Assembly: GCF_016616235.1 (NCBI RefSeq) | Contig: NZ_CP067100.1 | Coordinates: 6,507,001 to 6,571,000, forward strand | Direction: 5' to 3' | Origin: Bradyrhizobium diazoefficiens | Lineage (GTDB): Bacteria > Pseudomonadota > Alphaproteobacteria > Rhizobiales > Xanthobacteraceae | DNA length: 64,000 nt | Shown here: one piece after another, positions 1 through 64,000 of the stretch | Position numbering within the stretch: the first letter of the stretch is position 1 | How the letters are laid out: each line of letters begins with the position of its first letter | The notes under the pieces: model-generated | Databases searched by the model: none | What the model was told of the DNA's origin: nothing | What the model saw: only the letters and a program-made list of their open reading frames with translations | Translations under genes and position numbers: made by a program

Positions 1-1088
1 CCCGCAGGGACGCTCCTGGGCTTTTCAAGCATGAGATGGTAGGCAGCCAGTGCTGCGCCCACCGCGCCGCCGGCGTCGCCAGACGCCGGCTGAATCCAGA
101 TGTTGTCGAAGAGTTTTTCCCGCATGAGCTTTCCGTTCGCCACACAATTAAGCGCCACTCCTCCTGCGAGGCAGAGGTTTCTCTGGCCGGTTGTGGTCCG
201 GATTTCTTTTGCGAGCCTTAGGACGACCTCCTCGGTAACGGCCTGAATGGAGGCCGCTAGATCCATCTCCCTCTGCGTCAACCCACTTTCCGGGCGTCTG
301 GCCGGACCACCAAATAGCGTCTCGAAGCGACCATTGGTCATTGTTAGTCCGGTACAATAGTCAAAGAAGCTCATGTCCAGGTGGAATGACCCATCCTCCT
401 TGATGTTGATCAGGTGCTCCTTTATCAGATGCACATACTTTGGCTCGCCGTAGGGCGCCAGTCCCATTACCTTGTACTCACCGGAGTTCACCTTGAAACC
501 GATGTAGTAAGTGAACGCTGAGTACAACAAGCCAAGCGAATGCGGAAAGTGAATCTCCTTGTAGACCGACAGTTCCTTTCCATTACCGATCGCAAGCGAG
601 GTTGTCGTCCACTCTCCGACACCATCCATCGTTAACACCGCGGCTTCGTGGAATGGCGACGGGAAGAACGCCGACGCTGCGTGACTGAGATGGTGCTCTG
701 AAAAGCGGAGTCGCCTCGACCAATCAACATCACTCCCGAGGTGCTCGTTCAGAGCCTCGGCAATCAACGTTCTTTGAAACAGCTTGTCCTTCAGCCAAAC
801 CGGCATCGACGTTGCGAAACTGTTAAATCCCTTCGGCGCGAAAGCTAGATAGGTTTCAAATATCCGCTCGAATTTACTAAAGGGCTTGTCGTAGAAGACT
901 ACATAGTCGACGTCCGCTGGACATAGCCCTGCAGCGCGAAGACAGTAACGAGCCGCACAGGCAGGAAAGCCTGGATCGTGTTTTTTCCGCGTAAAGCGCT
1001 CTTCCTGCGCGGCAGCTACCAGTTGGCCGTCTGAGACGAGACAAGCGGCGGAGTCGTGGTAGTAAGCTGAGATACCCAGAATATTCAC
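1..1088 (-). CDS. Carbamoyltransferase (SxtN/TobZ-like), 3' end outside window
   Basis: The reading frame starts at a GTG (1088) and stays open to the window edge, about 362 residues. It opens with VNILGISAYYHDSAACL and has EERFTRKKHD, the metal-site stretch SEHHLSHAASAFFPS, the DGVGEW motif and LAGGVALNC in the second half. These are marks of the carbamoyl-phosphate-dependent O-carbamoyltransferase family, which also includes NodU. The start of the protein differs from classical NodU, which I recall beginning MRICGLKLTHDGAIAV; it is closer to the SxtN-type enzymes that travel with SxtJ and DUF5989 proteins, and both neighbours are present here. The GTG lies 3 bases after the stop codon of the DUF5989 gene, which suggests translational coupling. 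The acceptor substrate is not known; a surface polysaccharide or lipid-linked sugar is an inference from where such triads usually occur. Confidence 0.85.
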   Translation of the reverse strand, partial: MNILGISAYYHDSAACLVSDGQLVAAAQEERFTRKKHDPGFPACAARYCLRAAGLCPADVDYVVFYDKPFSKFERIFETYLAFAPKGFNSFATSMPVWLKDKLFQRTLIAEALNEHLGSDVDWSRRLRFSEHHLSHAASAFFPSPFHEAAVLTMDGVGEWTTTSLAIGNGKELSVYKEIHFPHSLGLLYSAFTYYIGFKVNSGEYKVMGLAPYGEPKYVHLIKEHLINIKEDGSFHLDMSFFDYCTGLTMTNGRFETLFGGPARRPESGLTQREMDLAASIQAVTEEVVLRLAKEIRTTTGQRNLCLAGGVALNCVANGKLMREKLFDNIWIQPASGDAGGAVGAALAAYHLMLEKPRSVPA

Positions 1089-1091
1089 TGG

Positions 1092-1244
1092 TCAGAACAG
1101 CGTGTAAACGAACGGCGCCATGACAGAGCCTTGCGCCAGAACTAGCAGAGCGGCTATGAGCACCATGAGAAGAATTGGGGGGGCGAGCCACATCTTTTTG
1201 CGAACACGCATGAAAGCCCAGAGTTCCTTGATGAAGAGAAACAT
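1092..1244 (-). CDS. DUF5989-type small membrane protein
   Basis: This 50-residue frame begins MFLFIKELWAFMRVRKK and continues with one hydrophobic segment of about 20 residues (LAPPILLMVLIAALLVLAQG), ending FVYTLF. The pattern of a short basic start followed by one membrane span matches the DUF5989 family, which sits between SxtJ-like proteins and carbamoyltransferases in many bacteria. It lies 7 bases downstream of the SxtJ-like gene and 3 bases upstream of the carbamoyltransferase start. It is probably a membrane partner of the carbamoyltransferase; that role is inferred from context. Confidence 0.75.
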   Translation of the reverse strand: MFLFIKELWAFMRVRKKMWLAPPILLMVLIAALLVLAQGSVMAPFVYTLF

Positions 1245-1251
1245 ATGCGCC

Positions 1252-1653
1252 TCAGAACTGGTGTGTGAAGGACTGACCTGTCGGACCTGGCGGGCTACGA
1301 CTGATCCAGTAACTTGCGACTGGTCGTCGCTTCAAATGAAGCTCATCGCGCCCGAGCAAGCGAGCGATGAAGGCGATCGGTACCAGAAGCCCGAAATAAA
1401 TGATGCCCAGAACCAGCGGGCTGATGATCCGTCCAAGGAACTCGCCGAAGTAGAACCAGAGTAGGTTGGGCTGCGTGAGAATTCGCGGGACGATCAATGC
1501 TATGCCGCCGAATGCGACACTAACCGCAAGGAGCGACACGTAAGCGGCAGCGACTTGTCCCTTGACGGCCACGCATGCGCCCAATGCAAGAAATACGGCG
1601 CAAAACGTGAGGCCGAAGCGTCGATTGGACGGCAGTTTGGCCGGCACTCTCAT
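1252..1653 (-). CDS. SxtJ-like membrane protein
   Basis: A 133-residue protein with three to four hydrophobic segments (about residues 10-30, 34-54 and 66-95) and a polar tail with SYWISRSPPGPTGQS near the end. The tail motif (a Y-W pair followed by PPGP and a final QF) is typical of SxtJ family membrane proteins. I chose the ATG at 1653 because AGGAG stands 7 bases upstream; the frame extends 8 residues further without a ribosome site. It is the first gene of a three-gene operon with the DUF5989 protein and the carbamoyltransferase. Its biochemical role is not established; it probably anchors the carbamoyltransferase at the membrane. Confidence 0.75.
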   Translation of the reverse strand: MRVPAKLPSNRRFGLTFCAVFLALGACVAVKGQVAAAYVSLLAVSVAFGGIALIVPRILTQPNLLWFYFGEFLGRIISPLVLGIIYFGLLVPIAFIARLLGRDELHLKRRPVASYWISRSPPGPTGQSFTHQF

Positions 1654-1859
1654 GCTATATCTCCTGCTATGTATCATGACTCACAAGAATGGCCGCGCGG
1701 ACATACTCCGATACTGCGGCGATCTGAGCCAGGAGTCCGGACGAGATCATTCCAAGGGCGACTGCTTTCGCGACGGTTCCGTTCATCTCCGCGTAGAGCC
1801 AGCCTGTGTTGGATGGCTGCAGTATCGCTGTAACGTGGACAGGTAGATGCCGCGCGAGA

Positions 1860-2258
1860 TCATCGACCGGCTGCGAAAATGACGCCCGCCTGGGAATATG
1901 GATAGTGTTGACGAGAGACGCGACAGAGCGCCAGGGAATGCTTAAATCCGAAACCAATCGTCAGCAGAGCATTCTTCACCGAAGCCCTCGTTAGCGCGTC
2001 CGCACAATGCAGTGTTCTGAATATCGCTGCGAACGCCTTTGAGAGGTCGCGCTGCCCAACGTCCCTGCAGCGGATGAACCTAGCTCCGCCGCCTGGCTCG
2101 TTCACGCGCATACGAGTGAAGCGAACATGCCAGGCGCGCCTCTTCGCGGTCTTCTCCGGGTCTGCCTTCAGCGCGTGCTCGATAAGCAGCTTATTGCGGA
2201 TAGGTTGCTCCGCGCAGCCCCTGATTTCCGCGACACTGCCAGTAGTGACGGTACTCAT
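1860..2258 (-). CDS. Hypothetical protein, doubtful
   Basis: An open frame of 132 codons starts with MSTVTTGSVAEIRGCAEQ and has a strong ribosome site (GAGGGGAG) just upstream of its ATG. I recognise no family. The second half is rich in Arg and Cys and does not look like a folded domain, so the original gene may be shifted out of frame part way. It lies about 200 bases upstream of the SxtJ-like gene on the same strand. Confidence 0.3.
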   Translation of the reverse strand: MSTVTTGSVAEIRGCAEQPIRNKLLIEHALKADPEKTAKRRAWHVRFTRMRVNEPGGGARFIRCRDVGQRDLSKAFAAIFRTLHCADALTRASVKNALLTIGFGFKHSLALCRVSRQHYPYSQAGVIFAAGR

Positions 2259-3012
2259 GCTCCCCTCGGAGTTCCCTGTCGGCGTTGATGGCGCTCGGCC
2301 AAGGTTTGGCAATGATCGTGCCAAGGCTGCGTCAGAGAAACAAATGCATGCAATTGAAAGCAGATAGTGCGCGCGAGCGGCCTATCCGAACATTGTTGCG
2401 ATCCCGACTTAGCCGCAGACCGCTGTTACAAACCCGACAACATCGGCCATCAACAACGCCTGCGTTTGCTGGTAATGATGACAGTCAGCAGCGCGCGCTT
2501 AGCAGGACAGCACCGGCTTCGAGATTGCAGAATCCATTTGTCACGGCCTTCAGTTCGTTAATGAAAAGCTCGCCGGCAAATATCGATACTTTACGCCGCC
2601 GAATCGCTTAATCATTCGAGATGCGTGATCCTCGAACGGAAGTTCTCACTGGCCGCCTTGGCCGCTGAGGGTTCGCATTGCCCTTGTTCAGCTCAAAGAA
2701 CAATAATTGCAAGCTTGCGAGGCCGCTGGAGCAAGAGACGAACTATTTCGCAAGAGAGCGGTGACGTATTCAATCCGGAATCGCCAAGCATGCGGCGCGC
2801 GCTTTGTGTCCGTCATCAGACGCATTGCGTTTCAAATCCGCCATCCCTGACAGGAGAAGACGACATCGCCGACGAAAAAACCGCAGGCGATGCGCATCGC
2901 GCCTGCTGGCCTCGATCCTGCACACATTAAGCGGCGTGGAGGCGGCGCCAACAACATCGGCCATTCGGGCTTGGTTGCAAGATGGCGCGCGCGTTGTGTT
3001 TCGTGAGGTGAG
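2259..3012. other. No recognisable gene
   Basis: Only short overlapping frames with biased composition are present between the doubtful minus-strand frame and the outer membrane protein. I see no coding or RNA feature. The promoter of the outer membrane gene presumably lies at the right end of this stretch. Confidence 0.5.
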
Positions 3013-4695
3013 ATGCGATCTGGAGTTCTTTCTTGGAATGCAGCAACAGTTGCGCTCGTTGCAAGCGGTGCGGTCAATTCGGCATATCTTAAGCCGGCAG
3101 TAAAACCCCCACCGGTGCTGTGGAGCTGGACCGGAGGATATTTCGGCGCGCACGTCGGCGGGGGCTATGGCCGGACATCATTCACGGATCCGTACGGTCC
3201 GTCACTCTATGGGGACCTCGTCGATACGCCAGTGTTCCTGCTGGGAGGTCAGATCGGTTACAATTGGCAGAAGGACCGCTGGGTCTTTGGCGTTGAAGTG
3301 GATGCCAGTGGCGCTGCGTCGGACGGTACCAACACTTGTCTTGCCGTTTCCGGGTCTGTTGTGAGCGCAACCTGCAATGCGAGTCCAAACGTCTTTGTCA
3401 CCGGCACCGGGCGCCTCGGTTACGGATTCGGCTCGCAGGGACATACGCTGGCTTATCTCAAGGGAGGTGTGGCCTGGCAACACAATCAGGGCGATGTCGT
3501 CAACAACCAGGAATTTAGCTGGGCGCCACAGAATGCAACTCATTTCGAGTATGGTCGGGTCGGCGGCACAATCGGCGCCGGCGTCGAGCAGGCGATTACG
3601 CCTGCATGGTCCGTTGGACTTGAGTACGATTATCTGTGGTTTGGTGGACCAGGTGTGGCAACCCCTCCGACCGCAAGGCTTCCGTTGGCAACCGTCCCAG
3701 CCAACATCACCCACCCGACCAGCAGCTATCATATCGGCAAAATTAGCCTAAACTACCATTTTGATGCCGACCCACGGATGCCGGCATGGTTCGACCGGCC
3801 GCTATACGGGGCGACGCCGCCCGTCAGCGCGCCGCCGGTTGCCTTCACTCGGGGTTGGTCGCAGGAAAGCGGCACACGCTTCTGGCTGAGTCGCGGAAAG
3901 TTTCAATGGGGCTTCGGGAGCGAGCTCGCATCAAGGCTCACCTATCACAAGCTGGATGGGATCTCCGGTGAGTTGTTCGAACGTGTGGACAGCCCATGGG
4001 GGATATTCCTGAAGGGCAATATCGGCGTCGGCCGCTTCAACAGCGGAAATGTGAACGATGAAGATTGGGGCGCGGGCTTCGCCTACTCCAACACGACATC
4101 GGGCCAGGCGAACGGAAGATTCATGTACTACACGGCCGATGCGGGTTACGATTTCTTGCGCGGTACCGCCTTCAAAGTCGGCGGGTTCATGGGCTGGACC
4201 TACTACGGCCAGAACTCTGACACGACAGGATGCACGCAGATCGCTTCCTCACCGCCATGCCGTCAAGCAGTTGGCGGAAAGATGGTCATCGGCAGCCAAG
4301 ACACTGATTGGAATGCGCTGCGCATCGGTCTGAGTGCTGAAACCACGTTGCTCGACCGCTGGCGCGTCAGCGCCGATGTTGCTTACCTGCCCTGGACAAA
4401 CTTCCAGGGCCGTGACAATCATCTGTTGCGAGACTTGACGTTCTTCAGCGATCAACGCGGGAGCGGTGGCGGTGGTGTGCAGGTAGAAGGTACTCTCTCA
4501 TATTTCCTCACCAACAATTTCAGCGTCGGTATCGGCGCCCGATATTGGGCCATGTGGACTCAAAAACATAGCAAGATACTCCCCAATGAAGCCCAACGGG
4601 AGGACAGCTCTCCTGTTGCCTTGGGGGTCTTTCCTGCGAACTATCGCATGGAGCGATGGGGCACGTTCCTGCAGGCCTCCTACAACTTTGATTGA
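3013..4695 (+). CDS. Two-part outer membrane beta-barrel protein
   Basis: A 560-residue protein with a hydrophobic signal segment at residues 1-24. Residues about 35-255 look like an Omp25/RopB-type porin-family barrel: WTGGYFGAHVGGGYG, GGQIGYNW, GTGRLGYGFG, AWSVGLEYDYLWFG, ending KISLNYHF. Residues about 280-560 form a second barrel-like region with alternating aromatic strands (TYHKLDGISGELFERVDSP, ADAGYDFLRGTAFKVGGFMG) and the end QASYNFD. Each half ends in a strand with a terminal aromatic residue, the usual signature for outer-membrane insertion. GAGGTGAG precedes the ATG. The common Omp25 proteins are only about 220-280 residues, so this is about twice the usual length and may be a fusion. 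A surface or adhesion role is possible; nothing in the sequence decides it. Confidence 0.85.
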   Translation: MRSGVLSWNAATVALVASGAVNSAYLKPAVKPPPVLWSWTGGYFGAHVGGGYGRTSFTDPYGPSLYGDLVDTPVFLLGGQIGYNWQKDRWVFGVEVDASGAASDGTNTCLAVSGSVVSATCNASPNVFVTGTGRLGYGFGSQGHTLAYLKGGVAWQHNQGDVVNNQEFSWAPQNATHFEYGRVGGTIGAGVEQAITPAWSVGLEYDYLWFGGPGVATPPTARLPLATVPANITHPTSSYHIGKISLNYHFDADPRMPAWFDRPLYGATPPVSAPPVAFTRGWSQESGTRFWLSRGKFQWGFGSELASRLTYHKLDGISGELFERVDSPWGIFLKGNIGVGRFNSGNVNDEDWGAGFAYSNTTSGQANGRFMYYTADAGYDFLRGTAFKVGGFMGWTYYGQNSDTTGCTQIASSPPCRQAVGGKMVIGSQDTDWNALRIGLSAETTLLDRWRVSADVAYLPWTNFQGRDNHLLRDLTFFSDQRGSGGGGVQVEGTLSYFLTNNFSVGIGARYWAMWTQKHSKILPNEAQREDSSPVALGVFPANYRMERWGTFLQASYNFD

Positions 4696-4771
4696 AACTG
4701 CCCGCTCTCCGTTCCAAGCTTCGAAATCGCGGATCCTGGGCTCAAGTCGAGCCGAGACCCGAGAATGACGT

Positions 4772-4808
4772 TGCGTGCTTTCGGGCAGTTCAAGGCCGAA
4801 AGCACGCA
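4772..4808 (+). terminator. Rho-independent-type terminator
   Basis: A perfect 13-base stem (TGCGTGCTTTCGG with CCGAAAGCACGCA) and an 11-base loop, followed by a T-rich stretch, stands 76 bases after the stop codon of the outer membrane gene. Confidence 0.7.
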
Positions 4809-5197
4809 TTGGTTTGCTTAAGCTAACGGCTAGGCCGCATGGGGCCGCTTCGTTGATTGGCGCCCGCCGTATTTGGGGTCACCAACTCTCTGCAAGATGG
4901 CACGTCTGACGCAGTCCTGTCATTTTCCGGTTCGATTCGTCTGCCATAGGCGGCTAATTCCATATGCACACGAGAGACGGGAGACGCGGCTCCGGACTCC
5001 TAGAATGCCCGCGCCGATCGCGTGAGCATACTTATGTCGATCGACCGGGTGACTCTCGTTCCCTGCCAAATGCCCAACGAGCATGCACTCACCAGATTAG
5101 CGGAACCACGTCTGAGGACCCCAAAACCAACAGAGTTGAACCCTCTTAGGGCGTTGGCCGGGCCTCTGTTCGAGCGGCCTTCTAGGGCCGAACAGTT
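4809..5197. other. No recognisable gene
   Basis: Only short frames with no family resemblance. Nothing further seen. Confidence 0.45.
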
Positions 5198-5563
5198 TCA
5201 ACATGTTTTTGAGAGCGGATCCCGAGGGGACTTGAATCGCACGTAGCGTAAGCTTGTATCGTCATACAGGTAGGCGACGGACCGCGTCCGACCGTCGGCA
5301 GCTTCCTGATGCGTGATGACAATAATGAACCTCTCAGACCGTCCAGCCTGCTTCGCAAGACTCTGTGCTGGTGCCAGAGCATTCCGCAAGCGGCCAAGCC
5401 ACCACCATGCGCTGGCTGCCGATCGGGCGGCTGCTTTGGCGAATAGGACATCCGAGATCATTTTGACAAACCATCGACTTGGCGCTTGGAAACCTTTTCT
5501 GATGATCGTCGGCTCTTCCGCGGCGCGACAGCAAGGGCGGAATTTGGCTGCGATTGCTGTCAC
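5198..5563 (-). CDS. Hypothetical protein
   Basis: A 121-residue frame from a GTG start. The first half is Ala/Arg-rich with one weakly hydrophobic segment (FAKAAARSAASAWWWLGRL); the second half (RFIIVITHQEAADGRTRSVA, then YLYDDTSLRYVRFKS) has ordinary protein composition with alternating beta-type residues. I do not recognise a family. The evenness of the second half favours a real gene, but the ribosome site is weak. Confidence 0.35.
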   Translation of the reverse strand: MTAIAAKFRPCCRAAEEPTIIRKGFQAPSRWFVKMISDVLFAKAAARSAASAWWWLGRLRNALAPAQSLAKQAGRSERFIIVITHQEAADGRTRSVAYLYDDTSLRYVRFKSPRDPLSKTC

Positions 5564-5659
5564 TCGTTATGAACCCCTGAAGATGAGCTCGTCAGCTGCT
5601 CGGCAGCTCGTCAGAACAGCACTTCGTCTATATCACTGATCAGTACGGAATGGCCCAAG

Positions 5660-6071
5660 ATGCAAACGCTTTTCATTGTTCTCGGCATATGGCTGTTAGT
5701 CAATGTTTTGTTCGTCGTGATCATGATCCCGCCGCGCCAACCGCGCAGGTCGAACGGTCGGAAGGGATTCAGCTGCCGGTCGCCCGTCTTCATCAGACGC
5801 GGTCACCACCTTGATGAGGACGACAGCGTTTTGCTCCGTCATGCCATCATCGTACTTGGTGTTGGGTGCATTCTTCTCTCTGACGCCGCCCCTGCTTGAC
5901 GCCTACGACGAGCTCAAGGCATTTATTCGCAAGCGCCACTCGAGGGTGGGAAAGGGCGATGACTTTCCGGCAGCGGATCAACCGCCCGGATCGCCTAACT
6001 CGCGTATTCCTGACGGAGGCCACGGCAACTTTTCAGAACCGACTTCCACGAAAAATGATGAGCAGACCTGA
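5660..6071 (+). pseudogene. Frameshifted small membrane protein
   Basis: The first frame (from 5660) starts MQTLFIVLGIWLLVNVLFVVIMIPPR, one membrane span and a basic tail, and runs to DEDDSVLLRHAIIVLGVG. A second frame then takes over with GAFFSLTPPLLDAYDELKAFIRKRHSR, which looks like the natural continuation: a second span and a charged end. The switch lies near 5850-5866. The two halves together would make a protein of about 90-100 residues with two membrane spans. Function unknown. Confidence 0.45.
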
Positions 6072-6663
6072 CGGGCGCGAACTTACCAGATCGTTGCCAG
6101 CGAGGCTGCTTTCAATTTCGGGCCAAGTCAGGCGATGTACGAATTGTGGTCCCTTGTCTGGTGCCGCCAGGCCCGGCAGGAGCCCATGAGCTTGCTCCTC
6201 AAAAAGACAAGAGCCGGCAGAGAGACCAAGGCGCCGGCAAACTTGAGTTGCGCGTTTTAACGCGCTGACGCCTTGCTTCGTCTCGAGATCAGCAAGAAAC
6301 GCACCGACAACGACGCATCAAGATTGTCGACCGCCAGGGTTGACGGCAGCTTGCACTGTTGACCTTGTGGGGCGCAAGCGTGTCTCGGTGAGAGCTGGCC
6401 GTGTTGAGCCTACCATTGCACTGGTCCATGTGCCGGGCACGAAGCAGACGCGCGATGAGCACGGCGGGGCCGGTACTCGGCTCTATACTTTGGCTCCCTA
6501 GCACCGCTCAAGAGGCCGGGCCCGCTTGCATCAGCTTCGGGCAAGCCAAGCGGTACCACTATAGCTGCATGGCTCTGCACACCACCTTCGTCATTCCCAG
6601 GAGCGCAACACCTTTTCGGGTTGTAGGCTCAATGCCGAGGCCTCGCTGATGTTCGACGTCAAT
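6072..6663. other. No recognisable gene
   Basis: The stretch downstream of the MATE exporter has only short frames on both strands. No terminator hairpin stood out. Confidence 0.45.
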
Positions 6664-8061
6664 TCAATTCGCGATCGCAGCTGAGGTGGGATGTCGGAGC
6701 GATCGTCTGAGCTCAGCAAACTGCTGGAACATCACAAGCGTCGCGACCATTCCGGCGCCCAGCTCAGCGGTTGCCTGACTGGCCAACAGTCCGTTAAAGC
6801 CCGATATTAGTGGTAACAACAGTACGGCCGGTATGAAGAAATAGCAGTGCCTCGCCAAGGGCACAACCACACTAAGGCGTGCTCTCCCGAAGGACTGAAG
6901 CATCGACGTCACGAAACTCTCAATACCAAAAAGCCAAAAAAAGAGATGGAAGACGACACAGGTCAAGACGGCAATTTCCGTGACGTTCTCGCTATCGCTG
7001 AACAGCTTGACCAAAGGTCGGGCAAAGCTCACAACGGCCGCAGAATATGCAGCCGAAAGTGCGACACTCATGGAAAGCATGAGCTTTGCGGCCTTCAATA
7101 CGCGAGGCAGATCGCGTGCGCCCCAACCGAAACCCAGAACAGCTTGAGAGCCCATACAAAAGCCGGTGATAGGCAGTGCGCCGATGGTCAGCAATCGCAC
7201 ACCTATCCCTATCGCCGCGATGCAATCGTCCCCGAATGGCGCAGCAGCTCCGTACAAGAGCATAGACGCAATGGCAGATAAGATGCCCGTCATGGTCGCA
7301 GGCGCTCCAATAGACGCGATCTTCCTGATGCGACTTGTTCGCAACGAGATGTAAGACAGCTTGACGAGGACTATCCCGCGCAGCTTCGAAAAATGCGCGA
7401 TATAGAGGCTAATGGCAGCGATCTGAGATACCAGTGTTGCGAGGGCTGCGCCTCGCACACCGAGGCCCAGCAAGAAGATGAAGGCCGGATCGAGCACGGC
7501 GTTCAGGATGAAGGCGGTCATCATCGTCCACATGCTGAAGCGTGTGTTGCCCTCGGCCCTCACGATGAAGCCGTTGACGATGTTTAGAAGCATCAGGGTG
7601 TACCCGAACAAAAGCGTCGCCGCATAGTCGAGCACCACGGGCATGATAGTTGGAGTTGCCCCGAGCGTTACGAAGATCCGTCGCAAGTTTAGCAGGAGAA
7701 CAACCGTAAGCATGATACCGATCGGAGCGGCCAGAGCCAGTGCAGTACTCGCCCCTCTACTCGCCTCCAGGTACTCACCAGCACCAAGATGGCGAGATAT
7801 GAACGAGGCTGTTCCAACACCGATACCCTGACCGACTGCCGTCAGCAGGACGACGACAGGCAAGGTCATGCTGACAGCTGCGATCGCTTGCGCGCCAAGT
7901 GCGCCAACAAAGATCGCATTGACGGCCTGCTGTAGCGCGTTGATCGATAGGCCAACAATAGACGGAATCGCAAGCCGCAGGATAAGGCCCGACAGGTTGG
8001 GATCCGATAGATCGATGTTCTTCTTGTTTGCCATCACATCTCGAACGCTTTCGACGACCAC
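6664..8061 (-). CDS. MATE family efflux transporter
   Basis: A 465-residue protein with about twelve hydrophobic segments and the MATE layout of two similar halves. The first half has LAIPSIVGLSINALQQAVNA and VGALGAQAIAAVSM; the second has GAPATMTGILSAIASMLLYG and GFCMGSQAVLGFGWGA, which match the MatE domain. The frame begins at a GTG with AGGA upstream, 13 bases after the NRPS stop codon; MANKK at residue 10 is another possible start. MATE proteins export organic cations and small metabolites using a sodium or proton gradient. Placement directly behind the NRPS in one operon makes it the likely exporter of that peptide, which is inference. Confidence 0.9.
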   Translation of the reverse strand: MVVESVRDVMANKKNIDLSDPNLSGLILRLAIPSIVGLSINALQQAVNAIFVGALGAQAIAAVSMTLPVVVLLTAVGQGIGVGTASFISRHLGAGEYLEASRGASTALALAAPIGIMLTVVLLLNLRRIFVTLGATPTIMPVVLDYAATLLFGYTLMLLNIVNGFIVRAEGNTRFSMWTMMTAFILNAVLDPAFIFLLGLGVRGAALATLVSQIAAISLYIAHFSKLRGIVLVKLSYISLRTSRIRKIASIGAPATMTGILSAIASMLLYGAAAPFGDDCIAAIGIGVRLLTIGALPITGFCMGSQAVLGFGWGARDLPRVLKAAKLMLSMSVALSAAYSAAVVSFARPLVKLFSDSENVTEIAVLTCVVFHLFFWLFGIESFVTSMLQSFGRARLSVVVPLARHCYFFIPAVLLLPLISGFNGLLASQATAELGAGMVATLVMFQQFAELRRSLRHPTSAAIAN

Positions 8062-8074
8062 TTACGCATCCTGC

Positions 8075-11000
8075 TCATTCATGGATGACAGTGTCGCGGG
8101 CTCCTCCGAATTCGTCGATCGTCAGCAACAGCTCCTGCTGCAACACGGTGCAAAAGTTTTGAGTCACCTCATAACCGATCTGGGTTGGGTCATACCTTGT
8201 TTCAATTTGTAGAGCGCCAGCTTGATATCCAACATCGAACCAGAAGAGGTGACTCGCGGCCGCTTCATCCATGTCTTCGCCGATCCAGATTGGAGACGGC
8301 TCATGGGTCAGGAGGCGGCGCGGAAAATGGCGCTGCAAACCCGCTCGATAATTCAGTCCAATTTTGGGTAAGGGCAGACGATCGATCCGGCTCCGCACGG
8401 CTGGATCTCGGTTTAGGAATTTCAAGCCCCGGAACCCTATTCCCCTGCGCGGCAGGACATTGCGCTGGCGATTTATTGAATGAGCCCGATCGGGACGGGA
8501 CTCCGTTCCGGCGAGACTCAAGGAAAGCGGAACGAGTTCGCTGATGTGGCCAATGATCTGCGATGGATCAATATCTTCAAACAGCCGACCTCGGGTCGAG
8601 GTAAGGCTATCAATCCAGAGCGAATAGTTGCCGAAAACACGTCCACAGGCGCCGGATATGGCCGCAAGAAATACGTCGATGTCCTTACAATGCGCCGATC
8701 TGGCTGCAATATTGAAGAGATCAGCTGTCGCTTCTTTGCCAATCTCCAGATGATGCTTCGCCTGATCTTCCCAAAGGAATCGGCAATTCGCGTCATCCTT
8801 GCGGCCTTCAAGGCGTGCATAATGCAGCTCTCTAGCGGTCACGTCCGAAAAGCTCGCGCCGCCCGATGAGGTGTGGCTGACGTCCAAATTGAACTGATGG
8901 TAGTCGATCCCCTCCCAGTATTCGAGTTCGGCTGGCGCTTCGCGGTTCGCGTAGTGCTCAAGGCGCTTTAGCCATGAAGAGAGCATCTGCATGTTCTCGG
9001 GACTACTCACGGCCTGGCCTGAGCTAATCGCGTTGTAGGCCGAATCCAATGCTTCCAGGAACAATCGATAGCCTATCCCGTCCGCAACGAAATGATGCAT
9101 CAGGACCAGCAGATAGTAATCGCCGCTTTCCGATGTGCGGAAGGCTGTGACGTTAAGAAGAGGAGTCTGGCCGTCAAAACGAAAAATATGTTGACGTCTT
9201 GCTGAGATGCTCTCGATTGCCTTACGCTGCCGCAGGCTGGTCATTCCGACGAGATTGACCTCCTCCACGAGGCGTTCGGCCACCGAAGCTGCGATCGTCA
9301 GACGTAGGCCATCGTCGGTTCGGGCGATACGGAGCCTGAGGCCTTCGTGCCTATCCATAACATGGGCAAGGGCGCGCTCCAGCAGCGGGATATCCAGGAT
9401 CCCGCCGGGCAGAAAGAACAGATCGCCTATGTTGTAGTGCTCATCGAAGCCGACAAGAGGCTTCCAAGATGCGATCGCGGGGATAACTGGCAACGAGCCA
9501 TCCGCGGAAGTGACGGTATGGTGTGTAACCGTCGCTCCATCTGCCGCCAATTCCCTAATGGTCGGGGTTCGATAGAGTTGGTCAACAGTAAGATTCAGCC
9601 CGGCTGCGCGCGCCAGCGTGACGCAGCGCACGCTTAGAAGAGAGTCTCCACCGATATCAAAGAAGCTGTGGCCAATTCCAACCCACTTCGCGCCCAGTAG
9701 ATCCTGCCAGATCCCGGCAAGAAGACGCTCCTTCCTCGTACGGGGCTCAGCAGACAGACCAAGCCCGACGTCGCGGTAAGGAATGGACAACAGGTGAGCA
9801 CGATCTATCTTTCCGTTCGCCGTAAGGGGGATACTGTCAACCAAACGAAAGGCGGCGGGAATCATGTAGGACGGCAATGTGTGGCGCAGGTGGGCGACAA
9901 GATCCTCAGAGCATAGCCTGTCCCGCACGGGAACCAGGCTCGCGATCAAGTGACGATGGTCATCCATACCTTGCGCGACGACCGCGGCCTTTGCGATTGC
10001 CGGATGAGATTCAAGGGCCTTTTCGACTTCCTCCAGCTCAATGCGATAGCCCCGTACTTTGATCTGGTTGTCGGATCGGCCGCAAATCTCGAGAAGGCCG
10101 CTGGTTGAGATCCGTGCGATATCACCACTTCGATAAAGAACGCTGTATTGTCCGTCACCATAAGGATTCGGCACGAAACAACGGTCTGTCCGTTCCTGAT
10201 CCCGCCAGTAGCCGGCGCTCACGCAGTGTCCCGCGATGCAGAGTTCGCCGGCGGCTCCGACAGGGACTCTCTTCAATCTATCATCGAGCACGTAGAGTTT
10301 GACGTTATCGATTGGATGCCCAACCGGGACGAGCGACGAGCCGTCGTCGGCATCCGATGTTTTGTAGATCGAGGCATTGGAGGCACATTCCGTAGCGCCA
10401 TAGAAATTCCACAACGGCACATCCGGGAAAAGCGCACGCCAGCGAACCGGGAGCGAGGACGGCATCGGTTCAGCGCTGCATGTGACCAGCCGTAGGGAGG
10501 TGGCGCGCCGCTGCCGTTCTTGGGAAGCAATGAGGCCGGTCAGGACCGACGGCGAAGCAAATAAATGCGTCGCGCGACATCTCGCCAACGTGCTCAACAG
10601 CAGATCTGGATCCAGCAACTGCTCCCGGGTCAGGATCAGCGTAGACACACCTCTCAGAAGCCCCCCGAAGTATTCCCAAGCCGACGCAACAAGTGATGCG
10701 GACTTCTGGACAACCATTACGTCGGACTTGTCGAAGGGAGCGCTTCGCCACATCCAGTGCAGCCGATTGAGAATTGCCGATTCCGGTATCAGGACCCCCT
10801 TCGCCTTTCCGGTTGAGGACGAGGTGTATATAAGGCTCGCAATTCCTCCATCTGACGGTGTGTCGATGCGCTCAGAATGGTGCGCGGACGTGCCGTACCC
10901 TTCTAGGTCCAACAAAGAAATCGACGGAGTGTCAAAGCCAAGGTCAATGGCACTTGCGTGAACCAGACGCTTTGGCTGACTATCTCGCAGGACATCTTCG

Positions 11001-14000
11001 ATCCGTTCACGTGGATAATCCGGCGATATAGGGACAACGATAGACCGCAAGGCTCGTGCCGCGAGAATAACAGCGGCCACGTCAGGCGACCGGTCGACCA
11101 GCAAGGCGACCCTATCGCCGGCGCCGACGTCAGACGCCTGCAGTAGCGACCGGACTGCTGTTACGCGCTCACGCAGATCGCCGAATGTGATCGCACCGAA
11201 ATCACCAAAATATGCCAGCTGGCTGCGATGTGAGGCGCTGATCTGCTCGAACGCTTCGACAATCGGACATTCAGTCGAGTATGACTGCGCCGAGCCATCC
11301 AGCGAGTCCAGCATAACGACATCCGTCGCGCTGAGGCAGCTCAGATCCTTAACGGGCGCAAGCGGATTCTCGACGCAGGCTGCAATCAGACAGCGCAGAT
11401 TATCAGCCATACGGCCGATGAGATCGCTGGAAAATATGTCTTCTGCATATGCTAGCTGCAGCGCAATTTCATCGCCCTGATCTTGTGCGTACAAGGTCAG
11501 ATCGAATTTTACATAGCCGGTGTCGTATTCGCGGAATGTCAGATCGAGCTCATGCTGACCAGCCGGCTCCGCAGCCTCGGAATACATGTTGAACATGACC
11601 TGGAAGATCGGCGATCGTCCCGCTTCACGACACAGCCGACTATCCCTTACCATCCAGCCGAACGGATATGCCGCATTTGCGATGGCATCGCTGACCAGGC
11701 CCTGGATGCGCAAGGCATGAACCGCAAAGGACTGACCGACATCGATCGCGGAGCGGATTGGCAGCATATTCAGGAAAAAGCCGACAATGTCGGCACTGCC
11801 GGCTTGATCCCGTACGACGTGCGGTATGCCGACGATAACGTCGTCTTGACCGCTATACATCCGCAGAAGCAGCTTGAAGCACGCGAGGAGGGTTGTCGAC
11901 GGGGTGCACCTGTGTTGGCGCGCAAACTCCCGTAACCGATTGGAGAGCTCGCTGCCGAGCAGCACGCCATGCGAGGCGCCGCGGTGAGAGTTTGTCTGCG
12001 GCCGCGCCTGTCCTGTTCCAAGCGAAAGCACCGGCGGATCATCACCAATCTGGCGGCGCCAATAGCTGCGTTGGTTGGCCAGCGCCTCTGGAGGCGCGTG
12101 CTGCTTTTCCCAGACCGCGTAGGTCGAAAGTGAGGCGCGGTTCTTTGGCAAAGGCGCCGCGGGATGTAGGTACGTTTGTCGAAGGTCTCTGAGCAGAACA
12201 GAGATCGACCAGGCATCTATGATAATTTCGTGAGCGCTGATCAGTATCAGATGGTGGTCAGGGCCAAAACGGATCATGCGCCCGCGAAACAGATTGCCCT
12301 GGCTGAGATCAAAGCTGCCGTTCAGCTCTGTTCGCCGCAACTCTGCGATCAGCTCCTCAGCTTCCTGCGCCGACAGATGAGATGCATCAGCCAATTCAAG
12401 ATTTTCACATTGCGGAGCATCAAAGAGCTGGACCGGACCATCCTCGTCGATAAAGCGTGCAGAAAGGGCCTGATGGAAGCGAACGACATCGGTCCAGGCG
12501 CGATTGAACCCGGCCAGATCGATGATGCCTCTTATTCGCAGGCCGCCTTGAATGATGTAGTTCTTGGCAGACGGATCGAGCTGGGAGAGAAACCACAGGT
12601 GTTCCTGAACTCGCGTCAGAGGCGATCGCGTAAGCTTTCCGTATGCGGGGCCTATGCATGGTTTGGACGCGCCTCGGGTCGAGATCGAAGCCGCAAGAGA
12701 TCGGATCGTTCCATTCAGGACGAGCCTGAAATCCGTTCTCACTCCGAATTCGGTCTGCAATTGGCCCAATATGAGCATAGCCCGTAGCGAGTCTCCACCG
12801 AGGCTTATGAAGGGATCATTCACACCAATGTTCTCAATGCCCAGAACGCCTGACCAGATTTGACACAGCTTGGCTTCAAGCTCTGTTCGCGGCCCCTCGA
12901 ATGGCGTCGGCATTGCAGGGCGAACACTGGTCGGGTCCGGCAATGCTCCAAAATCGACCTTTCCGTTTCTGGTCCGTGGAATACCGCCGACGTGGATAAT
13001 CCTTTCTGGGAGCATGTAGGTGGGAAGCGTTTCGGCAAGAAAGTCCAAAAGCTCGCATTGCGTCACTTCAGCCGGGGCTGACACATACGCGACGATTCGT
13101 CTCGATCCAGTGTCCCCCTCGGCACTGGTTATGTCTCGCGCCGTAAGCTTTACGCCTGCGCAGACGGACGCCACCGCGACAGCGCCACGTACCAAGTGAT
13201 GAGCGGAGAGCCGCGCCTCGATTTCTCCCAGCTCAATTCTGTGCCCGCGGATTTTGACCTGACGGTCCCGTCGACCAAGACATTCCAAAAGGCCATCGGA
13301 ACGAACGCGCCCAAGATCACCTGTCCTGTATAGGCGCCCGAACGGCGGGTCGTTCGAGAATGGGTTTGGCCCAAAGGCATCCTTGGTGCGGATGTGGTCA
13401 TTGACGTAACCAGTGGCGACACCAACACCGCTAACGCAGATTTCGCCGACCTCTCCCGTGTCGCACAGACGAGATCCATCGGTGATATAGACCTGAAGGT
13501 TCGCAATCGGCTTGCCGATCGGCACATAAGTGTCCGCCACCGCGGGAGGTACGGAAACCAGATTGTGCGTAACGCCGTCGGCGCACTCGGTCGGCCCGTA
13601 GTGGTTTAGAATGGGGATCTGCGGATATAGCGTAAGCCAGGCGCGCGCCAGCCCGGGTGTTAGGGGTTCTCCAACCGTGGAAATAATCCGCAACCTGTCC
13701 AGAGCTCGCTCAGCCGCCGCAAGGCGCTGCAGATATTCAACAAATACTGCAAGCATTGACGGGACGAATTGAGCAACCGTCACGCCGTACCCTTGAATTG
13801 CTTTGAGAAGAGATACTGGCGATTTCAGTGTCGCATCATCAATGATCGCGATACTGGCTCCGACGCAAAGCCCTGCCAGAAGCTGCCACAGCGAGATGTC
13901 AAAACAATGCGATGCCGTCTCGGCAATGCAATCCATTCGAGTGAGGGTCAGGGCATCAATTTTTGCCGCCAAATGATTGTTGAGGGCTGCACGCCCAATC

Positions 14001-14542
14001 ATTGCGCCTTTAGGCTGGCCCGTTGAACCAGACGTAAACAGAATGTAGGCGTGTCCATCCGCGCTCGATGATGGGACGAAGGACGACGGCTGGCGCTCAC
14101 GCAGCTCCGCCTCTATCGGCATGAATTGGATGGTGCCTTCGCTCCTCGACTGGAGCAGATTGAGCGAATGCTGCTGGTCGGGACCAATAATGAGGGCACA
14201 GCGACTCTGCTCAATTATGAACGACGTACGTGAAGCCGGTAACGATGGATCGAGCGGTAGGTACGTTGATCCGGCCTTCAAGATTGCGACGACCGCCGTC
14301 GCCCAGTCCAAGCCGCGCTCACCCCAATACCCGACGACAGCGCCCCGACCGCCGTGCTCTCGCAGCCTCCTTGCGAGGGCATCCGATCTTAGTCGCAGCG
14401 CCTCGTAAGTGAGTTCGTCTGCGCCGCTCCTCAGCGCAATTCTCTCCGGATCCGATCTTGCAATGCGATCGATCGACGTGGTCGCCTCGATCGCTTGACG
14501 TTCCACATACGGATTTCTTTCGGATAGATCTCGGCTAGGCAA
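8075..14542 (-). CDS. Nonribosomal peptide synthetase, A-T-C-A-T-(C/E)
   Basis: A 2155-residue NRPS. Adenylation domain 1: about 30-540 (FTSGSTGQPKG at 169-179, YGPTE at 315-319, NGKVD at 526-530). Carrier 1: 550-620, phosphopantetheine Ser585 in LGGDSL. Condensation domain: 640-1080 (VGFFLNMLP present) but its HHxxxDG motif reads HEIIIDA at 771-777. Adenylation domain 2: 1095-1585 (YTSSSTGKAKG at 1239-1249, NFYGATE at 1379-1385). Carrier 2: 1600-1670, Ser1634. The last domain, 1685-2155, belongs to the condensation superfamily with intact HHFVADG at 1816-1822; GHISELVPLSL and the later IGLNYR resemble epimerase-type motifs. No thioesterase is present. By-eye alignment to PheA gives pocket residues D, I, W, Q, S, V, H, D, G for domain 1 and V, A, W, F, T, S, F, S, N for domain 2; I do not assign substrates. 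The start is a TTG with GGGGGA 7 bases upstream. The product is unknown, at most a dipeptide or an acyl-amino acid. Confidence 0.93.
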   Translation of the reverse strand: MPSRDLSERNPYVERQAIEATTSIDRIARSDPERIALRSGADELTYEALRLRSDALARRLREHGGRGAVVGYWGERGLDWATAVVAILKAGSTYLPLDPSLPASRTSFIIEQSRCALIIGPDQQHSLNLLQSRSEGTIQFMPIEAELRERQPSSFVPSSSADGHAYILFTSGSTGQPKGAMIGRAALNNHLAAKIDALTLTRMDCIAETASHCFDISLWQLLAGLCVGASIAIIDDATLKSPVSLLKAIQGYGVTVAQFVPSMLAVFVEYLQRLAAAERALDRLRIISTVGEPLTPGLARAWLTLYPQIPILNHYGPTECADGVTHNLVSVPPAVADTYVPIGKPIANLQVYITDGSRLCDTGEVGEICVSGVGVATGYVNDHIRTKDAFGPNPFSNDPPFGRLYRTGDLGRVRSDGLLECLGRRDRQVKIRGHRIELGEIEARLSAHHLVRGAVAVASVCAGVKLTARDITSAEGDTGSRRIVAYVSAPAEVTQCELLDFLAETLPTYMLPERIIHVGGIPRTRNGKVDFGALPDPTSVRPAMPTPFEGPRTELEAKLCQIWSGVLGIENIGVNDPFISLGGDSLRAMLILGQLQTEFGVRTDFRLVLNGTIRSLAASISTRGASKPCIGPAYGKLTRSPLTRVQEHLWFLSQLDPSAKNYIIQGGLRIRGIIDLAGFNRAWTDVVRFHQALSARFIDEDGPVQLFDAPQCENLELADASHLSAQEAEELIAELRRTELNGSFDLSQGNLFRGRMIRFGPDHHLILISAHEIIIDAWSISVLLRDLRQTYLHPAAPLPKNRASLSTYAVWEKQHAPPEALANQRSYWRRQIGDDPPVLSLGTGQARPQTNSHRGASHGVLLGSELSNRLREFARQHRCTPSTTLLACFKLLLRMYSGQDDVIVGIPHVVRDQAGSADIVGFFLNMLPIRSAIDVGQSFAVHALRIQGLVSDAIANAAYPFGWMVRDSRLCREAGRSPIFQVMFNMYSEAAEPAGQHELDLTFREYDTGYVKFDLTLYAQDQGDEIALQLAYAEDIFSSDLIGRMADNLRCLIAACVENPLAPVKDLSCLSATDVVMLDSLDGSAQSYSTECPIVEAFEQISASHRSQLAYFGDFGAITFGDLRERVTAVRSLLQASDVGAGDRVALLVDRSPDVAAVILAARALRSIVVPISPDYPRERIEDVLRDSQPKRLVHASAIDLGFDTPSISLLDLEGYGTSAHHSERIDTPSDGGIASLIYTSSSTGKAKGVLIPESAILNRLHWMWRSAPFDKSDVMVVQKSASLVASAWEYFGGLLRGVSTLILTREQLLDPDLLLSTLARCRATHLFASPSVLTGLIASQERQRRATSLRLVTCSAEPMPSSLPVRWRALFPDVPLWNFYGATECASNASIYKTSDADDGSSLVPVGHPIDNVKLYVLDDRLKRVPVGAAGELCIAGHCVSAGYWRDQERTDRCFVPNPYGDGQYSVLYRSGDIARISTSGLLEICGRSDNQIKVRGYRIELEEVEKALESHPAIAKAAVVAQGMDDHRHLIASLVPVRDRLCSEDLVAHLRHTLPSYMIPAAFRLVDSIPLTANGKIDRAHLLSIPYRDVGLGLSAEPRTRKERLLAGIWQDLLGAKWVGIGHSFFDIGGDSLLSVRCVTLARAAGLNLTVDQLYRTPTIRELAADGATVTHHTVTSADGSLPVIPAIASWKPLVGFDEHYNIGDLFFLPGGILDIPLLERALAHVMDRHEGLRLRIARTDDGLRLTIAASVAERLVEEVNLVGMTSLRQRKAIESISARRQHIFRFDGQTPLLNVTAFRTSESGDYYLLVLMHHFVADGIGYRLFLEALDSAYNAISSGQAVSSPENMQMLSSWLKRLEHYANREAPAELEYWEGIDYHQFNLDVSHTSSGGASFSDVTARELHYARLEGRKDDANCRFLWEDQAKHHLEIGKEATADLFNIAARSAHCKDIDVFLAAISGACGRVFGNYSLWIDSLTSTRGRLFEDIDPSQIIGHISELVPLSLSLAGTESRPDRAHSINRQRNVLPRRGIGFRGLKFLNRDPAVRSRIDRLPLPKIGLNYRAGLQRHFPRRLLTHEPSPIWIGEDMDEAAASHLFWFDVGYQAGALQIETRYDPTQIGYEVTQNFCTVLQQELLLTIDEFGGARDTVIHE

Positions 14543-15061
14543 ACGCGTCCCCCATTCATCGCCTTCTGGGGCCTCAAATCAGAACGCCGATGATCTTGAT
14601 TGCGGGTATGGATTGGTCAGCCCCGGTATCGGCCAGACATAGTGGTGCCCTTTGGTCGTTTCTTAGCTTCCCGCCCTAGGCGTTCACCACTGTTTGCTCG
14701 ATGACGTCAGGGCAATACAGGCCGGACGTGTAGGGCCTCGAATTTGCCTTGGCACCTACCGGATCTTGTAGTCGACACGCGCCAATCTGCATGGCACCCG
14801 CAACCAACGGGTGCCTGCCACGGTTTGGTGCTCTCCTCACGAAAGCGGACTTGGGCGCTCGCCGGGCTGCGGATTCCTACGGCACCCAAGCGGTAAACAC
14901 CGATTGCGTACAACTGATTTGTGCCTTTGAGACGACGCCCAAGTCCTTGATGCGGCATTGAGGTCATGAACGTACCGGCAAAACGCGCCGCCTGATCACC
15001 TCGTCATCTAAATCCCGAACAGCTCATTTTACTGAGCCGGCAATTGAATGGAGATTCCTCA
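14543..15061. other. Divergent intergenic region, NRPS and speD
   Basis: 519 bases between the divergent NRPS and AdoMet decarboxylase genes. It should hold both promoters. I looked for a nod box and for a sigma-54 site (TGGCAC near 14746 lacks the -12 element) and found neither. Confidence 0.4.
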
Positions 15062-15454
15062 ATGATTATTGATAGCGACCAAGAAGTACCACCGCCTCTG
15101 GCCACCGGCGCGACGCATATGCTTATCGAGCTATGGGGAGCGAAAAACCTGGACGATCCGGACATTGCGGAAGACGCAATCCGAAAAGCCATCGATGCGG
15201 CGAGTGCAACATTACTCCACCTTCATGTTCATAAATTTTGTCCAGGCGACGGCGTCTCGGCAATAGCCTTGTTGGCTGAATCGCACATGACCTTACATAC
15301 TTGGCCTGAGAGGTCCTACGCGGCCGTTGATGTTTTCGTATGTGGCGACAGCAATCCTGCGAGCGCCGTGCCAGTTCTGGTTGAGGCTTTTCAGCCCGAA
15401 CGGTCGGACGTTCGCAGCTTCCGAAGAGGTGTGTCAATCAAGCCAACCGGCTGA
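15062..15454 (+). CDS. speD: S-adenosylmethionine decarboxylase proenzyme
   Basis: A 130-residue protein of the short bacterial AdoMet decarboxylase class (SpeH/SpeD, class 1B). The core LAESHMTLHTWPERSYAAVD has Ser74, the residue that is self-cleaved to give the pyruvoyl cofactor, with His79 and Cys94 (VFVCGD) as the processing and catalytic partners. GATHMLIELWGA near residue 17 matches the family start. I chose the ATG at 15062 because GGAG stands 9 bases upstream. The enzyme makes decarboxylated AdoMet, the aminopropyl donor for spermidine. No spermidine synthase gene is next to it. It is divergent from the NRPS gene and might feed that pathway, but this is only a suggestion. Confidence 0.9.
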   Translation: MIIDSDQEVPPPLATGATHMLIELWGAKNLDDPDIAEDAIRKAIDAASATLLHLHVHKFCPGDGVSAIALLAESHMTLHTWPERSYAAVDVFVCGDSNPASAVPVLVEAFQPERSDVRSFRRGVSIKPTG

Positions 15455-15633
15455 GCAGGTAGTCCGTCCCTTGGGTCAGTCATCGAGATCGCTGCATCAA
15501 TCAGACAACTATCTTGCGGCGCAGCCCCTGCCCACTGGAAGTGCTCTCATCTCCGCCACAACTGACGCTTGCTTCGGCGCGAATGCGCCTTGGCAATGAC
15601 CATTGCCGCATTGCATCTTCAATCGATCCCGCC

Positions 15634-18600
15634 TCAGGTCGGCCGCAGCGCCTTGGAGCCGAGACCCAGCTCCTCGATCTGCTCGTTCCGCACGGACCCG
15701 GTCTTGGCACGGTGGTCGGTCGCTAGGACCACATAGACCGCCGGCAGCACGAACAGCGTGAACAGGGTGCCGACCGACATGCCGGCCACGACCACAAGGC
15801 CGATCGAGAAACGGCTGGCAGCGCCCGCGCCGGTCGCGGTCAGGAGCGGAATCAGGCCGGTCACCATCGCGGCCGTCGTCATCAGGATTGGCCGCAGGCG
15901 GATACGGGCCGCCATCTCGATCGCCGAGCGGCGGTCCAGCCGCTCGTTGATCTGGAGCTCGTTGGCGAACTCCACCATCAGGATGCCGTGCTTGGTGATC
16001 AGGCCGACCAGCGTCAGCAGGCCGACCTGAGTGTAGATGTTCATGGTGGCGACGCCGAAGAACAGCGGGATCAGCGCGCCGACGATCGCCATCGGCACGG
16101 AGATCATGATGACCAGCGGGTCGCGCAAGCTCTCGAATTGCGCCGCCAGCACCAGGAAGATGATGATCAGCGCGAAGGCGAAGGTGATCGCGAGCTGATT
16201 GCCCTCCTGCACATACTGCCGGCTGTCGGCGAGAAAGTCATGGCTGAAGCCTTGCGGCAGCTTCTTGGCCTCGCCTTCAAGGAAGTCGACCGCCTGGCCG
16301 ACGGTCACGCCGGGCATCGGCACCGCCGAGAACGTCGCCGAGTTGAGCTGGTTGTAGTGGGTCAGCGAATTCGGCGCAGTCGTAGTCTCGATTGACACCA
16401 CCGTCGATAGTGGCACTTGCTGGCCGGTGCTGGTCGCTACGTAGTAGTTGCCGAGCGATTCCGGCGAGAGCCGCTGAGCGCGTGGTACCTGCGTGATCAC
16501 CTGATAGGAACGGCCCTCCAGGTTGAAGCGATTGATGTAATTGCCGCCGCCGAGGAGCGCGAGCGCGCTGCCGACGTTCTGCATATTGATGCCGAGGTCC
16601 TGCGCCTTGGCGCGGTTGACGTTCACCTTCACGGTCGGCTGATTGAAGGCGAGATCGCTGTCGGAGACGATGAACATGCCGCTCTTGCGCGCGGCATCCT
16701 TCAGCTTCTCCATCTGCTCATAGACGGCCTGGAAACCCGCGGTCGAATTGATCACCATCTGCACCGGCAAACCGCCCGGGCCGCCCGGCAGCGGCGGCAG
16801 GTTGAAGGCGAAGGCCTGAACACCCTCGATCTTGGAGAGCTCGGCCTGGACCAGCGGCTTCAACTGAATCGAGGAGCGCTTCCGTTCATCCCAGGGCTTG
16901 AGCAGCATGCCGGCGATACCGTTCTGAGGGCCGTTGATGCCATTCAGCACGAAGCGCAGATCGGTCTCAGGGAAGCTTTGAAATTTCTTGTCGAGCTTGT
17001 CGCCATAGAAATCGAGATAGTCGTTGTTGGCGTATTTCGGTGCTTTGGTCACCGCGAACACGATGCCTTGGTCTTCCTCGGGTGCGAGCTCACTCGAGGT
17101 GTGCAAGTAGAGGAACCCAACGAGGCCAAGGATCGTCATGGCGAATAGGCCCGTTACCGCCTTGTAGTCAAGCGAGCGGTCGAGCTTGCGGCCGTACCAG
17201 CGCGTCAAGGCACCAAACACCTTGTTCACGAGCATGGCGAAGCGGCTCTCGTCGCTGTTCTTGAAGAGCACCGAGCACATCATGGGCGACAGGGTCAGCG
17301 CGATCACCCCCGACACGACCACCGAGCCGGCGAGCGTGAAGGCGAATTCACGGAACAGCGAGCCGGTTAGTCCACCGAGGAAGCCGATCGGGGCGTACAC
17401 GGCGGCCAACGTGATCGTCATCGAGACGACCGGGCCGACGATTTCCCGCGCGCCTTCCAGCGCCGCCTGCACCGGAGTCTTCCCCTCCTCCAGATGGCGA
17501 TAAATGTTCTCCACCACCACGATGGCGTCGTCGACCACGAGACCGATTGCGAGCACCATGGCGAGCAGCGTCAGCAAGTTGAAGCTAAAGCCCAGTACCA
17601 GCATCAGCGTGCAGACACCGATCATCGACAGCGGGATAGCGACGACCGGAACGATCACGGAGCGGAACGAGCCCAGGAACAGGAAGATCACCACGATTAC
17701 GATGATTACGGCCTCGCCTAGCGTCTTCTCGACCTCATCGATCGACGACTGGATGAACTTGGTCGAGTCGTAGGCGACCTTCATCTTCATCGAGGGCGGC
17801 AGGTTGCGCTCCAGCTCGGGAAACAGCGCGCGCACGCCCCTCACCAGCGTCAGTGGGTTGCCTTGTGGCGTCGCCTGCACACCGATGAAGATCGCATGCT
17901 CGCCGTTGAAGGCCACGCTCGCATCAGTGGTCTGCGCGGCAAGCTCGACGGAGGCGATATCCTCCATCCGCACAAAGCCGCCGTCCTTGGCCTTGACGAT
18001 CAACTTCTTGAACTGGTTGACGTCGGTCAGGCCCGTGTTCGTCGTGATGTTCGAGACGATCAAATAGCCCTTGGTCTGGCCGGCGGCGGACTGGAAGTTG
18101 TTTGCGGTGATCGCGGCCGCGACATCAGTCGGCGACACGTTGTGGCCGGCCATCTTCAACGGGTCAAGCCACAACCGCATCGCAAAGGTCTGGCCGCCGA
18201 GGATGTCGGCAGACGCGACGCCGTCCACAGTGGACAGCACCGGCTGCACCACGCGCGTCAGGTAGTCGGAGATTGCCGAGCCGGACAGCTCCTCCGAGGA
18301 GAAGCCGAGATACATCACCGCTGTCGTCTGGCCGGTGGTCTTGGTGACGACCGGATCATTGGATTCCTTCGGGATCAGATATTTGATCGAATTCACCTTG
18401 GCGAGCACCTCGGTGAGCGCCTGGTTCGGGTCGACGTTCAGCTTGATATAGACCTGAATCGTCGAGGTGCCGAGCACCGAGGATGAGGTGATGTAGTCGA
18501 CGCCCTCGGCGGAGGCGACCGCCTGCTCGATCGGCGTGGTGATGAAGCCCTGAACCAAGTCCGCGGACGCGCCGGGGTAGACGGTCGTGATGTTGATGAC

Positions 18601-18729
18601 CGTGTTCGACAGCTTCGGATATTGCCGTATCGGCAATACCATCGCCGCACGGAAGCCGATCAGCAGGATCAGCAGACTGACGACGACCGACAGGACCGGA
18701 CGCTTGATGAAAATGTCGGTAAAGGCCAT
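15634..18729 (-). CDS. RND efflux permease (HAE1, NolG-like)
   Basis: A 1031-residue inner membrane permease of the resistance-nodulation-division family. It starts MAFTDIFIKRPVLSVVVSLL, has the FIKRP start motif, the conserved IGLVVDDAIVVVEN motif of segment 4 with the paired Asp residues, and the large periplasmic loops; the second half repeats the fold (LITKHGILMVEFAN). It pumps hydrophobic or amphiphilic compounds with proton exchange as part of a tripartite system. A decayed membrane fusion partner appears just upstream, and nodM and a nod box lie before that. The order nodM, fusion protein, permease matches the nodM-nolFG operon of Sinorhizobium meliloti, so NolG is a reasonable guess. 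GC-rich codon use is higher than in nearby island genes. Confidence 0.9.
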   Translation of the reverse strand: MAFTDIFIKRPVLSVVVSLLILLIGFRAAMVLPIRQYPKLSNTVINITTVYPGASADLVQGFITTPIEQAVASAEGVDYITSSSVLGTSTIQVYIKLNVDPNQALTEVLAKVNSIKYLIPKESNDPVVTKTTGQTTAVMYLGFSSEELSGSAISDYLTRVVQPVLSTVDGVASADILGGQTFAMRLWLDPLKMAGHNVSPTDVAAAITANNFQSAAGQTKGYLIVSNITTNTGLTDVNQFKKLIVKAKDGGFVRMEDIASVELAAQTTDASVAFNGEHAIFIGVQATPQGNPLTLVRGVRALFPELERNLPPSMKMKVAYDSTKFIQSSIDEVEKTLGEAVIIVIVVIFLFLGSFRSVIVPVVAIPLSMIGVCTLMLVLGFSFNLLTLLAMVLAIGLVVDDAIVVVENIYRHLEEGKTPVQAALEGAREIVGPVVSMTITLAAVYAPIGFLGGLTGSLFREFAFTLAGSVVVSGVIALTLSPMMCSVLFKNSDESRFAMLVNKVFGALTRWYGRKLDRSLDYKAVTGLFAMTILGLVGFLYLHTSSELAPEEDQGIVFAVTKAPKYANNDYLDFYGDKLDKKFQSFPETDLRFVLNGINGPQNGIAGMLLKPWDERKRSSIQLKPLVQAELSKIEGVQAFAFNLPPLPGGPGGLPVQMVINSTAGFQAVYEQMEKLKDAARKSGMFIVSDSDLAFNQPTVKVNVNRAKAQDLGINMQNVGSALALLGGGNYINRFNLEGRSYQVITQVPRAQRLSPESLGNYYVATSTGQQVPLSTVVSIETTTAPNSLTHYNQLNSATFSAVPMPGVTVGQAVDFLEGEAKKLPQGFSHDFLADSRQYVQEGNQLAITFAFALIIIFLVLAAQFESLRDPLVIMISVPMAIVGALIPLFFGVATMNIYTQVGLLTLVGLITKHGILMVEFANELQINERLDRRSAIEMAARIRLRPILMTTAAMVTGLIPLLTATGAGAASRFSIGLVVVAGMSVGTLFTLFVLPAVYVVLATDHRAKTGSVRNEQIEELGLGSKALRPT

Positions 18730-18773
18730 CGCGGCGATCTCGAATTCGTCTGCTTGAGTAATGTGACCCGGCG

Positions 18774-18960
18774 TCAGGCCGGATCACGCGAGCGCGTTAT
18801 CAGTAGCGCGGGGGCTGAAATGGCCGGCGCCGGTTCGGACGAACTCGCTACGGCCACATCCGAGTGCAGGCCGAGTGGTCCGAGCGCAACGACCTTGTCG
18901 CCCGCTTCAGATGCAAGCGAAGTTACCATGTCGTCGGCCTCCTGAAGGCGCGTGTCGAAA
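18774..18960 (-). pseudogene. C-terminal relic of RND membrane fusion protein
   Basis: Read on the minus strand, an open stretch ends with GDKVVALGPLGLHSDVAVAS and SAPALLITRSRDPA before a TGA at 18774. GDKVV plus a following small hydrophobic strand is typical of the C-terminal end of HlyD/AcrA-type fusion proteins, which normally precede the permease gene. Upstream the frame is broken by a stop. The assignment rests on a short match and on position. Confidence 0.4.
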
Positions 18961-19115
18961 ACCTGTTAGACTTCGGCGCAGATTCGAACGCGAAAGCGGC
19001 AGACGCTGGCATCTTTGACCGCCTAAGTTTGGCGGCGCTGGCCGGTCGTGAATGCTCTAACATAATTCTCTAGACCGGTTTGGCGACAAGACGCGATCGA
19101 CGGCTTCCGTCCTCC

Positions 19116-20942
19116 CTATTCGACCGTCACGGACTTGGCGAGATTCCGCGGCTGGTCGACATCAGTGCCCATCACGACGGCCGTGTGGTAGGCTAGCAGC
19201 TGCACGGGGATCGCGTAGACCATCGGCGTGAAGACGGCAGGCATGTCCGGCAGCACGATCGTGGCGAACGTATCCAGTGTCGCCTCCTCAGCGCCCTTGG
19301 CATCGGTCAAGAGGACAATGTTGCCGCCGCGCGCTGCCACTTCCTGCATGTTTGAGACCGTTTTCTCGAATAAGCAGTCATGCGGTGCGATCACCACAAC
19401 TGGCACGGCCTCGTCGATTAGCGCGATCGGGCCGTGTTTGAGCTCGCCCGCAGCATACCCCTCTGCATGGATGTAGGAGATTTCCTTCAGCTTCAGGGCG
19501 CCCTCTAGCGCGATCGGGAAGCTCGTGCCGCGACCGAGATAGAGTACGTCGCGTGCTTTCGCGATGTCGCGCGCAAGCCTCTCGATCTGCGGTTCGGTGG
19601 TGAGCGCCGCCGCCATCAGGCGAGGAATTTCCACCAGGCCGCGCACCAGCTCGATCTCCTCATCCTCGGACAGTTCGCCGCGCGCCCTGGCGGCCGCGAC
19701 CCCAAGCGCCGCCAGCACTATCAGTTGGCAGGTAAAGGCTTTCGTCGAGGCAACGCCGATCTCCGGGCCGGCCAGCGTCGGCAGCACGGTTTCGCTCTCG
19801 CGAGCGATGGTCGACGTTGGTACATTGACGACTGCAAGTGTGTGTGCACCTTTCGCCTTGGCGTAGCGGAGCGCAGCAAGCGTATCTGCGGTCTCGCCCG
19901 ACTGCGAAACAAAGATCGCGAGATCACCTCTGCCCATGGCAGATTCGCGGTAGCGGAACTCGGAGGCGACGTCGACTTCAACGGGCACGCGGACAAAGCG
20001 CTCGAGCCAGTATTTCGCGACGGAGCCAGCATAGCTCGCTGTGCCGCAAGCGATGATCGTGATGCGGCGGACGTCTCTGAAGTCGAACGGCAGCTCGAGC
20101 GGTAGAGCAACGCGTTCGCAGGCTCCGTCGATATAGCGCGCCAGAGTCTGCTCGATCACCTTCGGCTGCTCATGGATCTCCTTGGCCATAAAGTGCCGAT
20201 AGTTCGCCTTGTCAACCAGGAGCGACGACGCACCCGATTTCAGCGTCTCGCGGCGCGCGACTGCCCCTTTGGCATCGTAGATGACGTGGATCTTGCGGGT
20301 AAGCACGGCGCAATCCCCGTCATCAAGATAAGTGATGGCGTCGGTGAACGGCGCGAGCGCAATGGCATCCGAACCGACATAAACCTCGTCATTGCCATAC
20401 CCGATCGCGAGCGGGGATCCCTTCCGTGCAGCGATCATGAGATCGTCGTGCCCCTTGAACAGGAATACCAGGGCAAACATCCCGCGCAGTCGCGGTAAGG
20501 AAGCTTTCACTGCCTTTTGGGGCGAGTAGCCCTCCCTCAGATAGGATTCGACCAGGTGCGCCACCACCTCGCTGTCAGTGTCGGAAACAAATCGAGCACC
20601 TTTCTGCTCAAGTTCGGCGCGCAACTCGCGAAAATTCTCGATGATTCCGTTATGGACGACCGCGACATTGTCCGTCGTATGCGGATGCGCGTTGTACTCC
20701 GTGGGCTTGCCATGAGTGGCCCAGCGGGTATGACCAATACCGGTGTGACCGGGCAGCGGACTGCGGCGGAGGCTGGTCTCAAGATTTTTCAGCTTGCCCT
20801 CGGCGCGCCGGCGCTCAAGATGATTGGCGTCGAGCGTTGCGACTCCCGCTGAATCATAGCCGCGATATTCCAGGCGAGTAAGCGCTTCAATCAACCGCTC
20901 CGCAACGGGTTGGCGCCCCAAAATGCCTACAATCCCACACAT
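19116..20942 (-). CDS. nodM: Glutamine-fructose-6-phosphate aminotransferase
   Basis: A 608-residue GlmS/NodM enzyme making glucosamine-6-phosphate from fructose-6-phosphate and glutamine, the precursor of the chitin backbone of Nod factors. The class II amidotransferase domain begins MCGIVGILGR with the catalytic Cys at position 2, followed by GHTRWATHG and DTDSEVVAHL. Two SIS sugar-binding domains follow (ACGTASYAG, FVSQSGETADT, LGRGTSFPIALEGALKLKE). The C-terminus is LAKSVTVE. I placed the start at MCGIV because the Cys must become N-terminal and GGGGGA lies upstream, although four more codons are open. A nod box at 21701-21748 points toward this gene. Because nodM is a paralogue of the housekeeping glmS, the symbol depends on that context. 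Confidence 0.88.
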   Translation of the reverse strand: MCGIVGILGRQPVAERLIEALTRLEYRGYDSAGVATLDANHLERRRAEGKLKNLETSLRRSPLPGHTGIGHTRWATHGKPTEYNAHPHTTDNVAVVHNGIIENFRELRAELEQKGARFVSDTDSEVVAHLVESYLREGYSPQKAVKASLPRLRGMFALVFLFKGHDDLMIAARKGSPLAIGYGNDEVYVGSDAIALAPFTDAITYLDDGDCAVLTRKIHVIYDAKGAVARRETLKSGASSLLVDKANYRHFMAKEIHEQPKVIEQTLARYIDGACERVALPLELPFDFRDVRRITIIACGTASYAGSVAKYWLERFVRVPVEVDVASEFRYRESAMGRGDLAIFVSQSGETADTLAALRYAKAKGAHTLAVVNVPTSTIARESETVLPTLAGPEIGVASTKAFTCQLIVLAALGVAAARARGELSEDEEIELVRGLVEIPRLMAAALTTEPQIERLARDIAKARDVLYLGRGTSFPIALEGALKLKEISYIHAEGYAAGELKHGPIALIDEAVPVVVIAPHDCLFEKTVSNMQEVAARGGNIVLLTDAKGAEEATLDTFATIVLPDMPAVFTPMVYAIPVQLLAYHTAVVMGTDVDQPRNLAKSVTVE

Positions 20943-21700
20943 GCGGATCAACATCCCCCATATTCAAGAATAGAGTTTTTGGAGCAGCTAGACTTTTCTT
21001 GAGACCGTCGATTGAAGGTGCTCAATGATTGTTGCGGATTTGGGTGCTCTGGATTCTGCGGCCAAATCCAAGCTCCGCCGGCCGAAGCGCGGTTCGGGCG
21101 AGCAGCATCGAATACAAGCATGTGGCGGCAGCAGGAGGCGGTAAGGCGCGTATGCGTGGCGAACGGAGAGCCATAGCAACTGCGACTCTTTGGAACAGCC
21201 ACAGTGTAGCCGCGGTCGGGGGTGCTTGGGCACGTCACCGCAAGTTGCCTCTGCAGGATCGATGACACTCGATCCAGATCGACGAGCCGCGAGGTGTCGA
21301 GTTATCTGCCGGCATGAACTCCATCCATTGGATCCGTTGAGAGCCAAGCGTCATGGCCCAGCCTCCTTCGCAAGAGATCGGTAAAGCGGATAGCTGGATA
21401 GTGGAATTCCATCTCGAAGCTGTCGCTCGTACATGGCACACACAAAAGAAGCCCGGCCGTCTTCGGCGAACGGGCAGGAGTCAACCTCGGCGGACGTCGC
21501 TGTTGCGACAGCTTCCGTCGACAGTGGCAGGGCCTACGGGCCGCAGTACCCGCCCAAGCACGTGGCCGGACTAAGATGCACTGGGTTGATGCTCGAGATG
21601 CACCGAAACTTCCCCCGGCTCTCGGCAAAGATCGAAACACCATTCTGATTGGCCGAAGGCTTTTCTCCAGACCAACGTCTTTCTTATGCGGGGCCTTATA
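20943..21700. other. Long leader between nod box and nodM
   Basis: 758 bases lie between the nod box and the nodM start. Minus-strand frames in it (for example 21302-21643) have shadow-like composition and match no family I know. A gene may have been lost here. Confidence 0.4.
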
Positions 21701-21748
21701 GGATTGGTAAAATCGATTGTGTTGATGGGCCGCATCTACAGAATGGAT
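21701..21748 (-). promoter_or_regulatory. nod box upstream of nodM
   Basis: On the + strand this reads as the reverse complement of the nod box: GGATTGGTAAAATCGATTGT, then GATGGGCCGCATCTACAG and ATGGAT at the end. All blocks of the roughly 47-base consensus are present. Read on the minus strand, it points to nodM 758 bases away. NodD binding here would place nodM and the RND permease under flavonoid control. Confidence 0.85.
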
Positions 21749-22104
21749 AGCTACCGAAAAGCTTTCTTACGGTCCGTTGTCATTGGCGACCTCGCTGTTT
21801 CGAGATCGCTCGCCTCCAATATGGTTCGAGCGCGGGTAAGGACGCACATGGCCAAAGAGGTTTTGTGGTTCAGGATGGCGAGCTGCGCTCAAGGCGTTGT
21901 GCAGCTCCGGCCTGTACGTTGCGAGGACTTTGCAATGTCCCTCGCGGGCCAACCCTCACATATCCTTGCGGGGTTCTGAGCCTCTTGATGTGGCGTAGTA
22001 CATCGGGCTACTGCTCAGAGTGGATCTTCCGCACGTTCCTGGCGAGGCCGTTGATCAATTTGCGGACGCTCGATATCCGACGGATCTTGTAGTCGAAGCC
22101 CTGG
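21749..22104. other. No recognisable gene
   Basis: About 356 bases upstream of the nod box. A + strand frame (21686-21979) overlaps the nod box and looks accidental. The 16-base string CGGATCTTGTAGTCGA near 22082 also occurs near 14757, perhaps a trace of a shared old sequence. Confidence 0.4.
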
Positions 22105-22776
22105 TCAAAATCCACGGATTGTCATGAATTCCGATGGATCAGCACGATCTGCGCGCAGTCGGTTGATCGGATGCTCTCGATCCATGTAGCCGAGAGCCAT
22201 GCCGCAAAAGAGCATCAGATGGGAGGGCAACCCGATGAATTCCGCGACGGTCTTGTGCCACAGCGCCCAAGCCTCTTGCGGACAGGTACTCAATCCCTTC
22301 TCCAAAGCGAGCAACATAATGGATTGCATGTACATGCCGAGATCGGCCCATTGCCCAGGCTCCATCTGGCGATCGATGGCGAAAAACAGGCCGACAGGCG
22401 CACCGAAAAAGATGAAGTTCTTCGCGAGCTGATTGAGACGCGCAGCTTTGTCTTCGCGCGGAATCCCGATGGTGCGATAAAGATCTTCGCCGTTCTTGAA
22501 TCGCCGACTTCTATACGGCTCCTTCAGTTCTGGCGGGTATATGTTGTACTCTGGCGGCTCGCCCATCGGGCTGATCTTGATCCGCTCGGCCATCAACGCC
22601 TTAAAACGTGCGAGCTCTTGGCCGCCTAGCGCCCAGACATGCCACGGCTGTAGATTACCGCCGGATGGCGAACGACTAGCCCCAAGCAGGATGTCTTTGA
22701 CGACCTCGCCGGGGACGGGCTTCTCCAGGAATGCCCGCACAGAGGTCCGGGAATTCAGCGCGTCCGAAACATTCAT
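22105..22776 (-). CDS. Nitroreductase family protein
   Basis: A 223-residue flavoprotein. It has the FMN-binding start RTSVRAFLEKPV, followed by RSPSGGNLQPWHVWAL, both typical of the nitroreductase fold, and a C-terminal GMALGYMDREHPIN. The family reduces nitro groups, quinones or other electrophiles with NAD(P)H. GGAG precedes the ATG chosen at 22776; a longer frame overlaps the upstream oxidoreductase gene. It is the last gene of a run of catabolic genes on the same strand. Substrate not known. Confidence 0.88.
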   Translation of the reverse strand: MNVSDALNSRTSVRAFLEKPVPGEVVKDILLGASRSPSGGNLQPWHVWALGGQELARFKALMAERIKISPMGEPPEYNIYPPELKEPYRSRRFKNGEDLYRTIGIPREDKAARLNQLAKNFIFFGAPVGLFFAIDRQMEPGQWADLGMYMQSIMLLALEKGLSTCPQEAWALWHKTVAEFIGLPSHLMLFCGMALGYMDREHPINRLRADRADPSEFMTIRGF

Positions 22777-22810
22777 GAGGATTCTCCAAAAAACCAATCT
22801 AGGAGGATCG

Positions 22811-23788
22811 TCAGCCGATCCGGACAACCATCTTTCCAAGGGCAGAGCGCGTCGTCATCGCCTTGAACGCTTGGTGGAATTCCTCAAATGCAAAGACCTT
22901 TCCTACGACGGGAACAAGCGTCTTCTCACTTAGCCAAGTGAATAGCTGGGCGATGACTTGATCTCGCACATCCGGTTCACGACGACCAATCTGCGCCAGG
23001 TCGACACCCAACAGCGCCCCTCCTTTTAGAAGAGGCAGATTGAACCGCAGCGCTGGAATAATCCCTGAAGCGAAGCCGATCACCAGGTGCCGACCATTCC
23101 AGGCGATCGAACGGAATGCCTGCAGGCTCAGCTCTCCTCCGACGGGATCGTAGATTACGTCCGCGCCGTGACCGTCGGTGAGTTCCTTGAGTTCGTCGCG
23201 CCAGCTTTCGTGCGTGTAATCCAGGCCCGCATCTGCCCCATATTGAATCGCAAATTGTCGCTTCTCTTCAGTCGAAGCGGCCGCAATGATGCGGGCACCC
23301 AGCAACTTCCCGACCTGAACAGCCGCTATTCCAACCCCGCCGGCGGCACCCAGAATCAAAAGGGTCTCGCCGCTCTGCAGCTTTCCCCGGGCGCTGAGTG
23401 CATATAGTGCCGTCAAGTAATTGGCGAAGAACGAGGCGCCGACCTCAGGCTCTATGCCTTTTGGAGTCACGAAAAGGTCCGCGGCCGGCACGCAAATATA
23501 TTCGGCAAGACCGCCATTTCTGACCATTCCGATGACCGGCGTACCGGGCGCGAAGCCCGCAACATCTGGGGCTACCTCGTCGACAACCCCGGCGAACTCC
23601 GACCCCGGCGTAAATGGCAAAGGGTCCTTGGTCTGGTAGAGGCCCTGCACCTTCAGGCCATCCACGAAACCGACGGCAGCGGCCTGGATTCGAACGCGGA
23701 CCATTCCCGCTGACAAGTCCGGCCTAGCCACGTCCCTGATCCTGATATTTTCGATGCGATCGTAGTTTTCGACCAAGACTGCTTTCAT
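22811..23788 (-). CDS. NADPH:quinone oxidoreductase / MDR-type dehydrogenase
   Basis: A 325-residue medium-chain dehydrogenase/reductase. The catalytic half has FTPGSEFAGVVDEVAPDV; the Rossmann half has LILGAAGGVGIAAVQVGKLLGARIIAAA. The Cys and His zinc ligands of alcohol dehydrogenases are absent, so it is a zinc-free quinone oxidoreductase-type enzyme. GAGGG stands upstream of the ATG. Between a frameshifted acyl-CoA dehydrogenase and a nitroreductase, it belongs to what was probably a fatty- or aromatic-acid degradation operon. Confidence 0.88.
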   Translation of the reverse strand: MKAVLVENYDRIENIRIRDVARPDLSAGMVRVRIQAAAVGFVDGLKVQGLYQTKDPLPFTPGSEFAGVVDEVAPDVAGFAPGTPVIGMVRNGGLAEYICVPAADLFVTPKGIEPEVGASFFANYLTALYALSARGKLQSGETLLILGAAGGVGIAAVQVGKLLGARIIAAASTEEKRQFAIQYGADAGLDYTHESWRDELKELTDGHGADVIYDPVGGELSLQAFRSIAWNGRHLVIGFASGIIPALRFNLPLLKGGALLGVDLAQIGRREPDVRDQVIAQLFTWLSEKTLVPVVGKVFAFEEFHQAFKAMTTRSALGKMVVRIG

Positions 23789-23860
23789 GACACCCTCTTC
23801 AGCGCGCCGGCCTATCGGGGTCGGCCATCGAGTTTACGCGTTGGACAGATTCCCCAAATC

Positions 23861-25005
23861 CTAGAGCTCCCTGGAGATCACTTCCTTCATCATTTCGCTG
23901 GTTCCACCGTAAATGCGCTGCACGCGTGCGTCGGCATACATGCGTGCGATGAGGTACTCGTTCATGGAGCCGTACCCACCGTGCAGCTGCAAACACTCGT
24001 CAATGACCTTCCCCTGCTGCTCGGACGCCCAGAGTTTGGCCATCGAAGCCGTGGCTGCATCGAGCGTACCGGAAACCAATGCTTCGACGCACTGGTCGAC
24101 GAAGCTGCGCGTGACCTTCGTGATCGTCGCCAACTCGGCCAGCCTGTATTTGGTGTTCTGAAACTCGGCAATCGACTTTCCGAACGCCTTGCGTTCCCGA
24201 ACAAACGCAAGCGTCGCCTCGAGAGCGCCCTCCATTGCCGCCACAGCCATCACGCCGATGATGGTGCGCTCATAAGGCAAGTCTGACATCAATTGATAGA
24301 AGCCACGCCCTTCCACTCCGCCAAGCAGATTTGCGGCCGGCACCAGGACCTCGTCGAAGAACAGCTCGCAAGTATCCTGCGCCTTTAGTCCGATCTTATC
24401 GAGCACGCGGCCGACCCGAAAGCCGCGAGCTTTGGCAGTCTCGACCAGGACAATCGACATTCCGTTCGCTCGCTCGGCCGGACAGGTCTTCGCGACGACG
24501 AGCACCAAACCCGCAAGGACGCCGTTGGATATGAAGGTCTTGGAACCGTTGATGACGTAGCCGTCGGCACGCTTTTCGGCGCGAGTTCGAATCGATTGAA
24601 GATCCGACCCGGCCCCGGTTCGGTCATCGCAACGGCTCCGACGAGTTCCCCACTCGCCAAGCGCGGCAGATATTCCCGCTTTTGCTCCTCGGTCCCGTGG
24701 TTCAGCAGATAGTGGGCTACGACCGTGTGGACAGAGGGGTTCATTCCCGTCAAGCCGCGGCGCGCCATGGCATCGTAAAAGATCGCTTCGTGCCGAAAAT
24801 CGCCTCCGCCGCCGCCATATTCGCTCGGGATGTCCGAACAGAGAAGTCCAAGCGCTCCAGCCTTCAGCCAGAGTTCGTGCCCGACATTGCCTCGTTCGCG
24901 CGCCTGTTCATCCAGCGGCGCCATTTCCTTGTCGATGAAGCGACAGACCGTGTCCCGGTACATCTCGAGCTCAGAATCGAGCCAAGAGGGTCGATAGTTG
25001 ATCAT
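23861..25005 (-). pseudogene. Acyl-CoA dehydrogenase with one frameshift
   Basis: Two overlapping frames make one enzyme of about 380 residues. The first starts MINYRPSWLDSELEMYRDTV and reaches VGAVAMTEPGPG; the second gives the flavin-domain middle and the C-terminal half with KAFGKSIAEFQNTKYRLAEL and RIYGGTSEMMKEVI. The two are joined if one G is added to the G-run at 24613-24616 (EPGAGSDLQSIRTRA would then follow). Both halves are otherwise intact, so this is a recent mutation or a base-calling error. The enzyme introduces a 2,3 double bond in an acyl-CoA using FAD. Confidence 0.8.
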
Positions 25006-25206
25006 GCGCCTTACTCATCGCTTCGACGAGCGTAACAATTACGTTCGCGGCCGCTTGAATTCGGAACAGTTCGGGCGATGTGCGATCGGATGACCCGCTG
25101 ATAGGTCGTCCGACGCATTTCTTGTCCGAACACTACCGATTGCAGCCCACCACACAGTCACAGCTCAGATGGTCGAAGGCATGCGTCGCGGTTCTCTGCG
25201 ACCAAT

Positions 25207-26418
25207 TTAGTCCGCCGTATCCGCGTTGATCACGTCTCCGAACAGCTCCCACTTTTCGCCGCGAAAGCGCATCAGCTGAAGTTGGGTGATCGGAGCAAAG
25301 TCGATCGGCGAGGTCTTCACGTAGATGCCCGGCAGCAACGCCTCGGTGCGCCAATCTTTCAGGTTCGCAGCCTGCTTCATGACGTTCTCGCGGGTGAGAT
25401 CGTCACCGCATTGCTTCAACGTTTGCGCCAGCGTCTCTGCAAGCGCGTAGCCGGTAATCAGCAAAATGTCGCGCTTGTTGCCTTCCGGATAGTATTTGCT
25501 CAAAAAGCCCTGAAACTCCTTCATTCCAGGATCATTGTCCCACTGCGGATCCGCCGGATCCTTCAAGTAAGTGGCAGAAATGATGCCTTGCGCGTTCTCG
25601 ATGCCGGCAGGCTTGATCACACTGCCCACTGACGCCGAAACGTTGCTGAGAATATGCAGCGGCTTCCAGTCGACTCCAGCGATCTTCTTGATTGCCTGAG
25701 CGGCAAACTTGGGAGAGCTGATGTTGACCAGGGTATCGGCCCCCGTCGCCTTGAGCTTGACGATATGACTGTCGATCGTCGGCTCCGCAGTTTCGTAGCT
25801 TTCCTCGGCGACGATCTTCGCGCCGAGCCTGTCCTTGAGTCCCTTCAGGTAATCCTTTCCGAGATCGTCGTTCTGGAAGAATACGGCGACTTTGGCGTTC
25901 GGCTTTTCCTTCAAGATATACTTCGCGTAGGCATGCGCCTCGCTCTGGTAGGAGGGCTGCCAACCCGTAGTCCAGGGAAAGTTCTTGGGGTCATTGAATT
26001 TGGTAGCGCCCGACGCGACGAAGAGCTGCGGGATCTTCTTGGAATTCAGGTATTTCTGGATGGCTGTGTTGTTCGCTGTGCCCAGCGGATCGAACATGAG
26101 CAGGACTTCATCGCCCTCCACCAGCTTGCGCGTCTGCTCGACAGCCTTGGGAGGCGAGTACGCATCGTCATAGCTGATGAAGTTGATCTTGCGGCCGTTG
26201 ATGCCACCCTTATCGTTGATCATCTTGAAGTATGCGGCCTGCACCTGGCCGATGACGCCGTAGGCGGATCCTGGGCCACTGTAGGGCATGAGATTGCCGA
26301 CTTTGATCTCCGTATCGGTGGCCCCGGTGTCGTACTTCTTCTGCGCGAGCGCGACGCCCGAGGCGAGCGTGATTGCCGCTGCCGCCAGAGCGGCCGTCCC
26401 TATAATCCTTGCAAACAT
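25207..26418 (-). CDS. ABC transporter substrate-binding protein, LivK type
   Basis: A 403-residue periplasmic protein with signal peptide MFARIIGTAALAAAAITLAS, cleaved near GVALA. It has the start of the Peripla_BP_6 family (DTEIKVGNLMPYSGPGSAYG) and GGINGRKINFISYDDAYSP. The family binds branched-chain amino acids, other amino acids, or aromatic and fatty acids. No ABC permease or ATPase gene is next to it, so it is an orphan here. GAGGAGAG precedes the start. Among lipid or aromatic catabolism genes it probably bound a related acid. Confidence 0.9.
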   Translation of the reverse strand: MFARIIGTAALAAAAITLASGVALAQKKYDTGATDTEIKVGNLMPYSGPGSAYGVIGQVQAAYFKMINDKGGINGRKINFISYDDAYSPPKAVEQTRKLVEGDEVLLMFDPLGTANNTAIQKYLNSKKIPQLFVASGATKFNDPKNFPWTTGWQPSYQSEAHAYAKYILKEKPNAKVAVFFQNDDLGKDYLKGLKDRLGAKIVAEESYETAEPTIDSHIVKLKATGADTLVNISSPKFAAQAIKKIAGVDWKPLHILSNVSASVGSVIKPAGIENAQGIISATYLKDPADPQWDNDPGMKEFQGFLSKYYPEGNKRDILLITGYALAETLAQTLKQCGDDLTRENVMKQAANLKDWRTEALLPGIYVKTSPIDFAPITQLQLMRFRGEKWELFGDVINADTAD

Positions 26419-26504
26419 ATAATCTCTCCTCGTTGGGTTTCGCTTTTATTTTGTTTTGACGTTCTACTCCTGGCTCTGGATCGCGACCCGTCAGCACGCC
26501 CGGA

Positions 26505-26640
26505 AGATCACCCCAAAGCCTCATGATGGTCACGTTCGCGATGCCGCCGCCCTCGCTCATCGTCTGAAGCCCATATCGCTTGCCCCGAACCCTCAGAGCA
26601 TGGACCAGGGTTGAAAGGAGCTTCGTACCCGGGGCACCGA
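26505..26640 (-). pseudogene. 3' fragment of a thiolase gene
   Basis: The minus frame reads PLGAPGTKLLSTLVHALRVR, then RYGLQTMSEGGGIANVTI. This is the C-terminal active-site region of acetyl-CoA acetyltransferase-type thiolases; the family has a Cys within the CxGGG motif, but here the residue is Ser (MSEGGG). It is joined in frame to the acyl-CoA dehydrogenase relic upstream. Confidence 0.65.
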
Positions 26641-27031
26641 GGGGCTGACAGAGCGCAATCGCGCCGCGAATGCACCAATCATTCGGCCAGAGATGAGGGA
26701 GGGCAGAAATCCAGCTTGCTGCGCTGGCGTGCCGTCCTTGAGCAGGGCTGAAACGATCAGACTGTTTTGAATGCTCAAAATGGTAGACAGAGCACCGGTC
26801 AGCCGCGGCGATTTCAATAAGCGAGAGCGCGCACGAAACATAGTCGGCGCCTGCTCCGCCGACCGCTTCGGGCGCCGTCATGCCCATAAGTCCGCGGCTC
26901 GCGAGTTCCTCAAACAACCGCGATGGGTATGGCTTGGCTTCTTCGTAATCGCGAGCGAAGGGCGCAACGCGCTCCCGCGCGAACTTGCGCACCTCGTCGC
27001 GAATGGCGGCTTGCGTTTCAGTCATGATCAC
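26593..27031 (-). pseudogene. 5' fragment of an acyl-CoA dehydrogenase
   Basis: The first about 80 residues (MTETQAAIRDEVRKFARERV, LASRGLMGMTAPEAVGGAGAD) are a clear acyl-CoA dehydrogenase N-terminus. The frame then shifts: the next part, ALSTILSIQNSLIVSALL and GFLPSLISGRMIGAFA, continues in a second frame. The rest of the gene is gone and a thiolase tail follows, so a deletion fused the two remnants. Confidence 0.7.
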
Positions 27032-27393
27032 TGCGCGCGCCTATCGATTATTCGCCCAGGCGACCTCAAGACAGGGAGCGCGACTGCGCTAAGCACGACA
27101 CGGAAACACAGTGAAGTATCTGGCTTTATTAGTTTCTGCCGAATTGATCGGCTCCTCCCCTGCTGAATCTCCGCGCTTCTGCACCGGCGTAAAAAGTGAT
27201 ATTGATGTCATATTACTGAAGGGGCGCATCGTCAAGCCGACCCGCGGAGCGCAGGGCCAAGCCTGTCCACCTGACCTTTTGGATGATTGCCACCGCTCGA
27301 ACGCTGTTCGCGATCTCTGGCAGACTTCAGCAACAAGCGGCATCGCGCCTGTTTGGCTACGACATACAGGTTCGATCGATGGCAGAACGGATG

Positions 27394-28065
27394 CTAGTTG
27401 GGAGCTGCGGGATCGTCATTGTCGGCACCAAACACGCCACGATACCAGACCTTTGCACAGTGTGACCCTATGTGCTCGATCTCCGCATCGCTTGGATCTT
27501 CCGAGGCGAGATCAAATTTCATGTAGGCAACCTGCTCCATCGTGGCGCCGAGCACTTCAGCAGCCATTTCAGGATCGAGTTCGCGGCTGAGTTCGCCCAA
27601 GCTCTGAAGCCGTGTCAGCCAGGTCGCGGTGCGCCTTACGAAGCGGCTACGTTCCGTGACATACAAAGACAGAAACGTCGCTTTCTCGCCGCGAGCCGCC
27701 GCCTCGCGCATGACGCGCAACAGCTTGCGATGCTGGGCATAGATCTTGAGATACGCGATCGTATTCTCAACGAACTCGGCTTCGGTTGCCTTCAACGAGC
27801 GGCCCGACCTTCGCTTACTCGCAACGTAAATCTCGTCGACCAATGGCCGCAATACGGCCAGCAGAATCTCGTCCTTGTTTCGGAAGTGCCGGTAGAAGTT
27901 GCCGTAAGACGTTCGAGCGAGCTTGACGATGTCCTGGACCCGGGTGGCCTCGTATCCTTTGCGCGCGAATACGCGTGCCGAGGCGTTCAGCAGGCGCTGA
28001 CGCATTGCCGCGCCCTTCGCCGTGGCAGGGGCTAACGGCTCCAACGCAGAATCGGTCTCCAGCAT
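27394..28065 (-). CDS. TetR family transcriptional regulator
   Basis: The N-terminal helix-turn-helix region reads RQRLLNASARVFARKGYEAT, then DIVKLARTSYGNFYRHFRNK, a standard TetR DNA-binding domain. The all-alpha C-terminal ligand domain follows. Eighteen more codons are open upstream (to 28119); I prefer the internal ATG, but no ribosome site decides. It stands at the head of the decayed acyl-CoA cluster and probably controlled it. Confidence 0.87.
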   Translation of the reverse strand: MLETDSALEPLAPATAKGAAMRQRLLNASARVFARKGYEATRVQDIVKLARTSYGNFYRHFRNKDEILLAVLRPLVDEIYVASKRRSGRSLKATEAEFVENTIAYLKIYAQHRKLLRVMREAAARGEKATFLSLYVTERSRFVRRTATWLTRLQSLGELSRELDPEMAAEVLGATMEQVAYMKFDLASEDPSDAEIEHIGSHCAKVWYRGVFGADNDDPAAPN

Positions 28066-28373
28066 TTGGCACCCATAACACCGCGGCTGCTTGACCACCA
28101 GCTTGGAACCCGGTAACATGACGTCGATGTCACTTTAAGGCTAGGCTCGAATCGCAATCATTTCAAGGCCGGGAGCTGCAGAGCTCGCCTGGCCTGTCGA
28201 TGCAGCCAGTAGCCCCCGAGCAGGGGTGGGCGCCCTCGGGTGCTCGGTCGCGGCAATTCCGTTCAAATTCCTAATTTCGCCTCTCTCTCTTGGAAAGGCG
28301 ACATCCAAGGACGTGTTGATGTATTCGGGCACCCACGCGCTAATAAATCCGGCCCGCCCGGCCCTCATCATGA

Positions 28374-28696
28374 CGCATTGGACGACGGTCGGCGATATCG
28401 GACACGTCAGACGGGTATGTTTTCTTGATCGATCGCAAGGCGTTCATGATCATCTCAGGCGGGGTCAACATCCGTCCTCAAGAGATCGAAACGTTCTCGT
28501 GCTTCATCCTGCGATCGCGGATGTAGCCGCCATAGGAATCCCCGATCCACATATGGGCGAACAGGTCAAAGCCATAGTGCAATCGCTGCCAGGCATGGAG
28601 GGCAGCGATAACTTGGCGGAAGAACTCATCGCTTTCATGAAGAATCGAATTGCAGGCTACAAGGCGCCCTGCAGCATCGCTCTTAAGACTGGCTAG
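28374..28696 (+). pseudogene. C-terminal relic of an acyl-CoA synthetase
   Basis: One + strand frame reads [20 protein letters not shown] then RPQEIET; another, one frame over, continues with [20 protein letters not shown] and MGEQVKAIVQ. Joined they give the hinge and C-terminal domain of an AMP-forming acyl-CoA ligase. The N-terminal domain is missing. Confidence 0.65.
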
Positions 28697-28837
28697 CTCA
28701 TGAAGCAGGAGTTGCGTAGTCGGTATTGGTCGGAGAAGACAGCCTGACATCAAGCGCCTGAAATGGAATGAACCGCTCTGCTCTGCCGCCCGCCATCGCA
28801 TGTATGCCGCTGAATTTGGTCAACACAACATAACGCC

Positions 28838-30025
28838 ATGTTGCTCCGCAATACCCTCAGTGACTATCGATTGCCGCTTGATTCCTCCGATGCCGATGCT
28901 CTCGGCGTCGAGGCTGCCCTGACAGTGCAGCACTTTCTCCAGCACAGGCAGGGGGCGGCCCCTACCCCGATGGTTTCACTTCCTGCCGTTGCGCGTCGTC
29001 TGGATGTCGGGTCCATTTTCGTCAAGGACGAAGGACAACGACTGGGTCTCGGTAGCTTCAAAGCACTGGGTGGGGCCTATGCTGTCATACAGCTCGTCCT
29101 TGGGCTCGCTTCGCAACGATGGGGCCGTCCAGTGGACATTTCTGAGTGGCGCTCGCCGGAGGTCGCCACGGTCGCCGCGGGCATCACCGTGACATGTGCC
29201 ACTGACGGCAATCACGGCCGATCGGTCGCACAAGGCGCGCAACTCGTCGGCGCAAACTGCGTCATCTTTGTTCATGCTGGAGTCAGCGATGAGCGCTGCC
29301 GAGCGATCGCGCGGTATGGTGCCCGTATCGAACGTGTTCAGGGCAATTACGATGATTCCGTTGCGTCGGCATCGAAAATCGCCAGCGAACGGGGCTGGAT
29401 TGTGGTCTCAGACACATCTTGGCCAGGTTACGAACGGATTCCTCACCTCGTTATGCAAGGCTATACGGCATTGCTTCGTGAGGCCCTTGCAGCACTGCCG
29501 AAGCCTCCAACCCACGTGTTTGTCCAGGCCGGTGTTGGCGGCATCGCAGCGGCGACTGCCGCTCATTTTTCGCTTGTATTCGGAAAGGACAGACCCTTCT
29601 TCACTGTGGTGGAGCCGGATCGAGCGGCCTGCCTTCTCGAGAGCGCCAAGGCCGGCCAGATCGTGAAGGTGCCGCACGACAGACCAACTGTTATGGCGAT
29701 GCTTGAATGCTACGAGCCATCACTTGTTGCCTGGCGCATCCTCTCACGCGTTGCCGATGCCTTTATGACCGTCGATGATGCCGAGGCCGTTACGATGATG
29801 AAGCAGCTTGCTTATCCCGTTGACGGCGACCCGGCCGTCGTCGCCGGCGAAAGTGGCGCAGTAGGTCTCGCCGGATTGGCAAAGGTGGCGGGCGATCCAG
29901 CGTTGCGTGCGGAGATCGGGCTCGAGTCAAATGCCTGTGTCTTCCTGATCAATACCGAGGGTGCGACTGATCCAGCGCTCTATGAGAAACTCGTGGGCGC
30001 TCGCCCCGAGGACTTGACCGGCTGA
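28838..30025 (+). CDS. Diaminopropionate ammonia-lyase
   Basis: A 395-residue fold-type II PLP enzyme. Lys75 in GLGSFKALGGAYAV is the expected PLP Schiff-base residue, and VQAGVGGIAAATAAHF supplies the phosphate-binding glycine loop. DNATDGNHGRSVAQ-type residues (CATDGNHGRSVAQGA) match the substrate loop. The family cleaves 2,3-diaminopropionate to pyruvate and two ammonia. No obvious ribosome site precedes the ATG. It stands alone between the acyl-CoA relics and nodD2, and it could relate to use of a plant non-protein amino acid. Confidence 0.87.
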   Translation: MLLRNTLSDYRLPLDSSDADALGVEAALTVQHFLQHRQGAAPTPMVSLPAVARRLDVGSIFVKDEGQRLGLGSFKALGGAYAVIQLVLGLASQRWGRPVDISEWRSPEVATVAAGITVTCATDGNHGRSVAQGAQLVGANCVIFVHAGVSDERCRAIARYGARIERVQGNYDDSVASASKIASERGWIVVSDTSWPGYERIPHLVMQGYTALLREALAALPKPPTHVFVQAGVGGIAAATAAHFSLVFGKDRPFFTVVEPDRAACLLESAKAGQIVKVPHDRPTVMAMLECYEPSLVAWRILSRVADAFMTVDDAEAVTMMKQLAYPVDGDPAVVAGESGAVGLAGLAKVAGDPALRAEIGLESNACVFLINTEGATDPALYEKLVGARPEDLTG

Positions 30026-30434
30026 ACCGGCTGAGGATCGCACATAATATGCCGAGTTGTCCGACATTTATGGGGTTTGCAGTGGCCGCCCATGACAGCC
30101 CTGCGTCCAGTGGTCGCGGTGCGACAGCGCTTTCGGTTCTTCACATGCTTTGCGATCACCGGCCATTGCATGTGGATTTCAAAAACCCTTCTGCACTCTG
30201 GAATCGTTCGCGACTCCTTTGCCGGCTTGCCGATCCAGTTGAACACTGCAGTCGCCTGCTCGCCTTTCGCGGCAAACCCAAAGCGAAGTCGGAGGGCTCT
30301 TCGATTGTACGGAAGCAAGTAGCTGATATACGAAGGGTTGGGAAAGCTATACCAAGGTTTGCGTGCAGCAGTTCGTCATCATCCTGCTATGTCTCGACTC
30401 TAACTCTCCATCCAAGATTTGCCGCAACTCCCGA
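30026..30434. other. Region downstream of an apparently orphan nod box
   Basis: This stretch follows the nod box at 30435-30482 in its direction of reading. The only minus frame (29980-30318, TTG start, no ribosome site) has no family match. I see no Nod gene here. Confidence 0.45.
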
Positions 30435-30482
30435 GAGTAGGTAAAATCGATTGTTTGGATGGAGCACATCGACACGATGGAT
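30435..30482 (-). promoter_or_regulatory. nod box upstream of nodD2
   Basis: The + strand has GGTAAAATCGATTGTTTGGA, then CATCGACACGATGGAT, the reverse complement of the nod box with all main blocks. It ends 10 bases before the nodD2 start codon. It points left, away from nodD2, and no nodulation gene follows. NodD can bind such sites to adjust its own transcription. Confidence 0.82.
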
Positions 30483-30492
30483 ACTTCGCCCC

Positions 30493-31401
30493 ATGCGTTT
30501 CAACGGTCTTGATCTAAATCTTCTCGTCGCGTTCGACGCTCTCATGACGGAGCCGAACCTCACCGCGGCCGCGCGGCGAATCAACCTGAGTCAGCCGGCC
30601 ATGAGCGCGGCCGTGGCCCGGTTGCGCACCTATTTCCACGACGAGCTTTTTACCATGATGGGTCGCAAGCTTGTTCCGACGCCGCGAGCCGAAGCGCTTG
30701 CTGCCCCAGTTCGCGAGGCTCTGTCGCACATCCAACTCTCCATTATTTCTCCTGACGGATTCAAGCCGGCCGAATCGAATCGCCGCTTCAGGATCATCCT
30801 TTCCGATTTCATGATGACCGTGTTTCTTCGAAAGGTCGTGGACCGCGTCGCGCAGGAAGCTCCCGCCGTCTCTTTCGACTTGCTGCCACCCGAAGAGGAC
30901 CCCGATCAGCTTCTCCGGCGCGGTGAGATTGACTTCTTAGTTTGTCCGGAATTGTTCATGTCGCGCACGCATCCCAAAATGCCGCTGTTTGACGAAAGCT
31001 ACGTGTACGTCGGCTGCCGCACGAACAAGCAGCTAAATAAGCCGCTTACATTAGAGAGATACCTGTCGACTGGGCAGGTTGCGGCCAAATTTGGGCGGAC
31101 GATCAGACCTTCGTTCGATGAATGGCTCTTGGTCGAGCACGATCTCAAGATTCGCATTGAGGTTGCTGTGCCGGGCTTCAGCTTGATTCCGCCGTTGATA
31201 ATGGGGACTGATCGTATAGCGACAATGCCATCGAGGATGTTCAAGCATTTCGAGAACACAATGCCCTTGCGAAAGATCCAAGCTCCGCTGCCGGTTTTTG
31301 CCTTCACCGAGGCCGTCCAGTGGCCTGCACTTCACAACGCTGATCCGGCCAGCATTTGGCTGCGGAGCATTTTTCTACAGGAGGCGTCCCGCATAGCATA
31401 A
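30493..31401 (+). CDS. nodD2: LysR-type regulator NodD, second copy
   Basis: A 302-residue LysR-type regulator. It starts [20 protein letters not shown], and its DNA-binding helix has [39 protein letters not shown] completes the NodD signature. The C-terminal domain is intact with no frameshift. NodD proteins sense plant flavonoids and bind nod boxes. The copy at the right edge of the window (63907) is closely similar over its visible part. I call this nodD2 because the other adjoins nodA in the nodD1 position. Confidence 0.9.
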
Positions 31402-31577
31402 GATCGCCTGAGCTCGAACACGTGGCTGGTTAACCACAGCACGCGGCGATCAACGACATATCGCGTCACGGGATTTGAGAGTACGCATCCGCACAGGGCG
31501 TAGCCTGATTGGACTATTCTGGCTGAAGTGCTCGAGCCTCGCGGGATTTTCCTTGTCCATGCGGACGAAGTCGATCC

Positions 31578-31730
31578 CTAGTCCATACAGAAGTCAGTGA
31601 AGGGCTGGATATCCTCTTCTCCGAAGACATGGACGCGAATGACGCCGCCCTCGATCTCCATTTCGTTGGCCGACGTCGCGCTGCCAGTCTTTGTTTCGCC
31701 GAAATGCGATCCCGTCCACCAGAAATGCAT
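31578..31730 (-). CDS. Small protein, 50 residues
   Basis: Starts MHFWWTGSHFGETKTGSATS and ends VFGEEDIQPFTDFCMD. It lies 9 bases after the stop of the coiled-coil membrane protein. The composition is protein-like, with no shadow features. No family recognised. Confidence 0.45.
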   Translation of the reverse strand: MHFWWTGSHFGETKTGSATSANEMEIEGGVIRVHVFGEEDIQPFTDFCMD

Positions 31731-31739
31731 CGCCTGACA

Positions 31740-32252
31740 TCAACGCTGGCTCGTGCTCGGTTCGGAGATCAGTGGCGCGCCCCCGACCGAGACCGGCCCT
31801 TCTGGTTTAGCGGGTTGGACCGCTCGCTTGCCCGGCCTCGAAACGGGTGGCGCTGGCGGCTGAGAAGGAGCCAGAAGAACGGAGGATGGGACGGTCGGTT
31901 TCTGCAACGATTCAATTCTCGATGTCAGCGCCTCGATCTGATCCGCCATCCGTTTCAAGTCGTCTTGCTGCGTGCCGATGTTACGATTGATCTCTCCAAT
32001 TTGATCACTAGCCTTCTGCTGCTCGGACCGAATCTCCAAGAGTGCCTCCCTATCTTCAGGTGACAGGCTTGTCGTTGGGGCGACTTCACCAACCGACGGC
32101 TTCTCGAAAATTTCTTCAGCATTGGTCCAGAAATAGGCTGCTCCGGCACACAGGCCGATGGATACGGCCGCGAGCGCGAAAAACGACGCAAACCGTCTTG
32201 ACGACCTGTGCAAGACGGGCGGTGGTTCCAAGCTGCTCGGTTCATCAATCAC
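31740..32252 (-). CDS. Membrane-anchored coiled-coil protein
   Basis: About 170 residues: a short cytoplasmic start, one membrane span (ASFFALAAVSIGLCAGAAYF), then a coiled-coil-like region with heptad spacing (DREALLEIRSEQQKASDQIG, IEALTSRIESLQ) and a Pro-rich C-terminus. Proteins like this are common hypotheticals in Bradyrhizobium. I put the start at a GTG with GAGGG 9 bases upstream; an ATG three codons earlier lies too close to that site. Function unknown. Confidence 0.7.
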   Translation of the reverse strand: MIDEPSSLEPPPVLHRSSRRFASFFALAAVSIGLCAGAAYFWTNAEEIFEKPSVGEVAPTTSLSPEDREALLEIRSEQQKASDQIGEINRNIGTQQDDLKRMADQIEALTSRIESLQKPTVPSSVLLAPSQPPAPPVSRPGKRAVQPAKPEGPVSVGGAPLISEPSTSQR

Positions 32253-32261
32253 ATTCGTCAT

Positions 32262-33528
32262 CCCTCAGCCTGCCATTCTCATCCGTGCTGGTTTTTCTCG
32301 TGACGCGATAAAGGGTGATGGTCAAGAGATCCTGGGGACCGAGAGCGCATCGTTTGCGCAACTTTGTCCGATCGCTTGGTCTCATGAGACCCATTGACAG
32401 CCGGCGCGGCGAGCCCCGTAGTCCATACTTCGTTGAAACTGAACGACCGGAGCTGCGACCCAGCGGATGAGCGGTGCCCAAGGGAGTGCCATCTTGGCAA
32501 GCTCGCGCTCGTCGAGCTCAAGTGATCTCCTTTCAGACAAGCGCTATTGGGAGCGCCTCGTCTCCTCGCCGCCCCGTCGTCGCCGCAAACAAGCCTCGAG
32601 CGGTTCAAGACCAGGGGCTCAATCCTCGCTCTCGCATATCTGAGTATCCAATTGGCTTGCGCGGACGGTCGGTCGCGTTCAGCCCGTTGTTGGAAATGCC
32701 GGTATTTTTGCGCGCAGTCAAATACTGCTTCTGCTTGCGCTTTGGCGGCCGAATGGTCAGCTGCATGAAGGGATCGTGGGCCTGCAATCGAGCGCTCCTC
32801 GTCGCCGGCTCGCTCGTTCAACGCTTTCTTGCGCAAAACGCAGACTCACGCACAAAAGCTGCAATGTGAAAAAAGCGCAGGCTGCATGCTTTGTCTCGGG
32901 TCTAATTTCATCGCCGTAATGGGGGGCTTATGTGACGAGGCCCGATGGCATCTGACTGGTCTTGGGGATGTGCCGCCTCCGCTTAACTCGATTTCGTTTG
33001 AGGGTCCGGACGCCCGAGGAAGAACGCCACCCGGCAGCATGATTGATCGGTTAGAGGAAATCGAACAACTATCGACAAGAATGCAAACTATCCGCAATCA
33101 TTTGCCGACGAGCTCTTTGATCACGGGCCGGACCCGCGAATCTCATTGTTGAATCTACCGGTGCATGAGCCATCATCGCGAGCTGGGTACTGCATCAGGA
33201 CACGTCGTGCCGCCACGGGGACGTCCTACGCATACGCCAGCGCAGGAATCGATCCGATGCCGATTGATCGTCCAGGCCGGCCAAATCCGAAATTGAGTTG
33301 TCAGACACAGAAGTCGCCGTCGGGGTTCTGGCTGTGATGAGGATGGCTCGGCTGAGGCCCTTCACGTTCGCAGGATTCAATTGAGAACGTAGAAGGGCTC
33401 AGCTAGGGCCTATACCTGATCTGGTCGCGCAAGGCAGCAATATGGGCATGTCTGCCTTGCCCCGTGAGAGATCAAGCGCCTGACGGCGAGATATAGTCGC
33501 CACAATCCGCGTAAGTTCTACATACAAT
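32262..33528. other. No recognisable gene
   Basis: A gene-poor stretch of about 1.3 kb. The longest frames (32279-32836 minus, 32474-32869 plus) are Arg/Ser-rich and overlap each other on opposite strands, as shadows do. No relic recognised. Confidence 0.45.
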
Positions 33529-34089
33529 TTATGCAAATGTTGCAACGGTTGAGTCCGGGATAGCGCGTCGCGGTGCGCGGCGCCGCCGAGGCTCCAGCCG
33601 GGTTGGAGCCGCAGGGCTACCCTGAGCTGGGCCGTGCAACGGCAATTTGAGGCGCGGACCAATCTCTGAGAAGCCGAGCTTCAAGTACAATGCTGAGTTG
33701 GGACTGCGGTTCCACATCGGCTGCCTTGGCGCTCCCACCTCGAGTTGGCCCCAGCCTTTTGTTGTCCCGAGGGTAACGGCCGCGTCGATGAGCGCCATCG
33801 CAACACCGGATGATCGCTGATCCGGCACCACGTAGAGCTCAGTGATAATGCCGTAGGTTCCGCGGGCAAAGAGGGCGGCGCTTTCCGATAGCATGATGAG
33901 GCCGACAGGGTGTTCCTCCGCAAAAGCAAGAAACCCCGAGATGCGCTCCTTCATGGCAAGCAGTTCCGCAACCAGTTGAGTATCCACTCCGGCCTCCACG
34001 TGACCGGCCCCAAGTTCGGCAAGCAGAGCACTGACCATCCGAGTCACCGTTGCGGCATCGTCGACCGAAACCTCACACGTCGTCACCAT
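33529..34089 (-). CDS. GNAT family N-acetyltransferase
   Basis: A 186-residue protein with the acetyl-CoA-binding motif A in YGIITELYVVPDQRSSGVAM and the following helix ALIDAAVTLGTTKGW; SALYLKLGFSEIG is the usual motif B end. GGAGG stands 6 bases before the ATG at 34089; the frame is open further upstream but lacks a ribosome site. The tail after residue 155 is Pro/Arg-rich and unlike the domain. Substrate unknown. Confidence 0.82.
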   Translation of the reverse strand: MVTTCEVSVDDAATVTRMVSALLAELGAGHVEAGVDTQLVAELLAMKERISGFLAFAEEHPVGLIMLSESAALFARGTYGIITELYVVPDQRSSGVAMALIDAAVTLGTTKGWGQLEVGAPRQPMWNRSPNSALYLKLGFSEIGPRLKLPLHGPAQGSPAAPTRLEPRRRRAPRRAIPDSTVATFA

Positions 34090-35262
34090 GTCACATCCTC
34101 CACCACGCAGTTCAGCGGCAAGGAACGGAGCCGCCGCAGCCAACAACCAAAAGTAGATACGCTGACAATTTGAAGGTCCAATGACGCGTTCGTTCACACC
34201 ATCGAGAGGTCGCCAGATCTCCGCTTGGCTCCTAGCTGACGGTGACGGCTCAACGTTTAATGAAACCCGCTTCCTCAGCGACCTGCGCGAGCTTTCGATG
34301 TCGCCGGCCTCACTGCTACGAGCTAAATGAGCTCGATCAGACTGGCGACCGATCGACGCAGGTCGCATTTTGCTCCATGCGAGCAGGCCCTCGGCTGTTT
34401 AATGCGGCGCCAAACAATCGTTTATGGGGCATTCCGCGATCGGCGGGGTCAGCATGTGGACCCGATGTGAGTTAGGCCAAAAAACGACGCGCACGTCGGA
34501 TCGTGCCGTGTGACTCGGAGTTGACGAGGTCGTCGAATCCTTCGATCTCATCAGTGTACCACGACGAACGAGCCATTGGGCGATAGTGTCTCAGAGAATG
34601 AACTACGGCGCGAGTCGAAGACGCACTCTTTTTTGTCGTGGTTGGAAAACCAGCTTTCTTATATTTACGACCAACGGATCGTTTGTTGCCGCATGAAAGC
34701 ATCACCGCCTGGCAAGTGCCAAGGGAGCTTTGGTCGAGACAGCATCTTGCGCCATCTCATTGATCCTGGTTCTCCGCTCGAAGTCATGCTTGTCTTGGTT
34801 GAACTTACTCTTCGCGCATCACTCAAGGGCGGCGCCGCGGTGTGGGCCGCGGCGGCGTTGCGCCAGACGATCTTGGGAAATTCAGCGGCGAATTTGCCGA
34901 CCAGGAAGCACACACGCCTGCGCAGCCGTGGCGATGATGCGGACGCTCCGCTTTCGCGCTCTTTTTCTGACTGCCGAAGCAGGACCCGACGCCTTGCGCC
35001 AAAATCCCGCGAAGACGTTCTATGGGCATTGCCGTGTTTTTTCGGATTGGCTCCGGCAATGCCGTTTCGGCCCAGTCTTCGATGCGTAGACGGCGTGAGC
35101 ATGTCCTTGCTGAGGTCGTATCGGCTGTCGCTCTCGGCTAGCTGCGCACGCCGTTCTCACCTCGCCAGAGCCTGGAGCAGTCACGGCACTGCTTCTCTTG
35201 TCTGCGCCTGACATTTCAGTCTCGCTCGATCAGCACTCGCCATACCTGAGTGTGAAGCTCGC
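34090..35262. other. No recognisable gene
   Basis: About 1.2 kb with opposed Arg-rich frames only (for example 34576-35211 plus against 34665-35102 minus). Nothing recognised. Confidence 0.45.
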
Positions 35263-37359
35263 TTAGGCCTGATCGTCCAACCATCCGATCTTGCTCTTCA
35301 GGAACTGAAAACCAAGCACCTGAAAGCTGGCATGCTCTTTGTTGTCCCTGCCATAGCCGTGCCCGCCCCCGTCTGCTTCGTAGAAATAGGCCTCGTAGCC
35401 CATCACCTGCAGTTTCGCTACCATCTTGCGGGCGTGCCCCGGATGAACCCGATCGTCCCGCCGCGTGGTGGCAATCAGAATCGACGGATAGCGTTGGCCC
35501 GGTTTGGCTGCATGATAAGCGGAGTAAGTCTTGAGCCATTCCCACTCCTCAGGTTTGTCGGGATCACCATATTCCGCGATCCAGCTCGCTCCTGCCAGCA
35601 GCTTTGTGTACCGACGCATGTCGATCAGCGGAATCGTGCAAAACAATGCGCCGAACCGCGCAGGATAGCGCGTGAGCATGTTGCTGATGAGGATGCCGCC
35701 GTTCGACCCGCTTTCGGCGGCTATCCGCCTCGGCTCAGTCACGCCGCGGCGCACCAGATCCGCGGCTACGGCCGCGAAGTCATCGTGCGATAGTGTCTTG
35801 CCGGCAAGCCGCCCGGCGTCGTGCCAAGGTGTGCCGAACTCGCCCCCACCGCGCAGGTTTGCCTGTACCGTGGTGCCACCACGCTCCAGCCAAAGCTTGC
35901 CAAGGGCCGCATTGTAGTACGGCCTCACTGAGAGCCCAAAGCCGCCATAACCGCTTATATGGACCGGCGCGTTGCCGGTCTCCGCGGCTGGACCGGTCTG
36001 TACATAGGGTATCCGCTCGCCATCGGTCGAGATCGCCTCGTGCTGCGTGACCACGAGGCCATCGGCGCTAAACGTCTTTGGCGCCTGCTTCAGTACGATC
36101 GGGCTGGAGATGCTGCGTTCGATCAACATCAGCGAGGGTGGTGTGAGCGGATCCTGCACGGTGGCGAGAAGGTCGCCGTTGCTTTCGGTTGGATGACGAT
36201 CGAGGGGCCACACGTCGACCACGCCGATGCCGGGCAGCCCGCGCAAATTCTCGTGGCTCCAGCCGGCGGATGAAGGCGTGCAAATCTCGAATACTGGGCG
36301 TAGCTCGTCGAGAATGGAAAGAACGAGTTTGTCGTCGGCCCAGAACAATCCCTGCAGTGCCCGGCGCGGCCCCGGCGCGAAAACGATCGTGAAGTTGCGA
36401 TCGCCGGCCAGAAAGGCAGACAACGACATCCCAAGCACAGTATCGGGCGGGTGGGTGACGCCGGCAATGCTCCATGCTGAGCGCAGCTTGACGACAAGCC
36501 AGTCCCGGTACACTCGCAGCCAGATGTCGGAGGGAAGGTCGAGCTTCACGCTCGCCCCGGTTTCGGTTCCGAGCCAGACGTCGGAGTTGAAGAAATCCAG
36601 GTGATCGACGAACCAGACACGTGGCAATAGTCCGGTCCGATCGACCTCGCAACAGGCCCACATGCGATCTGGTGTGGTCTCGAACATCACGGCGGCGCGC
36701 TCCACAGGCTCGCCACGGCGCCACAATCGCACGGTCCTCGAATAGCCCGCTGTCGTTGCCATGCCGCGGCCATGGGCGCTGGACAACAGCAGCGTGTCGG
36801 GATCGACCCAGGTGGCGCCACTCTTGGCTTCCGGCAACGTGAAGCCGTCGGCCACAAACTCTTTCGTGTTAAGGTCGAATTCGCGCAAGACGACAGCATC
36901 GCTTCCGCCGCGCGACAGGCCCAAAATGATTCGTGGATGATCTCCTGGCAGCGAGGCCATTGAGTTCAAAAGCCAGTCCTCGCCCTCCTTTGCCGCGAGC
37001 TGGTCGATGTCGAGCAAGGTTTCCCAGGAAGGATTCGGCTTGCGAAATTCGTCCAGTGTGGTCACTCGCCACAGGCCGCGTAGGTTGCTGGCGTCCCTCC
37101 AGATATTGTAGAGATGATCACCACGCCGGCCGACATAGGGAATATTGTCCGATCGATTATAGATCGAAGCCAGCGCATCGCGATCCCGCTCGAAGGCCGC
37201 TCCGCCGAAATCCCGCAACGTTCTGCCGTTCTGCCGCTCGACGAAATTTAGCGCGCCTCCGCCGTCTATCTCTTCGAGCCAGAGATAGGGATCATCATCA
37301 GGAGCGGAGAGCGTCGGCCTTCCAGCTTGCGATTTTGCCATCAATCTTGCTTTCGACAC
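35263..37359 (-). CDS. Prolyl oligopeptidase family serine peptidase
   Basis: A 698-residue S9A-type peptidase. The N-terminal part (DDDPYLWLEEIDGGGALNFV) and a beta-propeller region precede the alpha/beta hydrolase domain. The nucleophile Ser is in AESGSNGGILISNML, the Asp in TTRRDDRVHPGHARK, and the His in ADGGGHGYGRD. There is no signal peptide. The enzyme cleaves short peptides after proline. GAGGAG stands 6 bases before the GTG start. It lies alone. The codon use resembles core chromosomal genes. Confidence 0.92.
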   Translation of the reverse strand: MSKARLMAKSQAGRPTLSAPDDDPYLWLEEIDGGGALNFVERQNGRTLRDFGGAAFERDRDALASIYNRSDNIPYVGRRGDHLYNIWRDASNLRGLWRVTTLDEFRKPNPSWETLLDIDQLAAKEGEDWLLNSMASLPGDHPRIILGLSRGGSDAVVLREFDLNTKEFVADGFTLPEAKSGATWVDPDTLLLSSAHGRGMATTAGYSRTVRLWRRGEPVERAAVMFETTPDRMWACCEVDRTGLLPRVWFVDHLDFFNSDVWLGTETGASVKLDLPSDIWLRVYRDWLVVKLRSAWSIAGVTHPPDTVLGMSLSAFLAGDRNFTIVFAPGPRRALQGLFWADDKLVLSILDELRPVFEICTPSSAGWSHENLRGLPGIGVVDVWPLDRHPTESNGDLLATVQDPLTPPSLMLIERSISSPIVLKQAPKTFSADGLVVTQHEAISTDGERIPYVQTGPAAETGNAPVHISGYGGFGLSVRPYYNAALGKLWLERGGTTVQANLRGGGEFGTPWHDAGRLAGKTLSHDDFAAVAADLVRRGVTEPRRIAAESGSNGGILISNMLTRYPARFGALFCTIPLIDMRRYTKLLAGASWIAEYGDPDKPEEWEWLKTYSAYHAAKPGQRYPSILIATTRRDDRVHPGHARKMVAKLQVMGYEAYFYEADGGGHGYGRDNKEHASFQVLGFQFLKSKIGWLDDQA

Positions 37360-38100
37360 CGTTCACTCCTCGGACTGGCATTGGTGCGCACTTTTCGATG
37401 CGCCATCGACTTGGATACATGCGCGGTTTGATCGCCGCGCCGAGCCTACAACCTAACGCGGCATGCGATTCAAGTCCTTCCTTCGAAGTGAACGCTGCTC
37501 GGCAGATTGAGATATTGAGGTTGGCTCCGCGCCATCAACTCGGCGACGAGCGCAATTACTAGTTGGCGCTTCTATTCGGGTTTTTATCTAACCTTCATTT
37601 GGCGAAGCACGCATTGGAGGGATTTCCGGCCAAGATGCCGCAATGATGGTCGACCCAAGCTGATAGCTGCAAAATGGATGTTGCATAAAAAGCGACGCGC
37701 ACGGCTTCTGCGCCGCCGCCAACGGCCAATGTTAATAGTTGACGCCGAACAGCGCGTCATTGCTTCTTCACGTCTGTCAAAGAGTTGCGCTGCCAACCCG
37801 CTCCTGCTCGAGACCATAATTGAGCGCGTGACATGATGTGCAGAGGGCGACACATCCAAGAACGCAAGGCTGGATCATGACCGCGGGGGTCCTATTGCAG
37901 GATCTACCAGGATGCGTGGTTTACTAAACCAATTCAGTGAGGAGCATCCTCTCCAGTACCGTGACACTGACTGGGTGCCGTGTGCAACGGAAGCAATCGA
38001 GTGCATCAGAACCTGCACCAGCAATCTCGTACTCAATTTGCCAAGCGGGGTGCATCTGACTTCCTCAAATGGCAAGCCATTTTCGAATGAAGATTGGCAT
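37360..38100. other. No recognisable gene
   Basis: Only short frames upstream of the prolyl oligopeptidase and the NifA-like site. Nothing recognised. Confidence 0.45.
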
Positions 38101-38116
38101 TGTCCGATATACGACA
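38101..38116 (+). promoter_or_regulatory. NifA upstream activator site
   Basis: Exact TGT-N10-ACA (TGTCCGATATACGACA), the NifA binding pattern. Its centre is about 67 bases upstream of a sigma-54-like element, roughly -90 from the expected transcription start, the usual range. Confidence 0.5.
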
Positions 38117-38175
38117 TGTCGGAGACGCAACATCGCTTATTCGAGCTGCACTCGTATTTGCGAGGGTTTCCCCTT

Positions 38176-38191
38176 TGGCACGGCTAATGCT
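38176..38191 (+). promoter_or_regulatory. Sigma-54 (-24/-12) promoter
   Basis: TGGCACGGCTAATGCT matches TGGCACG-N4-TTGCW except for one T at the -12 block. GG and GC have the required spacing. It points to the M16 peptidase genes; the first start lies about 250 bases downstream. Confidence 0.55.
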
Positions 38192-38443
38192 TTGGGGGAT
38201 TCGCATCGCGTTGGGCCGACATAGTCCTGCGGAAGCGCACAGACTCTCGATTGGATTATCGGAGAGTCCAGAGCGAGCGAGAGATGAAGTTCGTTCATCA
38301 CTCATCCCCCATTTCCTGACGAACTAGAATGGAGCTTTTGAACAGCCATGCCGATCCAGCAACTGACGAACTATGTCAATGGCAACATTGGAGCCAAATG
38401 CAGCGCGCTCTATCGTGCTTTCTCCTGGGATCTTTGGGCTCGG

Positions 38444-39877
38444 ATGTTTACACGAATCTCAATGTCCTCGTACCCGTCGGCGGCTTGCCTTCTTGCTGCA
38501 CTGCTCACGAGTTGCACTCTTTCTAGCGGCAGCGCCTTTGCCCAGACGACGCTCACGTCGGCGCCGCCCGCCAGCTTCACGCTCAGCAACGGGCTTCAGG
38601 TCGTGGTGATCCCGGATCATCGCACGCCCGTGGTCACGGAGATGATCTGGTACAAGGTCGGCTCGGCCGACGAGACGCCCGGCAAATCCGGGCTTGCCCA
38701 CTTTCTCGAGCATCTGATGTTCAAGGGCACGGAAAAGCACCCGATCGGCGAATTTTCCAAGACGGTGTTTCGCGTCGGCGGCAACGAAAACGCTTTCACC
38801 TCACTTGATTACACCAGCTACTTTCAGCGCGTCCCGCGTGAGCAACTGCCGACGGTGATGGAGTTCGAGGCCGACCGTATGAACGGCCTCGTCCTCAAGG
38901 ACGAAAATGTGCTGGCCGAACGCGACGTCGTGCTCGAAGAGTACAACATGCGCGTCGCCAACAGTCCCAACGAGCGCCTGGTCGAACAGATCATGACGGC
39001 GCTCTATCTCAATCATCCCTATGGCCGGCCCGTGATCGGCTGGCATCAGGAGATTGAGAAGCTCGGCCGCGAGGACGCGCTCGCCTTCTATCGCCGCTTT
39101 TATTCGCCGAACAATGCGATCGTCGTGATCGCCGGCGACGTCGAACTCCCCGAAGTCCGCTCGCTGGTCGAACGCAATTTCGGTCCCATTCCGGCCCAGC
39201 CCGCGATCCCCGCCCAGCGCGTCCGCCCGCAAGAGCCGGAACCGGCAGCCCCGCGCACGGTCACGCTGTCCGACCCGCGCGTCGAGCAGCCCGTCCTGTG
39301 CCGCTTCTACCTGGTGCCCTCGGCGAGCACGGTCGCTCCCGGGGAGAGCGCGGCGCTAGACGTGCTCGCGCAGCTCTTGGGCAGCGGCAGCAATTCCTAT
39401 CTCTACCGCGCGCTTGTGGTCGACAAGCCGCTCGCCGTCTCCGCCAATGCCAGCTATTCGAGCCTCTCGCTCGATGCGACCCAGTTCGCGGTCTCGGCCT
39501 CGCCGAAAACCGGCGTCGGCTTTGCCGAGGTCGAGGGGGTGATCGACGGCGTCATCGCCGGCATCGTGCAGAACCCGATCCCTGCCGAGGACCTCGAGCG
39601 CGTCAAGACGCAGCTCATTGCAGGAGCGATCTACGCCCAGGACAACCAGGCGGCGCTAGCGCGCTGGTATGGCGGCGCACTGACCACGGGTCTGTCGATC
39701 GAGGGCATCCGAAGCTGGCCAGACCGAATTCGCGGCGTGACCGACGAACAGGTCCGTGCGGCTGCACAAAAATGGCTCGATAAGAAGCGCTCGGCCACGG
39801 GCTACCTGATCAAGGACACCACTGCCGCCAAGACTGACGCCAAGACTTCCACCAAGCGCGAGGAGAAACGTACGTGA
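38444..39877 (+). CDS. M16 zinc metallopeptidase, catalytic subunit
   Basis: About 477 residues with a signal peptide (SAACLLAALLTSCTLSSGSA, cut near AFAQ). The zinc site HxxEH appears as HFLEHLMFKGT with the distal Glu in a following helix (ERDVVLEEYNM). YLNHPYGRPVIGW and FYSPNNAIVVIAGDV are standard M16 core pieces. The frame is open back to 38348, which would put 32 residues before the signal segment, so I prefer the ATG at 38444. It overlaps the next M16 gene by 4 bases. Such pairs act as a heterodimer in the periplasm. A NifA/sigma-54-like promoter stands upstream. Base composition is markedly GC-rich compared with neighbours. Confidence 0.9.
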   Translation: MFTRISMSSYPSAACLLAALLTSCTLSSGSAFAQTTLTSAPPASFTLSNGLQVVVIPDHRTPVVTEMIWYKVGSADETPGKSGLAHFLEHLMFKGTEKHPIGEFSKTVFRVGGNENAFTSLDYTSYFQRVPREQLPTVMEFEADRMNGLVLKDENVLAERDVVLEEYNMRVANSPNERLVEQIMTALYLNHPYGRPVIGWHQEIEKLGREDALAFYRRFYSPNNAIVVIAGDVELPEVRSLVERNFGPIPAQPAIPAQRVRPQEPEPAAPRTVTLSDPRVEQPVLCRFYLVPSASTVAPGESAALDVLAQLLGSGSNSYLYRALVVDKPLAVSANASYSSLSLDATQFAVSASPKTGVGFAEVEGVIDGVIAGIVQNPIPAEDLERVKTQLIAGAIYAQDNQAALARWYGGALTTGLSIEGIRSWPDRIRGVTDEQVRAAAQKWLDKKRSATGYLIKDTTAAKTDAKTSTKREEKRT

Positions 39878-41244
39878 TCCATCCCATCCTTCACGCCCGA
39901 CGCATCGTCCTGTCGTTGGCCGCCGGCGCAGTGCTCGCTCTGGCTCCGGTTTCGCCCTCCAAGGCCGCCGTAAAGATCCAGCGCCTGGTCTCGCCCGGCG
40001 GCATTGAGGCCTGGTTCGTGCAGGACGCGACCGTGCCGCTGATCGCGATGGAATATTCATTCGCCGGCGGCTCGTCCCAGGATCCCAAGGACAAGCCGGG
40101 CGTCGCCAATCTCGTCGGCGATCTCCTCGACGAAGGCTCCGGCGATTTCGACTCCAAGACGTTCCATGAACGTCTTGCTCGCCGCGCCATCGAGCTGCGC
40201 TTCCGTGCCACCCACGACAGGTTCCAGGGTAGCCTGCGCATGCTGCGCGACAACAAGGACGAGGCCTTCGAGCTGCTCCGGTCCGCACTGACCTCGCCGC
40301 ATTTCGACACGGCCGATGTCGAGCGCATCCGCTCCCAGGTCATCTCTGGGGTGCGCCGCGAGACCACCAACCCGACCTCGCTGGCAATCCGCAAATTCCT
40401 GGAGGTCGCCTTCGGCGATCATCCCTATGGCCGGCAGACCAATGGCACACTGAACAGCGTGCCGACCATTACCGTCGCCGACATGAAGGATTATGTCGGC
40501 CGCATCCTCGCCAGGGATACGCTGAAGATCGCGGTGGTCGGCGACGTCGATCCGGAAACCCTCGGCAAGCTGCTCGACGACACCTTCGGCGCCTTGCCAG
40601 CCAACGCCAATCTGGCACCGGTCTCGGAGATCGAGGCCGCAAAGCCACCGCAGCGCGCCTTCGTGCCGCTCGACGTGCCTCAGACTGTGATCACCTTCGG
40701 CGGTCCCAGTTTCAAGCGCGACGATCCGCACTTCATGGCGGCCTATGTTGTCAGTCACATCCTCGGCGGCGGAATGTCCTCGCGGCTCTATCATGAGGTC
40801 CGCGAGAAGCGCGGGCTCGCTTATTCGGTGTTCGAATCACTGCACTGGATGGAGCATTCGGCGGTCTTCATCGGCAATACCGGCACGCGCGCCGACCGCG
40901 CCGGCGACACCATCGACGCCGTCGAGAAGGAGGTACGCCGTATCGCCGAGGAGGGACCGACGCAAAAGGAGCTCGAAGATGCCAAGTCCTACCTCAAGGG
41001 CTCGCAGATGCTGGCGCTCGATACTTCGTCCAAGCTGGCCCATGCGCTGCTGCAATATCAGCATGATCAGCTGCCGATCGACTATATCGACAAGCGCAAC
41101 GGCATTGTCGATGCGGTGACGCTGGACGACGCCAGGGCGGCCGCGAAGCGATTGTGGGGCCAGGGCCTCTTCACCGTCGCTGTCGGCCGCGCACCGCAAC
41201 CCGTGGCGCTGCCTGCCGCCGTTCCGGCGCCGAAGTCAGACTGA
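39874..41244 (+). CDS. M16 peptidase-like partner, no zinc motif
   Basis: A 456-residue periplasmic protein with signal sequence (IVLSLAAGAVLALAPVSPSK). It has the M16 fold (SFAGGSSQDPKDKPGVANLV, DHPYGRQTNGTLNS, ILGGGMSSRLYHEVREKRGL) but the HxxEH zinc motif is replaced by LVGDLLDEGSG, so it is the non-catalytic subunit. The GTG start overlaps the stop of the catalytic gene. SSRLYHEVREKRGLAYSV is the substrate-binding region typical of the partner. Confidence 0.9.
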   Translation: MIHPILHARRIVLSLAAGAVLALAPVSPSKAAVKIQRLVSPGGIEAWFVQDATVPLIAMEYSFAGGSSQDPKDKPGVANLVGDLLDEGSGDFDSKTFHERLARRAIELRFRATHDRFQGSLRMLRDNKDEAFELLRSALTSPHFDTADVERIRSQVISGVRRETTNPTSLAIRKFLEVAFGDHPYGRQTNGTLNSVPTITVADMKDYVGRILARDTLKIAVVGDVDPETLGKLLDDTFGALPANANLAPVSEIEAAKPPQRAFVPLDVPQTVITFGGPSFKRDDPHFMAAYVVSHILGGGMSSRLYHEVREKRGLAYSVFESLHWMEHSAVFIGNTGTRADRAGDTIDAVEKEVRRIAEEGPTQKELEDAKSYLKGSQMLALDTSSKLAHALLQYQHDQLPIDYIDKRNGIVDAVTLDDARAAAKRLWGQGLFTVAVGRAPQPVALPAAVPAPKSD

Positions 41245-41256
41245 TCAGGCGCACAT

Positions 41257-41283
41257 CGATGGCTGGGCTTGCCCCGGCCATCG
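41257..41283 (+). terminator. Hairpin after M16 pair
   Basis: Stem CGATGGCTGGG with CCCCGGCCATCG (one G-T pair) and a 4-base loop, 13 bases past the stop codon. There is no clear T-run. Confidence 0.5.
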
Positions 41284-41643
41284 ATATCGTGACGCCGTAC
41301 TGTTGATATGCCGGCAGCCACTATTCTTGGTAATTCCCGGCGCCCACGCTGGTACACCTGCTGCGGGCAATCCCGCGACACGGCCATCGCCGAGCCGATG
41401 TGCTGAGCCGGCTTTCCCTGCGTCTCAGGCGCGGCCGGACAAAGAGCAAAACCGTCGAGCGATATCTGCTGGCGAAGCTTCCCGATTCGCAATCTGTGTT
41501 GAGGCCGGCTGGGCCCTTCAGTTCGAAAGCAATGCTGAATGTTCTGGCCGGATAGCGTCGCCAGGGACTTACATTGGAAAAGTGTACAAGGCGCACGGTG
41601 ATATGGCCCCTGACCTCAGCCCCCGTTTGCTCAGGCCGAAATG
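41284..41643. other. No recognisable gene
   Basis: Short frames only between the M16 hairpin and the cold-shock gene. Confidence 0.4.
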
Positions 41644-41850
41644 CTAGATAAGGCGCAGGTTATCGGCTGATATTTTCCCCGAGCGGCCGATCTTTGGTTC
41701 GTAGCTGATCTTGCCTCTTTCCGGGAGTAGGACCAGGCCAGCCTTCTGCACCGCAGAGATATGAACGAACACGTCAGGGCCGCCGTCGTCCGGCGCGATG
41801 TAGCCGTAGCCTTTAGTCGGGTTGAACCATCTCACGATTCCAATCGCCAC
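41644..41850 (-). CDS. Cold shock-domain protein
   Basis: A 68-residue CspA-type protein: VRWFNPTKGYGYIAPDDGGP holds RNP1 and DVFVHISAVQKAG holds RNP2. It binds single-stranded RNA or DNA. A GTG start with GGGAGAA upstream. Confidence 0.9.
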   Translation of the reverse strand: MAIGIVRWFNPTKGYGYIAPDDGGPDVFVHISAVQKAGLVLLPERGKISYEPKIGRSGKISADNLRLI

Positions 41851-42451
41851 TGTCTTCTCCCTAAAAACGACACTGAATCCCGCGCTGCGATGTAGCAGCC
41901 GCGTTGCTCACCTCAGCAACTCGCGTGCCGCTCCCAACGCGCCGGAGAGAGTGTAGAAGGCCGTGTGTTTGGCGCGAATTCGCGGGCTTCTTTGTCTGTC
42001 GTTCTTGAATGCCACCCAGCGAATGTCTTCAATCCAACAGCACTGGTACGACAAGATACGAGGGCGATGACTCGGCCCTCTGTCTCGTGTGCAGATCACA
42101 TCACGAGACCCGCTGCACCGGCTCATCCAAATGATGTTGAAGTTCGGCGAGTGCAGTTTGGCAGCGTTCAAATTGACCAGGAGGTCGCTGCCGGCCTCGG
42201 GCGAGCCGCTCGATCATTGGCAGACTTGATTTTTGATGGCAGTCGGCCATCCACTCCAAACCACGTAAAGTGTGCGCTACCTTCCAGATTCTTCTTGTGG
42301 CATGCTAGGCTCATGCATTTTGGACGGCTCACAGGATCGGCACCGTCGAGCCGGGATGCAAACAATGCCACAGAGATTCGATCCGCGTGGCTGGCCGTGG
42401 CTCAGACGATGGGTCGTTTCAACGTTTCTTTCATTCGCCGATGGAGAGTCG
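41851..42451. other. Upstream region of the pectate lyase
   Basis: No gene recognised. I looked for a nod box, tts box and sigma-54 site and found none convincing. Confidence 0.4.
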
Positions 42452-43708
42452 ATGTCTACGAGGCAAGCGGTATGCCAGCTGAAACAGTCATTGGGAATGC
42501 TCGCTGGACTCGCCGGCGTTGTTGGGATCTCCTGTGCTATCGCAGCGAGCAATCTGCGATGGGACAGCGCACAGGGCTTTGGTGCCGGAACGACGGGCGG
42601 CCTGGGAGGCGAAGTGGTTCAGGTCAGCTCACTCAAGGATCTGACTTATCAATTGTGTCGTTCGTATAGCTCTGGAATCTGCAATGACGATACTCCGCGC
42701 GTTGTCCAGATCGTCGGGACCATAGATTTCACAGGAACGGAAGGGCGCGGTAAGGGTCCAGGTTGCCAATACAGCAACACCTGTCAGACGCCCTACAAGG
42801 GCGAATCGCTTCTCCTCTTGGATGGGCTCGATACGCACTGCGACGGCAAGCTCAAACTGGACGTCAGCTTCGATAAAGCGGGCAAGCATCCCTTGGAGGT
42901 CGGATCAAACAAGACCGTGATTGGCGTCGGATCAAACGCTGCAATTAGGGGCAAGGGACTGCGACTGAATGGTGTGAGCAACGTCATCGTCCGCAACCTG
43001 ACCATCAGTGACATTAATCCCGGCATTGTCTTCGCGGGCGATGCGATTGCGATTTCGCGAGCGAACCGGGTCTGGATCGATCATAACCGCTTTCATAACA
43101 TCGGGCGCCAGATGATTGCCGGCGGCCTTGGGGCGACGACGAATATCACGGTGTCGTGGAACGATTTTGATGGCAGAGATAACTACTCCTCGTATTGCAA
43201 CGGAGCGCATTACTGGAACCTGCTTTTCCTTGGCAGTCCTCAGTCGATCACGGTTGCCAACAACTACTTCCATGAGGTCTCCGGACGGGCTCCGCACATT
43301 GACGGTCTACGGTCGCTCATTCACCTGGTGAACAACTACTTCCACAACACCGAGTTGCTGCAGCGCAATGGTTTCTTCCACGCCCTGGATGCCGGACCAT
43401 CCGTTGAAGGCCTGATTGAGGGCAACTACTTCGACAACATTGAAACCCCGATCAGGGCCGAGACTGGGCATGTCTTTGGCGCACTGGGAGGCATAAATCG
43501 GGAAATGCAAGACCTCTGCCGAGCCATGCTTGGACGCATGTGTGCGGGCAACATCGCGATCCCCGCCCCGCGCATCAATGGATTCCGGCTGGATGAAAGC
43601 GTCATTAGATCTTTTGGCGCTCTTCCGAAGGCGGCTGTTCATCGTCCTGTCCAGCCGGATGGTGTCCCGGCATTGGTCACCGCCAATGCAGGTCCCGGAC
43701 ACCTTTGA
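42452..43708 (+). CDS. Secreted pectate lyase (polysaccharide lyase family 1)
   Basis: About 418 residues with a signal peptide (SLGMLAGLAGVVGISCAIAA). The parallel beta-helix is visible as repeated ladder strands: NKTVIGVGSNAAIRGKGLRL, NVIVRNLTISDI, NRVWIDHNRFHN, SITVANNYFHEVSGRAPHID. The vWIDHN and the GRAPHID Arg-bearing motifs are PL1 catalytic-site elements. It would cleave de-esterified pectin by beta-elimination in plant walls. GGAG stands 7 bases before the ATG chosen; the frame is open 60 codons further back. In a rhizobium it fits infection-thread entry. Confidence 0.9.
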   Translation: MSTRQAVCQLKQSLGMLAGLAGVVGISCAIAASNLRWDSAQGFGAGTTGGLGGEVVQVSSLKDLTYQLCRSYSSGICNDDTPRVVQIVGTIDFTGTEGRGKGPGCQYSNTCQTPYKGESLLLLDGLDTHCDGKLKLDVSFDKAGKHPLEVGSNKTVIGVGSNAAIRGKGLRLNGVSNVIVRNLTISDINPGIVFAGDAIAISRANRVWIDHNRFHNIGRQMIAGGLGATTNITVSWNDFDGRDNYSSYCNGAHYWNLLFLGSPQSITVANNYFHEVSGRAPHIDGLRSLIHLVNNYFHNTELLQRNGFFHALDAGPSVEGLIEGNYFDNIETPIRAETGHVFGALGGINREMQDLCRAMLGRMCAGNIAIPAPRINGFRLDESVIRSFGALPKAAVHRPVQPDGVPALVTANAGPGHL

Positions 43709-44288
43709 ATTTTCCGATAGGATCCAGCGAAGCCGCAGCCGCACGCACGCATCTGGGCCGATGGTCCGGCGGAGTTCCTCCCTTTTTCCGGCACACCAAT
43801 TGCCGGTCCGTGACAGCTGCGCTTCAAAGAGCGCCTTAAGCGTTCAGGCCAATCGGTGCTCACTCCGGGACGCATGGATTTTCTGCAAGAACGCAACCGC
43901 CTCGAAGCTTTGGCAGATCTAGTTCGGGCTCCCGCTCGCCCAAGTCTCAATCCACGAAATACGATAACGTCTGAACTGATTGAGACCTTATCGGCTGCCG
44001 TCGGTTCAAAATACAAATGCCCTTGTGTCGACGAAAGCAGCTCTTGCTCCGCCGGGCTGCTTCAATGGGCTGACACAAAAAGCTTTCGGATGCAGCGTCC
44101 TATTCCTGCGGTTGCAGCCGAAGAACGCATTTTTCCATCGTGACTGCGGGATATTTAGCGGCCTTGCGGCGAAGACAAAGCAATATCTCGAGCTTGAGAG
44201 AGCTGGCATGAGTAACTTGGACTAGCAATCTTCCGGAGCGATGGCTTGATGCCACGCATGCATCCGGAGCGGCCAGTGAGAGTGCGTC
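43709..44288. other. No recognisable gene
   Basis: The only candidate, a frame starting MDFLQERNRLEALADLVRAP near 43874, has no ribosome site and matches nothing known to me. Confidence 0.4.
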
Positions 44289-44507
44289 ATGGGGCAGGAA
44301 TTCTACAGAGAACTGGCGCAGCAGGCACGTGGTCTCGCTGAGCGGGCCGATCCGTTCACCAGGCAGCGGTTGCTGAAGCTCGCCGGCAGCTACGACGTGA
44401 AGGGCGGAAATTTTGCACGGTCGTCACGGCCAATGGAGCGTCCGCTGCCGATTCCGCGTACCACGCCGCCGGCGTCGATCTTTTCGGGTCCGGGCGAGGC
44501 TGGATGA
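44289..44507 (+). CDS. Small helical protein
   Basis: 72 residues. The first half (GQEFYRELAQQARGLAERAD then PFTRQRLLKLAGSYD) resembles a small protein repeated widely in Bradyrhizobium genomes, a helical hairpin. The tail is Pro-rich. Function unknown. Confidence 0.6.
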   Translation: MGQEFYRELAQQARGLAERADPFTRQRLLKLAGSYDVKGGNFARSSRPMERPLPIPRTTPPASIFSGPGEAG

Positions 44508-44859
44508 AATTCGGTGCAGGCCACCCGTTCGCTGATTCGGAAGCCGCGGCACGCAAGAGATCGCTGGCGGCATCGAGCCCAATCAATGGTCCCTTCCTTT
44601 GCGATGCCAGCGGCACCGGCAGCGGTTTCCGAATGGGCCGGACATTCGCGGTCGAACGCGAGTGGATCAGGCGGCATGAGACCGGAACGCATGTGAAACC
44701 GGCTGAGCACGGACTTGAGTGTCAACCAGTTGTCGAGCGCGAAACCAAGCGCTCTCGGTTGCTTTCGCTGGAGCCGGCCGACCTTCTTGAATCGATCCCA
44801 AGTTCAGGCCGATCAGGACGCGAAAAGCATGATCAACGAGCATTGGAAGGATGACGGCC

Positions 44860-45069
44860 ATGATAGAAGACAATTTGGCTCGCATGCGGACACATCGGAA
44901 CGCCATCGAGCGCCACCGAAGGCTGCTGAAAACCAAGCTCACCGAACAAGACCGGCAGTACGTCTGCAGACGTCTGTCGGAGGAAGAGTCCGCGCTCGAA
45001 AGCTTGCGAGCGACGAGTTTTCCAATGGTGTTCACCGAGAGCCTCAGGCCGATGACGTCAGCCTCGTAG
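44860..45069 (+). CDS. Small coiled-coil protein
   Basis: 69 residues, highly charged helix (NLARMRTHRNAIERHRRLLK, RRLSEEESALESLRAT). It matches the shape of a common short Bradyrhizobium hypothetical. AAGGA precedes the start; an ATG three codons upstream is possible. Confidence 0.6.
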   Translation: MIEDNLARMRTHRNAIERHRRLLKTKLTEQDRQYVCRRLSEEESALESLRATSFPMVFTESLRPMTSAS

Positions 45070-45119
45070 CCGGTACGGTCGTGTCGATAGCGACGAACTA
45101 CGCGCACAGGAGGGCCGCT

Positions 45120-45296
45120 ATGGCACCCCCGTCTGCGAGTTCATATATCGGCTACAAATATTGGAGCCTTTTTTGGATGCGTGGCCTAGTGATTCTTTTT
45201 GTGGCCTTTGTGATTATGCTGGCGGCGCGCGGCCAGCATAAGAGTAGTTTCGTGCCGCGTCCAACCGCATCCATGCCACCGGTCAATGTGCCCTAG
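45120..45296 (+). CDS. Small membrane protein
   Basis: 58 residues with one membrane span (GLVILFVAFVIMLAARG) and a Pro-rich tail. The ribosome site is strong: AGGAGG 6 bases before ATG. It is the third small gene in a row on this strand. Function unknown. Confidence 0.6.
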   Translation: MAPPSASSYIGYKYWSLFWMRGLVILFVAFVIMLAARGQHKSSFVPRPTASMPPVNVP

Positions 45297-45934
45297 AGCC
45301 GAAGGTTTGGTCCAAACAGCACGGATTTTGCTACAAGGTGCTTCCGTCTCTCCCGGAGTTCGGACCGGTCTGCATTAGGGGGAGCCTCGTTTTCCGAGTT
45401 CTCTGAGGACCTGCAGGAAACGGGCAAGCCATGCCTCAAGCCATCCGTCAGTTGAGGCCCCTTGCGCTGCTGCGATCGTGCGCGCGCCCGTCTCATCATC
45501 AAGAAAGATTTGAGGACGGCTGTTTTGGCTTCTGACTCGACCTTGCATTTCTCCCACCCTTTCGCGAGGAGCGTGGCAGGGAGGTGTCCGGACCTCCCAA
45601 GCCACGCAGCCGCAACAGCTCGGTCGGCGAGCGGTTTTGGCATGTGCAGAACTGTATCGTTTCTCGGGCAGGTTGAATTGATCTGGCGCAAACACGAGAG
45701 CCATTTGTCTCCCAGCATTTGTGGATTGTCCCGGTTGTGTCATCGGAGAAGACCAGCTGCGTTTTTCTGGGCGCATTTTCGGGGCCGCGCTTCAACGATA
45801 GCGTTGCCCGACGAAGTCTCTACAGCACGCCCTCAAAGCGAGGGGGACCAAGCGAGTAGAGTGGGCATCGGCGCTGCCCTGCCTTGATCCTCTGAAGCTG
45901 CGGTCCGGCCGAATGTGCCGTGCGTGCGAGCGGG
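45297..45934. other. No recognisable gene
   Basis: Opposed frames only (45462-45887 plus against 45375-45776 minus). Nothing recognised. Confidence 0.4.
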
Positions 45935-46327
45935 TCAGGACGCGTTTGCGCTTCTTCGCACGTGGTCGGAGCGGCGGCGCTGCCGCCGCCCGCGTCGACC
46001 TGAGCGCGCGAGCACCGGCAGCGGGGCCGCGGGGCTGGAGTATTCGGGCGGATCTTTTGCGGGCTCCGGGCGGCTGGGGCGCGCTTCCATGAATTCCAAG
46101 ACGGCGCGTCCCTTTTGCGTTATGCGCCACCCGCCGTTCATACGTTCAATCAGGGCTTGCGAGAAGATGTCAAGGTCGGGCACGAGCGAACCCAGTCGTC
46201 GGGTGCGTTCGGCCCAATCGCTACCGCTGGTCGCCAGGATCGCCATGTCGCGCTTCAAATCCGCCATCAGGGCAAACCCGTCCGGATAGCTCACCAGGAT
46301 CTTAAGAACTGTGACCTGGAAGTTCAC
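45935..46327 (-). CDS. Hypothetical protein, winged-helix-like
   Basis: 130 residues. The N-terminal region (VTVLKILVSYPDGFALMADL, ATSGSDWAERTRRLGSLVPD, NGGWRITQKGRAVLEFMEA) has the look of a winged helix with a closing wing; the C-terminus is disordered, basic and Pro/Arg-rich. It lies 15 bases downstream of the 63-residue gene. A truncated diverged copy of the pair is at 50.8 kb. Confidence 0.6.
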   Translation of the reverse strand: MNFQVTVLKILVSYPDGFALMADLKRDMAILATSGSDWAERTRRLGSLVPDLDIFSQALIERMNGGWRITQKGRAVLEFMEARPSRPEPAKDPPEYSSPAAPLPVLARSGRRGRRQRRRSDHVRRSANAS

Positions 46328-46342
46328 CCCGCCCTCTTGTGA

Positions 46343-46534
46343 CTATCGCCACATCGTCGACGGCTTCGAGAGCGCGTCGCGGCGAACCTGCGGTACACAG
46401 TCGGACGACGTCTCTCCCTGAGTGGCTGCTCTCAGGATTTTTGAGGCGACATTGGTCTGGCCGTCGCTGTCGCACCGGGACACATACTCGCAGATATCGT
46501 CAACAACCATGCGCATCAGAGCAAGTATGACCAC
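46343..46534 (-). CDS. Small hypothetical, paralogue of the 66-aa protein at 51.0 kb
   Basis: 63 residues ending with ASKILRAATQGETSSDCVPQ then DALSKPSTMWR. The gene at 50971-51171 shares the blocks VASKIL, AATxGETS, QV and TMWR. First gene of a two-gene unit. Function unknown. Confidence 0.55.
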   Translation of the reverse strand: MVILALMRMVVDDICEYVSRCDSDGQTNVASKILRAATQGETSSDCVPQVRRDALSKPSTMWR

Positions 46535-47480
46535 CTGAATGTCGATGAACCAAAATATAAATAGAATAAGCTGGATCCCAAGCTACGCCTTGGGATCGCA
46601 AGCTGCAACACCCCTTCAAGGATACCGGTCATAGTCCGAGGAGCCAAACCGCATACAACACGGCGAGTGGGTGTAGACCACGTCCAGGGTGACACTGGGT
46701 TTTAACGGGGCCGCCATCTCGTTCCGCGCAGTTCCGAGTCCTCCCACGGCATTGCCGCCGATGACAGGCCGTTGGCCCGGACGTCAGGAACCGCGGGCCG
46801 ATGGGCGCCGATCATCAACGTCGGCATGAGTTCGCCGGATTCAGGCGGCTGCCGGTTGCCTCCGATTACCCCAATTGATGATGCAGCTGCTGACCCAACC
46901 GCCGACGGCACCATCATGACAACCATCATCGTCGACATGTCATCAGGTAGCACAGCATCACGATAGCTACGAGGCGTTATCCGCCACACCAAGGCTGTTA
47001 CCGTTTGCGGCGTGGTTTCATTGTCGGCGCCGTTCTATGGCCGGATGCGCAATCGCCACGGTCGTCATATCGCGGAATAAATGGGCGTCTTACCCGGCTC
47101 GGTGAAAGCAACATTCGGATCGCACCAATTCACGCGAGGCGTCGATCAGGGCTCCCTTTTACCTTGGCGTTACCGATCGCGACGACTTTGACGTTGGCGC
47201 CGACGGCCATCTCTCCCAGTTCCTTGACTGGCGGCAAAACGAGCGAGATCGCCGGTCCCGTCCCCTTCGTCCTCGCCAACGGTCCGGAAGGTCTGATCGT
47301 GACCGTCGCCCCGGACCGGGCCTCCAAACTGGCGGCGCGCTGCCAGACGTGTCAGGAGCGGATAGCCAGCTGTTGGCCGATGAGGTTCATAGGGCATCCC
47401 TAGGTCGGCAGCGGCAACCTCGGTGCGCTATCCATCCTCGCACCAGCGCCAGTTGGCGCGATCCACGGCAGAGGAGCTCA
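46535..47480. other. No recognisable gene
   Basis: About 950 bases; frames such as 46702-46992 minus and 47005-47403 plus match no family. Confidence 0.4.
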
Positions 47481-47783
47481 TCATGTCGCGACTGCGTCTT
47501 TAGCAACCTTGAGCGGTGACGCTTTGACCGACTTGCTGGCTGGCTTGGCTGCGAATTCCATCGGCTCCTTGGTGAAAGGATTAACTCCGCTGCGGGCTTC
47601 AATCGCAGGCTTGTTGACGACCGACAGCTTGGCGAAGCCGGGGATGACGAACTCGCCAGCCTCGTTCAACTCCTTGTAGCCGACGATCGCCAACTGCTCG
47701 ATGACGGCCTTTACATCACCTTTGGAAACCTGCGTTCCTTGAGCAATTGCGTCGATGAGCTGGTTCTTGGTCATCTTGGTCAC
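47481..47783 (-). CDS. HU-family DNA-binding protein
   Basis: 100 residues. KMTKNQLIDAIAQGTQVSKG and the arm region SVVNKPAIEARSGVNPFTKE are typical of the bacterial HU/IHF family; the C-terminus is Lys/Ala-rich. The GTG start at 47783 has GGAT 8 bases upstream and lines up with MAKMTK-type starts of other Bradyrhizobium HU proteins; the ATG three codons later is possible. HU bends DNA and compacts the nucleoid. Confidence 0.9.
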   Translation of the reverse strand: MTKMTKNQLIDAIAQGTQVSKGDVKAVIEQLAIVGYKELNEAGEFVIPGFAKLSVVNKPAIEARSGVNPFTKEPMEFAAKPASKSVKASPLKVAKDAVAT

Positions 47784-48216
47784 GATGAAATCCTTTGTAA
47801 CGCGGTCCGATACAATGCGTGAAGCACGCCGGCCTCTGTTGCTCTTGTTCGAGCAGGGCAAAACTACACGAATTGCTTCGTTCACTGACGTGCTGAGGCA
47901 CCTATGGGAAGCGAAAACACAACGATCAGTTCGATCTGTGTTTCCAGCATTGGCTCACCCGTCACAGGTGGACGGCGCATGCCCTATTCGGTATGCAGTT
48001 CAACGTTTGAAATCACCCGATGCAGTAGTCAGCGCGGCAATTAGCCAATCGGTCTCGGTTTTCGCAGACGAGTGATGATCGCATGACTTCATTCGCGATG
48101 ACAGAGCGAGCCTCATTCTATTTCAGACTTCGTAACGCTCGCGCAGACAGGTCACTGCGAAGAAAACTCAGGGGGCGAATCTGTCGGGAGTGAAGCACAA
48201 GCTATTCCCCTCTATC

Positions 48217-48399
48217 TTACCGGCGATGCCCTAGAGAGATGCCGAGCTTGATTGCCTTTTGACGGAGAGAACCTTCCGTCCTTTTCATTGACTTCGCGAT
48301 CTTCGCTACGGGCACCCTCGCCTTGGAGTGCGCGCGAAGTTCTTTGACGTCCGCGTTCGTGTACTCGCGGCGGACTACTTTCTTCACTTTCTTTGCCAT
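48217..48399 (-). CDS. Small basic DNA-binding-like protein
   Basis: 60 residues: MAKKVKKVVRREYTNADVKE, AKIAKSMKRTEGSLRQKAIK, LGISLGHRR. The second half reads as a helix-turn-helix (SMKRTEGSLRQKA) of the kind used by short Myb/SANT-like proteins of rhizobia. GGAG precedes the ATG at 48399. Confidence 0.65.
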   Translation of the reverse strand: MAKKVKKVVRREYTNADVKELRAHSKARVPVAKIAKSMKRTEGSLRQKAIKLGISLGHRR

Positions 48400-48717
48400 T
48401 GCAAATCTCCACTCGTTGTTGAGCGGGGCTTCTAGCACGAAAGATCAAATTAGCAATCTTGCGACGCGTCGCATTTCGTGCGATTTATAGACCGTTTTAG
48501 CGAATTCACTTCCGGCCTGATGCCTGCAGAAGTGCTGCTTTCAATTGAATCAGCCAGAATTGAGATCCTGAAGGGTCTTCCGGACGTGATCGCGGCGCGA
48601 TGTTCGTGCGCGCGTCGTAGTACCGCTGCCAAGTGTGACTCGCATGCGATAGGAGTGATGTTGGGGAGCCGGTCGCGGCGCTGAATCATCCGTGTGTGCG
48701 CCTGCACTGGGATGCAG
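48400..48717. other. No recognisable gene
   Basis: About 320 bases between the small basic protein and the fic pseudogene; short frames only. Confidence 0.4.
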
Positions 48718-50215
48718 TTACTTAGGAAACGCATTCCTGTAACTCGCCTCGACTTTGGCGATCTCATCGTCGGTCAGTTTGGCGGATTCTTTTTCGCGGC
48801 CACGTTTCAACAGAACACCCGTGTTCTGGCGCAGGAAGCGAAACAACAGGTCGACGGTGCCGTCCGGCATGCCGACGATCTCCGTCACGCTACGACTGAA
48901 GGTGTCGTAAGCTTGCAGATATCTGGCTTCCGCCGGCAAATCGACGTCGATCGTCCTTGCCACGCATTCATAGAGGAATTCGGCGTGAGGCGTGGCGTCG
49001 AAAAAACGATAGAAATCGGCCGTCTCATTGAGGACCCGAACATTCCCTTTGTCTGTCGGCTCCCATTTGATGAAGGGCAGCAGGCGGGCCGAATAGCTTT
49101 CAAGAGTGCGCCGGTAATCGTTAATGCAATCCAGGATAGCGGCGGAGACTGGAAACACCATGCCCGGCGGATTTAAGCCGCATTCCGCCAGAATATGATG
49201 GATCAGATATCGGTGCAGCCGGCCGTTGCCGTCCGCGAATGGGTAGATATAGATAAACCCGAAGGCGAGGACTGCGGCGGCAAGGACCGCGTCCAGATCC
49301 GGCGCTGCCTTGCGGTCGAACGCGACGAGCCCCTCGATCAAGGACGGCAGGTCCTCGTGCCTTGCGCTGAAATGGTCCGGCAATGGCGCGCCGGAGTCGC
49401 GGTCCCGGTCGCCCACAAAGCTCCCCTCGTTGCGCAGGCCCAGCAGCACAAAGCGATCGTCGCCGATGACGATGCGTTGCAGGCGCAGCAGTTCGTCGAG
49501 GTCGATCGGCTTGCGCCCGGCTTCGTCAATGGCTCTACCCCAGCGTTGAATACGCTCCTGCGGCGGATGCTCGCCTTCGATCTCAAAGCTTGAGCGCGAG
49601 TCCTTTAGCAGCAGGAAGGCGGCCGTGCGCGCCAGCACGTCGGCGGGCAAGTCGGCAATAACCTCACGTGCGCGCGCCGGCAGGTTGCGTTTGGTGAATT
49701 CACGTAAGGTCTCTGTCCGGAAGATCATCGGGCAGAAGGACGGCGTCCCAGGCAAATTGCTTTTGACGCGGTGACGCGTGGAGGTAACCGCGGCTGCTGT
49801 CCATTGCAGATCGGGATCGACAACCTGCACGTAAGTGCCCTTCTCTGCAGCCGGCAGATCGAGGGTCTTGCCGAGCAGCCACTCGTACAGAAACCAGCTC
49901 CGTCGGGCATAGGTGCCGGTCGGGGTGCCCCTGACCATGGCCTCGATCGGCTCTGGTCCGGTTGCCTGAAACAGGGCTTTGAGACCAGCAGGTCCAGCCC
50001 TTCGTATTTGAGAGCGAAGGTCAGATGTCCTTCAAGGCTGGCCGGCGGCGCGTGGCGTGGCGTGTAATGTGCCAACCGTCTTGCTGGTACGTCTTATGGC
50101 GCGGGCCGACGGCGGATAGCGTGCGCGGCATCGGAACTTTCAAGCCGACGGCGTCGATCAGCGCCGCGTATCCCACCGGTGTGGCGCGTTCGGGTAGCCT
50201 TGAGCCGTGAAAAGT
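48718..50215 (-). pseudogene. fic family gene, broken, active-site His lost
   Basis: About 500 codons of a Fic (AMP-transferase) protein. The N-terminus reads TPVGYAALIDAVGLKVPMPR and TYQQDGWHI, then shifts at about 50065 to the frame with ASLEGHLTFALKYEGLDLLV, and again at about 49985 to the long frame (MVRGTPTGTYARRSWFLYEW onward). Each join needs one base. In the long frame the inhibitory-type motif SSFEIEGE is present. The catalytic motif HPFxDGNGR reads YPFADGNGRLHR: the His codon is TAC at 49243-49245. Fic enzymes transfer AMP to target proteins through that His, so it would be inactive even without the frameshifts. Confidence 0.85.
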
Positions 50216-50823
50216 CGTGATAGGCTCTGAAAAACGATATTTGCGGGTCGTGGCAGCCGAGCTTGCCGGTGAGGCAATTGGCATGAAAAATCGAAATTTT
50301 CTACGAAAATCCATAACTTTTAGCCCGTTTGCGTGAAATATAGGGTCTCGTGACTAGAGGGGATGGTGCGGAGCGGGCGTTTCCTTGCTGACCTGATGGA
50401 TAGAGCATGGTCGTTTCGGCAGGAGACGCGCCAATGCAAACCGCGTGACGTTGGCTATCAGTGATCCGCACCGGCCGGCAGTGGTGTCAGGATCAGCCCA
50501 TTCAGGAGGCGGCGCATTTGCGCTCAGTTGGATCGCCTCGATTTCAAGCTGGGGTTTGAAGGTGAGCGGACGACCGCGGGCTTCCCTCGCGTTGGGACTG
50601 CGGGCGCAAATGACTTTTCCAGGCCGACGGCGTTCTGACTATCTGGGCAAATTCAGCACCGTCAGAAAGCGTTCGCCCTGTTCGCGGGCGACGCGCCGGC
50701 GCTCACGGCGTACGCGCCGACCGTGGTGCGTCAACGCCGCAAGCTGCGATGGGCAAAACTTTGGAGCAATCAGGTTGAGATTTTCGGCCGCCGGCGTTGA
50801 ATCACTACGACGAGCTTCCATAC
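50216..50823. other. No recognisable gene
   Basis: Noncoding stretch between fic and the partial repeat module. Confidence 0.4.
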
Positions 50824-51171
50824 TAGTCGTCTGGTGCGTTCGGCCCAATCCTGGCCGCTGGTCGCCAGGACCATCATGGTACGCGTGAGGCCCGCCATCG
50901 CGGCCAATCCGTCCGGATAGCTCACCAGCACTGCCAGGCACTATGTGACCTCGAGGTCACCGCCTCGCGATTATCGCCACATCGTCGGCGCATGCGACAG
51001 AGCTTCGTGGCCGACCTGCCGCAGACTGTCGGGCGACGTTTCCCCCTTGGTGGCGGCTTCTAGAATTTTGGACGCCACATGGGTGCGGGCGCCGGTCTCG
51101 TGACGGGACACGCCCTCGCAGACCTCTTCCAGGACCGCGCGCAAGAGCGCGGTGGTAGCCGTATTCAACAT
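50824..51171 (-). repeat. Diverged partial second copy of module at 46 kb
   Basis: It includes the 66-residue gene (50971-51171) and a truncated copy of the 130-residue gene, ending in VSYPDGLAAMAGL, TSGQDWAERTRR. The match with 45935-46534 stops at 50824. Confidence 0.75.
50971..51171 (-). CDS. Small hypothetical, paralogue of the 63-aa protein at 46.3 kb
   Basis: 66 residues: TALLRAVLEEVCEGVSRHET, THVASKILEAATKGETSPDS, LRQVGHEALSHAPTMWR. Its frame is intact, whereas its partner gene is truncated. Confidence 0.55.
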   Translation of the reverse strand: MLNTATTALLRAVLEEVCEGVSRHETGARTHVASKILEAATKGETSPDSLRQVGHEALSHAPTMWR

Positions 51172-52436
51172 TGGGAAGCCCCCAGCGGAAAGTCCCCTCC
51201 TAGCAGGTTTCTTCCTCCCGGAGATTCAACAGTGTTAAACTGACGGAAAACTTTTACGAGCCTCAAGGTCGCGGCGTGCATCGCGCGCTTTTGCTCGCCA
51301 TCTTCATGCGAGTTCAGCGTGCTCGGCGGTCACGATGCGCTCGTGCTCAAATTCGGCCTTGCTCGCTTCCGACCGGAGGGGACCTATCCAGCGTCAGCCC
51401 CAAATCTGCCTCAAGACAATGACCATGGGTGCGGACGCAAACCTCCGACGGGAGGATCGTCAGTCTGTGGGTAACGGTTGAATCGAACTGAACACAGTCT
51501 CCAGGATAGGCCGCGCCAATCCCCATGGCCACGCTGCCGACAACGGACTGCAGAGCTCGGATCAACAGGCGCGCGGACATTCTCCTGCATCATCACCCGC
51601 AGAAGCGATGAAACGATTTTTGCGCGCAAGAGGACGCGCGTCCTCAATTCTGCGCCGAGACGGCAGCTACGCGCGCGAAAGAAGAGTACATTCCCGGGAC
51701 TCTTAGCACGGGCCCGCCTAAAGCGGTCTCGCTCGCACAACCCCTCACGTCCGTCAGCTGGCGGTCAGCTTCGCTGACTATGACCCCTCGCGGGCTCATC
51801 AGCCGTCGGCAATGTAAACGAATCACCGATAGGAACTCAACTGACCATGGATCGCCGAACCGGCCGCTACATCCACTTTTTAAATGGCGCGCGAGCGATG
51901 CAAGGCGAGCTTGTCCACTGAAGCAATTCCGACGAATGGAGCTGGATCCGACCAGGTAGAGTGTCTCCAATGCCATGCTGAGCTGTGAGACGTTCTCGAA
52001 GCAGTCAAAGTGATCCTCCATTGATCTAGCAGCGCGCCGCAGGCTGCCTGGCGAGAACATCATCTCGGTCCACAGCTGAGTTCAGCCAAGGCGCCCCCCC
52101 GCTCCGTGATGATCCAGTCTCTGAAGTGAGCCGAATTCAGTTCCTGCCTGCTGCTTCAAAAGCCTGATTGTTTGGCAGAGCGCGATGACCAGGGCAGAAG
52201 CGGGAACGAGCCGACGAAGACACCTACAGCGCCGAGACGAGCGGCACTCTCGGGCGACAAATCGAATCCGAGAACCACGCTGCGCCGCATGAACCCTTAT
52301 CGGCGGACATATGACGGCTGATGATCGGAGCTTATCAACACCAGCATCGTGGTGAGTCGTAGCGGGCCGCGTTCGCTTTGGCCACGAGTTCGGACCTTCG
52401 ACCGACAATTGAAACACACAGAATAGGAGATGAATC
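51172..52436. other. No recognisable gene
   Basis: Minus frames 51644-52063 and 52082-52450 exist but match no family. A GTCAGC-type inverted repeat near 51748 was considered and left unassigned. Confidence 0.4.
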
Positions 52437-52598
52437 ATGCACTGGCGCACACCAAGACTACAGCTGAATGAGGGCGATGGCTATTTTTCGTCTGGTGCCT
52501 CGAAGCCCCTGAGGACCCGGAGCCGGTGGCCGCTCGCGGCCCTTGCCCTCACCTTGATGCTTTGGGGCGCGCTATTGCTCTTCGCCACGTTCTCGTAA
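52437..52598 (+). CDS. Small membrane protein
   Basis: 53 residues, [20 protein letters not shown], then a single span ([20 protein letters not shown]). AGGAG stands 8 bases before the ATG. Short, single-span, unknown function. It lies about 220 bases before the IS630 element. Confidence 0.55.
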
Positions 52599-52819
52599 GC
52601 GCCAAGCCATCCGCGGGCTCGCGGCCATCTGGCCGCGCTCCCGCTGGCCTACACGAGCAGGCACACTCGATGGATCGAGATATCAGCGAATGCCACTTTC
52701 GAGCTCAACAACACGCCCCTCAGCGCCACAAAGCCCATGTGCGTTCCACAAGCACACCGTTGGTTCCAAGGATTGCCTCGTGCAGGTGGCAATGCCGTTC
52801 CCAGTACGACTCGCAGCTA

Positions 52820-54024
52820 GTGTCCCGAGTCACAAGTTCGCAATCATAGATTCGCAGGAGATTCGCGTCGCTGTGCCAGAATGGAGGCAAACAGCGAGGG
52901 AGTCTGCGATGGCGATCGGGCAACTTGCTCCCCTGATACTGAGCGATGATGAGCGTGCCGAACTGACGTCGCTGGCGATGCGGCGGAAGACGGCGCAGGC
53001 GCTGGCTCTGAGAGCCCGGATCGTGCTGGCCTGCGCGGAAGGCGGTCAGAACAAAGAAGTGGCGGCCAAGCTGGGCTTGGACCGGTCGACGGTAGGCAAA
53101 TGGCGTCGGCGTTTTGTGGAGCGGCGCGTGGACGGGCTGCATGACGAGCCGCGCTCGGGGGCGCCACGCACGATTGACGACGCCCGCGTTGAAGCCGTGA
53201 TCGTGAAGACGCTTGAGAGCCTTCCAGAGGACGCCACACATTGGAGTTCCCGTGGCATGGCGAAGGCCAGCGGATTGTCGGTGTCAACGGTGCAACGTGT
53301 TTGGCGGGCCTTTGGACTGCAGCCCCATCGGATGGAGACGTTCAAACTCTCGAGTGATCCAAACTTCGTGGCTAAGGTGCGCGATGTCGTGGGACTTTAT
53401 GTCTCGCCGCCGGAGCGCGCCATCGTTCTCTGCGTGGACGAGAAGTCACAAATCCAGGCGCTGGACCGTAGCCAGCCGATGCTGCCGATGCGCCCCGGCC
53501 AAGCGGCCCGAAGGAGCCATGACTACAAAAGGCATGGCACCACATCTCTGTTCGCCGCCCTCGATATTGCGACCGGACGAGTCATTGGCAAGTGCTACGG
53601 GCGCCATCGCGCCGCCGAATTCCGCAGGTTCCTCGACGAGATCGAAGCAAGCGTGCCGGCCGAGCTCGACGTTCACCTGGTCATGGACAATTACGCCACG
53701 CACAAGACGCCGTTGATCCAGAGATGGCTGGTAAAACGGCCACGCTGGCACGTGCACCTGACCCCGACCAGTTCGTCATGGCTCAACCAGGTGGAGCGCT
53801 TCTTCGCGCTCCTCACCGACAAGAAGATCAGGCGTGGCGTCTATCGCAGCGTAGCTGCCCTCAGGGCAGACATCTCCTCATTCATCGAACGACACAACGC
53901 CGATCCCAAACCGTTCCGATGGACCAAATCCGCCGATGACATCCTTGCTTCCATCGAGCGCTTCTGCCGTTACAATGCCCCGGCAAAGCAAGACGCAAGC
54001 TTGCGAACTTCTGGTTCAGGACAC
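52820..54024 (+). mobile_element. IS630-type insertion sequence
   Basis: About 1.2 kb. Left end GTGTCCCGAGTCACAAGTTC and right end (reverse complement) GTGTCCTGAACCAGAAGTTC are imperfect inverted repeats (about 4 mismatches in 25). Both are flanked by TA (52818-52819 and 54025-54026), the target duplication of IS630 elements. The transposase is intact; its stop codon TAG uses the right TA. I see no second copy. Confidence 0.88.
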
Positions 54025-54027
54025 TAG
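52909..54027 (+). CDS. IS630 family transposase
   Basis: 372 residues. N-terminal helix-turn-helix ([20 protein letters not shown]) precedes the DDE catalytic domain: first Asp in [13 protein letters not shown], second in [13 protein letters not shown], Glu in [14 protein letters not shown]. The frame is open 73 codons further upstream, but the ATG at 52909 is preceded by GGGAG. The gene is intact. Confidence 0.92.
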
Positions 54028-54653
54028 ACGCGATCGAGCCAAGCCCATCCCCATGGGTGCGATCAAGGCACCAGCTGCGTCGATGCGGTTGGTCGACCCG
54101 GGCTGCATACGGAAACTGCCGAGAGCGCAACTCCCCTGAACGATCATGCAGCAGCTCCTGCTTGCGCTCTCTAACGTCAAAGGCGCAAGTTCCCGCATAT
54201 TCGGCATCCGGACTCAATTGGCTCGCGGGCGGTGACCATGTTGATGCAGCACGTCGCTGAAGCTTGCAACGAGCGCACGCGATGTCCAAACCGACTTGTT
54301 TTCGGACCGTTCGGCAGCGCTTACAGCTCCTGAAGCACGCTTCGTCAGAAGACCGCTCCTGACCGACCGCTATCCCTGTTTATGCCGTACTCCATCAAGA
54401 TGCCGCAGCACCTTGGAATTCGGTTCACTCCGACTGAAGAAGATCGTGCGAGACATTTGCCGCGCCAATCGACAAATTGATCATCGATCTAAAACATGAG
54501 TGATGGCGTTTTGCGCGAGAACAAGGCGGCCCCGGTTCAGGTGTCGTAATTTGGATTGATCCCGAATGGCAAGCCTGGATCTGCGCGGGTTGCGAGGTCG
54601 CGCACCGCCGGGCCGTTTTTCTGTTCATCCGAGCGCAGCAGCAAGAGGCAGAT
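54028..54653. other. No recognisable gene
   Basis: About 626 bases between the IS and a small protein; no gene seen. Confidence 0.4.
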
Positions 54654-54848
54654 ATGCGCACCATCACTTTCCTCTGTCCGATCACACGAGTTATGGTTCA
54701 GCATCGGCTAATGGACGACGAAGCGGCCGAACACCAGTTTCAAGGCGTCTTTTGCCCCGCCTGTTCCCGGCTGCACTTTGTAGATCGCAAGACCGGAAAG
54801 CTGCTAGGCAGGAAGACGAATGACGGCGCGTCCTCACAAACCGGCTGA
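54654..54848 (+). CDS. Small zinc-ribbon-like protein
   Basis: 64 residues: MRTITFLCPITRVMVQHRLM, FQGVFCPACSRLHFVDRKTG. CPxT near the start and CPAC near the middle are likely zinc ligands, and the whole resembles short hypotheticals common in Bradyrhizobium. Confidence 0.6.
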   Translation: MRTITFLCPITRVMVQHRLMDDEAAEHQFQGVFCPACSRLHFVDRKTGKLLGRKTNDGASSQTG

Positions 54849-54856
54849 AGTACGGC

Positions 54857-55091
54857 GCAGCCGAAGGCCACTCCGCTTGCGATACGCGCGCATTTGGCTC
54901 CGAGTACCAGCACCGAGGGCGTGCACATCTGCCTGCGGGCGAAAACAACAGGCGAGGTCGACGCGTTTCATGCCACAGCGCTTGCGAGCGGCGGCGCATC
55001 CAATGGCGCGCCGGGCATCCGTCCGCATGGCCGCGTGCATTACTACGCAGCCTTCGTCGTCGATCCTGATGCAACCGGATCGCGGCGGTGA
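54857..55091 (+). pseudogene. Glyoxalase/VOC family relic
   Basis: One frame reads TSTEGVHICLRAKTTGEVDA, FHATALASGGASNGAPGIRP, YYAAFVVDPDATG, clearly the C-terminal half of a VOC-superfamily dioxygenase/glyoxalase. The upstream part (YGAAEGH) sits in another frame and the N-terminal half is missing. Confidence 0.65.
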
Positions 55092-55112
55092 CGTTTCCGG
55101 CTGAATAATCTT

Positions 55113-55718
55113 CTAGAGCTTCCGCGCGATCTCCGGGGCGAGCTGCTTTTCCGCCTCGGCGATCTGGGCCGCCGCCGATTTCAGCTTCGGCAGAATATCC
55201 TCGACGCGATCGGCCTTGAGGATATCGACCGAAAAGCCGACGCGGATGAACTCGGTCTGGCGCATGTGCGACAGCAACAAGAACAGTGGATCCCAGAAAT
55301 TGTCGATATTGGCGAGCAGCACGGGCTTGGCGTGACGGCCAAGCTGCTTCCAGGTCAGTTGCTCGACCAACTCCTCCAGGGTGCCCACGCCGCCCGGCAG
55401 CGCCACGAAAGCGTCGGAGCGCTCGAACATCAGCCGCTTGCGCTCGTGCATGTCGGGGGTGACGATCATCTCCTGCACCCGAGCCAGTGCTTTCTCGCGC
55501 TTCCGCAGGAATTCGGGAATGATGCCGGTGACGATGCCGCCGTGATCCAACACGGAGGTCGCAACCGAGCCCATCAGGCCAAGCGAGCCGCCGCCATAGA
55601 CCAGGCGGATGCCGTTCTCGGCGAGCGCCTTGCCGAATGCCTTGGCACCTTCGGTGAAGTGGGGATTGGTTCCGCGACCGGAGCCGCAATAGACACAGAC
55701 GGTTTTGATCGTGCTCAT
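55113..55718 (-). CDS. LOG-family cytokinin-activating phosphoribohydrolase
   Basis: 201 residues of the TIGR00730/LOG family. VCVYCGSGRGTNPHFTEGAK and LVYGGGSLGLMG match its start; the signature PGGVGTLEE is at LPGGVGTLEELVEQLT. The enzyme releases the free base from cytokinin nucleoside 5'-monophosphates (or other nucleotides); it was earlier annotated as lysine decarboxylase. The start at 55718 fits homologues; the frame is open further. It is GC-rich like core genes and lies downstream of the SDR and nod genes on the same strand. Confidence 0.88.
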   Translation of the reverse strand: MSTIKTVCVYCGSGRGTNPHFTEGAKAFGKALAENGIRLVYGGGSLGLMGSVATSVLDHGGIVTGIIPEFLRKREKALARVQEMIVTPDMHERKRLMFERSDAFVALPGGVGTLEELVEQLTWKQLGRHAKPVLLANIDNFWDPLFLLLSHMRQTEFIRVGFSVDILKADRVEDILPKLKSAAAQIAEAEKQLAPEIARKL

Positions 55719-56033
55719 TGGCACCATGATACATTGCAACGAAGTCTTTCGATCGTCCAAGGTGTTGCGATGAATGACCGGAGCCGATTTGCATCTGAAC
55801 CCGCAGGCTTTGCCTTGACGGGCTCCTGATCGCAAACGGCGCTGTTCGGCAACGCGACCGCAAGAGCAAGCGCAAATGTCTTGCACCTTGGTCCGGCACA
55901 GCGGATCTCGTGACCAGATTTCTGGCCTGAATTCCTTGATCTGCCTCTTCTTTGCCGTTTCGATTGACGGTCGCAGGTGCCGGCCAGGGAGACAACGCTT
56001 GTGTCGTGCACGTATCGCTCCATCTTCGGCCGA

Positions 56034-56867
56034 TCAGAGGTGTTGGCCACCATTGATCGGCACTTCCACGCCGGTAATATAACTGGCGTCATCCGAACAC
56101 AGGAAGAAGATGAGTTTAGCGACCTCTTCAGGGGTCCCCACCCGGCGCAGCGGAATGTTCGGTACGACCCGTGCTTCCGTATCTGGTGACAAAATGTCCG
56201 TCTTGATCTCGCCCGGGGCGATCGCATTCACACGAATTCCATGCGGCGCATAGTCGTGAGCCATCTCGCGTGTGAGACACGCAAGAGCGGCTTTCGAAGT
56301 CGCGTATGCGCTGCCGGCGAAGGGGTGCACCCGGGAGCCTGCAATTGAAGTCACGTTGACGATTGATCCGGACGCGGCTTTCAATTCGGCAAAGAGCCCT
56401 TGCGCTAGCAGAATTGGAGCCACCAAATTGAGATGGAATACATCCATCCAGGTCTCGATCGAGGTCGCCAACGATGTTAGTCGTGCGCCGCTCGACGTCT
56501 TCGGTGACATCGCTGCATTGTTGATCAGGGCGTGCAACGGCGCGCCCGCGAGGCGCTCTTTGACGTCCGCGATGGCGCGCGGCAGCAAGCGATGGTCGCT
56601 GAGGTCGAGCTGGACATGACCATTGGATGCGCCCTCCCAAGGGCATCGCCGGGCATCGATCGGCTGGCGCGCACAAGAAATGATACGCCAGCCGGCGTCC
56701 GAAAACAGCTTTCCGGTGGCGTAACCTATGCCACGCGATGCTCCGGTCAGCAGCAGCGTCTTTCGTTCTCTCCGCCGGGCGCGGGCCTTATCGGGTTTGG
56801 AACTGCGCTCGTTGTCAACCGACATTGGTCTGGCGACCGCATCTTTGTTCGGCAGATCGGCCCTCAA
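56034..56867 (-). CDS. SDR-family oxidoreductase next to nod operon
   Basis: 277 residues of the short-chain dehydrogenase fold. TLLLTGASRGIGYATGKLFS is the NAD(P)-binding glycine loop; NNAAMSPK follows; the catalytic Tyr and Lys are in SAYATSKAALACL; EVPINGGQHL ends the protein. AGGAGG stands 5 bases before a TTG start. It is about 440 bases downstream of nodH on the same strand. NodG in other rhizobia is an SDR of the FabG type, but this one has an N-terminal extension and may be unrelated. Confidence 0.85.
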   Translation of the reverse strand: MRADLPNKDAVARPMSVDNERSSKPDKARARRRERKTLLLTGASRGIGYATGKLFSDAGWRIISCARQPIDARRCPWEGASNGHVQLDLSDHRLLPRAIADVKERLAGAPLHALINNAAMSPKTSSGARLTSLATSIETWMDVFHLNLVAPILLAQGLFAELKAASGSIVNVTSIAGSRVHPFAGSAYATSKAALACLTREMAHDYAPHGIRVNAIAPGEIKTDILSPDTEARVVPNIPLRRVGTPEEVAKLIFFLCSDDASYITGVEVPINGGQHL

Positions 56868-57302
56868 ACACGCCTCCTATCAGGTTACGCTCAACCTTCT
56901 TGGTGCAGGAATTGGGCCATCTCTACCGACAGAGTGATTCACGCGTTTTGCGAAGCTAAGTCCTGTGGTTTGCGACCTGCTTGGCGAGTTCGAGACACCA
57001 AGTCCGTTGGCTTTCCGACAGCGGCACCGCGGGGACCGCGCCACAGGACCTTCTTCCTTCGCGCACAGCTGCGCACAACTTCGCTCAGTAGATCTGGGCT
57101 GCAAGCGCGAGTGAAGGTCCTGCCGATGTTGAACGCCGCCGCACGCGGCTCATCCTCGAGCAGTCATCAGCAACCATGCGGCCATCCAATGACGCATGCC
57201 AATTCGAGATGCCTGCTCGCGGGTAACCCCAACCGTTCATAGCGCTGCTCTTGCCTCCACCAGGGGGCATTTGAACGCAGGCGCCCCGGCATAGAGCAAT
57301 TC
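56868..57302. other. Gap between nodH and the SDR gene
   Basis: About 435 bases with no gene and no nod box. Confidence 0.4.
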
Positions 57303-58049
57303 TCAGGCGTCAACAGCCTCAAAGTACTTGGCGTAAGGTCCTTCTTTGAATTCGCGACGCAACTGATCAAAGTTCTCTACGGTTTGGTCTAGCGGTCGCA
57401 CTTCCTGGCGCTGCAGCTTGAGGCGACCGGAAACAGGCCGCACAGGAAGGCCGAGGAATTCCCAAACCCGCTCCAAGCACAGGCGCGGCTCGCGAAGAAG
57501 CCTCTCATACTTGAGCTCAAGGATATTGGACGAGGCGAACGACTGCCTGATCCTGTCGTGGAACTCAGCGGTGGCCTTGAAGTAGGTTTCGCAGGTGCTG
57601 AGGCTTAGGCTGACGAGCGGCGGTGGCTTGCCGTCGCTGTCAGAGTCGTATTTCAACCATTCACCGGTTTGCCTCGCCTGCACGAGTGAGCGGAGAGATT
57701 CCAGCGGATTTCGACGACACACGACGACCTTAAGGCGCGGCCAACCGGCCAGCTCAGCCATCATCCCCGGACGGTGATGAAACTGCGGCTCGTTGATCTT
57801 GCAGCCAACATGCGTCACATCGTTTTTGTCGCTCCGTGCTGGATAGCGCAAGTAGGCACACTCCAGAAGCTCACGATCGCTACCTAGGAGCCGCGCCTTG
57901 TCGGGCCAATTTGGATCAAACTCATTGAGCAATTCCCCATTGCTCACCACGTTTGGATGTTCATTGAGCAATTCTTCCAGATAATGGGTGCCGGTCCTCG
58001 GCATCGCGAGGATGACGAATGGCTCAGGCGATCGTTCGGATTTCAACAT
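57303..58049 (-). CDS. nodH: Nod factor sulfotransferase (NodH)
   Basis: 248 residues, the length of Sinorhizobium NodH. The PAPS 5'-phosphosulfate loop is ILAMPRTGTHYLEELLNEHP; VGCKINEPQFHHRP, the 3'-phosphate region (VVVCRRNPLESLRSLVQARQ), and the C-terminal RQEVRPLDQTVENFDQLRRE all match NodH as I know it. It adds sulfate from PAPS to the reducing-end glucosamine of the Nod factor. AGGAG lies 9 bases before the ATG at 58049. It is 167 bases after nodJ with no nod box between, so it is probably cotranscribed. nodH is unusual in Bradyrhizobium. No nodPQ genes for PAPS supply are in the window. Confidence 0.9.
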   Translation of the reverse strand: MLKSERSPEPFVILAMPRTGTHYLEELLNEHPNVVSNGELLNEFDPNWPDKARLLGSDRELLECAYLRYPARSDKNDVTHVGCKINEPQFHHRPGMMAELAGWPRLKVVVCRRNPLESLRSLVQARQTGEWLKYDSDSDGKPPPLVSLSLSTCETYFKATAEFHDRIRQSFASSNILELKYERLLREPRLCLERVWEFLGLPVRPVSGRLKLQRQEVRPLDQTVENFDQLRREFKEGPYAKYFEAVDA

Positions 58050-58216
58050 TGCGACAGCTCCTGATTGACAAGGTCGAGACAGTTCGACCCCTACCAATGA
58101 GGCAAGGTCAGGCCACACGTGATACTATCGTTCCATAAAGCGGATATAAGAGCATCCTTGCCGCCGGCCTCCGTGACTTTTCCGCAGAACCGATTCACAC
58201 TATGTTTGGCGTTTGT

Positions 58217-59008
58217 TCAACGCATCAGCCGGCGACGAAGCAGCAAAGCCGATACGACGAACGCGACGACAGTGTATATGCAAAGTACGCCCACATGCAG
58301 GCCGATGCTGCCGGCGTCCCGGTCCAGCATTGCCGGCCGAATGAGGTCAATCGAATGCGCTAGCGGCAACGCCTCTGCTACGCGCTGCAGCGCGACAGGC
58401 AGTTGGGCTACGGGAAAGATCGCCCCGCAGAGGTACATCATGGGTGTGAGAAAGAGGGTCTGATAGAACACGAAGTAGTCGTAACTGGGCGCGAGCGCTA
58501 TCACGACCATGGCGAGGCTGGCGAAGGCAACACCAGTGAGCGCAATGGCTGGCAGCGCGTAAGGGATAGACGGCCATGCCGCATAGCCCAGCGCGGCGGC
58601 GACAATCGTAATTCCTGTTCCTGCCAGAACGGCCTTTGTCGCAGCCCACGCCAATTCACCGAGAACGACGTCGCCAAGCGTGAGCTCCGTGCAAAGGATC
58701 GCATCCCAGGTGCGCTGGGCGTTCATCCGAGCGAAGGCGCCATAGACGGTTTCAAAGGTCGCGGAAATCATCGCGCTTGTCGCGACCATCCCAGCTGCCA
58801 GAAAGGCCACGTATGAAATGCCATCGACTTGGCCGATCATCAGTCCCAGGCCGAAGCCGAGACCGAACAAGGCGCTCATGGGCTCAGCGAGGTTGCCAAG
58901 AAGCGATGCCAGCGCCGCTTTGCGCCAAGCCATGTAATTCCGGCGCCATACGGCGCTCCAGTTCCACGCATTGGCGGGCAGAGCGGCCGCATACTGCTCC
59001 CACATCAT
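58217..59008 (-). CDS. nodJ: Nod factor ABC exporter permease NodJ
   Basis: 263 residues with six hydrophobic segments; [20 protein letters not shown] is the characteristic NodJ start, and [20 protein letters not shown] and [20 protein letters not shown] belong to the ABC-2 permease family. It pairs with NodI to export Nod factors. Its ATG directly follows the NodI stop codon. Confidence 0.95.
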
Positions 59009-59923
59009 TCAGTCCCTCATCTCCCGTCCGGTCAACCGTAAGAAGACATCCTCTAGGTTCGGTGGCCGCTGAAGCAGACGAAGACCGGTCCGCCCACGCA
59101 GCCGCGCGAGCACCTGCTCTGGATCCGGCGCATAGCAAAAGAGCGTCTCGCCGCTGATTTCGGTACGTTGAGCGAGCGGCTTGACGAGAGCGGAGAGCTC
59201 GTTCGGGTCACCACCGTAAACCTCAATGACCGGGCAACCGATCTGTTCGTCGATCAATGTGTGTGGCGGCCCTTCGGCGATCTTGCGTCCTGCCTCGAGG
59301 ACGCACAGGCGGTCGCACAATCGCTCCGCCTCCTCCATGAAGTGCGTCGTCAAAAGGATGGTCTTGCCGCGCGACAGCAGCGCCCGCAGCCGCTCCCAAA
59401 TCAAATGCCGCGCATGCGGATCGAGCCCGGTGGTCGGCTCATCCAAGATAAGGATCTCCGGATCGTTGATGAGCGCCCGCGCCAGCGTAAGACGCCGCTT
59501 CATGCCACCGGATAGTTCGGTCACCCGCGCGTTCGCCTTGCTCTCAAGGCGGGCAAACTCGAGAAGGGACGGCGTGACCTTCTCGACATCCTTTGCTGTC
59601 ATCCCGAAATAGCGCCCGAACACCAGCAGGTTTTCGCGTACGGTGAACTCGAGATCAAGATTGTCAGCTTGTGGAACGACGCCGATGCGTTTGCGCGCCA
59701 ATCGAGCGCGGGCCGGCACTTTCTCGCCGAGCACAGTTATCTTGCCAGCCTCGGGCGTGGACATCCCGAGAATCATACGCGCAATCGTGCTCTTTCCGGC
59801 GCCGTTCGGCCCCAACAGGCCGAAGCACTCTCCCGACGAAACCGTGAACGACAGCTGGTCGACGACCACCTTCTCGCCATACGACTTTTTCACGGCCGTG
59901 AAATCGATCGCCACGTTCGACAC
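59009..59923 (-). CDS. nodI: Nod factor ABC exporter ATPase NodI
   Basis: 304 residues. Walker A at GPNGAGKST (about 38-46), signature [19 protein letters not shown], Walker [22 protein letters not shown]-loop in [17 protein letters not shown]. The GTG at 59923 gives the usual VSNVAIDF start, with AGGGGGG upstream; an ATG at 60040 would add 39 residues. It couples ATP hydrolysis to Nod factor export with NodJ. Confidence 0.95.
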
Positions 59924-60146
59924 GCGCTCGGCCCCCCTGTCAGCCGGCGTGACCGGCGCCGGCTCCATCGGGATTGTCCGCCTTGCGATTGGCGCTGCTT
60001 CGACGCCGCCGAGCATTTTTTCTATTCCTTCTGCTACCAATTTCTCGGCGCGGCCAGCCCGCTGATCTCGCCTTCAACAATTGCAAGGCATCCGTCTGCG
60101 ATACGAGAACTCTGACATGGATATGTCAGCCTGCAAACCGGATTGC

Positions 60147-60749
60147 TTATGCAGCCGGTCTCCGAAAGCTGGCGATCAAGCAATCTTCGTTATCCGACTC
60201 ACCTTTGCATTGGACACGCTCGACCTCGACCAGCGCTTCATTCAGCATGGCGATGACCGTCTCTGCACCGGCCACGTGACCCCAACGTCGGCAGATGTGG
60301 TCGCGCGCCGATCCGAAAATCACAAGCCCGTCTGGCGCGAGCATTCCGACCAAGTTGTCGACGGCTGCGCGCATCTCCAGCGTGTCGCTGAGGTAATAGA
60401 GGACTTCTGCTACCACAATAAGGTCGAACCGCTCTGGTGGCGAGAAATGTTGGAGGTCGGCGACTTTCCAGCCGATATGTGACCATCTCTCCGTCCGGCG
60501 ACGTGCGCGGCTAATGGCCTGCGGCACGACGTCGACGACCGTGAGCCGTTTGCAGTGAGGCGCGAGCATCTCGGTGAATGCGCCGGCAGCGCACCCGACT
60601 TCCAACGCGCTTGTGATGCTTTGGCGGGAGAGCGACATCCGAAGCATTTGCGTGTATCGCTCCCGCTCGAACGGATTCGCGTCCAGACGCCACGGGTCAT
60701 CTGCGACCAATTCTCGCTCTAGCAACTGATAGTTCTTATCTAGGCTCAC
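60147..60749 (-). CDS. nodS: Nod factor N-methyltransferase NodS
   Basis: 200 residues, SAM-dependent. SAM-binding motif I is SALEVGCAAGAFTEMLAPHC; VVAEVLYYLSDTLEMRAAV and GSARDHICRRWGH are the standard NodS sections. It methylates the free amino group at the non-reducing end of the chito-oligosaccharide after NodB has deacetylated it. nodU, usually next, is not present in the following 223 bases. Confidence 0.92.
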   Translation of the reverse strand: MSLDKNYQLLERELVADDPWRLDANPFERERYTQMLRMSLSRQSITSALEVGCAAGAFTEMLAPHCKRLTVVDVVPQAISRARRRTERWSHIGWKVADLQHFSPPERFDLIVVAEVLYYLSDTLEMRAAVDNLVGMLAPDGLVIFGSARDHICRRWGHVAGAETVIAMLNEALVEVERVQCKGESDNEDCLIASFRRPAA

Positions 60750-60799
60750 GAGCTTCTCACCTCCTTGACGCGCACAGTTCCGCCTCGCCTCCAGGCCTG

Positions 60800-62134
60800 T
60801 CAGGTACCGTCAACGTCAAAAGCATGTGCACGTGTAGCCGTTTCGCCCATAGACGGTGCAATACCCGAATGGCCTGCGGCATCTAACCTGGCGCTCTGCC
60901 TCAGCGTGCTGGCCTGGCCTTCACCTGAGTCCGGCATATTGGCGGCCTTGCGCGACAACCAATCGCTATTGCTCAATGTACACAGCGCATATGCCTTCAC
61001 AGGAAGTAACAAGAACATGCTGATCGGCTTGTGCAGAGCGAAAGCGAGAAAGCGAAGCTGTCGGGCACGAAATGCTGCCAGGCTGCAGCGAACCATGGTC
61101 ATGGACGCGATGATCAGTATTGTCGGCCACGGCAACTCGCTCGTAACTGCGATTTGCGCAAGCGCGGTCAGTATTGAAACGCCGAGCAGCAGCGGAAGGA
61201 GGTTCTGCCCGACAATGTCCAGCGTGATGTAGAAGTCGAGCCTTGGCAGCAGGGGTAGCGCAAGCCCCGTGTCCCGGAAGGTACTGCGTGCCCACCGCAA
61301 TTGTTGACGCAGATATGGCACCAGCCTATCCGGAACGACGGTTGCTGCGATCGCGTCAGGAACGTACTCAGTTCGAAATCCGGCCGCGAGCATCAGGATC
61401 GTGAGATGGCGGTCCTCGCCGAAGTCGCTTGGCTTTCCTCGAAAATACTGCGTCTCGTACTCGTGGAGAACCAAATCGAGCGCCGTTCGGCGATACATGG
61501 CGCACGGGCCACAGCAACACAAGACCGCTCCGAAGCGAGCTTCCGCCAAACGCTCTTCATTACAGGCTAGCCAGTACTCCATATCGATCAGCCTGGTCAA
61601 CCAAGAGCCGCTTCGATTGCTGGCTGTGAGCTGCCCCATAACAGCGCCAACCGCTGGATCTTGCATCTTCCGTACAAGCTTGGTCACGACGTCGATGGCG
61701 ATTGTCGTATCGGAATCGACGTTGAGAACCAGATCGCCGGACGAGCGGTGCAGCGCTGCAATTTGCGCTTTGCGCTTGCCAATATTCTTTCCCAGCCACA
61801 TGAAGTTGAACCGTGGATCATCTGCATAGGCGTCCTGCACGGGCCACAGGTATCTACGATTGTCCGAGCCATCATCGACCACATATACCCGCACCTGCCC
61901 TTCGTAGTCTTGGCTTGCGATCGACTCGAGGCACGCCGACAGCGTGCGCGGGTCCTCGTTAAAGCAGGGCACGATCACATCGACGCTCGGCAGCGGGCCG
62001 GTCTCTGACGCGTAGTCAGTCGGGGACGGAACCTGTGTTCGGAGCGCGTTGAGCGTCTGCATGCTCCTGTAGATCGCGGACAGCAGGGCGTAGGACGACA
62101 CGGCGACAAGGCTTGTTGTGGCAAGCAAACTCAT
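60800..62134 (-). CDS. nodC: N-acetylglucosaminyltransferase NodC
   Basis: 444 residues, a membrane GT2 chitin-oligosaccharide synthase. One N-terminal span, then the catalytic domain: VDVIVPCFNEDPRTLSACLE, DD at VVDDGSDNRRYL, DSDTTIAIDV, GPCAMYRRTAL, DFGEDRHLT, and the QxxRW motif QQLRWARSTF. C-terminal spans follow. It builds the oligosaccharide backbone of Nod factor from UDP-GlcNAc. Confidence 0.95.
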   Translation of the reverse strand: MSLLATTSLVAVSSYALLSAIYRSMQTLNALRTQVPSPTDYASETGPLPSVDVIVPCFNEDPRTLSACLESIASQDYEGQVRVYVVDDGSDNRRYLWPVQDAYADDPRFNFMWLGKNIGKRKAQIAALHRSSGDLVLNVDSDTTIAIDVVTKLVRKMQDPAVGAVMGQLTASNRSGSWLTRLIDMEYWLACNEERLAEARFGAVLCCCGPCAMYRRTALDLVLHEYETQYFRGKPSDFGEDRHLTILMLAAGFRTEYVPDAIAATVVPDRLVPYLRQQLRWARSTFRDTGLALPLLPRLDFYITLDIVGQNLLPLLLGVSILTALAQIAVTSELPWPTILIIASMTMVRCSLAAFRARQLRFLAFALHKPISMFLLLPVKAYALCTLSNSDWLSRKAANMPDSGEGQASTLRQSARLDAAGHSGIAPSMGETATRAHAFDVDGT

Positions 62135-62153
62135 GGGGGGACGTCTCTTTTTT

Positions 62154-62810
62154 TCAATGGGATTGAGGAAGTGAGCAGATGGCGAACCCTTGCTCGCCCA
62201 ATGCCGGAATCAGCCGGGAAAGCGCCTCGACGGTCTGATCGCGACCGCAATCGACGGCTTGCTCGCGCTCGCCGGGAGGACATCCGTCGTGCAAGAGCAC
62301 AACAGCACCAGGCCGGACCGACGTCAGCACTGCGTCAACGATCGCCGGAACACCGGGACGAGACCAGTCTCTCGGGTCTACTGACCAGTGCAAGGGGATC
62401 AGTCCGGCTTTGGTTGATATCGCGCGTACTTGGTCAGTCCAGATGCCATACGGAGCACGTATGTGCCGCAGTGGCGCCTCGGGACAAACTGCCCTGATGA
62501 CGTCGCTTGCCGACTGAATCTCATGTTCCACCTCAGCTGGTTCGCACCTGGAGAGATCGGGATGGGTCATCGTGTGGTTTCCGACTTCATGCCCTTCTGC
62601 GATTATTCGTTGGATCAGCTTCGGGTAAGCTGCCGCGCACGCCCCGATCACGAAGAACGTCGCCGGCACTCCGTGCCCCGCGAGAACGTCAAGGATGGAA
62701 GCCGTCCAGCGTGGATCAGGACCGTCGTCAAAGGTCAGGTAAACGTTACGATCTCCGGTGGCGCACACGTGCTCGCTTCGCGCTTCCGACAAGCCGCCGA
62801 GAGCGGTCAC
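62154..62810 (-). CDS. nodB: Chito-oligosaccharide deacetylase NodB
   Basis: 218 residues, NodB/CE4 family. [14 protein letters not shown] carries the catalytic Asp pair, HTMTHPDLS the metal His, and RAPYGIW and LHDG complete the motifs. It removes the acetyl group from the non-reducing sugar so NodA can acylate it. Its ATG overlaps the nodA stop by 4 bases. Confidence 0.95.
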
Positions 62811-63442
62811 AGCTCTGGCCCGTTCCGATCAATCATGGTCCCGGCCGGCCATTCGCTTATCGGACGTCCGATTGGGAAGACCAGAACCACCAAATCGTGG
62901 TCGGTACGGGTCGGCGGCAGGTCCAGATAAATATCCGGCCGAGTTGAGCGCACGCTCACTCCCGGCAAAATCGTTGCGAGACCCTGACGGCCGACCAGCT
63001 TGGTCACATGCTTCTGTAGTGCCGGCCGTACAGCGCCAAAGCCAAACGGAACACCGAGCTGCTGCAGCAGCGGATACATCACCCGCATCGAGTGCGTGAT
63101 CCCTAGCCCCTCCAGATCCGGACGTACGCCATACAATCCCAGCTCGGCCACGAGCAGGTCGACCTCTCCGACTTTGATGAAGCGGCGCAGTGCGCTGATG
63201 TGAGCGGCTATGCCATGTGCATCATAGCCGATGACACGAAGCTCAGGCCTCGCGCCGGCCCAGCTTCGTCCCCCTTCGAACGGCTTTGCGTTGAATTCAC
63301 CGGTCGGCCCGTATGTCTTGCGAAAGAACTCGGACAGTTCGATGTGTTCGGCAAGCTCCAACTCGTTTTCCCAGCACACCCTCCACCGCACTTTGGAGTG
63401 CGTGGAGAACACTCCTGTATCGTTGGATATAGCAATGTTCAT
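62807..63442 (-). CDS. nodA: Nod factor N-acyltransferase NodA
   Basis: 211 residues, starting [13 protein letters not shown] then [20 protein letters not shown]. Family motifs: [40 protein letters not shown]. It transfers a fatty acyl chain to the free amino group made by NodB. The frame extends 16 codons further, but the MNIA start matches other NodA proteins. The lead gene of the operon apart from the nodY/K-like frame. Confidence 0.95.
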
Positions 63443-63518
63443 TGTGGTCCCCGTGGTGACGTTCGAGATCTGATCTGGCATTTTATGCACGCGAGTTTTT
63501 CATTCTCACCCGGCGCAG

Positions 63519-63800
63519 TCATGAGCCAACGTGACACGTCGGCGCGCCTTGCCCAGTGCCCGGAGCCGCGTTCACGATGGAGAGAACATTGAGGAGCGGC
63601 GCCGTCCGCATGAGATCGCGCAGATGTTCCAGCAGCGCTTTGGGCAGATCGCCTTCGATCCGCTTGGACGCGTCGCCAGCACGCTTGCCAACCGTACGCG
63701 AACCGAGCAATGGCGGGGTCGCGATGGACATGCGCCGCGGTGGATGCTTAGAGGACGCTAGAAGATCCCTCACGGGGCTGGGGCAACGATCAATAATCAT
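63519..63800 (-). CDS. NodY/NodK-position hypothetical protein
   Basis: 93 residues starting MIIDRCPSPVRDLLASSKHP. It starts 49 bases past the nod box and ends 76 bases before nodA, where Bradyrhizobium has nodY (B. japonicum) or nodK (B. elkanii). I cannot confirm sequence similarity with them from memory, so the symbol is left empty. Confidence 0.5.
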   Translation of the reverse strand: MIIDRCPSPVRDLLASSKHPPRRMSIATPPLLGSRTVGKRAGDASKRIEGDLPKALLEHLRDLMRTAPLLNVLSIVNAAPGTGQGAPTCHVGS

Positions 63801-63848
63801 TGTGGTACGCCTGACTCCGATCCGCGATTTTGATATCTCGCACTGCAT

Positions 63849-63896
63849 CAATCGGTAAAATCGATTGTTTCTATGGTAGACATCCACGGATTGGAT
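63849..63896 (-). promoter_or_regulatory. nod box of the nodABC operon
   Basis: GGTAAAATCGATTGTTTCTA, then GACATCCACGGATTGGAT: the nod box blocks in reverse complement. It points toward nodY/K and nodA and ends 10 bases before the nodD1 start codon. Confidence 0.88.
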
Positions 63897-63906
63897 ACTT
63901 CCCGCC

Positions 63907-64000
63907 ATGCGTTTCAAAGGGCTCGATCTGAACCTTCTCGTGGCGCTCGACGCTCTGATGACGGAGCGCAACCTCACCGCGGCTGCGCAGAATCAATCTG
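63907..64000 (+). CDS. nodD1: NodD1, 5' part only, apparently frameshifted
   Basis: The visible residues are [20 protein letters not shown] then RNLTAAA, a NodD start. After 63987 the frame reads AQNQS instead of the expected AARxINLS. Comparing with nodD2, two bases are missing here (gcgcagaatcaatctg against gcgcggcgaatcaacctg). The remainder lies outside the window. Confidence 0.85.

Follow-up and report, generated by a model that had tools for sequence, protein, structure and literature searches.

A conserved NRPS-MATE operon in the symbiosis island of Bradyrhizobium diazoefficiens, with a lineage-specific putative AdoMet decarboxylase gene beside it

Results

Gene layout of the locus

We analysed a 64,000-nucleotide stretch of Bradyrhizobium diazoefficiens DNA (the window), which covers positions 6507001-6571000 of a single-contig genome of 7.67 Mb. 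The window belongs to the symbiosis island: models of nodA, nodB, nodC, nodI and nodJ matched proteins at 58217-63490, about 45 kb from the genes under study, with a glmS gene at 19116-20954. On the minus strand, 8075..14542 encodes a nonribosomal peptide synthetase (NRPS) of 2155 aa with two modules in the order A-T-C-A-T-E-like. The gene of a 465-aa MATE family exporter follows 13 bp downstream (6664..8061, minus strand), identified by PF01554 (111 bits) and TIGR00797 (180 bits, cut-off 147). On the plus strand, speD, of the class-1b AdoMet decarboxylase family, occupies 15062..15454 (listed open reading frame from TTG 15044) and scored 116 bits with PF02675 and 115 bits with TIGR03330 (cut-off 76); between it and the NRPS lies the divergent intergenic region at 14543..15043, which we included in the upstream sequence scan. 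An earlier note had described a two-module NRPS without a thioesterase, a MATE exporter beside it and a divergent AdoMet decarboxylase. The domain models bore this out, as all three genes lay where the note had put them and passed the Pfam cut-offs, and in the NRPS the AMP-binding, PP-binding, Condensation and AMP-binding_C models each matched two stretches, while a thioesterase domain was absent.

Domains of the NRPS

We delimited the NRPS domains, all on the minus strand, by domain models and alignments. The first adenylation domain, A1 (residues 26-534; 12941..14467), has the pocket D-I-W-Q-S-V-H-D-G-K, which was near-invariant among 62 NRPS sequences; pocket positions are numbered after GrsA. 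Carrier domain T1 (residues 558-618; 12689..12871) and an internal condensation domain (residues 640-1073; 11324..12625) come next. The internal condensation domain does not have the standard LCL/DCL motif HHxxxDG; it reads HExxxDA (residues 771-777; 12212..12232), and the HE and DA were found in 62/62 sequences. The second adenylation domain, A2 (residues about 1105-1584; 9791..11230), carries Val at the position of the alpha-amine-binding Asp (Asp235 of GrsA); this position aligned with the Asp of LgrA and was Val or Ile in all 62 sequences. Of the two pockets, both called unusual in the earlier note, A2 thus lacks the alpha-amine Asp and A1 keeps it. Beta-lysine, considered as the A2 substrate from a match to CmnG, was set aside, as CmnG ranked 34th among the solved relatives. 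Carrier domain T2 has approximate limits (residues about 1600-1665; 9548..9745), and both T domains retain the GGxS serine (in the window, LGGDSLRAM and IGGDSLLSV). The protein has the series of adenylation, carrier and condensation domains that is expected of an NRPS.

The protein ends in an epimerase-fold domain (residues 1690-2155; 8078..9475, minus strand), assigned by sequence and Foldseek. Its best solved relatives were the epimerization (E) domains of PvdL, TycA and GrsA (74-84 bits), while the best chain matching via a C domain reached only 24 bits. The top 13 Foldseek rows were all entries containing an E domain, and a second structural comparison, in which the absence of a family excludes no family, was also nearest to E domains by a small margin. 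In epimerization domains, the Glu of EGHGR has a catalytic role. The earlier description of the last domain as epimerase-like agreed with both sequence and fold, though this Glu is absent: the PvdL alignment placed a Leu at its position (8603..8605), and the residue was Leu, Ile or Met, and never Glu, in the 62 sequences. The active-site motif HHxxxDG was retained in 61/62 sequences, including the window, where it reads HHFVADG (9077..9097). Judged from this one residue and from gene content, the domain may have lost epimerase activity and may instead release the product.

The genome has four condensation-family matches, two each in two NRPSs. The second of these begins with A-T, and its HHxxxDG motifs are normal. 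Hand-over of a dipeptide to a second NRPS was rejected, because this only other NRPS is not a C-first partner.

The SpeD protein

The start of SpeD is probably ATG 15062 rather than the listed TTG 15044, because a stop codon immediately precedes that Met in loci L039 and L080. Alignment with the T. maritima AdoMetDC placed the expected pyruvoyl-forming serine in LAESH (Ser codon 15281..15283, plus strand), its role being taken from PMC10407285, which names Ser63/His68/Cys83 as catalytic residues. SpeD keeps the equivalents of this Ser, His and Cys, and both central-region prolines. In one relative, L018, residues next to the cleavage site are changed (AESR instead of AESH and CAG instead of CPG).

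The earlier note had also seen no other spermidine gene nearby, and the genome was consistent with this: it gave one PF02675 match and no convincing SpeE, the only PF01564 matches being two marginal ones at 22-23 bits. With a related speE-like protein as query, the genome gave no match at 1e-10, and no speE-like remnant was detected in the window (best E 2.9).

Distribution of the NRPS-MATE core

We then scanned genome contigs and obtained 73 NRPS loci. Close orthologues (at least 64% identity) numbered 58, of which 42 were from Bradyrhizobium and 16 from Mesorhizobium, Ensifer/Sinorhizobium or Rhizobium. In all 58, the NRPS was directly followed by a MATE match, which was broken or incomplete in L029, L050 and L054; in L056 and L062 it was the NRPS that was fragmented. 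Distant NRPS-MATE pairs, at 36-38% NRPS identity, occurred in Paraburkholderia, Sinorhizobium psoraleae and Actinokineospora. In 16 loci the gene after MATE belonged to a single cluster, and the member of this cluster that was tested is a phosphopantetheinyl transferase; a 17th member, in L022, was sited elsewhere. The window has no such gene, and its genome has two PF01648 matches elsewhere. The conserved core of the locus thus consists of NRPS and MATE, and SpeD is no part of it.

Among 265 Bradyrhizobium genomes, 135 had nodC and 63 had the NRPS, counting interrupted copies in G012, G175, G212 and G213 and excluding G191 (35% identity). A nodC match above the cut-off was found in 62 of the 63.

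Promoters upstream of the NRPS

NifA/sigma-54 promoters have the motif TGGCAC-N5-TTGC with TGT-N10-ACA upstream. In 62 loci we scanned the sequence preceding the NRPS, at most 700 bp, with an ad hoc weighting (maximum 15). As a control, the letters of the window upstream region only were shuffled 300 times, which gave a 95% level of 12.8 and a 99% level of 13.5. In 9/62 loci a sigma-54-type site reached 14 or 15, and all nine also had TGT-N10-ACA: six Bradyrhizobium loci with no SpeD within reach (L008, L009, L025, L030, L047 and L062) and three Mesorhizobium loci (L019, L021 and L022). The distant loci L059 and L064 scored 13.8 without TGT-N10-ACA, and 12 Ensifer/Sinorhizobium/Rhizobium loci shared a weaker site, TGGCA(C/T)G-N4-TTGA (12.6-13.0). 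In the 700 bp upstream of the window NRPS, the best score was 10.4, below the shuffled 95% level, and none of the 25 SpeD-bearing loci exceeded that level; TGT-N10-ACA alone occurred in 17 of these 25, and alignment showed that SpeD-bearing loci have different DNA upstream of the NRPS. The promoter-bearing relatives are thus putatively under NifA control, which favours a role in nodules for those relatives.

Linkage of SpeD to the NRPS

Conserved co-occurrence of the three genes had been one check proposed in the earlier note, which would have taken a lack of conserved linkage between speD and the NRPS as refutation; the outcome did not refute its reading. At a cut of at least 73% identity, SpeD orthologues were present in 38 of the 265 Bradyrhizobium genomes, and the NRPS was found in 38/38 of these versus 25/227 of the others. 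Restricted to nodC-positive genomes, the counts were 37/37 with SpeD versus 25/98 without (Fisher P = 7e-17, which overstates independence because the genomes are related), and neither comparison rests on independent cases because of shared island ancestry. This cut left out a partial match (G032), G021 and G081 (63%), G008, G068, G076 and G213 (48-56%), and 11 genomes with matches below 37 bits; G213 combines a broken NRPS with a 56% SpeD match containing two TGA codons. With a looser cut of at least 48% identity, the NRPS was found in 42/45. Where both genes shared a contig, SpeD was divergent from the NRPS and within 3.9 kb in 37/37 cases (at most 1 kb away in 10 and 1.4-3.9 kb away in 27); in G175 they lay on separate contigs.

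The linkage therefore held within Bradyrhizobium and did not extend further. The locus scan, in which some flanks were short, found SpeD within reach in 25/42 Bradyrhizobium loci and in 0/16 loci of other genera, and a SpeD orthologue was absent from 25/63 Bradyrhizobium genomes with the NRPS. With the A-domain pockets nearly unchanged where SpeD is absent, the core product does not require SpeD. These results indicate that SpeD is a lineage-specific partner of NRPS-MATE, restricted to Bradyrhizobium.

Origin of SpeD and constraint on it

The nearest SpeD relatives from genomes without the NRPS were those of G021 and G081 (63% identity), whose islands are practically the same; each is directly followed by an intact speE-like gene (139 bits with PF01564, short of the speE equivalog cut-offs). 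An intact speE-like gene adjoins the SpeD relatives of L094 and L107. Among the 265 genomes, the NRPS-associated speE type was uninterrupted only in G021, G081 and G175, and the NRPS of G175 is in pieces. Remnants of a speE-like gene were found near SpeD in L003, L004, L012, L014, L020 and L042, and one was present in L093, where no SpeD was found. The genome collection added G182, with two stops in the speE-like gene, and G004, G079, G161, G162, G165 and G190, with some 60 residues of it within some 4 kb of SpeD. The speE-like cases represent few independent lineages, and some strains are in both collections. SpeD thus seems to be what is left of a speD-speE-like pair that has decayed.

SpeD may then be a bystander: an ancestral island would have carried a speD-speE pair beside the NRPS, speE would have decayed with speD following more slowly, and NRPS-MATE would work alone. 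We regard this as a strong competitor, with a real though less than even chance of being right. The remnants beside SpeD speak for it, as do the 25 Bradyrhizobium NRPS genomes and the 16 loci of other genera that manage without SpeD.

The codon data point the other way. In a one-ratio codon model, omega was 0.341 for SpeD (23 sequences), about as low as for MATE (0.295) and for NRPS A1 (0.303, from 400 alignment columns). Fixing omega at 1 lowered lnL from -1904.0 to -1943.2 for these 23 SpeD sequences and from -793.9 to -806.3 for the four-sequence clade of the window, differences that are somewhat overstated as this model also fixed kappa at 2. The MATE set was without L034 (a stop) and the NRPS set without L056; L039 and L092, the latter another SpeD lineage whose extracted stretch has stops, were out of the SpeD alignment, and L018, L036 and L039 were not in the 23-sequence model. 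SpeD is under constraint with its partner gone and would therefore be retained for something. The constraint extends to the clade of the window, and in the window itself no speE remnant was detected. SpeD has also kept its place within 3.9 kb of the NRPS while a neighbouring outer-membrane-barrel gene has moved. Broken SpeD copies had been suspected in L039 and G033 from stop flags; this was rejected, since the only stop seen in L039 and L080 (G033) precedes the likely start Met, which shifted the odds slightly from a bystander to a link. Overall, a functional NRPS-SpeD link appears slightly likelier than a bystander SpeD.

Discussion

The locus is real, conserved and so far uncharacterised within the literature searched: our open-access search recognised no paper describing this NRPS locus or its product. 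The main text of PMC10407285 mentions neither nonribosomal (or non-ribosomal) synthesis nor Bradyrhizobium, and that of the M. huakuii 7653R bacteroid transcriptome study (PMC3973600) contains no peptide synthetase, adenylation or non-ribosomal. The conserved NRPS-MATE operon points to an uncharacterised nodule-made molecule.

Our preferred reading, held tentatively and at somewhat under even chances, is that the operon makes and exports a small modified dipeptide in nodulation, for which speD may supply decarboxylated AdoMet. T1 would receive an alpha-amino acid from A1, and A2, without the alpha-amine Asp, could load a different substrate on T2, such as a beta-amino acid. The HExxxDA condensation domain, with Glu in place of its second His, would join both residues. 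With water or an amine as acceptor, the terminal domain would then free the product without epimerisation; this is suggested because there is no thioesterase and no C-first partner NRPS, HHxxxDG is kept and the epimerase Glu is gone. Given its adjacency, the MATE protein would export the product. In SpeD-bearing Bradyrhizobium, the SpeD product might be used to attach an aminopropyl or related group to the molecule. This step is the weakest, because SpeD is dispensable in many lineages and the locus contains no aminopropyltransferase. The changes next to the cleavage site in L018 and the lack of a nodule-type promoter in the window and in the 25 SpeD-bearing loci also speak against the preferred reading. 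The interpretation in the earlier note, a possible signal or defence metabolite on which decarboxylated AdoMet could be used, is partly supported. A bolder version, in which an epimerase-fold domain has turned release catalyst and a captured SpeD feeds an aminopropyl donor into a symbiosis peptide, as the first NRPS pathway with its own SpeD, seems unlikely to us.

Another alternative is that SpeD has been neofunctionalised, for example towards arginine or ornithine, and that its amine is the nucleophile releasing the dipeptide as an amide. Li et al. (PMC10407285) found arginine and ornithine decarboxylases partly by looking for a SpeD that lacks SpeE, and a terminal domain with HHxxxDG and no epimerase Glu would suit such a release. 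Arginine decarboxylases derived from SpeD are marked by the loss of a conserved Pro, and ornithine decarboxylases by four diagnostic residues. We nevertheless consider this improbable, as SpeD scores above the AdoMetDC equivalog cut-off and keeps both central-region prolines, and its relatives in L094 and L107 adjoin an intact speE-like gene, which fits AdoMet. A metal-binding compound (siderophore or metallophore) exported by MATE is slightly more improbable: the NRPS-siderophore clusters that antiSMASH found in 234 Bradyrhizobium genomes, according to PMC12815270, could include this NRPS, but no hydroxamate, catecholate or formyl-transfer family was found among the 26 window proteins scanned, and the distribution follows nodC.

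To return to the preferred reading, of a dipeptide made in nodulation, NRPS-MATE follows nodC within Bradyrhizobium, occurs again in Mesorhizobium, Ensifer/Sinorhizobium and Rhizobium, and has a NifA/sigma-54-type promoter in Mesorhizobium and part of Bradyrhizobium. If the reading is true, a peptide signal would pass from bacteroids to the plant, or to rival bacteria, in addition to Nod factors. The locus also raises two questions of enzymology, namely bond formation by a C domain with HExxxDA and the role of a Glu-less epimerase fold that ends an assembly line. SpeD, in turn, is an example of a primary-metabolism gene that has outlived its partner and still stands beside a biosynthetic operon.

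Several known systems resemble parts of this locus. The aureusimine synthetase AusA, of the order A-T-C-A-T-R, is likewise a dimodular, A-first NRPS producing a dipeptide, and the window NRPS matches NF047350 at 798 bits; this is far below the 2500-bit cut-off, however, and the window NRPS ends in an epimerase fold rather than a reductase and has the C motif HExxxDA. The E domains of TycA, GrsA and PvdL share sequence, fold and HHxxxDG with the window terminal domain, whereas the latter has no EGHGR Glu, ends its protein and has no C-first partner NRPS. Terminal condensation domains of the rhabdopeptide type release peptides onto amines, and they too contain HHxxxDG and terminate an NRPS that has no thioesterase, but the window domain groups with E domains by sequence and fold. 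Class-1b SpeD proteins of the T. maritima and B. subtilis type belong to the same family and have the same Ser/His/Cys site; the window SpeD differs in adjoining an NRPS and in having no convincing SpeE in its genome. Finally, microcin C uses a PLP decarboxylase domain and a methyltransferase-type enzyme (MccD/MccE), unlike the window locus with its pyruvoyl-family SpeD and no transferase, yet it provides (PMC10491745) a precedent of aminopropylation, placing on a peptide-type product the same aminopropyl group that we propose here.

Genes surrounding the NRPS in the symbiosis island

Beyond the MATE exporter gene, the window carries an outer-membrane beta-barrel gene (3013-4695, +). In many relatives a shorter form of this gene (cluster c2) instead stands between SpeD and the NRPS: gene order in the island has been rearranged about the NRPS. 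In the window, SpeD adjoins, tail to tail, a gene for an RND efflux permease of 1031 aa (15634-18729, -). Further along, the window contains a diaminopropionate ammonia-lyase family gene within the symbiosis island (28838-30025, +; NF006058, 498 bits, above the cut-off), followed by a LysR-type regulator gene (30451-31401), and YfmH-like and YfmF-like genes side by side (38348-41244, +), both scoring under their cut-offs. The same contig (G000:C1) encodes another two-module NRPS of 2158 aa (locus L089, 6248-12724; A-T-C-A-T-C) about 130 kb from that of the window, and after it come a phosphopantetheinyl transferase gene and one for a luciferase-like monooxygenase.

speD genes at other loci

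On a plasmid of Rhizobium sp. C104 (L099, 4626-6405), a speD of about 34% identity is overlapped by a radical-SAM gene, with nifQ about 4 kb from the two; the annotation of this stretch lists no spermidine synthase. Genome G162, which has an NRPS-linked SpeD, also carries a second speD-speE pair (L092, 6002-7264), whose SpeE scored above the spermidine-synthase cut-offs. On a Phyllobacterium plasmid (L098, 2663-8279), a speE-like gene follows speD, as it does in Rhizobium sp. BG4 (L103), where a third gene matches as well as the speE-like one. Divergent from the Phyllobacterium speD lies a gene for an 860-aa protein with an AMP-binding domain, a carrier-like GGDSL motif and a hydrophobic C-terminal half. 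This plasmid locus is a further case of speD adjoining a carrier-protein enzyme gene.
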